Shown here one piece after another: positions 1-64,000 of a stretch of DNA of 64,000 bases. The translations under genes and the position numbers were made by a program. The notes under the pieces are model-generated. The model made no database searches. It saw only the letters and a program-made list of their open reading frames with translations, and had not been told where the DNA came from. Origin of the DNA: Ascochyta rabiei (lineage: Eukaryota; Ascomycota; Dothideomycetes; Pleosporales; Didymellaceae); NCBI RefSeq assembly GCF_004011695.2, contig NC_082418.1:1178001-1242000 (forward strand), given 5' to 3'. The first letter of the stretch is position 1. Each line of letters starts with the position of its first letter.

Positions 1-523
1 GCTCATTCTTATATGCTCGTATAAATCGTAGAGCTCATCGAACAGAAACAGTGGCTCGACATGCCTATCGTACAGCAAGCGCCAACGGTAGCATCGCTCG
101 ACTCTCAGACGCCAGGTCTCCCACCACATGCGATGGAGATGTTGTAGATGGGGAGAGGGTGGGTACGGCGAGGGCTAGGGTGGTTGTGTTCAGGTGTTGA
201 GTGAGGGACAGAGAAGACAGGACGGGTCTGGACCAAGGGCGTGGAAGGAGCGACGTAGAGGAAGTGAGACCCGAATCTTGAGTTATAGATAGGGTGAGAT
301 AGTCATTACTAGACATGGCAGAGTAGGCTCAGGCAATGCTTGTTTAAGAGAGGAGAGTGCAGAGAGGAAGCCATGTACAGATGTATTAGAAGTCACGCAT
401 GCTACAAAATCTATCAAACGTTCAAAGAAACCAAACCAAACTTTTCCACAGCAACACAACGCGGTTCACACCGCCTATTGTCCTTTATGCACATAACGCT
501 CGTCAAGATATGTACAACACGAT
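1..523. other. Intergenic, 3' side of ornithine decarboxylase
   Basis: This stretch lies downstream of the ornithine decarboxylase stop and probably includes its 3' UTR. Short open frames occur on both strands, but none has a recognisable motif, splice pattern or favoured codon use. I see no gene here. Confidence 0.6.
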
Positions 524-1919
524 TCAAAGACCCATGAGAGCCTGGGCGCCCGGCTCGCTGCATACGTACACAACATCGTGGCTGTCGGTGAAGCCGTTGA
601 AGCGGGTGGCAGAGCACTTGGTGTACGCACCCATGTCCTCAAAGTACAGCCAATCGCCGACGTCCAGGAGCTCGGGGAAGGTGCTGGACGAGGAGATGAT
701 GTCAATGCCGTCGCAGGTTGGGCCCCAAATCGAGTACTCGACTTGGGACGGCGTGTCGTAGCCCGAGCGGCGCGCGTCGTACAAGACATCGTTGCCTGAC
801 TTGAGGACCCTTGCGACAGGGTGCTGGTGGTCAAAGATGATGCTCGAGAAGTTGCCGTAGACGCCGTCGTTCAGGTACAACATGTAGTTGGTCGTGCCCA
901 GAGTAGCGTCGGTGACAGTGCGACGGGCAATGACGTGGCAGGCGATGGTGAAGGCCGTGGAGACGTAGTAACGTCCAGGCTCGCCGATGACGCGAATGTG
1001 GGGCGGAAAGTACTCGTCCAAGGAGGCAGACAAAACCGCAGCCATGGGCTCGAAAGTGGCATCGCCAGTGAAGCCACCGCCAACGTCCAAAGTATGCATG
1101 TTGAAGCCAAGGGCAGCCGCTTGGTCGAAGACAAAACGAGCGTCCTGCACGGCCTTGATGAAGGCCTTGGGGTCGGATGCGCCGGAGCCCACGTGGAAAG
1201 CTACGCCCACAACATTGAGCTCCAGCTTTTTCGCAAGCTCTAGCAACTCGCTGGTCTGATCCATGGCAGCACCGAACTTCTGGCTCAGACGGCACAGACT
1301 GGCCGTGTCGTCGGTGATGATGCGCAGATACAGCTCAGCACCAGGGAAGAGCTGCTTGGTCTTGTAGAGCTCGTCGGCATTGTCAAAGGTCATTTGCTTG
1401 ACACCAGCATTGGCGGCGTAGCGGACGTACGACTTGGTCTTGCAGGGCTGCGCGTAAATGATGCGAGAGGGGTCGACGCCAATGTTGAGGACTGTCTCGA
1501 TCTCGTTCTTGGAGGCGCAGTCGAAGCCGAGCCCAAGCTCCGTCATGAGGCGCAAGACTTGCGGGTCCGGGTTGCACTTGACGGCTGGTCGCATGTTAGT
1601 AAAGACAAGGTACTGTAGGGGCGATGGGCTGCGGCTCACCATAGTGTGGCTTGACACGAGCCAGGTTCTTCTTCCACCGCAGGTGCTGGCGGTAGACCTC
1701 GCCCAGATCGGCGACGAAGAAAGTGTCCTCGTCGCCGACATCACAGACATCGTGATCGATAGCCTCGACACGGTTCTTCAAAGCTGCGCCAATGAGCTGC
1801 TTGGCTTTTCCCACGCCATGGTTGTCGACGCTGCCAGGGGAACAGTCGTTGAAGTACGATTTGTGATTCAACGAGATGTTGTATTCCTCTGGAGGGGGCG
1901 TAAGAGCAGAAGGTGCCAT
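524..1919 (-). CDS. Ornithine decarboxylase (PLP-dependent, fold III)
   Basis: Converts ornithine to putrescine, the first committed step of polyamine synthesis, in the cytosol. Exon 1 is 1919-1640 and exon 2 is 1584-524; the 55-bp intron starts GTGAGC, has an ACTAAC branch site and ends CAG. The product is 446 aa, the usual size. The junction completes the pyridoxal-phosphate lysine signature AVKCNPDP (Lys96). Further on are the HVGSGASDP segment, the glycine loop LDVGGGFTG, the phosphate-binding EPGRYYV and the C-terminal WGPTCDGID with the active-site Cys (about 384) donated across the dimer. The ATG at 1919 (MAPSALTPPP) is the only sensible start. Lysine/arginine decarboxylases of the same fold are alternatives, but the motif set is that of eukaryotic ODC. 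Antizyme-type control is known for the family; no antizyme gene is in this window. Confidence 0.96.
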
Positions 1920-3051
1920 TCCCTTACTAGTGGCCAGTTGGGGAGCAGCTAGTAGTGATTAAGAGGGGTTGCTGGATGGCGAAGGGGCGTTAAGGCGGCT
2001 TGAAGGGCGCGAAGCCGAGGCTCGTTGTCGGGCGAGGCCTCCTGTCAGACTGTTCCTCGACGGAACAGACCGCAAAGAGCGTGCTATGCGGCAGCTGAGA
2101 TTCGGGCGGCACTGGGGACTGGTTGTTGTACGAAAACAACACGCGCTCGAGTTCCTTCCTAGAAGTGTGTGGCAGGCGGCGGGGGGATGTTGTTGAAGAC
2201 GTGTGGCGCGGGTCGTGCAGAGACAACTTGAAGATTGATCAGGAAGAGGTGGCCGCGAGCCGTCTTTAAGGGAGGCCTTTGATAGCGACCAAAGGCTGTC
2301 GGTGCGGTATTTTACGTGAGCAGCGAACGACAGTCGCGGAGTGATCCAGCGGCTGTGAAAGGCAGAGACGAGACGGTGAGAGGAGGTGAGGTGAAAGGAA
2401 CGGAGCGGGTGGCTGCGCTGAAAATTGGACTCCCCCGCCAAGTGTGTTCATGGAAGGGATCCATGCGTTGCCTGGATTCAGGGCAGCGTCACAGCCATTG
2501 GGCATCTGCGGAGGCCCCACACTTCAACAAACCACTCACAGCTGCGTCATTGACCCGTCGATGATCGGGCGCATTCTCAGGCACGGCTGGAGCAGGAAAA
2601 AAGTGGGATCCTCGGTGCGCCTTGTCGAGTTAGTCATTTCCACTCCTGCTGGTTCCGGAGATCGACACAATTTGCACACACACATGCATTGACTTGTGTT
2701 GACAGCTGTCACAATACCCATACTCGTTTGCACGTGCTCTCACATTCCTCGGCCCTGTTGACCACGACGCGCTTTTTCGACGCACTTGGTCGATGCACCC
2801 TGTCGATGCACTTGTTTGGTCGATGCACTTTGTCGATGCCCCTTGTCGATGCACGTTCATCACAAGTACGCAATGCAATCAGAGCAGCAACCACCAATAG
2901 CAAAAGGTCATAAATGTGTTCGTTTCAACGCTGCTTGTATGTGCGTGGGTAGGTTCCGGAACGCTATCTAAACGCTCATAGGTGCTCGAATCGAAGGTCA
3001 TTATTAGTATCCTATTCCAACGCCGTCCAACGTAAATGCAGGTCAAGGCTT
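1920..3051. other. Intergenic, promoter side of ODC
   Basis: Lies between the ODC start and the stop of the next minus-strand gene, so it should hold the ODC promoter and 5' leader. It contains a 13-bp tandem repeat (listed separately). Small open frames on both strands look random. Confidence 0.55.
2777..2858. repeat. 13-bp minisatellite, about six units
   Basis: Six head-to-tail variants of TCGATGCACYYTG begin at 2777, 2790, 2803, 2820, 2833 and 2846. One unit is expanded to 17 bp and the first carries TCGACGCAC. The array is about 0.9 kb upstream of the ODC start codon and close to the 3' end of the neighbouring gene. Confidence 0.85.
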
Positions 3052-6000
3052 CTATTGCCGCTGTACGAATATCGGCACATCAGACCGATCCACGCCGTAG
3101 CTCTGCTTGAAGTGCATGCTCTTCGGTGCGGCGTAGCTGTGCAGCTGCCGGGTGCCGGCTGAGCCACCAATCTGGCCACGGCCGTCGTGGTCATAGTCGA
3201 GCCCACCACTGAACCGCCCAAACGTAGTCAACTCATGCGGCGTGTAAGACATTGGGCGAGGACGACGTGCAGGTGCGGTGTTTTCTTTAGCTTCAACCGT
3301 TGGTCGCGCTCGCAGGATGCCGCCGATGGACTGGCGACGCTCGCTCCATTGCATGGCGTGCTGCTCCCAGTTGACCGTGTGCTCCCAATCGACGTTCTTG
3401 TGAGCTGACGGCGGTCGTGTGTGGTTGTGCCTCAGCGGTGACTGTGGACGGGAATTTGCGCAAACGCGAGACTGGTTCGCTGCTGGAACATTTGCGTTCT
3501 CCAGTCTGGGCTTGGCCGATAGTGGCGCTGGGTACTTGGAGTGATCGATGGTTGGCATTGGTGGAACCTCGTCAAAAGAGAAGGTTTGCGGACGACGCTT
3601 CGATCGCTTCGCCTCACCGATCTCCATCTTCGGCTTTCTGCGTGGTTTGCGCTGCTGAGGCATTTCTGGCATCTCTGCTTCGGGGAGAGCACGATCCTTG
3701 CTGCGCATGCGCGCATATTCTGCGGCAGTGTCGGAACTCATGCTCACCACTGACTGTGACCGTGATCGTGCTTGACCAAGCTGATGAGGATGTGTGGGGT
3801 GCTCTGCTGCCTCTCTCTGGAAAGAACCAAACATCGAAGGATCGTACGGTGAAGCACCGAGCGATACCGCGATGGTACCGAGATCAAGCACCTTGGGTGA
3901 GGGAATTTCTTCTTCGTGCTCGTCTGCCGTCTTTCCTGTCATCGACTTCCTCCGGAAGAAGGACATGCTTCTGCGGCGACTACGAGTTGGCGATGCAGGT
4001 GTGTCGTCGGGCTCAAGCTGGATTGGTATCGAGACCGAGTCGACAAGGCTGAAGTCAGCTGCGAACTCAGCTGAGTTTACGTGGTCTTTGCTGGGGTAGG
4101 TGTGAGTCAAACACTCCATGCCAGGTGTGGTTGATAGTCGTCGAGTAAACTTGACTCTTACGTTGTCCGGAACTTCAGGAATAATCTCGCGGCTTGGCTG
4201 GGATGACTGAACGACAGGAAGCTGAGGCTGCGATGGCCGGCGCTTCTGTAGGCGTTTCGTCTGCCTCGGTAGCGGCTTCTCAGAGCTCTTAGAAGTCACT
4301 GATTGTGGTGTACTGGGCGCAAGCACCGAGTCCATAGACGGTAGCTCTGCAACTTCCCGAGGGATGTCTAGCGACAGTGTGCGGCCGTGTCCGTGTCTGG
4401 GTACAGTGGCTAACAGAGTCCGTTCGGTATGATCCAGCAACCCTCCTTGAACAGGCAGTTCGAAGCTCATCGTCTGTCTTCTGTCGGCACTGTATTTGGA
4501 ATGCGGCGATTCGTCAAACGCTGGAACAACCACTCGAAGTGCGCTGGGGTGTTGCTCGCTTGTGAACGCTCTTGAGCTGCCACCAGATGAGCTGACAGAA
4601 GAATAGCCAGAATCGGATGTTCTTGGTGACGGCCGGAGCATCTGATGCTTGGGTGTTTCCAACGTATTGACGCTCGTGGCTGTGGAAGGAGGTGAGAGTT
4701 CGGTCACATCAGTGATAGTTGCTGACAATTCCACGAGGTCTTTGTGTGGCTGAGATTGTAGGTCTTCGAGAAAGAGTTCGTCGGTTACTGCTTCCTGGTC
4801 CTGCCAGATGTTGTGTACAACCATGCGATTTCCAAACGGACTGTATGGGATGTAAGCCTGATAATCTTTGGCAAGAGTATCAGCACTCTGGGATGACCGC
4901 CTTGTGCTGATAGCAACGCTCTGCGGCCGCTTTCTTGGTTTGATCTCTGGTTTGATGTAGGTGATGGGTATCTTTTCTTCGCCTGCTGGGTCTGGGGTGC
5001 TTCTCGCCTTGCTGTCACGCAAGCCAACAGCTGACCTACTCCTTCCATGCGCATCTTTCTTTTCGTTCTTCGCAGCCAATGGACTACGGCTGGATTCAGT
5101 TACCGAGAAATAGTCGTTGTTCTTGTTGGCTTGGGCAACGCGCTGGATATTAATCGTGCTTGATGCAGGCGAGGCGGCACCGTTGACGACCATCAGTGAG
5201 CCTGGCTTGTACATGCCCAGATGGGAATAATCCAGCTCTCCAGGAGTCTGCGCTCGACTGTTGTCTGCTAGATCCAGAGCTAGTAGGCGACCCGGAGGAG
5301 AAAGTCCTTGCTGTGGAGCTCGCCATTTGAATTCATCTTCGGGGTTCACGTCCGGCGCCTTCCATGAGTTCCATGTCCGGCGTTGGCCATTGACAGGCGA
5401 GATGCGGGTCGCCACGCCTGGTGTCTGAACGAGCGACTTCCTCCTCGTCAATGCGCCGCTGATCTCTGGGCTGGACCTGTCGTACTCTTGTTCTGAAGCG
5501 GCCACCGATGCTGTTGGACGTTCCAAAGCTTCGCCTGTAGCAAATGCTGTTAGAAAGAAGCTACATGTAGGACGGTACCTGTGGGTGGATGGCCGATATG
5601 TGCCACCAGGAGTACTTACGCAGCGCTGCCAATTCCTCGGGAGACGCATTCCGTTTGACTTCTTGCAGTAGCCTTATCGCCGCATCAATGTCCGGTTGCG
5701 TAGTCGAGGCCAATGAGACCTTGGAATCCGGCAGGTTCTTGAGGTTGGCTGTCGAGTTCCGTCTGCTTCGTACAAAAGAGCGCAATGCAGAAGCCGACCT
5801 TGAATGCGCACGTGAGTTTGATCTTGAAACGACTGTCGAGCGACGTCCGCGCCCCTCCGCTACTCTTTCGGTGTCGAATGTGTCTTGATCGGGCCCAGTT
5901 GCTGATTCGGCCTCTTTGCTTGCTGGCCACAGCATCGAGTCCCTAATCTGTTGCCGATCTGTCGCACTCGAGTCCGCATACTGTGGTGAGTCCGGGCAAG

Positions 6001-6154
6001 GGATGTCGCTATTGACGATAGGACTTGCGGGTTTCGAGTTCGAGTTCGAGTTCGTGTTTGTCCTCGGCTTCGATAGGCGGTTGTGTTGAGGGGTGCTCTG
6101 GCCGTTGTACGTCTTGCTACGGCGTGCGACGCGGTCCTTGAATTGAGAAAACAT
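3052..6154 (-). CDS. Ser/Pro-rich protein of unknown function, 1005 aa
   Basis: Exon 1 is 6154-5620 and exon 2 is 5534-3052, joined across an 85-bp intron (GTAAGTAC ... CTAACAGCATTTGCTACAG). I do not recognise the protein. It begins MFSQFKDRVARRSK, then has Asn/Ser repeats, many Arg/Ser-rich patches (such as RSNSRAHSRSAS) and a possible short helix around DAAIRLLQEVKRNASPEELAALR just before the intron. The rest is mostly disordered, with several basic Ser/Arg tracts that resemble kinase target sites, for example RRRSMSFFRRKSM. There is no signal peptide or membrane segment. The gene is divergent from the Sfk1-like gene at 8.0 kb. The long open frame and clean intron make it a real gene; function is open. 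Confidence 0.85.
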
Positions 6155-8006
6155 ATTTACAGAAAAGCTATGGACAAGAATACATTGAACGAACGGCTAA
6201 CGCAGACGCTGTCAGTCCCAGGAACGAATGCGGGGGTGATCTTAAGACATGCGCTCGCCCTATATCAGGCTTGAGGATGGCCGGGACACTTGCAGTGTGG
6301 GGGCTGGGATAGTGTTCGACTGGAAGCTTAGTGCAACGCGGGCAACATGGAGCTCACGGCTTGTCTAAGTAGGAAGACATGCAGCTCTCCTCAAAACAAG
6401 GCGCCTGGGTCGGTCAAGGCCCGCCGACCTGCATCGCGTCTTGTCAAACGTACGATTACGAGTCTGTGCATGTCGCAAAGTGGAGAGTGCAGCGAAGCAG
6501 CAACAAACTTGGAAGAACTCTGGACTTGAAACCAGGCGCCTCCACCCGCATCAGCGATCACGCCTCGGCTGCCAATCAAGCAACGAGGACACAGGAGGCT
6601 GCGCAATGTGCCAGCCAATGAATGTAAAAGGGTGCGTGGCTGAAAGCTTGACCCCAGTGTCGATCTCGTGTCACGGCTCGTTGTCCAGGTCCAGATCCTG
6701 GATTCCGAAGTGTGCACTGTGAGGCTCGCAATTCAAGCCAGCAATTCCCTGAAGCTCTGCCAAATTTCCATGCGCGATCCTCCCAAAATACCGATGCACA
6801 ATGGGGATTGCAGAATCTTTGCAATTTCTGTGTAGGGAACATGGGTTTCCCACAGCGCACTCTCGCATCGGCCCGCGATAACCAGAGTCTGCTGCCGTTG
6901 ATTGCATGAACGATAACGGCTTCCTGGATGGAAGTCAACGCCAGCGTTCGCTGAGGCCTGGACAGGGACGACTCGAGAGACACGGGATCTTGCTGCACGT
7001 GTCAATTTCGCTGGAGTTGCATCTTCATTTCACATCACAGGATGTAAATCACCGTCATCGCAATTCTTCCATGGTCTCTCGGAGAATCCCATATTTGCAC
7101 GTGCCATCGTTGCCAAGTGATCTCGGTCTGAACGGCGATTCGTCCTTTCATGCGTCGGTGGTTCAAGTTGCAGTTCGACCTTGGAATCAGAGAGCCGACC
7201 CGGACGCGCACGCCAGGGCAGTGCTGCAGACAGCGTAACTCTTGACTTGTAATGACATCGCCATCTAGCGGTGCCTGGAAAACCGGACAAGCAACCGCGG
7301 TGCTCGTTCGGAATCGGCGGTATCGTGAAGCGAACGCGCTGCCGAATTGCCTGCCGTCTTTCCCGACTTTGGAGATAAAGGCCTGGATCCCACTACCTCT
7401 GAAGAGTGATGTTGAAACCGCAGTTGTCAACGCACACATCCTGCACGGTTGCCCGTGCAGGGCAGAATGGGGCGCACGACCGATTGACCAACCGCTGCGG
7501 CAATCGATCGTGCCTGCCGCAGATGCACCCGTTGTCAGCTCAGCGCCCCCAGCAACGTCAACCACATTTCGTCCCTTCACGGCCACCGCCTTGCAACGGC
7601 CACCGGAAGCACGCGTTTTCCGTAGATGAAGGCCTCCACACTTACCCTGCATCCAGTGACGTGGAGACGATGCGCAGCCCGTCGGACGGTCGCAGATCGC
7701 GGGAGCTGGCGGAGCCTACAAGGCAGTGACGTCAAGCTTCGCCCGACAGCCATAATAGCGTGTGTGGGATTCATTTGCGCGCAAGACCAGCTTTTCGTTG
7801 TTTCTGCGACGACCCTTGATTCATATACATCATTCTGATCTGCCCAGGAACTGCCCTGTTCACTTTCGGCGGCCTCCTACTCGTCTTCGACACGTAGCGA
7901 ACGCGCAGCTTCCACATCCACGTCTCAACGCAAGTGCCTATTCGACTAGAGAGACGACTCCTCTGCACCCCTTAGACCGCCGTCTTACCGCCTGACGTCA
8001 GCCATC
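6155..8006. other. Divergent intergenic region
   Basis: Separates two divergent genes and should hold both promoters. The largest open frame inside is on the minus strand at 7035-7652, opposed by plus-strand frames over the same bases, with no recognisable motif. I call no gene. Confidence 0.5.
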
Positions 8007-9013
8007 ATGTTGGTGGCTTCGTTTTGGGTTGTGCCCATATTCAGTTCGGTAGTATGGATGGCCATGTTAATCACAATGCTGGCCTATTGGAGCGCGAAGG
8101 GACACCCAATACTACCTACTATGGCGGACCGGCCGTCGACAATTCCTTACATCTCTGGTATGCTCACCCTGTTGTGTCTGCGGTCAACGTGCATCAACTC
8201 TAACGTGGTCCAGATATCGGTGCACAAACCCTCAAGCCTATGTTCATCGCCATGTCCGCAGTCACTGTGGTTACGTTCGACCTTGCCTTCATTCTCGAGC
8301 GCTACCTGCGCCATGCTGGCAAGCTCGCGCCCAACACTTCGGTCTGGCAGAAGGTCTATTCTATGATCAGCACAATAGCTGCAATCGTAGGCGCAGTCGG
8401 TCTCATCCTCCTCACCATCTATGACAATTACCACCACGACCGCATGCACAACATTTGCTTGGCCGTTTTCATCATTGGCTACATTGTCAGCGCAATCTTC
8501 ATCTGCTGGGAATACCAACGTCTGGGAATCCATTACCGCGAACACTCGATTCTCCGCATATCCTTCTGGGTCAAGCTCGCGTTCATCATCGCAGAGATCA
8601 TCCTATGCATAATTTTTGGTGTTACCCAGATATACGACTACTATAACGTAGCCGCTGTGTTTGAGTGGATCATTGCCTTTGTTTACACCTGGTACGTGTT
8701 GAGCTTCTTCATCGACTTCCTGCCCGCAGTACGCGGCAAGCACCACCAAAGCTACCAGACCGAGATGCAAATGGCCGAGGAGGCTGGACCTCAACCCAGA
8801 ACCATGGGCGACGGTGCGGCTGAGAGCCAACAATACTTCCGCGGTCAGCCGACAAATGATGTGCCTCACGTCGACGGCAACGGACGAATTACCGATGCGT
8901 ACACCAACGGCTACGGCAATGGAGAGCCTGGTCAGAACTTCTATCCCAACGCCAACGGCTACAACAACCAGTATCCTAAGCCAGTGGCGCCTCTACCATC
9001 GAGGAACTTCTAG
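8007..9013 (+). CDS. Sfk1/DRAM/Frag1-family membrane protein
   Basis: Exons 8007-8157 and 8214-9013 flank a 56-bp intron and give 316 aa. The splice joins PYIS to DIGAQTLKPMFI, matching the conserved first loop of the Frag1/DRAM/Sfk1 family. About six hydrophobic segments follow: near residues 5-25, then FIAMSAVTVVTFDLAF, STIAAIVGAVGLILLTIY, NICLAVFIIGYIVSAIFI, WVKLAFIIAEIILCIIFGV and WIIAFVYTWYVLSFFIDF. The last 80 residues are hydrophilic and rich in Asn, Gly and Tyr, as in fungal Sfk1 relatives. Yeast Sfk1 supports plasma-membrane PI4-kinase function and lipid asymmetry; a similar role here is inference from family membership. The start has little upstream choice. Confidence 0.85.
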
Positions 9014-9890
9014 GCAGCTTTCCTACGACTATTTTCATGTTTGCATGCCTTTTCCTCTGTACATACCCGCCTTTGTTTTGTATTAGTTAGCGTCGAGACG
9101 AGCGATGACGTGCGTCGACTTTGTTTATGGCCTAACGATATATCGTATCTTGAGCAAGGTCTTTCTTTTGTGTGCGCGTACTGGCAAGGGTTTATATAAA
9201 CATACCATGGACTCCTGGACAATGGGAGGTTCCTACTGCATAGATAGAGCTTACCTAATCAACGATTGAAAACACGCCCTCTCTCGTATGTATGGGGTTT
9301 GAAGTCATCCGCCAAGTGATATAGGTGAATCAAGTGCCACATGGCGTACAACCTGTCTGGGTTGTCGTCTCGTCTGAGTATCAATGGCAGTTATTTCACG
9401 AACGATGACTATTCGATTCTCCACGTACAGCAATCACCTGCCTCGTATCACAAGCCTGCAGCCTACTCTTCGGTACACATCACCTGTCAACACAGCGGTA
9501 GAAGGGAATTTCTCTTTTGCTGCTACGTCGTAACACGTCGTCGCCAAGGGGCAGGCAGGCAGGCAGGCAGGCAGACAGGCAGGCAGGCAGACAGGCTTGT
9601 CCATGTCAGCACTGCTATTTCCGTTTGCCGTTTCCAGCGCCCGTCCATCGAGCACGGCGTCATTGATCTTTGCAACTCGTGGCCTGAAATCGATATCTGC
9701 AGCTGCGGGTGCCGTTTTGCTTCGCTGCTGGGTTTGTGTCGGCTGTGGCTGGATTGTGTGCCTGCGAAAGAAGAAGGGAAATGTCTGGATCCTGCCGTTG
9801 TGCGTCTTGGGTACGCCGTCTGGAATGTGTGTGTGTGTGTAGATTCGATATCGTGCTAGAGACTGCGTGCTTCTACGCAAAGGGACCACG
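9014..9890. other. Convergent intergenic region
   Basis: Lies between the stop codons of two convergent genes, so it is mainly 3' UTR. It holds a CAGG microsatellite and a short GT run near 9827-9841. I see no gene. Confidence 0.6.
9550..9596. repeat. (CAGG)n microsatellite
   Basis: About eleven tetranucleotide units, mostly GGCA, with two units changed to GACA. It lies in the convergent 3' region. Confidence 0.9.
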
Positions 9891-11297
9891 CTATCTCCTC
9901 GAGCTCTTGTCGTCTCTATCTCTCCTCCTCCCTTCACTTCGGTCGTCATCGTAGTCTCGCTCCTTTTTCCTCCGCCGTCGGTCGTCAGAGTCGCGGCTTC
10001 GACTTCTGTCCCGTCTGGCGCGCTTGTCCTTTGAATCGCGGCTTCTGCTCCGGTACCGATCGCGCCGCTTGTCGTCGCGAGGACTGCGGCTCCGGTCTCT
10101 CCTGTCGCGATCTCTGCGCTTCTCTCTCCTTCGTTCGCTGTCGTAGTCGTCTTCTCGGTCCCTGCGCTTCTCCCGCCGTCGATCACTGTCGTTGTTGTTG
10201 TTGTTGTTATCGTACTTGTTTCGCTGGCGGTCGTCCTTACGGTCCCTTTCGCGTCTTCGTTCGCTGTCGTAATCGTCATCACGCCGCCGGTCGCGATCTC
10301 TGTTGTCTCGCCTGTCTCTCCTCCGCCCGCTCTTCTCATCGTCATCATCGCGCCCGCGCGAGTCCTTTGAGGGTTTCTCGTCTTGTACGAGGTCCTGGCC
10401 CTCCAATTTCGCCTTGAGCTCTTCTTCTGTAATGACCTCGCCCGTCTTTTTGTTCCGTAAAGTAACGGGGTTGTAACCTTGCGCCGCATCTTTGTCTTTA
10501 CCCTTCTTGCCTCTCGCCTTACTGTTGAATTCACCCAGCTCGACATCCTTAGCAGCATCCTCCTTTGCGCCGATGCCCAGCAGTGCAGGCCGGCGCTTAA
10601 TTTCTTTTGGTGCTTTCGCGCCGTTCTTGCGTGACTCTCCATCGCTGTCCTTCCAGCCCATGCCGCGCAGCATTGCCAGGCCAAAGCCTTCAATGGGTGT
10701 AGCCTCGTAGGCGTCGAGCGAGGGCTCGTCGGGGGCCTCGTTGAGATCGTTTTGGAGGGCTTCTTCGTCAGTTATGGCGGGGACAATGCGCGAAGCGTCG
10801 GTGGATTTGCCATTGAGGAGGGATTCGAGAGCCTGCTTTTCGAGCCGTTGCGCCTCCGTCAGGTTGTCTTGTGGATCTACTTCCATAGGTTCTGCAGGTT
10901 CGGTAACTCCGTTTTCTTGCGCTTCTTCTGGTTTCGCTGGTACGGTAAGTCCATATACGACCTCCTTCTCCGGTTCCTCCATTACGACGTCGACACTCTG
11001 TTGTTGTGTATGCGGCGCCTTCTCCAGTTGCTTCTTCCGCGCTTCTTCGCGCCAGTTACGATTTGGCAATGAAGGTATGACCAGCGGCCCTTGCTTTTCT
11101 TTGGGGCCATTGATATCGATTGCGCCGCCTGCTGCTACGTCGAATCCTGAGATCTCTTGCTGCTTGTTTGTGTCGTCGGGCTCGTCGTCGCCAAGAAGCG
11201 CTTTCTTTGGTTTTGCGTCCTTCTTCAAAGCGATTGATTTGAGGCCTGGCTTCGCCTTTAGGCCGCCCAGCGACATCTTAAAGCCGCCCGCGGCCAT
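9891..11297 (-). CDS. Spp2/GPKOW-like G-patch pre-mRNA splicing factor
   Basis: A single-exon gene of 468 aa. The G-patch (EGFGLAMLRGMGWK, about residues 203-216) follows the typical acidic lead-in and YEATPIE, which is the Spp2/GPKOW arrangement. Spp2 binds and activates the DEAH helicase Prp2 in the spliceosome before the first step. The N terminus (KMSLGGLKAK) and the WREEARKKQLE segment also fit. The last 130 residues are almost entirely Arg/Asp/Ser repeats (RDRRDRSRSPRDD type), an RD/RS-like tail. I start at 11297 because CACCATGGC is a strong context; the same frame is open 19 codons further to 11354, and a downstream ATG lies at 11276. Confidence 0.9.
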   Translation of the reverse strand: MAAGGFKMSLGGLKAKPGLKSIALKKDAKPKKALLGDDEPDDTNKQQEISGFDVAAGGAIDINGPKEKQGPLVIPSLPNRNWREEARKKQLEKAPHTQQQSVDVVMEEPEKEVVYGLTVPAKPEEAQENGVTEPAEPMEVDPQDNLTEAQRLEKQALESLLNGKSTDASRIVPAITDEEALQNDLNEAPDEPSLDAYEATPIEGFGLAMLRGMGWKDSDGESRKNGAKAPKEIKRRPALLGIGAKEDAAKDVELGEFNSKARGKKGKDKDAAQGYNPVTLRNKKTGEVITEEELKAKLEGQDLVQDEKPSKDSRGRDDDDEKSGRRRDRRDNRDRDRRRDDDYDSERRRERDRKDDRQRNKYDNNNNNNDSDRRREKRRDREDDYDSERRREKRRDRDRRDRSRSPRDDKRRDRYRSRSRDSKDKRARRDRSRSRDSDDRRRRKKERDYDDDRSEGRRRDRDDKSSRR

Positions 11298-11755
11298 GGT
11301 GGTAAGAGTGTAAGTTGTCCAAAATTTTGCTGCAGTCTGGAAGCGTTTGCTCAACCCGAACGCGATGTAACGTTGAAGCGCGCGATTTGAGGCCCGTGAT
11401 CCAGGGAGAGGTGTTCAATTCAGGGCGTTGGCGTTGCCTAAGCTAAGTTCTCTCCGGCACCGAAAACTTGCCCTGATGACATCGATGCTTGGCAGGGTTC
11501 AAGGCAGGCAGGGTCATCACGTGCTAAGTAGTTCCAACGCAAAAAAGAGGTGCTTCCCATAGTCTTGAGATCAGCATGTTCAGGGCGATGCATTTCATGT
11601 ATGCAATTCATTCAGTCATAAAGCTATGCTCTTTCAGGAGGGAAGTCCCAGGTATCAATACGCACAAAAATGTCTGCTAACTGAAGTCTACCTACAAATC
11701 AACCACCACTTCGAAGTAAAGACGAGACTTGCTCTCGCTCCTTCTCTCGTCAAAT
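11298..11755. other. Short intergenic region
   Basis: Lies between two minus-strand genes: promoter of the Spp2-like gene and 3' side of the next. Nothing recognisable. Confidence 0.55.
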
Positions 11756-12916
11756 CTATGTGGCATGTTCCCTATGCAAATACTTTGCTGTGTCGTTTCC
11801 CGCAAACGAGAATGGACTCTTTCCTATTTCAGGACTTCTTGGATCAATTGGGCTTGCAAAAAGGCCTTCGTCTTTATCATCATCATCTGCAGTTGCCGGT
11901 GCTCGAGATTGGAAGATAGGTGCTGGACTTGAGAGTGCGTTGAGCGACGCCATTCCGGTAGAGTTCTGTCGTGCAACAACCGAGGGAGGTGGAACCTGGA
12001 CCGCAATTTTTCGTGGCGCTGCTGTTTGTGAGGACCGAGGCGGTTGGGGTGGCTTTGCTGCCAGGGATGATGGGTTCTCGCCTTTGAGCATAGCGAATGA
12101 AGAGAATGAGGATACAGCGACGTCTGAGCCTTCTGGCGAAAGGGGGTTAGCGAACCGTGCGTCGCCGTGTGCGTCTTCAGATTTGGGTGTGAGGTCTCGC
12201 TGGTTGGTGTTGAGCTTCAAGCCCGCGAGCTTGTCCAGCAGTCGTCCCCCACCGGGTGACCTGGGGCTTGCTGGACCGCTTGTGGGCGGTCCTGTTGGGA
12301 GCGAGATGCTGAGGCCGGATGGTCGTGCATTGACGCCGAACGTTTGCTCGATCCATTCCTTCTCTTGTACCGCCATGAGCAGCCCAACGCCCTCTACGTT
12401 GTCTCGCGACTCGGCCTCAATCTCCTTTTGCAACACCTGTAACCTCTTCTTTGCCCATATCGTGTGCAGGACACCTTTCTTCCCGGCCGCGCGTGCTGAT
12501 GCTCCCAGCTCTGGTGGGAACAGCGCAGGCAATGGGTTCGTGTGCCAGACCACGGGCGTCCTGTCAGCTTCCCGCGGCTGGTGTGTAAGGGTGACGCTCT
12601 TGGGCACTGCGACGCCTGGTGGCAGCAGGAAGTACATGCGGTTCACATCGCTGGCTTGCTGGTCGTCCGCCGGCAAGACTCGTGTGCTGCCTTCCCACGA
12701 CACATGCCAGTCTCCACGAACCCCGCGCGTTGAATCATCCTCCTCCCATTCTACCATGAGAATCTTGGTACCCCCTGGCGTGGCATGGTCGTACTCGTAG
12801 CGTGCTAGCGCATTCGCGACAGAGATGCTCGGCGACTCGACCTCATCCTTGTGCGGTCCCTGTGCCGTTGTGTCTACGGACGTAAAGGGTTGTGTGGCCG
12901 CGGACGCCATGGGCAT
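11756..12916 (-). CDS. Fungal protein of unknown function, 386 aa
   Basis: A single open frame. I do not recognise a named domain. Residues about 32-130 look like a compact folded unit: ANALARYEYDH, then KILMVEWEEDD, GDWHVSWEGSTRVLPADD, RMYFLLPPG and VPKSVTLTHQ, alternating strands that read like an all-beta domain. A helical stretch follows (IWAKKRLQVLQKEIEAESRD, then LLMAVQEKEWIEQTFG). The remaining 180 residues are Ser/Pro-rich and probably disordered. No signal peptide or membrane segment. A second in-frame ATG two codons in (CCCATGGCG) has a better context than the first. The long open frame and the structured N-terminal half support a real gene. Confidence 0.8.
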   Translation of the reverse strand: MPMASAATQPFTSVDTTAQGPHKDEVESPSISVANALARYEYDHATPGGTKILMVEWEEDDSTRGVRGDWHVSWEGSTRVLPADDQQASDVNRMYFLLPPGVAVPKSVTLTHQPREADRTPVVWHTNPLPALFPPELGASARAAGKKGVLHTIWAKKRLQVLQKEIEAESRDNVEGVGLLMAVQEKEWIEQTFGVNARPSGLSISLPTGPPTSGPASPRSPGGGRLLDKLAGLKLNTNQRDLTPKSEDAHGDARFANPLSPEGSDVAVSSFSSFAMLKGENPSSLAAKPPQPPRSSQTAAPRKIAVQVPPPSVVARQNSTGMASLNALSSPAPIFQSRAPATADDDDKDEGLFASPIDPRSPEIGKSPFSFAGNDTAKYLHREHAT

Positions 12917-13667
12917 GTGCGGAGTACGATGATCGAAAAGTGCGGTACGGAGGCGTCTACCAAAAAAGGTGGGGGCGGAAAGCGGAAAGCGGAATACGAA
13001 GTCAGAGTGCTATGTTCACACAGGGCGGCTGATTAGGAAGGGCCCTGGAGGTAGGCGCGGCACGTAATCGACGGGCTCCAGATCAGCTGGGGCTAATTAG
13101 ACCAAGGCAAAACCTTCTTCCGTCTTGGTAGAGCGACCAGAGAACGCGCTGCAGACAAACTGCAGGACAGAACCGTCTCTCAGTAACCAACTGGCTAATT
13201 TTAGACATCGGTCTGTCAGAAACGGGGCAGGACCTACCGACAACATGCGCCACCTGTCGACGTCGCAGCCTCGAACACCAGCAGCCAATCACGTTTTGTA
13301 ATGCAATAGGGCGGCAAAGTGATGTGGGCGATACGCCAGTGTTGGCTTCGATTCTTCTCGAGCTGGGCAATGCCCCTACCAAGTACTGTACAGAAAGCGG
13401 GAGCTGCGCTAGCTTCCCAAATGCCCCGTTCCCACTCCAAGATATGCGGCCGTATCGTCATAGTCCTGCATCATCGTCCAGTCGATGCTCCGCGCCGAAA
13501 AAATGCTTCTAGCTCACCAGAGCCGACAATGCTGGAAAGTACAGAAAATGGGTATAGTGCGAACAGAAAATATGTGCAAGGAAGAAGCAAGTGCTTTTGG
13601 GCGAAGGTCGCCCGAGAGAAGTGTACAAACAGAGGATGATGCTGGTCCAGCAGACTGGCGAGGATGC
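12917..13667. other. Intergenic region
   Basis: Promoter side of the 386-aa gene and 3' side of the Zn2Cys6 regulator. Short frames on both strands overlap each other and show no motif. Confidence 0.5.
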
Positions 13668-15729
13668 TCAGATGAGCAAGAAATCCCAGCCCTTCTGATG
13701 CATCGTATCCCGCCAGTGGACACTCTGTCTGATACCCTTGGAGAGATTGTGGTCGTTGACTGCCCATACCTCGTTGAGCAGCGCCTTCATCCTTCCGAAT
13801 GAACCAGAGTTGGAGGCATCTCCGAGACGGCTGGTGCGCTCGGAGAACATCTTGCGGAAAGACGAGTTGGGGAGAGATACTGTGCCTGCAACAAGCAGAG
13901 GCCAGACGAGGGAGCGGTCGAAGCCGTCAGGTCCAGCCGGGATGTAGTCCATAGCCTTGCTGAGTGCGCTGACAAGATTGGCATTGATGGGCTGAGTGCG
14001 GTCGAAATCTGGAACCAGGCTGCAGAGGTAGATGCGAGCCGCCAGGCGGTAGACTGCAGTCATATTTCTGCGGAGCTGTCGGGGGAGAACTTCACCAGTA
14101 GATGAAAGCGCACTGTTGTTCGAACCAATCGGTGGCTCTGTCAGGCTGATTTGCTCCCCAAGAAGCTGAATGTGTTGACAGAGCTGGACGTCGTCCATGC
14201 CCTCCTGCTTCAGGGCATCGAGACAGGCGATTTCCGAAATCAAGTACATGATTCGGTCTTCGCAGCCCATGAGCTCAGCAAGACCGGATGGTGCATCAGC
14301 AATCAGCTTCTCGCGGTAGGTGTCAGCGAAGGATGGTGTCCTGCCAAGCATGGTTGCGCCGAGAATGTCAATCCATGAAGCGAGGGTCATGTTGAAAGGA
14401 GGCTGGGGCTGCTGTTGACCATTCATTGCGACAAGCTGGTTGGGAAGCTCCAGCTTGTGGACCAGGCTCTGAACAGCTTGAAAGTGCTGGTGCCACGGGA
14501 TGTCGACCAGAGCATCGTCGAATCGACCGACCGAGCAAGGGAAGTAGATCATTCCGAGAGTAGCATCGAGGGTCTCGGCGTGGTCGCGATCGCTCATTAG
14601 GGAGTCTGTGAGCTGCTGGACAGCCGCGAAGCGATTCCTGTAGACATCGTGGTCGATTTGCTCTCCTTGCAGTCCCTGTGTGGTCTTCATGTGCAGCGCT
14701 GAGACGCTCAGACAGGCGTGCAAGTAAGCCTTGTTGGTCTCAAGCGCAGGCAAAACAACTTTATCGCGAGCCGATCCGGGCTGGTTGGCCTCAAGCACTG
14801 GGTACACCATGTGCATGACATTGTCGATGAAGTGAGTAAGAAGGTGTTGATCACACTCGTCCACTTGGACCATGGGCTGATGGGAGGGGCTGAAGGCGCC
14901 GTGGGTGGGGAAGTCGAAGGTATTGAACTCAAGTGGCTCCTCAGCAAAAGACTCGCGATGGCTCTCGAAATAATCCTGCTGGACCCAGTTGTCGGTAGGG
15001 TAACCCTGGCCGATAGCGGGTGGTGTCTGGTAATGGCTGAAGGTGGAAAATGTAGAGTCCCTGCGAGTGGGAATGTCGTTGATGAACATCTGACTCTCTG
15101 TTTTGATGTCGATTTCGTAAGGTGCGAATTGTCCAGGATGTTGGTAGACGGGGGCGAACACTGGCGGTGGCATCGCCGCGTTATAGAAGTCAGGCGGCGT
15201 AACTGTGTTGAAGCTGTAGTCCAGAGAGTTTTGAGAGTCAACGGATGGTGCGCGAGTGCAAGCAATACCGTCAGAATAATGATCAGCGGTCTGGGCTGAG
15301 TGGCAGAGACTTGGTGGTGTGTTGGCACCCATTGCGACTCCTTGTGCGGTCTTCTCGTTCAGCTTGGTGCGCTTGATGATGTTCTTGATGACTTCCTTCT
15401 GGTTTCTTCTCTGTTCATTGTTGCTCCACCACACTGGCCTCTTGTATTCGCACTTGAGACCAAGATGCTTGCAAGCACGACACGAGTGTTTACCCTCGTC
15501 ACACTTCTTCCGTCGCAGACGGCATGTGAAGCACCCTGTGTAGATGCGATGAGCTAGGTGTTCAAGCGGGACGCATCCCTGCATGGTGATGGAGAGGGTT
15601 GTTCTTACCTGTTCGTGATCGACGGTGCATCTTTGCGGCAGCTTGTTTTGCTGCATTCGCGGCAGCTGTGGTTCCCACCATGGTTGAAGGTTGCTGGGCT
15701 GTCGAGGAGAGTGCTGAGGAGGGCGACAT
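13668..15729 (-). CDS. Zn2Cys6 transcription factor, PRO1/NosA-like
   Basis: Exon 1 is 15729-15609 and exon 2 is 15535-13668, across a 73-bp intron (GTAAGAAC ... CTACACAG), giving 662 aa. The splice joins HRRSRT to GCFTCRLRRKKCDEG and shifts frame, so exon 1 is read in a different frame from exon 2. The six zinc ligands are Cys42, 45, 52, 59, 62 and 69 (C-x2-C-x6-C-x6-C-x2-C-x6-C). YKRPVWWSNNEQRR and KNIIKRTKLNEKT follow immediately, a signature I associate with PRO1 of Sordaria, ADV-1 of Neurospora and NosA of Aspergillus, which control sexual development and cell fusion. The remainder is a fungal-specific TF domain (HLLTHFIDNVMHMVYPVLEAN onward). The 1989-nt length is normal for PRO1. Family assignment beyond Zn2Cys6 is from memory of the motif. 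Confidence 0.85.
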
Positions 15730-17097
15730 GGCGATGTATGTATTGCACCGGGCAATGGTACAAAAGGCTAGTAAACAATGCGGCAATGGCGACTAATGCG
15801 CGACGGGACGATTTGCAAGGGACAGGATGGCAGGGCTCGGCCGGCTGCTCTTAATTAAAGGTAGGTACGCGAAGTTCGACCAGCGGACTTCGATGTGAAA
15901 AGAAGGCGAGAACCAAATTATGCTGCTGTCTGGTTCCTTTGGTGGGCTGGGAGTGACCTATATGTACCTTAAGAGTACCACGAACGGCAGAAATGTGAGC
16001 AAATCCTGCTCGGTCTATTCTTGGACGCCATGCTATTGACCCAGTGGTCAAGAGAAATCGTCCAACGGCATGGTGTGCGTGTCGTACCGCGTGGTAATTG
16101 GTCAGACTAGCTGTACGCTGCAGGCAGATATCGAAATTTGGGGCCTTTCGAGATTGCACCTATTTTGGGGCTTACTTACCCGCCGCGCTAGAGGCAGCTG
16201 CAGGATTAGGCTTGGGAGGGGTACCTCTCTAGACGGCTGTCGATCGGTTGGAAGGCTCTCACGAGCGTGTCGAGCACGTTGATTGACCTAGTCTGGACTA
16301 GAGAGAGGATTTCCTGGTCGGGCTCGCGAACTGTGGTAACCAGGTCCGTGTCTCTTGGCTCGTCCATGTGCCCAACCTCTTGCGGGACAGCAAGAATACA
16401 GGCGTGAACACTTGCAGCGGCTGCGATAACTGGCCGGCCCGAACGTTGCTAGCGAGTTGATCCGTCTGTGCAGATCGCTGGCTGTGAGATGCATGTGGAG
16501 CGTTAAATGAACGTGTTCGATGTCGTGAAGCGTGACAGCATGAGGTTGGTTCCTGCTTTCGAAACCAAAGGCTGGTAGGTCGTGGTAGCGCAAGATGCGG
16601 CTGCTCCTCGAAGCCATTCGTTGGTGCAACGCATGGCCAGAACGCCGGGGCAAAAGCGAGGGGTCCTGCAGATGGAAGCTGGCCCCATTCGAGGTCGCAG
16701 TTGTCGTGATCATTTCCACAGCGGGCCTCCACCACCGAGCTAGTTGGACCGAGGAGAAGACAGAGAGCATGGTCAGACCCAACAGGGCAGGTCGGTTGGT
16801 GCGTATTTCCGAGCTATGCGAGTTGCAAGTTCTTGTGTGACGCGGCACACTGGCATGGGCGCAACATGCAGTAGCGATGACTGCTCCGCGCGGGATTGCG
16901 CGCTGAGTGGTGCAGATGGCAGATGCAGGCGTGGGCGTTGGATTTCGCCTGACAAGCTTTCTCTAGTGCAGCCAATGGCGATGGGCAGACGGCTAGCTTC
17001 CATGGTGGGCCAGCCAGACGACAGGGGCCGCTCCGCACAGCGTTGCCGCTGCCAATGGTCCCATAATTAGGTCATCGTGCTCCAGAAAAGCGAAGAG

Positions 17098-17202
17098 CGA
17101 AAAGGGAAAATGGAAAAGGGAAAAGGGAAAAGGGAAAAGGGAAAAGGGAAAAGGGAAAAGGGAAAAGGGAAAAGGGAAAAGGGAAAAGCGAAAAGGGAAA
17201 AG
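17098..17202. repeat. GGGAAAA heptamer array
   Basis: About fifteen near-perfect GGGAAAA units in a row, with single-base variants at both ends (GCGAAAA, TGGAAAA). This gives a purine-only strand of about 105 bases. Confidence 0.92.
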
Positions 17203-17561
17203 CCAGCTAATTAGGCTGGAGGTGGTCGGAACCCTGTGAGCATGGAGTGCTTTGCTCTTTCCTGTTCGGATGGCTTACGGCCACTGCAGCCTGCCATTGG
17301 TTACCGACCACACAGTCAATATTTGGTAGTCCACGAATGGCTCGCGAGTACACATGTACCCCTCTGGCGTCGAACACGCGTGAGGTCTGTTCACCTGACC
17401 GCGTGGTTTCTATGCTCACAGGATACCCACTTCGACCCGTTGCCTTCACCCTGGTCTTCGGTAGACCCCTTTCTTTCTCGGCCTGGTGTGCGCCTGGCCA
17501 GGATGGCAACGGACGAAGGTACACGTCCAATCTTCGACACGTCTCCGAAAACCCTTCCTTC

Positions 17562-17594
17562 CCATCCTTACCATCCTTACCATCCTTACCATCC
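17562..17594. repeat. 9-bp tandem repeat CCATCCTTA
   Basis: Just under four direct copies of CCATCCTTA, flanked by CTTCCTTCCC on both sides. Confidence 0.85.
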
Positions 17595-19464
17595 TTCCTT
17601 CCCATGCGTTAGCTACGGCGTAGTGCCCAGGTAAACTTCACGGGCAATCACCGGCAAAACGCCTCGGAGGCTGATGCAGGCCTGGACGAGTTCAGACTCT
17701 TGCGCACGCCAATTACAGCAACCGTTGTGTCGGCGCTGTGATCGCGAAAACTGCGCAAAGTAGCTTTCCACATTTCTCTTGGCAAACACGGTCGAATGTG
17801 GGCTTAGGAGGATGCCTGCGAGCACGCTCTGTTAGCGAGTCGTAGTGCGCTTTCCAGAGAGCTGCTTTACGAGCTGATTCGTCTCGCCCTACCACCCTTC
17901 AACACCCCCATTGCTGCAGAGTGGAGGGCAGGAGAGAGAAGACTCAGTTCGACCCGCATCGGTTTTCAGTCACGGGAGCGTCGTGTGCCAGCTTTCTGCC
18001 ACTTCGTTGGCTGACCACCCTGCGAGGGTTCCATCGCGACCTCTCACAAGCTGCTAACTGGAGTAGTGAGCCTGTTACGGCCGGAACAGCGGTCAGCACT
18101 CACGACCAACCGTCGATACCGCCGAGTCACGAGTGGCCGAGTGCTGGTGTTGCAACGAGTCGATGCTCCATCCGCTATCGGTCGCAGATGGGCGCGTTGT
18201 ACAGCTGCCTGGGCCGAAAACGCCTCTTCGTCGATTCCATGCGCACGCAGGTTGAGACCGAACGAGAGACTGATGACGTGCAACCGCATGGCTGTGCTTC
18301 CGAACACGCGAGAGCACGCGGCTTGTCAGTAGCCGTGCGTCGTGTGCTGAATCCTGACACTGTCTGTGATGAGCTGTTGCCAATATCACGCGTTGCAGAT
18401 GGCTTGGGGTGAGGCTGTCGCTTCATCCCTGCCGGAAAAGCCCGTCCGCATCCCGCAATCTGTAATTCATCTCAACCATTTCCATCCACCCCAACCTCGC
18501 TGGCCAGCCACGACGCTTGCAGCCCGAATCTTCACCGACAGGGGGCCCTCTACCATCGAAGCCCAAGCCCCGGCCAGAGTCAGTTGACCGCTGGACAGGC
18601 AAACTTGTTCGCGCAACGGAAAACAGAAAACTGGGATTCGCACACACCATGGCTCCGGAGGTACCCATGCTACCTGCCATCGCGAGGCTGTGCGGCCTAT
18701 CGACTCATCGACGCAGGCACCGTACATGGCACCCGTACACACCACGGCCAACTCAGATCTGCAAAGAGTGCATTTGGCGCTCGAAGCCGCCGTCCGCGAT
18801 GATCGCCTCTAGCGCCTTTAGACGAATCTCCCTGTAGACTGCACCGTTGACGGTGCGCCCAGTGCCGTCGTGCCGAAGCGAGCCTAGATCCAGTCCAGTG
18901 CGGGCCACTTTGAACCCCAGCCTAGTGCCGCGTGACCTGTGGTGAAAGATATTAATGGCATTTACATTGCCTGATCGGGACCATTTAGGCTGCTCTCCAA
19001 TCTGCAGAGCGACGAATAGCGTTGCTGTCGTGCCCTCTCAACGCCGTCGTACAAGCGCCGGCCTCACATAGACCACAATGCGGGCGGGAGACCTCCGCTC
19101 GCGGATTGGCGGAGGCTTCGTGTCTATCTTGGACTCGAGAACTCTCACTGGGGGATACAACCCGGCAGATGTGCTCTCTCTGCAGCGGTCAAACTGTGAC
19201 AGTCTTGAGCCACCAGCATCTACTGTCCACCGTCACTCGACCACGCTCTACAAGAACACCTGCAAGCGCCCTCCACCCGAAGGGCCCCGTTTCCGATCCT
19301 CCAACGTCGGTCTGACACTGTGCGCTTGCCATGCTTGAGAGCATACCTCGGATACTTGTCACATCACCATTGAGCGATTAACCCTTTTCCTTCGACTGAG
19401 TGTGCGCATCGCAAACCCGTGATCATGGTAAGCCGGGAACACGGGCCCAAGGCACCTCAAACAG

Positions 19465-21956
19465 ATGGTTCTAACGACCTTCAAGCAGGCCATGATGCCC
19501 ATCACCCCGTTAGAACCGGGCGTCGAGATGTTCGAGAGGGGCAAGGCAAGAGATTCCTTCTTTGCCTCAACCCTCACAGTACGCTCGTCGCTTGAACGGC
19601 CAGTGTCGGGGATAAGTGTTGCATATACCGACATCGAGGACGACTCTAGTGAATTTGAAGAGTACAGTGGCTCGTCTGTAAGGCTTCCCCGCTATGGTGG
19701 TAGTTGTGTGTGGCTGACGTACACTAGAGCGATAACAGACGGAGCCAGACCACAATCTCAACTTTCGAAGAGGTGCGTACACCAGGAGACGACATACGAC
19801 CACAGTATGTCGATTGGTACCTGCCAAAGGCTGTAGAAGGGCCCAGAGGTCCGCATCTCTTCCGCGCATCCCATTCTTCCAACGACTTCGACTACGCCTT
19901 GCAAATGTCACCACTTCTGCCAAAGGACATGCCATCCCCCTTTCCAACCTCGTTTAGAGAACCCACTCCCGCTACAATCGTTCCGCAACAAGAGTACAAC
20001 AACATTGCATCAGCGGTGGCACATTTAGACAACAGTGAAGTGCGTGCCTGGTGCTCGCGCGATGTTGCTACCTGGATGTACCAGAATGGGTTCGAAGACG
20101 ATGTGATTGACAAATTTGTGACTCACGACATCACTGGTGCAGTATTATTGGACCTGCAATTCGACGATCTGAAAGAGCTGGAAATTCAGTCTTTCGGCAA
20201 AAGGCATCAATTGTGGCATCAAATCGATTCTCTACGTACGGCAGATGGCTTTGCCTTTCCTATCGCTCCTGCTCCGATACCCACCCCATTCGAGGATATC
20301 GAGCGCCCTTGCACCGAGGCTAGGGACAGATCAAAGAGCAAGAATCGCGGTGGGCGTCGCCGACGCAATCCTGCAGATGATCTGATCACACCTGCAGAGT
20401 CCGTCTCCATCGTTGCCATCGAACAGCTATTGCCCAAGCCGCATGTGTGTGCCAAAGGAGAGCGTTGCGCCAAGTGGAGAAAACAACAGCGTCAACTGGC
20501 CAGACTTCAAGACGAGCATGGGTTCCCAATCTCACCAGAAAAGGGCGGCAAAATATTCATCGCAGGAGATCCTGGTAACGCGAACATCGCATATCGCGCT
20601 GTAGAGAACGTACATAGACCGGTCTCTGAAGCGGCGCCATCTGTGATCGTACCGTCCGTGGTAGCATCTTCCGACGTACTTGGACCGGGGCAACTGCCAG
20701 ACTTCACCTTGCAGGATCTTCAGAACCTGGAGCAATGCGACCCCCAAGACAATGTGCGACACTTTCTTTCACTCCAAGGCATGGATCACCCTTACGCAAC
20801 GGCCACTCCGATTGAGGCTCCGCCAACACCGCCAATGGACATGTTTCCTGCTCGTCCCCAGCTGGTCATACCACAGACACAACACTATCCGCAAGTCTCA
20901 GCTTTCTCTGCATCCACGTCTGCCCACACTATGAGGTTCGACCCGGCAACACTCCCAACCCCCGTCCTGTATTCTCCAGAAACCACACCAGCCCCGCACT
21001 CGAACCTCAGGAGTCTCCCAAAATTGACGATACCACGTTCCACATCCGCCCACCCGCAGGGCAACGGACGCCATGCTGTACCACAGAGCTCGTACGTTGC
21101 ACCAGACACCGCCTTTTCGCCAGCTTGTGAAACGGCCGTCTCGGGCGGCATCTACCGATTTGGTACCCCAGCCTCCATGATGGACGTACCGGTAACGGCC
21201 GTCCACGTAGAACCTGTGGCTCGTGACACAAGCCAATCTGTGCCACCGAACATGCAGTACAAAGTCCAACTCCAGAGGACTGGATCACGCAACGAGCGAC
21301 GCCGGCCGTCGTTGACCATGCCGGCGCTTAATGAGAACCATGTGTTCACGCCAACAGGTGCACACTCGGACGATGACACGTACCGTGGAACGCAGTTCTT
21401 CGACAATAGCCCTGCATCGTCGCCCACAAAGGCCACAGAGCCTGCAGGCATCCAAGAGGCCGAAGACCAGCTTGCGCCGCTGCCCAAGGGCGGCTTTGCA
21501 TACAAGGGTGTGAACCACCATGGCTGGATGAAGAAGCGTAAGACAAAGATGTTGCGCCACGAATGGCAAGACCACCACTTCCGCCTCAACGGCACCATGC
21601 TAGCCATGCACCCCAACGAGCTGCCGTCCTCATCGGCGCTGCAAACCATTGACGTCGACGACTACGCCGTCGCATGCTCGTCGCTCGCCTCTAACAAGCT
21701 GTCCGCCAAGCTGCGCGCCCTCAAGCTCACATCGAGCAAGCGGGAGGAAGTCCTGGCCAATCCGTCGGCATTTGAGTTCCAGCTCGTGCCTACCGTTGGC
21801 GAGACGAAGAGGGTCATGCCGCATGGCAAAGTGCACCACTTTGCCACCAAGGGCCGCGATGAGCGCATCGACTGGATGCGCGAGCTCATGCTCGCCAAGG
21901 CCCTCAAGGCCAGGGCCGAGGGCTACGAGGTCACTGTCAACGGCGCTGGCGTGTGA
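19465..21956 (+). CDS. SAM and PH domain protein
   Basis: Exons 19465-19677 and 19728-21956 with a 50-bp intron (GTAAGG, CTGAC branch, CTAG end) give 813 aa. A SAM domain is at about residues 175-241 (AWCSRDVATWMYQNGF ... LKELEIQSFGKRHQLWHQI). A short Cys motif (HVCAKGERCAKW) follows, then about 330 mostly disordered residues, then a PH domain at about 668-800 (GWMKKRKTKMLRHEWQDHHF ... IDWMRELMLAKA). SAM plus C-terminal PH recalls the Boi/Pob1 polarity scaffolds, but I see no SH3 domain. A membrane-linked scaffold is inference. The start is uncertain: in-frame ATGs at 19492 and 19495 are alternatives and an upstream exon cannot be excluded. The acceptor choice at 19727 is forced by an in-frame stop at 19725. 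Confidence 0.85.
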
Positions 21957-23027
21957 GTGCAGTCAGTATCTCACAGCCGCTTATTTTTATTTTTTTTGAT
22001 CATCTGTCCTGTCTTGTTTTCTTCCTTTACCAGATCACGGCCGCTATTATACCCTTCCGAGTATTTCTTATCGCTTGTTCGCATTTCCTCTCCTCTCTCT
22101 CTCTCTCATGTTCATAGCATAGCATAGCATTTCTCTTCCGTTCACATCACCGTAAAGACTTTTGGTGGAATCAAACCGCAAGGTTGAAGTAAGGGAAACA
22201 CGGCACACGCACACACGACGTTGGCTAGTAATGGACGGGGCATCACAGCATCACAGAAGCATCTAGCGTCCGTACACAAAAGCCGTCGTTACATGGATAT
22301 TAGAATGGACTCCGGCGGAGGTGATGGATGGGTTAAGGGGGGATGGGCGCGGATTGGGCTTAGGTAGAATGAATACCGCAATGAAAAGGGATCGATCTTG
22401 ACCGCATTCTTGGCTATTCGTGCTACGTGCATAACTTCAGACAGGTTGCGAATTCACGTGCCTGTAGAGTGCGCAAAGGCTCGCTCACCACTGTCACGTT
22501 GCATGGAGACTTCGGCTGGCAAGCGAACGACTGTCACACCGTTCGACGGGTCACAGCTGGGGTGGTGCTGATCACAGCGCTTTGCTCCTGGATTGGATGT
22601 CGGCCGGACTTGTTACCGCGAAGGTGGTAGTCGAGTAGAACAGAGTGGTGGTAGAAAGAGTGACAGCGGGTTACAGCAGTAGTAGCAGTCACGTCGATTC
22701 ACACGTATGGTACAGATTCATTGGTTGCTGAGGGCGTGATCTACAAAACGCCATGGTCATGCTATATACCCAGCTGCACAGATGCAAGCGAAGTCGGGTG
22801 TATTGTGCTTTGAGTCGCATACGATCAGATGCGATAGGCTCGCATGCATTTCCTACCATATCTATATTTGCTTTTTATGCACGAAGTTGTCCGCAGAGTC
22901 ATGTTATTTACTGTGCGGATTCACTTCTCAAGAAGTGGTAGGATGCACCCAAGAACGCCAAAGCAGGCTAAAGCCGCAGTCAGACTTTGCAGGGTATCGT
23001 GATTTAAGAGGTAGGACGCCAATTTTT
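21957..23027. other. Convergent intergenic region
   Basis: 3' sides of two convergent genes. It holds a T-rich run just after the SAM-PH stop and a short CT run near 22095-22110. No gene seen. Confidence 0.55.
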
Positions 23028-24623
23028 TCAGTTGTCAACTCCGATGTGGACGTTCTTCTCGCTGGCGTCAGGAATGACCTCCTTCTCCTTCTCGTCCTTG
23101 AGGGATGGCAGCTCCTCCATAGCCTCCTTGATGATTGTGAGAGCGCTCTCAATCTCTTCGTCGGTGATGACTAGGGGTGGTGCCAATCGAATGATGTTCT
23201 GGTGAGTGGGTTTTGCCTGTGGGACACGTTAGGTTCCTATGTCCACGATATGCTGGTTTGAACTTACCAGAAGACCCTTGGCCTTGAAGAGCATGCACAA
23301 ATCCCATGCGCTGTGGCCATTGGTCTTGCTTTCGTCGATAACAATGGCGTTCAACAGACCCTTTCCACGGATAGTCGTGATCATTGGGTTGTTGATGTTC
23401 TTCAAGCCCTCGCGGAACTTGTTGCCCATTGTCTGCGCACGCTCGACCATGTTCTCCTCCTGGATGAGCTCCAGAGCACGAATGGCGACGGCCGAACCCA
23501 ATGGGTTGCCTCCGTAGGTCGAGCCGTGCGTGCCAGGCTCAATCGTAAGCATGACTTCGCGCGAACCAAGCACTGCCGACACGGGGTACATGCCACCAGA
23601 GATGGCCTTGCCGAGCAGAACAAGGTCTGGCTTGATTCCACTCCACTCGTGGCAGAGCATCTTGCCTGTCCTTGCGATACCTGTCTGAATCTCGTCGCAG
23701 ATGAGAAGGACGTTGTGCTTGTCGCAGAGCGCTCGGACTTCCTTCAGATAGCTGTCGTCTGGCACGACGATACCTGCCTCACCCTGGATGGGCTCAACAA
23801 GGAATGCAGCTGTGTTCTTGCCGTGCTTCTCGAGAACTTCACGTACGTCGTCCACGTTGTTGTAGCGAATGGCCTTGCCCGTCGAGGGGTTGACGCTTCC
23901 GATGTTCGGTAGGTACGGGCCGTAGTTCTCGCGAGACTCGGGGTCGGTGGACATGGTAATGGCCGCAAACTAGGCGGGGGTTGTCAGCTGTGTCTGCTTG
24001 TGTGTCCTTGTTCGTGCTTACTGTTCGCCCGTGGAAGTTCTCCTCGACAGAAAAGATCAGAGCCTCATTTTGTGGGATTCCCTTGACCTTGTATCCCCAC
24101 TTTCGCGCAATCTTGACGGCGGTCTCAACAGCCTCGGCACCCGTGTTCATGGGCAGAATCATGTCGAAGCCAAAAAGCTTGGTAGCATACTCAGCAAAGC
24201 GTGGGAATACATCGTTGTAGAATGCACGGCTGCTGAGTGTCAACCGCGAAGCCTGCTCAGTCAAAGCCTTGACAAGCTCAGGATGGCAATGGCCCTGGTT
24301 GACAGCGCTGTACGCAGAGAGAAAGTCGAGGTAGTGCTTGTCCTCGGGATCCCATACGCTGCACCCGCTTGCGCGAGCGAACACTGGGTGCTGTCAGTAT
24401 ATGCGATATCGAAGAGAGTGGCGGACGCACCGATTGGGAGTGGGTGGTAGTTGTGAGCAGCATACTTGGCCTCCGTTGCGGTCGCCTCAGAGGACGAGGA
24501 TGCATGGTACTTGGAGGGATCAGGAGTGCCAGAAGGGTGGAACGAGCGGGCAGTGGGCTTCAAAGAAGTGCCGCTGCTCGCAGGCGCAGGCGCAGCCTCA
24601 ACCTGAATTGCGCCAGGTGCCAT
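23028..24623 (-). CDS. Ornithine aminotransferase
   Basis: Class III PLP aminotransferase that converts ornithine and 2-oxoglutarate to glutamate semialdehyde in arginine catabolism (yeast Car2). Four exons: 24623-24431, 24383-24022, 23969-23268 and 23216-23028; introns are 47, 52 and 51 bp. The product is 481 aa. Each join restores a conserved block: HPLPI-VFARASG, ENFHGRT-FAAIT and FKAKGLL-AKPTH. The PLP lysine is Lys306 in [12 protein letters not shown], with CDEIQTG (Asp277) upstream. The sequence is open and complete. It extends about 30 residues beyond the usual N terminus with an Ala/Ser/Pro-rich segment that does not look like a mitochondrial signal, so a cytosolic enzyme is likely. 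Confidence 0.96.
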
Positions 24624-25505
24624 GATGTTTGCTGCGTAATCGGAGGTGGATGTGAACGTGGGGTAGGAGTGGTGGGGGAACTTCGCAGTTGTTGAGCGTT
24701 GTGGTAGAGAAGAGATGCAGGAAAATCAGGAGAGGTCAGGGGCTTTATTTTGAATCACTACTGAATCATGGTGCCGACAACAGCCTACAAGTTCCATTAG
24801 AGTACAACTCTTTGTAGCCATCGTGTATACCTGCGCTTAACGGACAGAGCCAACGGCAAGCCCTCGGTTCAGAGCGGCCGTCTCCATTAGCGCATCTGCC
24901 ATTGGCTCACAGACGTGATCTCGTGGTGTGGGGAGCAAGGTCTCGAACAAGAAGACACACGCGGAAATATACGCAAACGTAAGAGTGTCCAATATCGAGA
25001 AACATCAAGGTTGGAGGGAGGTCGTTGATGGAGGTTGAGTTGACTCGCAATGTCCGGCAAAACTTGTCGTGGAAGGTCGCGCAGACTGTCGCGTGCTGCC
25101 ACCCTGCCAATAGCAACGCGCTTGCGCCATTTTCCCACCTTCAAAGTGCAAGAATAACCTCACAACTTCGATCCCTCCGAGATCAACAACATGCATTTAT
25201 GCGTGCGCGTCATGATCGCGTACATTTTCACTTCGTGGTGTGATGGGGCCGGCCCACCATGCAGTGGCGGACAGGCTGAAGAAGAGACGCAGCAGCAGGA
25301 ATCATAATTGCTGACTTGACAGCCTCCTAAGATCACAGACGTGAGCAAGGCGAAACGAGTAATTGCGGACGTTGATAAGAAACCGCATATTCAATAAGGA
25401 AGAATACAATGAAGGGTGCTGTTGGATGACCACATCCGTCAAGAGACAAAAGAACTATATAACACAAACAACCAAACACGAAGAGACAACGGCAGTGCGA
25501 TGCTT
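24624..25505. other. Intergenic, promoter of ornithine aminotransferase
   Basis: 5' side of the aminotransferase and 3' side of the ArgRS-like gene, both on the minus strand. No gene or repeat stands out. Confidence 0.55.
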
Positions 25506-27467
25506 TTACCCTGCTATAGGTGTGTCTGCCCTTTCTTGTGGCAAATCTGAAATGGGGACAACCCCGAGCAGCTTCATACCGTTCTGCAGCACAATCCTAG
25601 TGGCTTCCAGCAAGGCAGCAAAGCCTGGTAAGATGTCACCGTCATTATCATCCTCTCCAAGACAATCAGACAGCTGCTCAGCAACGGCAGTCAAGTAGGT
25701 AACGATTCCAGCTGGCTCGAGCGAATGAATTGTGGCGTTGACAACCTCAGGATATTGGGCCAGTACGCGCAGGAGATTGGCTTGGTCCTCGTCTGCCAAC
25801 GACTTGAATTGATCTTCCGCTAGATCTGCGCTCATAGTCTGTCCACTCAGCAAAGCGCAGACCTTGGTGCACCAGAATTGCAGATCAGATCCAGTCCCAG
25901 GCTTGAAGGACGCAAGTGCACTTGTGTCGAAAACATGAGCGCTGGTTGCACGCGTCGATAGCTCCTGGAGTAAGAGCGCAGAGATCGCCAAAGTTTTGTC
26001 AGTCTGCTCAGAACTACCCAGAAACGCAGCTTTGTATGCATCAGCATCCGGCAGAGCTTTGATTGCTCGCTCGCACTCGTCGATGACAGCTTGCGGCTTG
26101 TATCCTTTCCCTAGAGTAGCCGCCATCTTGGACACCTCGCTGAATCGGACATGTTGCAATTTGCTGGCGAGGTCTTTCAGGTCTAATGCCTCCAAAATTC
26201 TGAACAATTGCGCGAAGTGGACGCTGTTGTCGCTCGCCACAACATAGACCATCTTGTCGAATGCGTACTTCCTCGAGCGTTCCAAGACAGCAGCGAGATC
26301 TCGCAGGAGGTACGTGCTGCTTCCCGACCGGTCTCGAATGATGGCAGTTCCAGCTTTGGCGCCGAGTTTTTGCATGTGTACAATCCACGCTCCACCGCTC
26401 TCCTCCGAAAAGCCTTTGTTTTTCAACAGCTGTTCGACTTCAACCATGACCTCCGGGGAACCTGTCGACTCGCCTGCGTACTCATCGAACCGAACGCCCA
26501 GTCGCTCATAGAATCCAGTGTAGTTGTCGATATTTGCTTCTCGCACACGCTTCCAAAAGGAAACGATCGCTTCATCACCAGCCTCGAGCTTCTTGAAAGC
26601 TTCGTTGCGTTCTGCAAAGATACCCTGGCTTTCAATCTGGACTTGTGCCTCGCCCTCATCTCTACCTTCTTTGGCTGCATCATCTCTGGCTTTCTTGCTC
26701 GCCGCCTGTTCAGGCTGGAACAGGCTTTCGATCTGGTGGTACACGTCGAGTAGATGACCAACTGGATCCATCGCAAAAGCCTCCTCTGAGCCGAACTTGT
26801 CCCAGCCGACTTTTAGTAGGGCAATTGGTTTGCCCCAGTCGCCAAGGTAGTTGATACGCTTTACTTCCCATCCTAGGGATTCGTACAAGCGGCCGATGAA
26901 TGCTCCGATGATTGTACTACGCAAATGTTTTCCTTGGAACTCACTCGTTATGTTTGGTGACGAGAACTCTACTACGAGCTTTTTGGGTACACCAGTCGAC
27001 AATTGGGAACCGTAGCTGGACTTTCGATCTAGGATATACGGCAGCAGGAGGCGTGCCACAACCTCGAGCTTCAGAAACACGCGCAGATGCACGCCATCAA
27101 GAAAGGGTGGATCGAAGAGTGCATGGTCTTTTGGAAACTGTCCTCGAAATCAGCTAGATGGTCTACAGTGGGTTTTGCCTGTGATTACCTTGTCGACCAG
27201 CTGGGAAGACAACTCGGCGGGCTTCTGCCCGGGACAAAGCTTAGGAACAGTCACAGACAGGTCGCCGTTGAAGATGTTATTGGGCCAGTGGATAGACTTG
27301 TATGCAGCCTGGACGTCGCAGTCCACGAGACCAGCCAGCAGCTCGGCAAGCGTTGAACGGCACAAGTCGAGTGGATTGCTCAAGGCGGTAGCTTCGGCAA
27401 CCTCCGAGGTAGGAATCGATAGGCTCTCCAACAGTTGCATCAGCCCAGCCTGATCGAGCGTCGACAT
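25506..27467 (-). CDS. Arginyl-tRNA synthetase-like protein, divergent
   Basis: Exons 27467-27189 and 27137-25506 with a 51-bp intron; 636 aa. The overall ArgRS order is present: an N-terminal alpha domain, the catalytic Rossmann fold (VVEFSSPNITSEFQGKHLR, NYLGDWGKPIALL), ASDNSVHFAQLFRILEALD and a C-terminal DALR-type anticodon-binding domain (LLRVLAQYPEVV ... TRIVLQNGMKLLG). The signature sites are altered: where ArgRS normally has HAGH the sequence is QGKH, and the usual MSTRKG-type loop reads KMAATLGKGYK. This suggests a divergent paralogue, possibly a Pezizomycotina-wide one, rather than the main cytosolic enzyme. The frame is open up to an ATG at 27551, adding 28 mostly basic/aromatic residues. 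Activity is uncertain. Confidence 0.85.
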
Positions 27468-28256
27468 TGCGACAACACGGCTGTACCAGCCTTGGGCAGC
27501 GAAAAGGCGAAAGTGAGGCGTGGAGTTATCAGATGGTGCCCGATGGTACAAACAAAGCGCAGAATTGGGAACGTATCGCAGGGCAAAGAATGCTCAATGT
27601 CTCTAGATTATACGCATTCGAGGTTGCGGAGTAGCCGATATTATGACAGCATATCGGTGTTCAGCCTCGTCTCTATGTGGCTGCCACGCTGTTCAGCAGG
27701 TGCTTCACTCGTGGTCATCCCGGATTGGCCATGAGCTGCATGCTCTCCCATTTGAGTTGCCCACGCATACGCGGGGTCATAATCACGACGCAGAGGCCGA
27801 CTTAAGCTTTTGCGAGAGTAGAATTTGTCCGCTGACATCTTCAAGCCTGATGTCTTACAGAAACACCCGCTATTAGTGCATGAAAGAATGTATACACCCA
27901 CCCCAGATTTACACTGTTGCGATCGAAAATACGGCATAGACAAGCGAGAGGTTCTAACTGGCCAGCTATAACTAGTTGACAGTGAAAATGACAGGTTGGG
28001 TGACAGCATGCAGGACAAGACGTGACAACCACAGAAAGCTAGTCACCTGCTCACCTGTCCGCATTCATATTCTGTGTTGACAAATCAGCGATCCAGATTT
28101 GAGCGGGTGCATACATCTGAGCAGCAGTTATAATGCGCAGGGACGAAGAACACTGAGCTGTATTGGGAAACACTGCAAACACAGAACCGGGATCTGGAAT
28201 CAACTAACGCCTGTAGGCACCAGATTACCGTGACAATAAGCCTCCTTTCACGGTCA
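27468..28256. other. Intergenic region
   Basis: 5' side of the ArgRS-like gene and 3' side of the first membrane-protein paralogue. It marks the left edge of the AT-richer block. No gene seen. Confidence 0.5.
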
Positions 28257-30299
28257 TCACACATCAACCTTGTCGCAACCTTCGTCGTCATCATCCATGT
28301 TTCGGCGACTCTCTCGACGGATATACTCGTACCAGAACTTGTTCGCGTACCCAAGAATACACATCGCCAACGGTAAAGCACATAGTAAAATGGCGCATGT
28401 GATGCCGAACGTCTTGGGGCTGCGGTCAAACGAGAAAATGTCCTTTTCTGCGCCAAAATACTGTAATGCTAAGAAGAAGGGTGTTGTGATGAGGAAAAGC
28501 TGAAGAGGTCAACAACAAGCGGTGGATGCATTCTTGGGCTATACGTACTTGTACGTTGATTCGAGTGGTATGTGTGGTTGCCTCGGTTGCCTCAGTGCTC
28601 TTCCTGTTGAGTTTGTACATGCTGTGGCTCATGCGAACGGTCTTCAAGTTGTATCCTTGGGCTTGGCGACTGAATTCTCGCGTCTCTGAATTTGCAAGGT
28701 TGCTGTCGTGTTCAAGATGAAGAGAGAGCTTCAGAGGTGTTAGAAGTGCCCCCAGTTATGGAGGAGACTCACTTACAAGCCGTTGTGATTCGTTGCAACT
28801 CTTCTTCAGCTGAGACAATTTCTTTTTCAGGTCAGACATCTCCTCAAAAGAATTCTTGAGACTGCTTAGCATGCATATTACACGAGCATCTCGCATATCA
28901 GCAAAGTAGCCTCGGTCACCATCGTGAGCATTGAAGCGGGCCCAAAGTTGATTTGTTTTGGCGAACCTCTCATTTAGCTTCCGTAGGAGCTGCATTGTCT
29001 CGATGGTCCACTCGAACAGCTCTTCCAGCTCGCTGCGATTGCCATTGCCCGTGTCAGCTGAGCGACTGATTCGATGCTTGTCTTTCTACCCTTTCTGTCA
29101 GCTATGATGGTGACTTAAGAGAGTAGCACTTACCCAATCTTGCACACTTTCTTCGATGCTGAACACCAAGAATCTCCATTGTTGCAAGGCCATACGCACA
29201 CGGATCTCGACATTGCGCAACCAATACTTCCGAGGATCCCATTCTGGAGTGTTGGAGTCGACGACGAGACCTTCTTCCGGGCCATTCCCGTCTGCGGCAA
29301 AAAAATCCTCTTCCAGACCACATTCTTCCTCGTACATCGTCGGATCGCCCGGAGTATTTGATAAACCCCATCCCACCCATTTGTTGTGGTCGTGGCCACA
29401 GATGACGATTGAGATAGCTGCATCTTCAATGACGAACCGACAAGGCCCTTCATGACCTTCGGAGCACTCTATGTCAAGAAAGCTCAAGTCGGGCCATCTT
29501 TGCGTTACACTTTTGTCTTTGCAAGCCACATTATCCTTTGCTGTGCCACCACAATGCCGGAGAGTCAAGAATGGAAGATGAAACTCCAGTCGAAAGAAGG
29601 TAAAACCATCCAACTAAACGGCAAAATTAGTGTCTCAAGGTTATTACAAAAGGCTTTGTGCAGAAATCGTACCGGAATAATGACGCGAAGAGATGCTTCG
29701 AAGGCGATATGCTTCCAAATGGTCTCTCGTAGCGCCTGGACTTGGTCACTATGTGCGGTTCGCACGAGAGCCAGAACGTACTCCGGGGTCAGTCGGTGGA
29801 TATAACTGGTGGAATATCAGCTCATGTCAATTATTTGAGGCCATATCTTACATCAAGCGGCGATCTGCATTCTGATCCTTGTTTACTGGGCAGTTAAACC
29901 GCTACCAAAGTAAGTAAAGGTCTTGCGCAAAGGTTAGGAGTCGCACACCTCAACATCCAGGGATTCGCGAAGGGCCTGTGGAGTGAGCCATGGCGAATAT
30001 ATGCGCTTCAACTGAGAGTGATGATCCCGGTCGTCAAGCTTCGCTCGAGCCTGGTCCTGGTTCAAGGTTGCGCCTGGCTTCGTGGCCTTGAAGAAACGCC
30101 GAACGACACGGAGCTCCCATGAAGGTATGGTAGTTTCATACTCTTCAAAGAAAGATTCCACAATCTGTTTCGAATCCTCTGTTGGAATAGCTCGGGATCC
30201 AAAATAGAGCTTGTCTCTATAATCACGATCCTGGGAAAAGAGTTTCCTCCATCGTTTCGAAGCTTGGTTCCTTCGTGGTACTGCTAAACGCTTTTCCAT
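28257..30299 (-). CDS. Two-helix membrane protein, paralogue A (unknown function)
   Basis: Seven exons: 30299-29949, 29871-29852, 29805-29673, 29613-29134, 29085-28777, 28728-28549 and 28499-28257; 571 aa. It was assembled by alignment with paralogue B at 36.2-38.4 kb. The N-terminal half is soluble and contains LRETIWKHIA, LEFHLPFLTLR, DAAISIVICGHDHNKWVGWG and PRKYWLRNVEIRVRMALQQW. A charged helical region with coiled-coil character follows, then two hydrophobic helices separated by AEKDIFSFDRSPKTF. This order matches a large Pezizomycotina family of unknown function, often labelled CorA-like for its two C-terminal helices; transport activity is not shown. Exon 2 is only 20 nt and is the least certain part. 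Transcribed in the same direction as the zinc-finger genes upstream. Confidence 0.78.
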
Positions 30300-32062
30300 C
30301 TCACTCCCTTTGATGTTCCTGTTGGATGGTCTCAGTGTCTTACTGTAGGTATGTCTTGGTTGGTCTGATCGAACTGTCATTGATAAAAAAGTTTTGATGC
30401 CGAGGATTCCGCTATGTGTTGCAACGCCCAATACATGCTTCTGGCGCAGAGTCGTGAGCGTGCGCAAAGTTCTTTTGTCTAAGGTGTACGAAAGGATGGG
30501 TCTTAGATATTGCTTCTTTTGCAAAAAAATCGGTGGCTACTGCGTGTTGATGGCCTTACAGGTGAGCGTCTGCAACCGCTGCGGCTGCGTGAATCTCTGG
30601 CATGAGGAGGCTTATATCCATTGTCGAACTCAGCGCTCCATCTCTCGTCAAGGCTATAAAAGCTCTCTAATGATAACAGGGCTAGTTCCCTCTCGGAAGA
30701 ACAGCACGCCATAGAGTCCTATCAGCGAGCTGGAGTTGAGCGCGAGGCAAATTGGGCTCCTAGACAGCCACGTAACGACCCTTGAATGGAGTTACACGTA
30801 TTCACAATGTCGTATGCGACCTTAATCTCTGGATCTGCACATCATTTCTATGAGGCTGTGTTCTTCGGAGAAGGGCGAGGCTTTGACGACGCTCATGTAG
30901 CCCAGCGGTGTCGGCAGATGTGATGTTTACGATTCGCTACATCAGCGCCCAGGGCTTAAATGTGTTCGAAATGCGTGTAATAGAATGAAAACACGGTCAG
31001 GTGGCACATTTGCCTTCTCTTGCATGCTGTGGGAAATGAGTTCTCGTGCGTCACCCCGCAGAGAAGGACCTCGAGATTCGTAGGTGCCAGCACATCAAAC
31101 ACTCAAAATCAGTCATGCGCTTATGGTGTCCAAGGTATGGAACCGGCCCGCCCCAACTCTGCGCATGGGTTGATTTTGGTCGCGAATCAAAGAAAAGGTC
31201 GTCCCGAGAAGGCTGCGAATGGGGTGCCCGACGATAGAGCACGCGGCGCATCTACCCAATATGTCATCTAACAATCACACTGAACCCAAGAATGAAGACG
31301 ATGTAGGTTGACTTCTGTATGCGACTCACGTTAAACCACATGCTCGGGTCCGTTGGTTAGTGCCCCATGGACAAATAGCTGGGGAAATCCACTTCAGCCT
31401 TAATAAGGTGGAGCCCAACGGCCCGTAGCCACGTTGAGCTATATGCACCAAGTCTGAGATGATTGGACCAGGGTATGATTCGGCCTGCTCACCAGTAGTT
31501 GATAAAAGAGAGGTATTCATTGTAGCAGAATTCAAAAGAGCAAGCCCGGGACATGCTGAGAGACAGTGGAACGAGATTCAGATTTGTGTAGATCACGCAA
31601 TATAGATCACTGCTATTAGTCGCCCAATACGATTGGTCGTGAATTGAACCGGATGTCTTACACGGGAGCTTGACAAAATCAGCTACTGCAATTCATGACC
31701 ACATTAACCTCAAGTCCAATGGCTGCATATTGAAGTACTGGGGAGGCGCAAGGTCTCTTCAAACTTACATGAAAAACGAAATTGGGAGGTATACGCAGTC
31801 ATTTGGCTGTTGTAACTGCGCAGTATGAATAAGCAATCTTCAGCCAACCCCTTGTGCCTCGAAGTTGGCCCACGAACTTTTGGGTAAGACAACTACGAAT
31901 TACATAAGTACAAAAGCTAAGACAATCAGAATAACGTGCGAATGTACAATAGCTCTTGTGAAATATGACGAATGATTCCAAAGTTCGATAGAACAAATCC
32001 AGACGTCCATTGACTGGGGCATGGCGAAGAGGCTCGAGTCGAAAAGAGGAGTGTCGGAAGTC
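30300..32062. other. Intergenic within module copy 1
   Basis: Upstream of paralogue A and downstream of zinc-finger gene 1. A plus-strand frame at 30394-30714 has scattered cysteines but no pattern I recognise. I found no clear similarity to the equivalent gap in copy 2 by eye. Confidence 0.45.
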
Positions 32063-32328
32063 CTAACGCAGCGTGACTTTGGTGATGTGACAGTTGCCAC
32101 AGCGGGCGTACCCGCATGACGGGCATCCAGCGCTTCTATATGGTATAGAAGGGTTGCCACAATAGCACTGCGAGCATGTTAGGTACAGCAAACAGCAATC
32201 GACGAGTAATACTTACGCACTGCCACACATATGTGTGCCTCTTCTTTGCTGCCTGTGGATCGTTTGTAGTGTGAGCGTAGTACACCCAGTTTTACCTCAG
32301 GGCGGGTGACGTACCATTTTTTGCACAT
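32063..32328 (-). CDS. Small Cys-rich zinc-finger protein 1
   Basis: Three tiny exons, 32328-32296, 32252-32217 and 32167-32063, with introns of 43 and 49 bp, encode 57 aa. The core reads HTYVWQC|CYCGNPSIPYR, then CPSCGYARCGNC. Ligand spacing is W-x-C-x2-C-x11-C-x2-C-x4-C-x2-C; the first part resembles the RanBP2-type finger and the last CxxC pair is extra. The second intron falls exactly after the first zinc cysteine, as in the other three copies, which is strong evidence for a real gene family. The first exon (MCKKWYVTRPE) and its GTAAAA donor are less certain. Closest to copy 3. Confidence 0.72.
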
Positions 32329-33875
32329 GATTTTCAGATGCGTCAGATACGAGGGGAAATGTTCGGGAAGGAACGGGAGCGGCGTCCATCACTTTGGGAA
32401 GCCTTTCCAACCCTTTTGATAGGCATGTACGACCTCTGTGCATATCTGAATGGTCACACACACATGCGCGGTGGTAGACTTGGCAAATGAGACTTTGCGA
32501 TGGTATGCAGTGCGTTTGTATTTGCTGCTAGCTCACGCCTGCTGGCAGATGCGCAATGAGGTCAATACTCGTGTCTTTAGACGGCTATGGTCTTGATCTA
32601 AATACTTATATTAGCCAATTTGAATCGGAAACGCGGAAAGTTTTGATAGCTAACCTTCAGGCATCAATTTCAGGTCTCAGTGTGGAGTAGGGTTCGGACT
32701 AAAGGTTTGGATTTACCCCACAACTTTACGTCGTGCCAGGCCACGTCGATCCACTATCGCAGGGATGAGTAAATGAGGACGTCGATTCTGCTCTTTTGAC
32801 TACCGCAATATAGTGTCGAGTGAACATCAACACCAATCTGCTCAATCCAGAGTCTGTCAAGATGCAATTGCTCGAGAACAAGAAATTCATAAGATGGGCC
32901 CGTCACGAATATTCGGGCATTTGTGCGGCGCTCTACTCACTTTAAGTACACCCTTGGCCTGTAGCCAGTGCACAACCACTGAATCTCTCCATAGGGTCGA
33001 GGACCGTCCTTTTGTGAAACGTATTACCAGCATAGCTGTAAACATGATGCTTTGGCTCGCGCAAGCGAAGGCAACACGCGAATACTTCATCACACACTGA
33101 ATTAACGCGTGGCAGAACACCCGCTATTATGTCAGACAAGTGCAACTCGACCAGAAGTCCGTAACTATGCAGGAAATACAGTACTGAAACCTCTCAACAC
33201 GAACATTGCGGCGGCTTCTACATTGTGGTATGCATGGTCTGCTGCAGATATAATCAGCTCGTCATTCTCTTGTGTGGAAAAAAGCGCACACTGCCCACCG
33301 CACTTAAATGACACTCAAATCGTTTCGCCTAAGTCGTAAAAGCTAAGACAAAGAAGAGCAATAGCTGCACTATGAGTATTGGTTACCAACGTTCGTACTG
33401 ATTGCCCATTGGGGCAGTCATTCCAGAGCCAAGGACTGTACGAATCGAGAATGACCAATACCTCAGTTGTCGTAGTTGTCTTAGCAAATAGTCCCGCGGT
33501 ACAAAAACGTACTAGTAAAGAATACACAAATACGTGTAGATGTATCATTTGGGAATGACTGATCACTAAACCGCTAAGAGCCGTGAAGATCGATAGGAAC
33601 AATCAAGTTTGTCAAGGGCCTAAGATGGTGACAGTTCGGGTCACAAGCGCATTGGACCTGGAATCAGAGGCTTTTTAGGGATGTGCAGAAGCGCCTGTGG
33701 TACATCACCACTATTTGCAGCCAATATTTATCACGTAGAATAGATCTGGTGAGTGAAAGATCGTGTTGTAGTCTGACTCAGAGTGTGCCCTACTCGAACC
33801 TGGCAGTTGAGTCAAAGAAAAACCCAAGTCGTTGGTGGGGCAGTAAGCATTCTTAGTGCAGTTGGTTTCCGAAGC
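32329..33875. other. Intergenic within module copy 1
   Basis: Between zinc-finger genes 1 and 2. A minus-strand frame at 33315-33602 has a hydrophobic start but no splice or family support. No gene called. Confidence 0.45.
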
Positions 33876-34219
33876 TCAGGAACCTGATGAGGGATGGGTA
33901 CTAGATCTTTCATAGTGGAAAGCGTCCAGAGGCAGGAGTCCAGAAATCTGTTCTAAAGATTTTGGCACCTTTGTGACGTGGCATTCACCACATCGTCCTT
34001 TACCGCACGATGTACAGCTGTTGCTGCTGTACGGTATAGATGGTACGCCACAAGAACACTGGTATAAAGTCAAGATAGCTCTGGTCTTCAGAAAATTGCC
34101 GCGAAGATATAGTAACTCACACACTGCCAGGTGTACGTGTGCCCTGGCTTCTCACGAACGTGTGAGTAGCCCAATCTTATTTCGAGCTGTGTGGTGTCGA
34201 CGATCCAGGAATTTGGCAT
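33876..34219 (-). CDS. Small Cys-rich zinc-finger protein 2
   Basis: Exons 34219-34121 and 34058-33876, with a 62-bp intron (GTGAGT ... ACCAG), encode 93 aa. The core is HTYTWQC|CSCGVPSIPYS, then CTSCGKGRCGECHVTKV, with the same ligand spacing as copy 1. The N-terminal 33 codons are uninterrupted here, whereas copies 1, 3 and 4 have an intron before the HTY segment. The C terminus runs about 25 residues longer than in the others. Most diverged of the four, but fully open. Confidence 0.75.
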
Positions 34220-36234
34220 GTTTCAACGCGTGTCGGCTTTGATAATTCAGCTTGAAACTTTGCAATAGATATGGCTTGGCAAATGCTGCTATCGAGAGCT
34301 ACGTTTCGAATCGAGATCTCTCGGTTATCCTTGGGCAGATGAATCAGGATTGCAAACTACGTGCCTCCCTGTGGTGAGAACAACAGGGATGAGGGAGACT
34401 GAAAACAACAGACTAGAACAGTTATGACAAAGAAAGAATGTATGATTTGCTGCAGCGATTTGGCAAGTCAGTCTGGCGAGAAGTGACTTGGTCGATGTTG
34501 GAGGTCATTACTCGAGAAGAGAGCATCCTAGTGGGAAGGTATAGAAAAACGATTCCCTACTACAGTGTTATTAATATAACGCACCTTGGATCGATATCTG
34601 ATGTCTCGGTCAGCGAAGTTACAATGTCACTCGATGTTTGTGACTCAATGTGAACTTAACCAGGGGACGACAACTTCCAGACAAGCACTTGTGGAGCACC
34701 TAATTCGAGATGTTTCGTTACAATACATCACAAATCCCTTGTTGCACACCGGAAGGCCTGTGGTCCCTTGTACGCCACTTACGTAGATTCTCAACAAGCC
34801 TCCGGTGTCACAAGACCCAAGTAAATGAGGTGCCAATTCATCAACAAGAATACCAAAGATTCACCGAGCGCAGACTAGAGATATTCATGCCAAAGGAATT
34901 GTCATGCGCACGGCGATCGATCGAATCCGAGATCCTCATGTTTGATCGTTCACGTAAGACGTTAATCACACTGGCGTGATTGTCGGTCGCCTAAACATCG
35001 TGAACGCATCGTCTCAAAATCAGTCCCAAGTTCTCAATGCACTGAGGCTCGCATAGTCAGTTCTGAAACGGAGTATCTCGTGAAGCGATGCCAGGGTCCA
35101 GAGCGCACGAACTTGTACGAGCGCGTCAACTTTCGGATTTACGCGCAAATTGGCTGACAGATACTGATATTACACCGATCAAGACGACAGATGAGTTCTA
35201 ATTCCCATTAATACGGTCCTCATTCGGAATGAAGAAAAATCCTGTGCACCTGAGACTTTGGGGTCCCTTGCAGAATGTACAATTCACAGGTTGATGATCA
35301 ACGCGTCAGGAGGCTTCGGAGCATTTGCTTGTCCGACGGGCGATGCGCCGAAGCAGAAATAACCAGGTGTCCTTCTGCTCTTTGAGGATCACGTCTGCAA
35401 GATGGATCTCGAGGCTAACAATGGAGGCCAGATCATCATCTCCTCACACTTAAGCTTTGGTTTGTCTCTGTGAATCGTCATTACCTCGACATTGATCTCG
35501 TTTGGCAGGTATATCAATGACGCATCTGCAGCTTTCTAAAAAAAAAAAAAAAAAAGGTGCCTGGAGACATGTAGCCGTGTCTGAGAACTACTTCACGCGG
35601 GTAGGTAGATAATTAGCTAGTATTCTGTAGTTGTTACCCTTTGCCCTCCACGCTGTCCTAACCTATCGTTTTCACTGCTAACTAGCTATAGCTAGCCATT
35701 CAGAACCTCTCGGTTGTCTATGATGTATTTTTGATCGTAGCCGTGCGAATCTGGGGTGGGTGTAGTGAGCCTTTGCACCTAGAGGTTATCGAGTCTTCTA
35801 TAAAGTGCTAATGTACTAGAGAGTTCACGACAGAATCTGAACCTACCCTGCGATTTTGTAAATCCATCTTAGGCCTAATCGTCGCTCAGCCTCGTCTTGA
35901 CTTGTCTGTTACGCTGCAGGTGAGAAGCCTCGAGTCGTGCAATATCTTCCCCGCATCCGTCATAGACGCATGTGCAACCCCATCAATTCTTGCCAGCATT
36001 GGTAACGCAATAATTACCGGATGGTACACTTTGGGTGATTTCAGTAGTTGATTAACTCTAGCTTCAAATCACGTTCGATGATCATTGAGTATTTCTCCAC
36101 TACAGAACTGAACGGCAACAAGGTATTGTGAGGTTGTACAAAAAGAAATACAAAGAAGAGACAACGTTACAAGAATATGAAGAGGACAATCAGGAGTATC
36201 ACGTGCCACTAAACAACTGTGGAATCATCAGCTG
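34220..36234. other. Intergenic between the two module copies
   Basis: AT-rich, 2 kb, with no convincing coding frame. It holds an 18-base A run and a 14-bp perfect palindrome, CTAGCTATAGCTAG, at 35682-35695. This is the junction between the two copies. Confidence 0.5.
35538..35555. repeat. Poly(A) run, 18 bases
   Basis: An uninterrupted run of 18 A on the plus strand, in sequence without a gene. It could be the tail of an old retrotransposed sequence or simple slippage; no flanking gene remnant is visible. Confidence 0.8.
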
Positions 36235-38384
36235 TTACGACTGGGCATGCGGTACAGTTGTGTACTCACTGACAGCACCTTCTTTGTCTTCAGGTCCAGT
36301 TTTGCCAAAGATCCTTCGAATCAAGTTATCCCAGGTTCGATTGAGCAAGCTAAGAGCATAGGTCAGGATGGGTAGGGCGAAAAATAATACACAGACAGTG
36401 TAGCTAAAGGTTTTGGGGTTGCGCTCGAACGAGAAGATGTCTTTCTCTGCACCAAAATATTGCAGAGCTAGTATGACGGGGGTGGTGATCAAGAACATCT
36501 GCATGTTGATGCGTGTGGTACGACTCGACTCGACTGCTGCAGCTGTACTCTGACGATTGAGCTTGGCTGTCTCTTGAGTAATAGTGATTTTCTCAAGATT
36601 GACTGCATGGGACCGAAGACTGAGTGCCTGGCTCTCATTGTTGATCTTCTTCCCCATGGAGAGCGTGAGCTTGACGAATATTAGAACTTGCCTTTTTCTG
36701 TAGATTTTTGGAGGAGCTTACAATCTTCTCGGCCTTCTCGCAAGTCTTCTCTAAGGTTTGCAGCTTTCGTTTTAGGTCGACCAGGCATTCGAGGATCCTC
36801 TTGTGGCTAGTCAGAGCTGATATAGCCGAAGCTTCCTGCAGATCAGAGAAGCAATTCCTGTCGCCGTTGAACCGATCCCATGCTCGGATTGAGTTTCCGA
36901 GGTTCTCATTGAGCTTTCGTAACAGCTCGATCTTCTCCACAGCCCGATCAAGCAATTCCCCCAGGCGATTATGCTGGGTGGTCTCCAAATCCTTGGTTGA
37001 GAAAAATCGGTTTTTACTGACCTACACGTACGTCAGCAAAGCTACGATTTTATGGGTGGCAAACAAACCCAAGCTTTGATATCGGCTTCTGTACTTCGCA
37101 CAAGCCACGTCCACTCCTTGTGCACAATCTGCATACGAATATCTACAGTCTGCAACCAATACCGTCGAGCACACCAGATTGGTTGTTCCAAATTGATGGT
37201 TCGACCATCTGCGGGCCCTTCGCCATCGGTAGACACATAGTCTTCCTGATATATATCAAATTCTTCCGAGGGCTCCTCGTTCCGTGTGGTGGGGTCCAGA
37301 TGAGTGTTAGAAAACCCCCAACACACCCACTTCGAATGGCTCCAACCGCATATCACCACAGATACGTGCGCTTCCCGGATCACATACTTACAAGTCCTCA
37401 TGTGCTCATGGCACTCAATATTTAATGACGCCATCTCCGGCCACGCATCATCAGGACTCCCGTCTGAGGTTCGACCTCGGAGTATGCATTCTCGTAAGGT
37501 AAGGAAGGGCATATGGAACTCCAAATGGAAAGTGGTGAAATTGTCAATCTAATGCATGTGTCAGGATTTCGTTGCCGATTTTTCTGAACGACTTGTCTAC
37601 TCACAGGAGCCTGCACGCGCACCAAAGCCTCACCAGCGATGTGCTTCCATATGGCTTCTCGAAGTGCCGCCTGCTGATGATAGTACGCTGTTTGAAGGAG
37701 AGCCAAGATATATTGGGGGCAGAGACGGTAAATGTATCTGTTCAACAGTCAACGCATGTCTCTCAGGTATCAGCTCAGTGTTGGAAACAAAGATATACGA
37801 GCTAAATTGAATACTTACACTATCTGGCGATCAACATCCAAGAATTTAAGTGCTTTCGATTGGACTCCAGACTGTTCCTCGGACTGATCTCTAGATTGAC
37901 CTGCGGCTGGTGCTTCAAGCCAACCCTCGGACTCATCTTCTAACGGACCTATAACTGGCCTCTCATGCTCAAATCGCTAATCTTGTCAACTCATGTGCAA
38001 AAGAAGGTCTGGTAGCCGTACCTTCTCGTTCAGATACCGATATAGATCAGATGGCGTTAGCCACTCAGGACATCTGCGCTTTGTTCCTCGTACAAGACCA
38101 CGAGCATCGAGCTTGGCCCGGGCCTGTTGTTGTTGCGTCCCTGTAACGTTTCTTGCATAGGTCCGGAAGAACTTGCGCACAACGTAGATGTCCCAGGATG
38201 GTATGGAACTCTCGAAATCTACGAAAACTTCCTCAAGGATATCTGGCTCCTTCAGCAATATAGCTGCTCTGGTTTCAAGAAATCGGAGATCTACGAACCG
38301 CCGATCATGGGTTGGCCATTTGAAGTTTTGCTGCCGAGAAAGCGCTCTGTCGCGCTTTCGCATCGTATTCTCGAGTGTAGCCAT
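36235..38384 (-). CDS. Two-helix membrane protein, paralogue B (unknown function)
   Basis: Six exons: 38384-38022, 37940-37819, 37737-37605, 37548-37069, 37021-36722 and 36669-36235; 610 aa. Exons 3 and 4 have exactly the same lengths as in paralogue A (133 and 480 nt). Shared blocks include SSIPSWDIYVVRKFFR, LREAIWKHIAGEA, LEFHMPFLTLR, AHVSVVICGWSHSKWVCWG and ARRYWLQTVDIRMQIV. Two helices lie at about 524-540 and 554-575, separated by AEKDIFSFERNPKTF. Unlike A, the segment from TTRINMQ into the first helix is continuous, so one intron differs. Exon 2 is 122 nt (Ser/Gln-rich) against 20 nt in A. The donor of intron 4 is GTTTGT, unusual but placed exactly as in A. An alternative 3' splice after GCTGTCA could change the last eleven residues. 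Confidence 0.8.
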
Positions 38385-39685
38385 CGTGATAAAGTCGAGG
38401 ATGATTGGAATGAACGTACTTCTGACTTTGACTTACTTGAAATTGCTTGTCAGGATTGTTGTCTTTGATATTTGAATCGATCAAGACGATATTTCAAAAT
38501 ACATGCTCGTAAGTTCCTTAGTGCTAAACTTTGGACGTCACTGCCCCACGTTCGAAGAGCTCAACGCTAACCAGACCTGTAGGGCGTGTGGTGAGAGAAG
38601 CAAAGAATATTTTCAACACATGGAGCGTATAGTTTATATCTTCAAGAGAGTCCCGCTCGAACATTCGATCTGCCTATTCGCGCGTCGTGAAAGCTGCAGA
38701 GCCTATCAACAAGCAAGCGCGTCAAAGGTGCAAGCTTGTGCAGTCATATTCAGACACGTAGTAGCTTACCGATAGACATACATGAACTGAGAATTAGTCC
38801 TTCGCGTACACCACGAAGGAGGCTATGTTACCACTCAAGGCATGCCTCTTCTTCAGCGACAGTGGCCGATGTGCCCTGTCGAATCCAGATCATTCAATTC
38901 GTTGTGTTCAGCTTCGAGGCATAATAACGTTAAGATGAGACCTTCCAAATGTGGTAAGCAGACGAGTCTGCCTTGTAGACTGTGTTTAATTAAGCCTAGT
39001 TGCATCATCCTGCATGAAGGACTCTACGTCTGCATGAGCCAACGCACCGAAATGTGCAGGACAGTTATGAGCCCATAACCTCCAAAGAGACACCTGATCC
39101 GACACTGATGGATGCGTGGTTATCTTGGCCTGATCTGGGGTAGCAGTACGGTCGAACAATCGCGCAGTCGACGGGGCACGTTGCCGCAAGCAATTGCAAC
39201 GCGGAATCGATGCTGTGATGCCTGGTATCATCTCAACGAAGCGAAATTATCGTCGTGACATAAGCATCTGGCATCAGATATGGCAAGGCTTGGGTGGATC
39301 CAATGGGCAGATGACACGTCGGCAGCCCAGCGCTCTCCTGCTCTACATTTTCCCTCCAACCAGTCCAGGAAGGTGCGTCTTGGAGAGAACTTAAAAACAG
39401 GAAATTTTATTGCATATTGGTATAGGAAGACTCTTTCTCGCTAGACTGTGGACAATAGCTGGTTTTCAGAAAGCACATCTTTCGTCTACCCTGTATCAAA
39501 AAATAGCGCGCCGTACGGACGAAGTGATGCGAGCGAATTAATGTTGAATTGCTGAAAACCAATGTGACGATGTCATGCTGCAAGGCAAGATTCAGTCAAG
39601 GAACATTGAAGACGTTCTGCGACCTCATCTGAGTAGAGCTCCCCAGGAACGCTACTGAGCGATGCTCATCGGTGTTCGCCTTGGC
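38385..39685. other. Intergenic within module copy 2
   Basis: Upstream of paralogue B, downstream of the broken zinc-finger gene. A 10-bp inverted pair (TGGTTTTCAG at 39460, complement at 39552) is visible but too short to call. No gene seen. Confidence 0.45.
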
Positions 39686-39984
39686 TCAGCGAATTGTAAC
39701 TTTCGTTATGCAGCAATCGCCGCAGCGAGCATAGCCACACAGCGGGCAACCATAGCTTCTATATGGTTGGTATAGAGGGGTAACCACAATAACACTGTAG
39801 GCTGATTAGTCTGCGCTCGATAAAATGTTTGTACTACCAGTCTTACACATTGCCACACGTATGTGTGTTTCTTTTTAGCTGCCTGGTAAAAGAAATTCCA
39901 TCAGCCGAGTTTTGAGTCCACGAACGATTTACTCACGAATGTCTGTTTAGGAGTAACTGTTGTAACAGCTTCTGATGTCGCCAT
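39686..39984 (-). pseudogene. Small Cys-rich zinc-finger gene 3, frameshifted
   Basis: Same three-exon plan as copies 1 and 4: 39984-39937, 39882-39847, then a third exon from 39794, with introns of 54 and 52 bp and intact splice sites. Exon 2 (AAKKKHTYVWQC) is nearly identical to copy 1. In exon 3, after CYCGYPSIP, a 4-bp insertion relative to copies 1 and 4 (ATACCAACCATATAG against ATACCATATAG on the coding strand) brings in a stop at 39761-39759. The rest of the finger, including four of the six cysteines, is out of frame up to an old stop at 39688-39686. The remaining sequence is well preserved, so the lesion looks recent. A truncated 40-residue product is possible but lacks a zinc site. 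Confidence 0.7.
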
Positions 39985-41643
39985 GGCTGATGTCGATAGG
40001 GGAACCACGGTTGGTGTCACCTACGCATCCATATCCCCCACACCTATAGTGGACCTTTCACGCCTCATTTGTAGATTCCATCCCCAGCTGGTCCACCAAC
40101 CCAAGTAACGACGAAAATCCGCAATGACGTATCTTTGGAGAGAATGCGCTCGATCTTGACACCTTGCGTATGGCCTGACGCGAGGTGACTAGGTCCGGTC
40201 CAGGCCGATCGTATGCTATAGCTCGTTAACAAAAGACCGTTTACACCTCATCACGATATATAGGAACGGTAGTGTACTCGGTATTCTGCTATCGTACACC
40301 GCCCCAAGTCTAAGGTTTAGCGCCCTTATCAAAGTGGAATTACCTTCGCATTAAGTGCACTTTTGAAGATAAGGGTAGAGGAGTCTGCGCTTAACAAGAC
40401 TTCGCTCCTTTGCTAACATAAACTTACAGTATTTTTTTTGCAATTAATTAACAGAATCTCACTCCTAGTACTCCTGCCACAGGATGTAAAAGCCTGAGTT
40501 GTCAACAAACAAAATTGATCGACGTTTTGATACGTGAACAGACCAAGAGCCAGGACTTGCACAGCTCCACGGACAGCGGTATGCAACGTGCACGCCCAAA
40601 ATGATATCAAACAGGCGATCAATTTTGTTTGTTGACAACTCTGGTAAAAGGTCTTCCGTTCACGTCTTTAATCTGCTGCGAGCACATGTTAGTAAGAAGT
40701 ATGGTATAAAGACTAGGGAATGATGTGAGAGCCATCTGTTACATATATACTTTTCGGTGGACATACCGAGTCACAGGACGCGATGCTAGCTGCAACGACG
40801 CGGAACAAGTGCGTAGGAATTAACAACATGTCCAACGTAGGGAAAGGGGCTCGGGATTCACCTCAAACAAGGAGCGATGAGTTTTTTGGAGTGGAGAATT
40901 TAGTCAATACCACTTGCTCTTTATACGGTTGGAAGGAAACTGACAGCAGCAGATTCAGCGTGGGTTTTTATCCCAGTGTTGAGATCGTGTCGCAGCAGCA
41001 GGGGAAGTACATAGTGTCCAACCCTTTCCTTCAGGCAGTAAAATTCCAAGGACACAACTAACAGAACGGAGAATATACGCCTACCGAACAACCAATGTCA
41101 CGGAGCTAGGCGTCGTGGAGTCCGATGGTAGGTTTACCGACGAGGCGAAAGCTTTGCGGTCGAAAATCCAAGGGATGACGAAGTATCTGCATGAAGATGA
41201 ATTGTGAACCCCAGAAAACTTAAGATTGGGCACGGCTCGTAGCGCACAGACATGATCATTGAATCTGTGCCTAAGAGGTTGTTCTACTCTTCATAGTACC
41301 ATTGGCGCTTTTGCCTCATACTGTGCACCTATGCAGTAGAACGTCGCCAAGCAAAGTGAAGATGAAGGATATATCACTCATTTGTCAGTGGAAAATGCTC
41401 TTGCGAAGTGGTTGATACATGAGTTGTTGATGGTAAAAGAGCAGCCCGGCCAGGTGATCTGCTCACAAAACCAATCGTCCGTACATTTGTTGGTTGTAAG
41501 CTTGATCTAGTCCTGCTACGGTCTCCGATCAGATACCCTTGAGCACCAAACAAGTAACTTCGGTTTTGTGGAATTATCAAGGCCAGAGTTCGAATTGAGT
41601 CAGAGAGTTTGGTAGTTTGGACATGGCTGAGCCGTTTGATCAA
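39985..41643. other. Intergenic within module copy 2
   Basis: Between zinc-finger genes 3 and 4. It contains the MITE-like element at 40.5 kb. A plus-strand 92-codon frame at 40783-41061 has no homologue I recognise and no support beyond being open. Confidence 0.45.
40493..40644. mobile_element. MITE-like element, 152 bp, with target duplication
   Basis: Terminal inverted repeats of 28 bp (40493-40520 and 40617-40644) match at 27 positions; the outer ends are CCTGAGTTGTC and GACAACTCTGG. The inner flanks keep weaker inverted similarity (GTTTTGATA against TATCAAAC). The element is bounded directly by TAAAAG on both sides (40487-40492 and 40645-40650), a likely 6-bp target duplication. It has no coding capacity, so it must depend on a transposase elsewhere. 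I cannot assign a superfamily. Confidence 0.8.
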
Positions 41644-41935
41644 CTATCTCACTTGGATCTTCGAAATGTTACAATTCTCACAGCGTGTATAGCTACATGA
41701 CGGACAAAGATTGCTTCTGTAGGGTATGGAGGGGTATCCGCAATAACACTACGAGTTTCAGCTAATACCTCTTTCTTCAAAGTATTCTCGCTTGGGCTTT
41801 ATACTTACGCATTGCCAAACATAGGTGTACTTCTTCTTGTCTCCCTTATCATGTCAGTAACCTCTAAAGGCTGTGGGACCAGTCACTTACAGGGCATGCA
41901 ACGCTATCGCTTTCTGACAGTACTCTCGTATACAT
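41644..41935 (-). CDS. Small Cys-rich zinc-finger protein 4
   Basis: Exons 41935-41891, 41844-41809 and 41748-41644, with introns of 46 bp (CTGAC branch, AAG acceptor) and 60 bp, encode 61 aa. Exon 2 encodes GDKKKYTYVWQC and exon 3 begins CYCGYPSIPYR, then CPSCSYTRCENC. All six cysteines and the Trp are present and the frame is open to a TAG. Intron positions and phases match copies 1 and 3. First gene of module copy 2 in the direction of transcription. Confidence 0.75.
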
Positions 41936-43125
41936 CCTTGATAAGGGCCCGGCTGTTGGTCCGCGCGTCTGGCAGTATGGCTAGCCGATATCGACTACGA
42001 TCGACTCTAAGCTACAAACTGGCGGATAGGTCGGACGTTTAAGAAGCCACAAGTACCGATACTTCGACAAGGCAATGATATCAATATCTACAGCATTTGT
42101 GAGTGGACTGTCTTTACTATTTAATGTTCCTGAGTACTTAGACCGACAAGTCATGGTTAACTGTGGTCGTACGTCCAAGTCTTCTTCAAGGCTGCAATTG
42201 TTCCACGACATGGAAACCCTCCGCACGGTTCGGCCCAAACAACTTCCTATCGTAGATCAAACCGAATTTTTTAACAGCACAAAGAGGGTACTCTGCAGTT
42301 TGGCGGGCACATGGGCCTAATGAGAAAGAGACTTTGGAATTTGACATTGTGATCGATCTGCCGTGGCGTCTGCTCGCGATGGTTTCATTCGATGTTGAGG
42401 AACGTCACGCGCAGAAGCGATGGAAACACACCACGAACAGGACGTCATCGTAGTACATATAATTCTCCGATTCGTGGGACGCTTCGAGTGTAAAAGGTCT
42501 GGAGAGCTGAGCTGAGAGAGTACCATGTGAGCACCAGGCCTGAGCGTCGCAGATGTCTCAGGAATGAGCCTCAAAGCATCCATTTCAGTTGCGCTTACCC
42601 ACCGCTTAGGTGGTGGTGGTGATAAGGCTTGGCGTGCGAACTGTGAACTGCAAGCTACAGGACGCTTCAACTGGCCCATTGTCATGCCAACTGCCATGTC
42701 AACAACGCGCTGCCTCACATTTGGCACTACAAATATTCGTGCAGGTGAACAATGACGGAGATGTGCGTAGATTCACCGGTTTTGAGTTCACCGTCACACA
42801 TACTGTATCGCAATCGATCTTCCGGGCGACCGGAATGCTAGCGATTGGCATGGAGGGGTCGTCCAAATGTCACGGGCGGAAGATATGCGAGCAGCCCTGA
42901 CATCACGAGCCAATCAACCATCAGTCGGGCATGCTATGTTCTCCCAACAAAGAAACACTGTAGCCTTCCATGATAGTGAAGAGTCACACGTCGGAGATCC
43001 TGCACAACTGCCTTCCGTGGAAGGGCCCGAAAAGGTACGAGGGCTTTTATCAAGCCTCGCAAAGCAAGAAACAACAATTGTATTCGCCCTTATCTAAACT
43101 TTTCACTGTTGATTTTTAGATAGAT
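41936..43125. other. Intergenic, right edge of the accessory block
   Basis: Upstream of zinc-finger gene 4 and downstream of the MFS exporter. Overlapping short frames at 42317-42900 on both strands have no motif. No gene called. Confidence 0.5.
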
Positions 43126-44804
43126 TCACCTCTCTTCAGGGCGTTCCTTCTCTTTTCGTAACCCAGTGACGGTCTCCACGTGTTCCGTCCCCAAATGCGC
43201 CGCTTCAACGAACAGACTGGCAACTAACGAGAGGAACGCAATCACCGTCAACATAATCCACATGTTGCGCGTTGCCCATGCAAAAGCCTGCTTCGCAGCG
43301 AACTCCCAAGCCGGGTTGTCAAGTGTACTCGGCAACATGACGTTCGCCAGGGCATTCTCACCGTCCAGCTGATCCAGCAGGCCCTGTGGCAGACCAGCAG
43401 CACGTAAGTATCCACTGCGAGCCGACATGGAGTTCTGGAAGATAGTCCCGCAAACGATGACGGAGATGGAAACAGCGATGTTGCGCACGAACGCCATGGT
43501 TGCGGTAGCAGTCGCTACATCAGCCTGCTCGACCTGGCTCTGGATGGCGATGAGCGGTGCCTCGAACAAGATGCCCTGTCCTAGGCCGGCGATCATCTGG
43601 AAGCCTACTACGCGACCGGTCGATGCGTTTGCGTTAAAGGATACGAAGAGGCCGAATCCGAGACACATGAAGAATGAGCCGACCCACATAATCTCTCGGA
43701 ATCGTCCGGTGCGGTGGATGATGACGCCGCATACTACACCGAATACCGCTCCTGTCACGATCAGAGGCAGAAGGAGCACACCGGATCGAAGGGGAGATGC
43801 TTCCAGGACAGACTGGAAGAACAACGGCATGTAGAACTCGGCCGCGATGAAGACCTGTGGGGGTGGTCAGACCGTGTCCAGATGTGGAGCGTAGAACACT
43901 TACGAAGCCGTGGAAGAAAACCACCAAGAAGGTAGCCACGTTGGTCTTATTCTTGAACAAAGACATAGGAATGAGGGGATACTTTGCGAACCTCGCCTCA
44001 CTGTAAATGAAGGCAAAGATCATGCATCCTCCAACCACAAGCAACGCTATGATCTTCGCAGAGTCCCATGGAAACAGGACACCTCCAAAGTCGAGCCCAA
44101 GGAGAAGCATGAGCGTGCATCCAAGGAAGGTAAAGATTCCAAGCCAGTCGATTGCCTTCATACCGTCAATGAAAGACGTATGCTCGTGCTTGATATCGAG
44201 GAAAATCAGGATTAGGATAGCTGCAAGTCCGCTGATGGGCAAGTTGATCCAGACTGCAGAAAATGTCAGCGCGAGGAATTCGAAGAGAACCAACAGAACC
44301 CACAACACCACCTCCAGTTCACCAAACTGGCAAACACACCCCCAAGAATTGGTCCAATCCCGCCAGCCAACGCCCAAATCCCTTCAGTCAGCCCCATAAG
44401 CAGGCTCCGCTGCCTCAAGCTAAACATATCACTGATACAAACATGCACCAACAGGATCAGCCCACCACCAGCAGCGCCCTGAAACGCACGGCCAATAATC
44501 AACGCCTCCATCGTCTTGGCCGTGGCGCAGACAGCCGAGCTAGCAAAGAAAACAGCAAGTGCAAGCAACACAATAAGCTTGCGGCCAAAAATGTCAGAGA
44601 GCTTCGCCCAGATGGGTCCCGATGCGGCATTGCCGAGCAGAAACGCTCCGCCAATCCAGGTGTAACCTGCCGCAGACTGCAGGTCGTGAGACATGGTGGG
44701 CGCGGCCGTGGAGACGATTGTTGCATCCAGAGCTGCTACGAAGAGGGAAAGCTAGGGGGGTGGTAAGGTTAGCTAGCTGGCTCCATTACACACGTAACTG
44801 AGTG

Positions 44805-44902
<98 letters not shown>

Positions 44903-45100
44903 TGTGGCTGAACATACAAAGAGCGCTGTTAGAATGGCAAACATCTGCAGTTTGCTTCTCGCCTTGCCATCGGCCGGCGCTTCGTCTTGCTGCTTCGTAG
45001 ACGCCTTGTCGAGAATTCGCTCCAGCGAGGCATCGGCATTGTGCTGTGTCGAGGTTTCGCGCTGCGACTGCCGAGATTCCATCTCAATGTCACGCTCCAT
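43126..45100 (-). CDS. MFS exporter, DHA2 (14-helix) drug:H+ antiporter type
   Basis: Four exons: 45100-44918, 44751-44304, 44253-43904 and 43854-43126; 569 aa. After a polar N terminus the first helix carries the family-D1 motif LFVAALDATIVSTAAPT. Motif A follows (GPIWAKLSDIFGRK), then the antiporter motif C (WALAGGIGPILGGVF). The second splice yields NWRWCFWINLPISG, the conserved loop between helices 6 and 7 of DHA2 proteins. The DHA2 family pumps toxic compounds or metabolites across the plasma membrane; the substrate is unknown and no biosynthetic cluster is evident here. Intron 1 is 166 bp because it contains a (GA)45 tract. The ATG at 45100 has a strong ACCATGG context. Confidence 0.93.
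44807..44896. repeat. (GA)45 microsatellite in an intron
   Basis: A perfect dinucleotide tract of 90 bases inside intron 1 of the MFS gene. On the transcript it is a CU tract, a natural extension of a polypyrimidine stretch upstream of the acceptor. Confidence 0.97.
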
Positions 45101-45703
45101 GGTTAAAGATGTATATACCAAAGAAACAAAAGAAGCAGAAATGATTTCTTTTCAACTCATCCTCCCATGGCAAGACGTCGTACTTGTAAGCGCTGACTGA
45201 AAGTCCGGGGAAGCCCTTTTTTCGCGGAGTCACTGAGAATTACTGGCCAATAGGGAATGCGTGGGTGGGGACGATCCGTCACAACTATTGCCAACTGGGG
45301 CTGGCGTGCGCCCTTGACGACCACCTTCTCAATTGAGAACCCTAACGAGTCAAAAGCGGATGCAAAGATGTTGTGATAGGACCATCAAAGATGTATTGTC
45401 GTGGTGTTGCTCATATCATACACCGAGTATAGCTCTCTGCCACAGTCATTCCTGTTCGTGTCCACCAAATCGTTCATACATGGCAAGAAATTGCGCCAGC
45501 AATGCTTGTGATCGCACACACCCACACGCACACTCACACTTCCCAACCCTTTCCGTATGCGCCGAATCAACCCTAAGCGGTATGTGGAGAAGCTGAAATT
45601 CAAAAATTGGGGAATCTCGAAGAACGAGGGAAGATGGAAAACAGGCAAGGAAATGAGCCGACGCGCCCACAAATATTCCAAACATTCAACACATGCTGAT
45701 GGT
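45101..45703. other. Intergenic region
   Basis: Promoter of the MFS gene and 3' side of the RhoGEF gene, both minus strand. No gene seen. Confidence 0.55.
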
Positions 45704-48700
45704 TCACGCGTCTTCAGGAAGTATACGCGCAAAATGCTTCTCCCAAATCCAGCCAACCGTTTTTTTCGAATCATCTTGGTTGCGTGCCAGCCACAACTCG
45801 CCTTTCATACCGATGACATCGAAAATCTCGCCGGGAACGTAGACAAGATACGGAATTCCGCCTTCGCGACGGTCGTGTGCAATGTTAAACTCGAAGAGAC
45901 TTGCAGCCAGGAAGAGAACCTCAGGCTCGTCGGTGTCGCCAGGGGTGATGGGGAGCTCTTCAGCACTACCGCGCATAGGAGTTTCAGACATCGGCAGAGC
46001 TGAGTTGAAGACACCGGACTGGCGAGTCGAGCCTGGTAAGGAAGGAGGTTGAGAGTTCGGCGCGGACATGGTGAGCATGCTCGATTGTGTAGGCGAGAGG
46101 AAAGAAGCGCCAAGTTGCGGTGGGAAATCAAAAACACTCGCAGTAAAGGAAGAGCGATCGTCAAAGTCGACGACGCCATCCATGCCTAGGTAATTGTGGT
46201 TTCTCGAACGAGCCGAATTGCGACGCTCCTGTTGAATGATGGTTGCTTCGCTGTTATCGGAGACTGCGCTGAGCGCTCGAGCTTCACGGCTGGTCGTGGG
46301 AGCCAAGTTGTTGCGAGCCGAGGAATTTGTGTTCTGATAGAGAGATGGATAGGCTGGACCTGCAGGCGAGGAACGTGGGGGTCCGTCCATGGAGCGCATG
46401 TTAGATCGTGTACCATAACCGCCACTGTTGCGATTCCGTGAATCAAAAGCAGATACGTCACTGCTCATGGATTCAGTGCGCCGAGACGAAGAGTTGCGTC
46501 CCGAGCCCGCGCCATCAGACGGCACGGGTGATGTCATGCTTGAAATCTCCTTCAGCAGCATGTGACTGTTCGTAATGCCAAAGCTCTTCGCCCTCTGCTC
46601 TTGCACGTTATAGTCGGACTTGAAGCGCTCCGTGTATGACTTCAGATCGTAGTCTATCGAAGTGGTGTGCTGTGGTTCGGTGTCCAACAGCGGGAGGATC
46701 TTCTTCGAGCAAGTCTTGTACCAGTCTTTCTGTAGGGCCATGAACAGAGTCATCACATTTCGCATGACACCCTTTGTCTTTTCGTAGAGTATGGGCAGCT
46801 CGAGTTTCAGTGTGTCGTTGATTGTTGTGAACTTCTCCGCCGATGACACGATCTCCGGGTCGGGTTTCTCGCCACGATCAACAGCCTGTTTGTGCTTGAC
46901 GTAATAGAGTAAGAACTTCTTGCGCTGTTCTATAGTCTTCTGGTAAGATACCCACATCTCCCAGAGATCTGAGATTGGCTTCAGCACACGACCGCGGACA
47001 GCGGCTTTCTAAGTTCAAGTCAGTACAGCCATTTGAAGTACATTTCCGGATACCCACGTGTTCTTCAAGAGCTTTGTTCTGGAGCTCAAAATGAGCCATA
47101 GCCCACTTTCGCCATGTGCTTTCAATCTCCGGGTTGACCGAGGGAGCGACCTCGCAGACAGTAATGAATCCTAGGAAGACGATGTTGAGCTGTAGATAAT
47201 GCTCAGTGATTGACTCGAGGTAGTTCTCAAAGTCACGCATGACAATTTGGAGCTGGAAGAAGTGACCACCAAACTTTTGTTCTTTAGACTTGTAGTCTTG
47301 GTCCTTGAACATCTTCTCAGCTTCGTCATACGTCTTCGTCTTGTCTGCCTTGGGGATGAAAGCTTTTACGAAAGCGTTCCCAAGCCCTTTCCCTTTGCTC
47401 TTCTCTTTCTTGCCTTCTGAAGTCGCAGCCCGGAAGGTATCCGCGCGCTTCTTTGCGTCATTGATACGTCCACTGATGGCAAGAAGGTCGAGGCGGGCCT
47501 TGTTGATGTTCGCCAGATCAGGGTGGTCCGCATCGGTGACTTGCTCGAGGGATTCGAGAAGTAACGGGTACTTCAACAAGCGCTGTGCTGGCTTTACAAG
47601 TAAAGAGTCAAGATCCCAGGCCTGTGTCATATTCTCAACTTGTTCAAAACACGCAACGACCCACCCGGTGAGTTCCGGGTTACTCTGGTTCTTCTTGATG
47701 TACGCGTGTTGGTTCTGCGAATTGAGGTAGTAGGTCGTATACAGTCGTTCCATTTTCTCCAGATTGTCGAGAAAGACTCGGCCGATCGAGGTTTGATGAT
47801 CGTTCTCTAGCGTGCAGTTCTCGAACTGGTTGAACTCGTCGGACCGAAGGTTTGCTGGCAACTCTGCAGAGCCGAAAGATTTGGAGTCGGTTGAATCGCG
47901 GCTCCAGGGACCTGTCGGTGGAGGCATGTCATGGTTGACAATGGGTTTTGCCGCTTTCTTGAACGCTCGAAATAGCGAAAGTGAGAACTTCTCCAGGTCT
48001 TTGCAATTACTGAACAGCGCACGCTTTTCTTTTTCTGTCATGATACTGCCAGCCGTCGCCTCGAAGATGTTGTGAGCGATCATCATGTCTATACAGAATT
48101 GATGCTCTGTTGTCAGCATCTCCTCGAGAATCCGATAGCGCTTGTTCAACGCTTGCTTTGCTGGGTCTGGGGGAGTGTCTCCAGGCGCTGCCGGTGTTTT
48201 TTGTTCCGGCATGTCAATCTCAGGTAGTGGTTTGTCACTAATCTCTACCGAATCTGATGCGCTATAGGGACCATCGTAATGTCTGTCGTGCGTATGACCA
48301 ACGGGCGTGTGCGCACGCGCAGGATGTAGCTCAAAACGCTCGTCGGTCTGCAATGCAGGGGACGGCCGAGCGTGCGCTGAAAAAGTATATGAGGGGAAGG
48401 AAGGCGAAATCGGTGACAGCTCATCAATAGACTTGGGAGGCGGAGGTGGCGGCGGCGGCGAGTACACGGGCCGTGGAGGATGCTGAGCCGTCGGTGAGGG
48501 GACTGTAGGTGAAGGAGGCATATAGTTGTTCATGGAAAGGCCAAGACCTCCATTGGTCCATGCAAGCTGCGGCAAATCAAGCCCGTTTGTCGAAGGTGAC
48601 GCATTGTTGTACGCTGTATTTGGTAACAAGGTTTCCTGAGACGGATTGCCGAAGGAGCTGCCTGACGGGGATGCATCTTCCTGTATGAGTGTGGTTGCCG

Positions 48701-51506
48701 ACCCTTGAGAGCCACGAGAGTAGCGGTGTGACTCGGGAGGGAAGACGAAAGCCGGTATCTGGTTGGCAGGATCTGGCGAGGGTTTGCTCGCTTGATATAC
48801 GTTTGGCGTGAGAAGTGGCAAAGATTGTTTCTCGCGAGGAGTTTCGTTGGCGTTTCCCTGATCTGATTCGTTGGCGTCACTTAAGATCTGTGCTAGGTAG
48901 GTTTCTGTGACCTCTTTCGATGCCCAATCCGGATGCTGCGCTATTATGGGCGAGACCTGCTGAACTCTTTGTCTTGAAAGAGAAGCTAATTCTGGCGAGA
49001 TGACTGGCGACTGGTGATAAAGATTCAGCACGGAATTGATAACGCTGTACATATCGCTTTTAGCATGTGAGGGTCTAGCTGATCGGTACGGGGCGACGCT
49101 GATCGAGTCATCTGGGTGCAGCGAGTCGCGGTTATAAAAGGAATCTGTGGGCAAGTCCTCTCCCTTGAAATGAAGTGCAGGTAGTAGAGTCTCATGCCCA
49201 TACACCTGCACCGAACGTCTGGGGGGAGGGGGAGGCTGCGTGTTTTCTTCCTGTGGCTTTGGAGCGCCGTTTAGATCGGCGGGCAGATGCTCATTGTTGA
49301 ACATGATCGGTATCGATTCTCTGACGCCCAGTATCGACTCTTCGACTGGGGGTAATTCGGGGGCTTGCTCGCTACCAAGTGCACGGAATACAGCTGGTCG
49401 GAGTAGCTCCTGTTCGTGTTGAGATTCTCGCGTATACTCCTGCTTAGGCTCCAGTTCAGGTTCACACGTAGTCTGCTGCGTCTGCGCTTCTTGCGACTCT
49501 TGCGACTCTTGCGGAGCTACCGGAGGGGTCAAAACGAAGCTGCCAGGAATGCCCAGTGTTGGAGACTCGTCGAAATCTGTCACCGCAGACCACGGCTGCG
49601 TAGGTGGCGGTATACCCAGGCTAGAAGTTTGCAAACTCAGCGACTGCTGGCGCCTTGGAGATAAGGACTGGGTGTCCTCCTGTGGATGCTGAGTTGGAAG
49701 CGGTTCGGTGTCTTGCTCATGCGGAAAAAGCACGCTTGGCGAGAAAGAGAAATTCAGGGTCTGAGATTCACTTTCACTATCCAACAGTCCCAGTTGGCTC
49801 GCCAAAGGGTCTGGTTTCGGGTGAAGGTGGTCGGCCAGTGAAAAGTACTCACGTTCGCCATGCGAATCGGGTTGCGCATTCGGAGACTGCAACGGTTGTC
49901 GTTCTCTTGAATTACGCAATCGTGGGGAGGGCGGTGGAGGTGGGGCAGTCACGACTGCTGGTACGCTGGGCCCGGTCCTTGCGGGAGATTTCCCTCGTTC
50001 TCGATATCCACGGTAGGCTAACGCAGGTAGCGTAGCATGATCCGCACCGTTGGTCTTTACGGGTGTGGTACCTCCCACTGGGTTTCTGCTCATGTTGCGG
50101 TTCGGGGAGGATCGGTTGCTGCGAGTGGGTGTGTACTTGACTGACTGGGCTGTAGAGCTGGCCTCTGACGCGTTGCTCGACCGCCGTGAGCGCTGCGACA
50201 TGACTGGTATTCGAGAAGGTGGAGATTGGCGCGGTGGGGACTGTAGAGACCGCGAGGGGGGTCGTGACTGTCGTTGTCTGGTAGAGGTTGTCGTGGCATT
50301 GCTCTGTGAGCGCTGGTGCTGTGGCGAGGCAAAGGTGGTTGCAGGGAGTTGGGTCTCGTCAACCTGTGTGTCTTGAGCGTCGTTGGCCGGGGGCAGAGGG
50401 ATCTGTGCGGCTTGTGCGGCTTCTTCGCGGGCTGCGCTCGCGAACGTTGGAATCATGTATCCTGGCAAGGTCGCGTCCTGCCCACCTACGATTTCCCCAA
50501 AGAGCTGTCGCGCGCTCGAAGACGCGCGTTGGAGGCCAGGCCGTCGATTCGGCGAAGAGATTGACTGCTGTGATGGCGAGGTGACCGAGTGTCGTGTCGG
50601 CGAAAGGGTCTGGTCGATGCTGCTTCTGCTTGCATGGCTTGCGTTTGTTGCGCGTCGTGCTGTTCGTGGAGGTGACGTAGGTGCGGGTTGCGTTCGTTCG
50701 CGTGGCTTGAGGTTGTTGAACTTGTATGATCCATAGGTGGCTTCCTTGGAGTTGCGCGACGCTGACGCCGACGCCGACGCAGACGCAGGCGAGGACGTTG
50801 GGGCGACGTGACGCTTGACGGGGTCGTGTGCTCCAGCTCGCGTGGGCTCCCTCGACCGCGCGCGTATGACAGAGGGGATGACATCGCCGCCCGGCGAGCG
50901 CTCGAATCGTTCGGCGAGGGCCTTTACTTTGTTCGACGCCTGTGGGGGCGAGCGTGAGGAGGCGACCGAGGAGGCGGGGCCAGAGACGGAGCGGGCGGTG
51001 GCTCTCGGGGGCGAGCGTATGTTGGTGGAGCTCGCGATGTTCTGGCGCTGGCGGGCGACGTGCATGTCGAGGGGCGGCACAGGTATGGGGGGCGCGGTGG
51101 CGGCTTCGTGCTCGGTCATGGGCGTGTAGGCAGACTTGTAGTAGTCATCGGGGGAGGGGCTGTCTGGCGCGTCGTCGGCACGGCGGTGGTGGTGGTGGTA
51201 GTGGAGGTGGTGGTGGTGGTGCTGCTCCTGCTGCTGTTGTTGTTGTTGCTGTTGTTGTTGCTGGTGGTGGTGCTGGTAATGGTGCTGCTCCTGCTGCTGC
51301 TGCTGCTGTTGTTGTTGTTGTTGTTGTTGTTGTTGCTGCTGCTGCTGTTGTTGTTGTTGCTGCTGGTGCTGGTGCTGCTCCTGGTCCTGGTCCTGGTCCT
51401 GGTGCGGCGGCGGCTGGTCCAGGTGCTGCTCCTCAATGCCGGCCAGCGACATGGACTGCACCCAGCTGGCCACGGCCGGGTTGTATGCATAGTTGGGCTC
51501 GGCCAT
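45704..51506 (-). CDS. RhoGEF-BAR-SH3 protein (Tuba/Gef1-like), polyglutamine N terminus
   Basis: Exons 51506-47058 and 47008-45704 across a 49-bp intron; 1917 aa. Residues about 25-105 are almost pure Gln/His. A disordered Ser/Pro region runs to about 1110. A Dbl-homology domain follows at 1119-1360 (RILEEMLTTEHQFCIDM ... SLLVKPAQRLLKYPLLLES), then a BAR-like helical domain at about 1375-1640 (FFQLQIVMRDFENYLESITE, ENY and LEEH segments; the splice joins ALEEH to KAAVRGRVLKPISDLW). A C-terminal SH3-like domain closes at about 1846-1917 (LAASLFEFNIA ... GWIWEKHFARILPE). DH-BAR-SH3 is the layout of DNMBP/Tuba and related fungal Cdc42 exchange factors, so a role in polarity or septation at membranes is likely by inference. 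No PH domain was seen after the DH, as in Tuba. Confidence 0.92.
51182..51420 (-). repeat. Coding CAG/CAA and CAC repeat (Gln/His tract)
   Basis: The tract runs through the first 110 codons of the RhoGEF gene. The longest uninterrupted Gln run is in the middle, built from mixed CAG and CAA; a His-rich block is on the C-terminal side and Gln-Asp repeats on the N-terminal side. Mixed codons show it is under protein-level retention as well as slippage. Confidence 0.93.
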
Positions 51507-52219
51507 GTTGTCCCTCCTCTACGGTTCCATGCTCCTGTCTGCGGGAAGCGAGGGCGCGAATCAAGGCAGCGGCCAGCACCGTCGTGGTCCAATCGACCGT
51601 TGGGGCGTCGGTACACCAAGGTCGCGGCGACAGCTCAGGCCTGCGAGGCTTCGGCGGTGCAGCCAATGGTGGGCGGTGCAGCCAATGGTGGGCGGGGGAG
51701 CGGCCGTGGCTGCGCGTGTTTCAGCCAGAGAGCCTGGCAGCAAGGCGGCCGGGTGCCGGGCTACAAGGTCGCTGGGTCGCGGGCAGAAGCGCGTTGCTGG
51801 CCTTGCTGGCCTTGCTGGGCGTCACGGGTCAAGCAGCAGGCGGGCAGAAGCGCGTTGCTGGGGTCAAGCAACAGGCGGCCAGTATCAAGCGTCGGGCGTC
51901 GGGCGTCGGGCGTCGAGCATCAACGGGCAGCGGGCGGCAGGCAGCGGGCAGCGGGCAACGGAGCAGCGGGCAACGGAGCAGGAACGTGGGTTCGAGTGGT
52001 GTGGAGATCTGCCGCACGCCCAGCCCAGCCCAGTTCGACCGTCTGTCGCTGCCTGCGAGGGCCTGGTCGATACGGCAGCGGGCAATCCACCTGGCACCCA
52101 CTCAACCCAACCAGCCCGCTTCAACGGCACTGCAGCACCTCTGCACAGCTGCTTGTGCCCTATGCTATCTATTCTACGAGGCTGCAAGGGGAGAACAGGT
52201 CCAACCGCTCTTTTGGTGA

Positions 52220-52267
<48 letters not shown>

Positions 52268-52747
52268 ATGGCTGCCTCCTCTCCTCGCAATCGTCCTCGA
52301 CATGTGCGTTTGGTGGAGCCAGCCCCGGTCGTCGACTGTCTGGCGCCGCCTAGCGCGCTCCCTAGCTCGAATCCAGTCTCCATGCCTTGCTGCTCCCACA
52401 CATGGACCTGCAAGTTCCTGGGAGCACTCGGAACTCTACTGCAACCACAGCCTACCTCGACTGCTCCCGTCTCCCCGGCTCGCACACCCAGAGACAGCTG
52501 TCGTCCGTGTCGCAGCATCGTGACGAGCCGTGCAATGGGTGTTGAAATACGCTGCACATACCGGTAGTCAAGGTGCGCGCATCCAACATCCATCGCCTGT
52601 CGCTGGCGTACCTTCTTCTTCTGGCTACCCAGATACAACAACGGCCCCCAACCACGCACCAGCCCACGATCCTCTGCCACTTCATCTACGCCTGCCCTGT
52701 TCGACGCCTGCACGCAGCCGCCGTTACATCAATGCCGTCAGGCCAGC
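51507..52747. other. Divergent, repeat-rich region between RhoGEF and TERT
   Basis: Holds both promoters. It contains several local repeats: GGGCGTC units near 51890-51915, GGGCAGC/GGGCAAC units near 51930-51975, and a (GCT)n tract. Very long open frames cross it in the plus direction, but they are low-complexity read-through of the repeats. Confidence 0.6.
52221..52267. repeat. (GCT)n tract, non-coding
   Basis: Fifteen perfect GCT triplets, about 480 bp upstream of the TERT start codon and outside any called exon. Confidence 0.95.
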
Positions 52748-55700
52748 ATGAAACGGAAGTGCACATCCCACGCGGCTGGCTCTCGCAAGAAGGCGCACCT
52801 CGTTGACCAATCTGCGAGCGCCACACCAACAGCCATCCAACAGCCTGTCTTGCAACACTTCTATCCCCGACTGCTTACACTGCGCCACTACCTCTTGTCA
52901 CAGCTGCCCAACTCATCCAAGAACAGACGTCGAAAACTGGCCGAGCTGGGCCTGGCAGCCGCGACCAAGACCGCTGCAGCGTCAACATGTGATCCTGACT
53001 ACGAGCTTGGACAGCTGCTCGATTCCACTGTGATCGGTCAGCAGAGCATGGCAAAGACGGACAACCAGCAACAAATCACAACAGAGCGTAACAAAGACAT
53101 CGAGGCTTTCATTCAGCAGCTGTCGCCTGCCATCACCGGCGGCACCTTCAAGCCAGGCTATTTGCTGCAATCCGAGGTAGGTCTTGTCGTGCAGTGACAT
53201 GTCTTCGTGTGCCAAAACATACACAGGCGGGTGCTAAGAAGCACAGATTGTTGACATCGTGATTTGGCGCCTGTTCAAAAGGTCTTCGTCCCACAAGATT
53301 CGCCATCTGATCTGCCATGGCTTTGAACGATCCGGATCAACGTACCGTCAAAATGCTCTCGACAGGGACAACAGTTCCTCGATACCTGGCCTGGTTGCGC
53401 GCTACCCTAACAACTATGTGCGTACACTGAAAGGGCCGCTATGGTGTCGACTACAAGCTGTCCTTGGCGAAGGCGGTGATCGAATCATGATGGACATGCT
53501 TATGGACTGCGCTATATTCCGCCCCGTCGACGGGACCTTTTCAAACTACCATCAGCTGAGCGGTCCTCCCATATTCGACTTGAAGCCTTGTGTCCCTCTG
53601 AAGGAGCCTGCAGCAGAACCTCTATCGATGAATCCCAGATCGAGACAACCTTCGGATTCCGCCAGCGACTACCGAACACTGTGCAAGATAGCCTTTGTGC
53701 GCAACCGAATGTTGTATGCCAAACCTGCTCTAAATGGCAAAGGTGGTATCACTTTCGGCATGCGCCATATCCGTCCGTGTGCTCCTGAGGTCCATGTGGT
53801 CTTCATAGCTGACACGACTTACAGACGTGCTGAATCGTTTTTCCCGCCGAGAAGACAAGCAGCAGGTCATTCAAATTATGAGATATATATTTCCACGACA
53901 GTTCGGCTTGCACAATGTCTTCACTTCCAAGGTCGACGCGCGTGAGACGGCAATGCCACTCAAAGACTATACCTTGCGAGAGAAGGAGATTCACCAAGGC
54001 ATGTGCCGAGACTTGGGCGACAAAATTCACAACCCAAATGAGGTGGCCAAATGGAAGTTACGTGTACCAAAGAGGCTACGAGGCGATGTGGTCTTGATGA
54101 TCGAGAAGCTCCGCATACTCAATCAGAGATGTTCGTATGCAGAGATGCTACGCCACTACTGCCCAGTCGAGGTATGTCTTCATACAAGATAGGTGCGGAA
54201 TTGAAAACTGAAAAACCCCAGGCTTTACCTCTATCGTCAAATCCAGTGTGGAGGAAGTCTCATCTTCACCTGAAGTATGCTACCACGGAATCCACAGGCG
54301 TTGCGAGCAGAAGGAAGAACCACGCTATAGCTCAAGCAGACGAGCAATCGAATGAGGAGGCATGTTTTACAGACATGGCCTGTCCCACAGCAAACGTATC
54401 TGCGTTCTGCAGAGCTATTGTCTCTAAAGTCATCCCAAAACGCTTTTGGGGCGACAAAGACATCAAGCGTACAATCATGCATTACATTGATCAGTTTGTG
54501 AGTTTACGGAAGTTCGAGACATTGACGCTGCACCAGGTTACACAGAAGCTGCCGGTACGTACCATCCAAGTTTTGGTTCATTCCGAAACTGAGACATCAC
54601 AGATTACGAGTCTTGCGTGGCTCCGGCTTCCTGGTCAAGACGAGACCGCCAAGCTAGCGCGGTCTGACTTTGAAAAGCGCAAGGAGATCCTTCAAGAATT
54701 CGTGTATTGGCTCTTCGATTCATTCCTGATACCCCTGATCAGATCGAACTTTTATGTCACAGAATCAAATGCTCACCGCAATCGACTATTCTACTTCCGA
54801 CACGACGTTTGGCGAATGCTCGCAGAGCCGTCGCTATCGACCTTGAGACTGAAGATGTTCGAGGAGATGCCGACAGAACGCGCGAACAAGCTCCTGGCTG
54901 TTCGTCCACTCGGCTTCAGCAAGATACGCCTTCTGCCGAAGAAGCAAGGTATTCGCATGATCATGAATCTGAAACGAAAACTACAAGTGACGCGATATGG
55001 CGCCATGACCCTCCAAAAAAGTATCAATGCGGTCATGGCGCCTGTCTTTCATGCCATTACATATGAAAAGGTCTGTAGTCGACACGACACGACACAACAC
55101 AAGTATATTGTCCTAATCTGTGGCAGACCCTTCAACCCGAGAAGTTCGGCTCCTCGCTGTTTTCAGTGGGCGATATGTTTCCGAAACTCGAGGCATTCAA
55201 GAAATGGTTACAAGAACAAGGGTTGAGTGGCAGGCCTCTGTACTTCGCCAAAGTTGACGTCCTGTCTTGCTTCGACACCATCCCTCAACAACGTCTGTTG
55301 AGTATGATGGACAGCCTCGTTCCAGCGCAAGCATACCAGACAGGTAAGCATGTAGAAATCAGTCCAATGGGTGCCTTACAGCGTCTCGACGGTCAGCACG
55401 TCAGTCCAGCCCCACTGAAGCGCTGGGTTTCGCATACCGTAGCTGCCAACGACACACAGTCATTCAGCCAGCTTGTACAAAACAAGCTGGTAGGCTCGAA
55501 GAGCAACACCATCTTCGTTGACGCGAACTTGCAGCAGCAAGAGACAAAAGCTAATCTGATGCATCTACTTGGCGAGCATGTAGAGCGTAATCTTGTCAAG
55601 ATCGGCAAGCGCTTCTATCGCCAGAAGAGGGGCATTCCACAAGGCTCGATCCTGTCGAGCATCCTGTGCAACTACTTCTACGCTGAGCTTGAACGTGATG

Positions 55701-57007
55701 TACTAGGCTTTGCACTGAGCAGTGACTGTCTGCTCTTACGTTTGCTCGACGATTTCCTGCTGATAACAGTCAACCGCCAGCATGCAGAGCGCTTCGTACG
55801 CGTCATGCATCGCGGCCACGCAGATTACGGCGTTGAGGTCAAGCCTTCGAAATCCATGGCCAACTTCGATGTGACCACTGAGGATGGCACTCGGCTCCCC
55901 AAGTGCAGCCCGGCCACGGATTTTCTGTACTGTGGAGTTTGTATCGACACCACGACGTTAGAAGTGAGGAAGAATAGTGAACGTTACACAAGGACTGGTG
56001 AGTGGGATCGAGTGGCTTGCGGAAGCTGGACAGGGAGACTGACGTGCAGTAGATGTTGGGGACTCGCTGACCACAGAGTTGTCGAAAGTGCCAGGACAGA
56101 CGTTCCATCGAAAAGCACTCAAGTACGTGGGCAGCTGTTCCCAACCTCCAGCTCGGCGCTGACATGACACAGTGGGTTCAAGATTCAGCTTAAAGCCATG
56201 TTCATCGACACGGCATTGAACAGCGTGTCGACAGTACTAAGCAATTTGCACCAAAGCTTCCATGAAGCGGCGGTGAGATGTCTCGAATACGTGCGCGTGT
56301 TGGCAAAGGTGCGAACAACGTGTTCCAGCCTGCTCATCAGTGCGTTCACTCCAAGCCCGACCCTTTCCCCAATGTACCCGCGAGATAGGTTGGAATCCTA
56401 ATGGGCTTGCTTCTCCAGCCAGTCGGAAGAGAGGCAGGCGCAAGCGTGGGTTGGATGCACAGATTAAGCGAGGACACGAGTAATCTGCAGTGCAGCGTCG
56501 ATCGTCACGGCTATCTCTACCGATCATGAAGGACTGACGAGTTGCACAGGGACTGTAGACAGCATCATCGCGCTAGCATTTGTGATGGTGCAGCGACGTG
56601 CGCGTTCTCGCAGCGACAGAAGCGTTGTGCATGTGCAGAGCGTCATCTCACGCCGACAGCTCCAGTGGTAAGTGTGGCTGAGGCCAGCGTCTCACAGTGG
56701 GCGGAGACGGAGCTCGACGGCTCTTTCCCCCATTGCGCAACCCAGGCCAGGGGACCTTCGGACGAACGCCAGGGTGCGCGAGACGGTCTGGCGGGGAAGT
56801 GGTGTCACGGAGAGTTTGATGGGCGCCAAAGGCTAATTTGAGGACAGGCTCGCTTGTAAAGCCTTCCACACGGTGTTTCAGCGCGCGCAGACCAAGCATA
56901 GTGCTTTGCTGGTATGGCTCAAGGCATCGCTCAAGGCGGCTCGCATGTCTGATGCAGCGCAGAGAGAAATGCTCGAGGCGGCTGCCAGTGCTTGGCAGCG
57001 AAGATAA
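52748..57007 (+). CDS. TERT: Telomerase reverse transcriptase
   Basis: Catalytic subunit that extends chromosome ends using the telomerase RNA. Ten exons: 52748-53176, 53247-53772, 53825-54171, 54222-54554, 54603-55070, 55127-55997, 56053-56122, 56173-56339, 56550-56667 and 56848-57007; 1162 aa. Order: N-terminal and RNA-binding regions (LICHGFERSG, RHIHVLNRF, QFGLHNVFTS), motifs 1-2 (RPLGFSKIRLLPKKQGIRMI, about 646), motif A with Asp745 (FAKVDVLSCFDTIP), the TERT insertion, motif B' (RGIPQGSILSS), motif C with Asp909/910 (LLRLLDDFLLIT), motif D (GVEVKPSKS), motif E (DFLYCGVCID) and a full C-terminal extension ending LACKAFHTVFQRAQTKHSALL. All catalytic aspartates are present. The C-terminal exons were found by their family pattern (SLLI-RTVDSIIALAF). 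The second donor, GTCCGT, is non-standard but gives the conserved HIHVLNR. Confidence 0.93.
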
Positions 57008-58111
57008 GAGACGCTGATCGTGCTATGCGGATGGTGTTGTGGACGGCAGGCAAGCTCAGAAAGCTGGCTGCAGCGTGGAAGCAAGCAAGTCAAAGCGCGT
57101 TCAACGGGGTCAAGATCGGACGATCGGACCCGGGACATGTGTTAGCGGCGCGGCGCCCGAGGCTTGGCTGCATGGACGGCGCATGGCGGAAGAGCAGCAA
57201 TGTTGACGTTCCCAAAATCCTGCTTTCGTCGAGCAACCGGGAGGTAATCATCATGGAAGTTCCCATTTTGTGCACTCGGGGCGATCAGCCAGCGGGCAAA
57301 GGTCCAGCGAGCGCTGATTGCTGGGAGGAGCCGCAAAAAGTGGTGCCTCAAGCGTGCCATTGGTCGGCGGTGGAATTTCTCTGATGTCAAGTCCAAGTCA
57401 AGCGTGTCAAGGCGTGCACCGATGAATTGCAGGGGCCGGGAGCAGCGGTACCAGCCACAACGAGCCATGACGGACTTTGACGGTTTCACGTTGGACGGTC
57501 GTCCAGTCCCCAGATGCGGACGGGCATGGGCGCTGCAGACGCCATGGGAGATGCCCGTTTAGAGCTTTTCTGGTTCAAAACTCCGGCATCCCTTGCGCGC
57601 GTCGTGTTGGAGCTGCCTCATTACCCACGAACATGCCCGCTCGATACACCAGTGCGCCCTCCCCACCCGTGCATGCAGCGACCCTCTTATCATCTCCATT
57701 GAAGTGCGAGCCTGCCCGCCTGCCCGCCTGCTCGACGTAACAGGACGAGAGAGCAGCCGTCCGCGCGCCTGGAACAACGGCTCGAGCAGGGATCATCAGG
57801 GGTCTAGCGCAGCCATGCCTTCCCGAAATTGCGTCGCCCAGTTGGAGCACCAACACCAAGTCTGTGACGAATACGACGACGACAACGACGACAACAACCA
57901 CCCAGCGGCGGGCGAGCGTTATTTTTCAAAAGGCACCGCGCTGTACATTATTTCAGAGCATGACTACGGCAGGCAGCGCTCGCTGATTCCGCTCCCGGCC
58001 TCTCGCGTCTGCGCCCAGCGAACAAAGTCGACGTCTGCGTACCTTCTTCCTCACCGCATTGGGGCCCCAGTCCCCGTCCGCCCGCTTGCTCAGCGCCAGC
58101 CACGCTCGCTC
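57008..58111. other. Intergenic, promoter of the TBC gene
   Basis: Between TERT and the TBC gene, same strand. The TBC frame is open back to 57593, so part of this may be coding if an upstream start is used; composition (acidic repeats, Cys-rich start) looks more like 5' UTR. Confidence 0.5.
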
Positions 58112-60404
58112 ATGGCCACGCTTGCATACGCCCAGGGCATGCAGCCCACACAGCACCACATGGCCTCCTCGTACGAGCTGGAGCCGCCCGACCTCACCAA
58201 CTCCAAGTCGAGCAAGTCGTCCAGCTTCCACTCGGAGACGCTCTCCGACTACATGGGGCCGAGCGACCTCTCGCACTTTGAGGAGATCAATCTCGACGAC
58301 GTCAGCAGCGGTCCCAATGCCTTCCCCATGGCCACGAGCCCCGACCACCGCGTCGTCTACGAGGCCCGCAGCATCTCTTCATCGTCGCTGTCAAGCATCC
58401 GGAGCACTCCGCTGCCGCACCCAGCCCAGCACTCGTTCCGCGACCTGACAGGCAGAAAGCCACAGTATCCGAGTCTGACGGGCCACGTCAACCATGCCGT
58501 GCGCCAGCCGCCGCCGCTGCCGCCGCCGCAGCAGCAGCTGGCACCCGGAAAGATGCGGAGGGGGTTCACGTCGCCATCAGCACCCTCGCTCCAGACCATG
58601 AACCTGAACCTGGCAGCACCGCGACACGCCTCCCGCTCGCCCTCTCCGTCGAGTGCACACACATCGGCACCACGCACACTCTCGCAAATGAGCTCGCGGA
58701 CACTAGACGTCTTGCCTTCGCCCTCGGTTAATGCCCGGAGGCAGTCGTGGCAGGACGCAAAGCGCAAGACAGTGAAGGAGAGGGAGGCAGAGTGCGACGA
58801 CGAGGACGACGAACTGCCCGAGGACGCTGTCATCTGGAACATTCCCATCTCACCGCGCCCCGCTCAGGAGCGATCACCAGCCCCGTCAACTAGCGGCAGC
58901 CCCCCACAGCCCTCCCCGGCCGCCAGTGCAGCCAGTGCGGGCCTTTCGTCGGCGAGGACATCGCCAGCCCCGAACTCACGCTCTCCACAACCGCCATCAC
59001 CACACCCCTTAAATAGAACAGAATCACCGCCCACACTAGAAAGACAGCGGACGTACACATGGCAGGATGCCTACGGATCTCTCGACCCGGATGCGAAGAC
59101 AATGACGGAGAAGCTGGAGGAATATCAGGTGGAATTCGAGCGGAAGCAGGAGGTCAAGCGCCAGCAGCCGGGACTTGCAAGATCGACCTCCCTAAATCAG
59201 CCTAAGCCCAAGACGAAGAAGACCACATTACCACCCATCCGCAAGAGTGACCCTCTGATCGACCCGTTCCAGCCATCCGCTGAGAAGCAAAAGTACCTCT
59301 CGCGCACTCGCCCTTCGTGGTTACCACCCAAGAACCCGAAGGAGGAGAAAAAGCACCTCAAAGAGTACCAGCGGATGCTGGCGCGGATCGAAGAAGCTGG
59401 TAAGCTGCACAGCGTTCGTGTAGAGGTGTCGCAGACTAACGGTTGTAGAACGCCTCGAAGCCCAGCGCGCTCAAGACGAGACCCTTGCACGCGAGAAGGC
59501 CACTCGCATAAAAGCAGAGTACTGGTCGAATCTGCTACTTCCCAACTGGGCCACTGAAATGACGAAGCCTGAGCTCCTAGCTTCACACCGGAAAATGTGG
59601 TGGAACGGCGTTCCTCCACGGTTAAGAGGGCAGGTCTGGTCAAAGGCAGTAGGAAACGACCTCGAAGTCACAGAAGGCACCTTCAAGATCGCACTCGAGA
59701 AAGCACAGAAAGAGATTGCGCAACTAGGCACCGAGGCACTGGGCGGCCGCTACGCACAAATCCTCGAAAACACGCGCTCTGTCTTCCCTGAGCTGAAGAT
59801 GTTCGCCGCTCCCTCCTCCTCAGCCGCAAACGACGAGCAACCACTGCATCAAGACCTGGTCAATGTGTGCCTGGCGTACGCAACCTATCGCCCCGACATC
59901 TCTCACAAAGAGAACGGAATTCACCACATCGCGGCACTGCTCCTGCTCAATCTTCCCACCCCAAACACTTTCATCGTGTTGTCGAATCTGCTCAACAGAC
60001 CCCTTCCGCTCTCCTTTCTTGTCCAGGACCCAAATGCTATCCATGCTGCATACTCCACCACGCTTCACGCCCTCTCCAAGAAGTCACCCAGCCTCACAAA
60101 GCGATTGGAAGACCTTCGCGTGGAGCCGAGAGACTACCTCTACCACATGTTCAGCAGCCTGTTCTGCGGGCGGCTGGGCGTCGAGCACGCAGCCCGCGTC
60201 ATGGACGTGTACGCCATTGAGAGCGACAAGATCCCTCCGCGCGTCGCTGTGGCGATCATGCTGGTGCTTGAGGGCAGCTGCATGGAAGGCGAGAAGGGCG
60301 CTGTGGAGAAAGTGCTGGGCGAGAAGAAGGTAGCCCTGAGTGTCGACGAATTCATGGCCAAGGTGTATGAGGCGGGCAAGATGAGCTCGTCGCCGACGCC
60401 TTGA
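58112..60404 (+). CDS. TBC (RabGAP-like) domain protein
   Basis: Exons 58112-59399 and 59449-60404 with a 49-bp intron (GACTAAC branch, TAG end); 747 aa. The first 400 residues are Ser/Pro-rich and likely disordered. A helical segment (NPKEEKKHLKEYQRMLARIEEA-GERLEAQRAQ) leads into the TBC domain, which starts WWNGVPPRLRGQVWSKAVGNDL and runs to YLYHMFSSLFCGRLGVEHAARVMDVYAIE. TBC proteins normally stimulate Rab GTPases with an Arg and a Gln finger. Here the first site reads ILENTRSVFPEL rather than IxxDxxR, and the second reads YRPDISHKENG with no YxQG. The start is uncertain; 58160 is an in-frame alternative and the frame extends upstream to 57593. Confidence 0.85.
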
Positions 60405-62958
60405 GCCCTTTCGACGCATGGAGGAACGAGCTGTTGTATAAAGGAAGGAAAGCAGGAAAGAAAGAAAGACGACGATGATACGACATGACGCATCGAGCTT
60501 TATTCACATCACACGGCTGCGACCTGCTGTCAGCGCGACGCAGCGCACCACTATATTGAGCATTTACACCACGGCGTTGGTTCTATCAGCTTTATACTGC
60601 TACCTATCTATCCTTTCCTTTCCTTTCCTTTTCGTTTCTTTCCATTCCCTTGTCTTTCGTCAACTTTGTCATACTACATCCCCTTTTACCATCTACATCT
60701 AGTTGTATATACACCTTTCCACCTACTACCTACCTTCCTACCTTACCTCTCAATAAGAAGCGCGAAACCCCCCAACACAAAGAAAGGGGCGAGTAGCTAT
60801 ATTCTTCCTCTTTCCACCTACTCTTCTTCTCTCTCTGTGTGGTCTTTCCTCTCTTTCTCCCCTCTAACTTGCGATGGAGGAGGCTGGGAAGTCGCCTGCC
60901 TTGTTATGCAATATTCGTCAGTAACGGTTCCTTGTAGTTATGCATGTGTGAACATTTAAATGTATATATGTATATTCCCGTTTGTCAGTGTCCCTTAGAC
61001 CCCCCCCCCCCCCCCCCCCCCCCCCGACTGCAACCCCAGACCCTGAATGCTGGACCCTGAACCCCCGACTCAGTCCACATGTCACATGTCACACACCCTG
61101 TCATTCCGATGCCACATGCCAAACCCCTGCCACTCCACCACCCATCCTTGAAACGTGGCGTCGGCGTTGGTTTTTCTGGAATTCTCTGGTTGTGGCGCTC
61201 GTGGGTTTCAAGCAGGGTTGGCTGGCGGCGATGCAGAGCCGAGGGGGACGCTACGTTTCAGTGCTGTGTCAGCACTCGATACGGTGATGTGGGTTGGTGG
61301 TTTGTGAGCTTGAAGAAGGCGGTCAAGTAAAGGAAGGGGAAGGCACGTGGTGAACAGAGTGTGTGTGAGAGGGCTTGTGAACTGGTGTTGCTGTTTTTTG
61401 TTTTTTTTGGGGGGGGGTTTTTTTGGTGACACTTGTCAGGCTCTGGCTAATGAGGCTCTCGGATATCGGCATCTGGCAAAGCGTCTACCTTTGACTAGGT
61501 TTGGCAATAAGTACTGTTCTGGCCACGTGCTCACTATCTGAGTGAGCATTGATGCCTTTTTGGCATGCCTTGGCACGGTGGGCAGAGCTGTGTCCTGACA
61601 CCACACAGTAGCAGGAGTTCCGGCGAGGGCTCTTGCGCTTTGAGATGAGTCGGTTCGTTCTTCTGATTGCTGGGTGTGGTGTGTATAGACACACATTTCC
61701 TGGTTGTTGGTACAGTCGTTGACTCGATGGTAATATCTGCTGCTGCGTCGCTGCTGAGGATAGAAGCAGATGGCTTCTGGTGCTCGTGTGATATTACCAG
61801 GTGGTCTAATGCCTGCGGACAAGATTGGAGATGACAGTGGAAGTGTGGCTATACTGATGACTATAACCATGCTGATGTTGGAGTCACGGGTCATTATCTA
61901 CACAGTCGGAGTGAAATCCTTCTCATGTCCAGTATACAAGGATTCGGTACGTCGAGTTTTCAGCACAGAGGCTCATGGACGCATGGGTCTATAACGGCCT
62001 AGTCTTGCAATCACATCTGATAACACCGGTAATAGGCTGTGTGGATTCGACACGGTGGGGCTGCTGGTTGGTGGAAATGCATCATTTGGAGATTCGTGTT
62101 GTGACGAAGAATTCTTGTGTTGAAATATTTGAAAAAAGGGTGTGAGACTTCGAACTCCTCGGGCTTTTCAAACCTTACATTGAGGATGATGCAGATGATA
62201 GGGGATCAGGTAAAGGTATCAAGCATCTATTCGCTTATATGACTGGTGTGTCGTATTGTCAGTGCGGTACTGAACACGTTTGATACTCAAGCACTGACGG
62301 GGATTTCTCCACACCCCAGATGCTGTCAAATGTCATCTCGTCCCCATTCAGCGTGAATGATCCCAAGTCCTCGGTGTTGGGTGTCCAACCGTAAAGTAGC
62401 AGCTTCTCCCAAGGGTGCAATGACGCAGTCGAGCTCCTTAGACCAATCTATGATGTGATAGACTCAAATGTTCCTCGTCTGTGGCTACCGCGGTCCGCAT
62501 GCGGTGCTTTTGAAAAGGCTTCCATTCTCGCGTACGATTTACAGATCAATATTCTCGTTCTTAATGACTCGGCCAGGCATGGCCAGTCAGCCCTTGCTGA
62601 ATTAATCATTCTTCGTGATCGCATCTGAGAACGAGAAGACCTGACAAGAGGTAGAGACCGCACTGCCGTGCGCAGCTTTCGGTCTTCAAGAGCAGATAGA
62701 GATACGGCCGCGGATCTACTTTCACGAAGACACACAACAGGAAGCGATATACGGGATAGGTATGGAGCGTACCCAGATCCAACAGAGGCAGTTGGAGTAT
62801 GCGTTGAGCTGAATTGTTCGGGCTTTCACGTAGGCTTGGATGATGTTGGACAACACGGGTTGCCAGGGAAGAGTGCGTAATCTTTGCGGTCAAAACCTCC
62901 AGCATGTGGCCACCTGAAAGCGGGAAGTATTTTCGATCGAGAATAAAACAGGTCATGG
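60405..62958. other. Convergent intergenic region, 2.5 kb
   Basis: Between convergent stops. It contains CTTTC repeats near 60610, a 26-base C tract at 61000, G and T runs near 61390-61425, and overlapping short frames. No gene called. Confidence 0.5.
61000..61025. repeat. Poly(C) tract, 26 bases
   Basis: An unbroken run of 26 C on the plus strand. Homopolymers of this length are prone to slippage and to sequencing or assembly length error, so the true length may differ. Confidence 0.85.
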
Positions 62959-63990
62959 TCAGCGTATGCTTGCGTTGTGCGCTTCAATCCACGTTTGTAT
63001 CTCAGCAAAGTCGCTCGCCCACACCATCTGCCACTCGTCTGCACACTTCCAGTCCTGCAGACGAGGACAGCAGATACCAAGGTCTTGCAATCGCTCGGCC
63101 AGCTTCTTCTGCGAGCTACCGATGGGATCATCGCGAACGCAGATGCCAAGGTCGGCTTCCAAGAGGCATTCTATGTCTGTCCAGCTGTCCCCAACATATA
63201 CAATTGGTCTGCTGGAGCCGGGACATTCGTTTCTAGATTCGCGATTCTGCTTCCGTAACCGCATCAGGTATTCCAGCTTATCACCACTGGATATAATCTT
63301 CATCATCGCGTCCTCGACGGGACTGATCTTTCCGGTAGAAACCAAGTCCCTCTCGATGCCATCAAGCTCATTTGCGTGGACTGCCTGTGGGTCCATGTAA
63401 GCTTCTCCAGCTTCCAGGCAGGATCTGATGAAGTGACGACTCCAATTGACACTCAGAATGTCTAGTTCATCGCGGTCTCGGCTTTGCATGCGCTGAAGGA
63501 ATTGCGCGAAACCTTTGCGCAGCTCTACTTCTCTTGAATCGATGACGCGTTTTGCACCTTCGGCCAAAAGCTTCCTAGTCAGGCCCGCGAAAATCCCAGA
63601 TGAGGAGACACGATCGAGACTCGCTTGCTCGACACTTTCAAGCGCCCGAAGCAGATCTTTTTCTTCTTGTACTGTCGTTGGTAGATTACTACCCGGGGCA
63701 AGCCTCTCTATTGCAGCAGTGTAGTCGGTCATGTAGGCCTCCGAGACGCGTTTCCATTCGTCGAGTACAGGTGAACTAGGCTTAGAGGAAGCCGCGATGC
63801 TGACGAGTGCATCGAGAGTGTCACGGCGTGTAATGGTGCCATCCCAATCCAGGACCCAGTGTATTGACTGATTTGGATCAAGGGGTGGTTTGGCGGTCAT
63901 TGTGTTTGCTCGTCTTCTGAAGGCGCGTGTAGGTGAACAACGAAATGCAATCACTTTAAGCTTGTAGGAGCGTGACAATATGTGCGACAT
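62959..63990 (-). CDS. HAD-superfamily phosphatase-like protein
   Basis: An intronless gene of 343 aa. Motif I is WVLDWDGTIT (Asp48 nucleophile, Asp50), and the C-terminal acidic motif is IVYVGDSWTDIECLLEADLG. The region between has a helical cap typical of C1-type HAD hydrolases, with SVNWSRHFI consistent with the motif II segment. Fungal relatives are small HAD phosphatases of poorly defined substrate, related in layout to phosphoserine-phosphatase-like proteins. An internal ATG at 63900 (MTAKPPLDPN) is a plausible cytosolic start. The 30 residues before it are rich in Arg, Ser and hydrophobics with no acidic residue, like a mitochondrial presequence. The true start could not be decided. 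Confidence 0.85.
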   Translation of the reverse strand: MSHILSRSYKLKVIAFRCSPTRAFRRRANTMTAKPPLDPNQSIHWVLDWDGTITRRDTLDALVSIAASSKPSSPVLDEWKRVSEAYMTDYTAAIERLAPGSNLPTTVQEEKDLLRALESVEQASLDRVSSSGIFAGLTRKLLAEGAKRVIDSREVELRKGFAQFLQRMQSRDRDELDILSVNWSRHFIRSCLEAGEAYMDPQAVHANELDGIERDLVSTGKISPVEDAMMKIISSGDKLEYLMRLRKQNRESRNECPGSSRPIVYVGDSWTDIECLLEADLGICVRDDPIGSSQKKLAERLQDLGICCPRLQDWKCADEWQMVWASDFAEIQTWIEAHNASIR

Positions 63991-64000
63991 TCAGAAGAGT

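What the first reader, a model, noticed from the sequence alone, without database searches (positions are those of the whole stretch)
28257..41935. Tandem duplication of an unknown three-gene module
Read on the minus strand, two blocks repeat the same order: zinc-finger gene, zinc-finger gene, then a multi-exon two-helix membrane protein (41.9 to 36.2 kb and 34.2 to 28.3 kb). Gene order, strand and spacing (1.3-1.8 kb gaps) agree. The zinc-finger gene next to each membrane gene (copies 1 and 3) is most alike between blocks. Duplication as a unit, with coding frames mostly preserved, suggests the small zinc-finger proteins and the membrane protein work together. I know of no described system with this pairing.
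Basis: partly seen in the sequence, partly recalled or inferred. Interest (0 to 1): 0.75.

Follow-up and report, generated by a model that had tools for sequence, protein, structure and literature searches.

The report
Old paired zinc-finger and membrane genes
In a chickpea blight fungus, two neighbouring stretches each carry two small zinc-finger genes and one membrane-protein gene distantly resembling metal-ion channels; the copies look old, and whether the proteins work together is still open.

Summary
On the minus strand two blocks (41.9-36.2 kb and 34.2-28.3 kb) each read zinc finger, zinc finger, membrane gene. The membrane genes splice cleanly into 573 and 622 residues (39% identical). 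Three of four zinc-finger copies are open; zB2 has a frameshift. The genome is Ascochyta rabiei. A search with memB matched only these two loci; a zinc-finger relic and two distant relatives lie elsewhere, with no membrane gene found within the 9.5-9.9 kb read around them. The duplication is not recent: memB groups with Didymella and Boeremia proteins, and a memA+memB clade is rejected (AU p 0.00026). Duplication of all three genes as one unit is not shown, because the outer zinc fingers do not pair up. The membrane protein is predicted to have the order of elements of the CorA/Mrs2/ZntB fold but lacks the GMN motif and any Pfam match: it resembles CorA without passing as a member. The zinc finger is predicted to be a RanBP2/NZF-like ribbon, found also in three other named Pleosporales genera. 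Partnership is plausible but thinly supported: the Boeremia membrane gene model begins with zinc-finger-like residues. Neighbourhoods in other fungi could not be searched.

The parts
36235..38384 (-). memB: 6-exon membrane protein gene, 622 aa (public record EKO05_0008363, 613 aa, same except for the C-terminal end)
   Evidence: spliced model; P0001, from a contig of the same length (1,531,556) as C14
28257..30299 (-). memA: 7-exon paralogue, 573 aa, not among the public proteins found
   Evidence: spliced model; 39% identity to memB; among the 9 rows only P0001 is from A. rabiei
41644..41897 (-). zB1: small zinc-finger gene, 47 aa, 3 exons (7-base first exon placed by eye)
   Evidence: sequence; tblastn E down to 2e-20
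39686..39984 (-). zB2: small zinc-finger gene, frame broken by a short insertion in the last exon
33876..34219 (-). zA1: diverged zinc-finger gene, 93 aa with a longer tail (first exon placed by eye)
   Evidence: (0.57-0.61 nucleotide identity to the other four copies)
32063..32389 (-). zA2: open zinc-finger gene, 3 exons, 71 aa
40493..40644 (.). 152-bp repeat with ~40-bp terminal inverted repeats between zB1 and zB2; dispersed MITE-like element
   Evidence: (15 full or nearly full places including this one)
35617..35764 (.). ~150-bp dispersed repeat downstream of memB
   Evidence: 21 places genome-wide, both window copies counted
27893..28042 (.). same repeat family downstream of memA, opposite orientation

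Best explanation
Two linked copies of a gene set survive from an old tandem duplication. The membrane protein is most likely an oligomeric membrane protein of the CorA/Mrs2/ZntB structural type: a large soluble N-terminal domain (inferred to sense a signal), a very long stalk helix running into TM1, a short loop, then TM2. It has lost the GMN selectivity loop, replaced by a conserved QYF segment, so it probably conducts something other than Mg2+ or acts as a sensor or anchor. The small zinc fingers are soluble, strongly constrained RanBP2/NZF-like zinc ribbons with variable N-termini, most likely protein-, ubiquitin- or RNA-binding adaptors; a role as regulatory partner of the membrane protein is the reading I favour, as inference. 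Shown: gene models, homology, that memA and memB are not sisters, absence of GMN. Predicted: both folds. Inferred: oligomer, conduction, partnership.
For: Gene models and homology. memA+memB clade rejected, memB with D. exigua and B. exigua. Predicted order: beta strands, long helices, helix 442-551, short loop, helix 563-599. A CorA chain is Foldseek rank 1, and CorA, Mrs2 and ZntB chains recur in the top rows. hhalign against seven CorA fragments of the same genome lays the QYFG segment on an FGMN segment, P 0.006. A source names P0002 'Cora-domain-contai...' (cut in the listing). Zinc-finger last-exon changes fall mainly at codon position 3 (zA2-zB1: 11, 4, 20 of 35 each). Zinc-finger model pLDDT 83.5, 25-26 columns at 0.7-0.9 A to TRABID NZF1, Nup153 and ZRANB2 fingers. 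The first 165 residues of the B. exigua membrane model score 60 against the zinc-finger family; 0 of 500 shuffles (max 55) and 0 of 130 control segments (max 51) reach that.
Confidence: 0.4

Rival explanations
1. The genes are only neighbours. An old local duplication copied a gene-poor, lower-GC stretch; zinc fingers and membrane protein act independently and stay adjacent because little rearranged them.
For: Only one genome's neighbourhood could be seen; a zinc-finger relic and two distant relatives occur with no membrane gene found nearby; one of four copies is broken; no shared upstream 8-mer; the stretch is lower in GC, 46-48% against about 55% around.
Against: Order kept in both blocks although the membrane proteins have diverged to 39% identity; the B. 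exigua membrane model begins with zinc-finger-like residues.
Confidence: 0.4
2. memA and memB are not a local duplicate pair but arrived separately (for example memA by transfer or from an older dispersed paralogue).
For: memA+memB clade rejected, p 0.00026; memA is as close to P. nodorum and D. exigua proteins (43% and 42%) as to memB (39%).
Against: Same order, strand and spacing, and largely matching exons in both blocks; old duplication before speciation with a lost or unannotated A copy elsewhere gives the same tree; memA itself is missing from the protein rows found although present in the DNA.
Confidence: 0.1
3. A recent, species-level tandem duplication.
For: Two adjacent similar blocks.
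Against: 39% protein identity, significant nucleotide matches only in exons, AU rejection.
Confidence: 0.02
4. A fast-evolving recognition or defence module in which the CorA-like protein is a membrane-damaging executor controlled by the zinc fingers, in the way bacterial type III CRISPR uses a CorA-family effector.
For: Divergence and duplication, no GMN; precedent of the SAM-AMP activated CorA effector (PMC12255297 and PMC10600005; search listing and abstract openings only).
Against: No direct evidence here; no known recognition domain matched in Pfam.
Confidence: 0.06

Closest known systems
CorA / Mrs2 / ZntB divalent cation channel superfamily (Pfam PF01544)
   Same: Predicted beta strands, long stalk helix into TM1, short loop, TM2; recurring but not significant structural matches; weak profile alignment of the TM segment
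   Different: No GMN (0 of 11 sequences), no Pfam match; the nine public homologues found are all Dothideomycetes, eight of them Pleosporales and Lizonia unplaced
RanBP2-type / NZF zinc finger (consensus recalled)
   Same: W-x-C-x2-C-x11-C-x2-C core; predicted core superposes at 0.7-0.9 A over 25-26 columns
   Different: No Pfam match, spacing 11 rather than the recalled 10, no central Asn (recalled feature), and an extra C-x2-C following
Ribosomal protein eL40 and GATOR2 MIOS zinc ribbons
   Same: Best sequence-profile hits in the PDB (E 0.016 and 0.032); MIOS shows a similar Cys spacing in the printed alignment
   Different: Marginal E-values among 14 rows up to E 10; kinship not shown

Membership tests
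CorA (PF01544) | Match above the curated Pfam score | tested here: not met
   memB, memA and 9 of 9 homologues show no CorA hit at E <= 1; by contrast 13 of the 17 loci that one search lists in this genome pass the cut-off, none of them in this window
CorA (PF01544) | (Y/F)GMN loop between TM1 and TM2 | tested here: not met
   Absent in 11 of 11 sequences (P0001 is memB's own public record)
CorA (PF01544) | Two C-terminal TM helices, first preceded by a long stalk helix | tested here: inconclusive
   TM2-like segment in 11 of 11, both segments in 6 of 11 by a simple hydropathy cut; helices 442-551 and 563-599 predicted, model confidence low
CorA (PF01544) | CorA fold by structure comparison | tested here: inconclusive
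CorA (PF01544) | Pentamer and divalent cation transport | not testable with these tools
   Needs purification and transport assay
RanBP2/NZF zinc finger | Match above the curated Pfam score | tested here: not met
   0 of 3 window proteins (zA2 whole, zB1 and zA1 without their first residues, E <= 1) and 0 of 7 homologues (E <= 10) hit it
RanBP2/NZF zinc finger | Two-hairpin zinc ribbon core with four Cys | tested here: inconclusive

The most novel reading that the evidence does not exclude
An undescribed two-part fungal membrane module: a CorA-shaped membrane protein that lost the metal-selective loop and is controlled by a dedicated, highly conserved zinc-ribbon partner encoded next door, used for sensing or self/non-self responses.
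Probability: 0.1. Interest if true: 0.7.

Novelty: new variant of a known kind. Interest (0 to 1): 0.3.

Why it matters
If the pairing is real, it would give a first handle on GMN-less CorA-shaped proteins in these fungi and a candidate regulator. Even if not, the window shows a membrane gene (memA) that the protein search did not return and very small zinc-finger genes, and corrects 'tandem duplication' to an old one.

Tried and rejected
Recent duplication: rejected. Flanking repeats as borders of a duplicated or mobile block: they belong to dispersed families with 21 and 15 places genome-wide. Shared promoter motif: none (no 8-mer in 4 or more of 6 upstream 600-base stretches; 5 in three stretches against 3.4 expected from 100 shuffles of two-base blocks). 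Structured RNAs at Rfam gathering scores or tRNAs: none in the window (the tRNA finder ran with the bacterial code). Repeat-induced mutation as cause of the low GC: TA/AT is 0.71-0.80 in the stretch against 0.61-0.62 around, a mild rise that I do not read as strong RIP (thresholds recalled). Contig-length matching between zinc-finger and membrane protein records to show linkage elsewhere: no shared longest-contig length among 9 and 8 rows. The first zinc-finger search, with one sequence, found nothing; the alignment search found 8 rows at E <= 10, of which P0017 (E 2.3) was set aside as chance. Membrane relatives beside the C20 and C2 zinc fingers: none, best E 0.05. NCBIfam: one hit below its cut-off (hscB, E 0.086) for P0001, none for P0002, P0004, P0012, P0013. 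Papers: searches for the locus tags and a zinc-finger string found 0; 'CorA-like' with 'Pleosporales' found 0; broader searches listed 20, 15 and 8 of many papers, and I saw nothing on this pairing in those titles and abstract openings. PMC11893274: passages only; none of the ctg14 positions in them falls in this region, if ctg14 is C14. PMC7341154: passages only.

Full report
What is there. The window is contig C14:1178001-1242000 of a 40.9 Mb, 23-contig genome. The best protein match to memB is an Ascochyta rabiei record (EKO05_0008363) from a contig of 1,531,556 bases, the length of C14, so I take this to be A. rabiei (Didymellaceae). Between an arginyl-tRNA-synthetase-like ORF and a transporter-like ORF (names by eye) lies a lower-GC stretch (46-48% against about 55%) with six genes on the minus strand: zB1, zB2, memB, zA1, zA2, memA.

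Gene models. memA (7 exons) and memB (6 exons) splice with GT-AG introns into 573 and 622 residues. Exon lengths, memA/memB: 351/363, 26/158, 133/133, 480/480, 309/300, and 180+243 against one last exon of 435; so the second exon differs greatly and memA has one more intron. Identity is 39% over 611 columns; in the aligned codons 147 of 242 identical residues use different codons. The zinc-finger genes share a core W-Q-C-C-x-C, C-x2-C, C-x2-C. zA2, zB1 and zA1 are open; zB2 has a frame-shifting insertion. Last-exon differences among the three open copies fall mainly at third codon positions, which indicates constraint.

Genome-wide. A six-frame search with memB returns 8 matches, all in these two loci. 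The zinc finger returns 10 matches: 7 in the window, one on C20 and two weak ones on C2. The C20 copy has an in-frame stop in its second exon (read by eye). tblastn with six membrane-family proteins against the 9.5 and 9.9 kb read around these places finds nothing better than E 0.05. The genome searches score only the best candidates, so diverged copies can be missed.

Age and unit of duplication. Of nine public homologues (the 7,996 candidates sharing most words were scored), seven plus the two window proteins entered a tree; P0001 (memB's own record) and P0008 (near-copy of P0009) were left out. memB joins D. exigua and B. exigua with 100/99 support; memA+memB as one clade is rejected (p 0.00026). 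memA's own position (with P. nodorum, 39/48) is unresolved, the tree is rooted at the midpoint only, and it warns of long branches in Lizonia and Alternaria. If the root lies outside the memB group, the two membrane genes parted before the Ascochyta, Didymella and Boeremia lines did. The zinc-finger pairs give weak and mixed signals: inner pair 0.74, outer pair 0.57; a three-gene unit duplication is possible but not shown.

What the proteins are like. No Pfam family fits either protein above its cut-off, nor NCBIfam in the five proteins scanned. The membrane model, though of low confidence (pLDDT 45), shows the CorA order of elements, and CorA, Mrs2 and ZntB chains recur among structural matches without reaching significance. 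Against a profile of seven CorA fragments from this genome (of 17 loci), hhalign lays the QYFG segment on FGMN, P 0.006 but probability 6%. GMN is absent from all 11 sequences checked. So it may work like a CorA-type protein, but I do not file it as a member. The zinc-finger model, made on P0013 (pLDDT 83.5), has a core close to RanBP2/NZF fingers (25-26 columns, 0.7-0.9 A), with Foldseek E-values of 4.7-9.7 that prove nothing alone. Named zinc-finger records come from Boeremia, Stagonosporopsis and Pyrenochaeta, all Pleosporales.

Do they work together? The one piece of outside evidence: the B. exigua membrane protein record P0003 has an N-terminal extension containing QTLASKKKH, like the exon 1/2 junction of the zinc fingers; its score of 60 exceeds all 500 shuffles (max 55) and all 130 control segments (max 51). 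A gene predictor may have fused an upstream zinc-finger start to the membrane gene. It lacks the cysteine core and leans on a lysine-rich run, so this is suggestive only. The N-termini of P. nodorum P0005, A. alternata P0008 and P0009 and Lizonia P0007 scored 28-44, at control level. B. exigua has a separate zinc-finger record (P0012) on a different contig, so linkage cannot be read from it.

Verdict. Observation right; recent duplication contradicted, old duplication favoured; functional pairing open. Interest moderate to low until neighbourhoods in other Pleosporales are examined.

Noticed in passing
window 54051-56167 +: ORFs that read like a telomerase reverse transcriptase (RT motifs recognised by eye).
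   Followed up: no
window 46878-51506 -: A large ORF resembling a RhoGEF with a very long glutamine/histidine tract near its start (by eye).
   Followed up: no
window 40493-40644: MITE-like element with ~40-bp terminal inverted repeats; 15 full or nearly full places in the genome, 12 of the 14 others 91-96% identical.
   Followed up: partly
window 27893-28042 and 35617-35764: One dispersed ~150-bp repeat family (21 places) lies just downstream of each membrane gene, in opposite orientation.
   Followed up: partly
L020 4278-4643 + and 6506-6883 +: Two adjacent genes on C2 with distant versions of the same cysteine pattern, one with two such modules.
   Followed up: partly
L019 around 6160-6420: A zinc-finger relic on C20 with an in-frame stop, in a stretch with few ORFs.
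   Followed up: partly
P0005 residues 1-340: The P. nodorum homologue P0005 carries a long N-terminal extension, possibly a neighbouring gene fused by the gene predictor.
   Followed up: no
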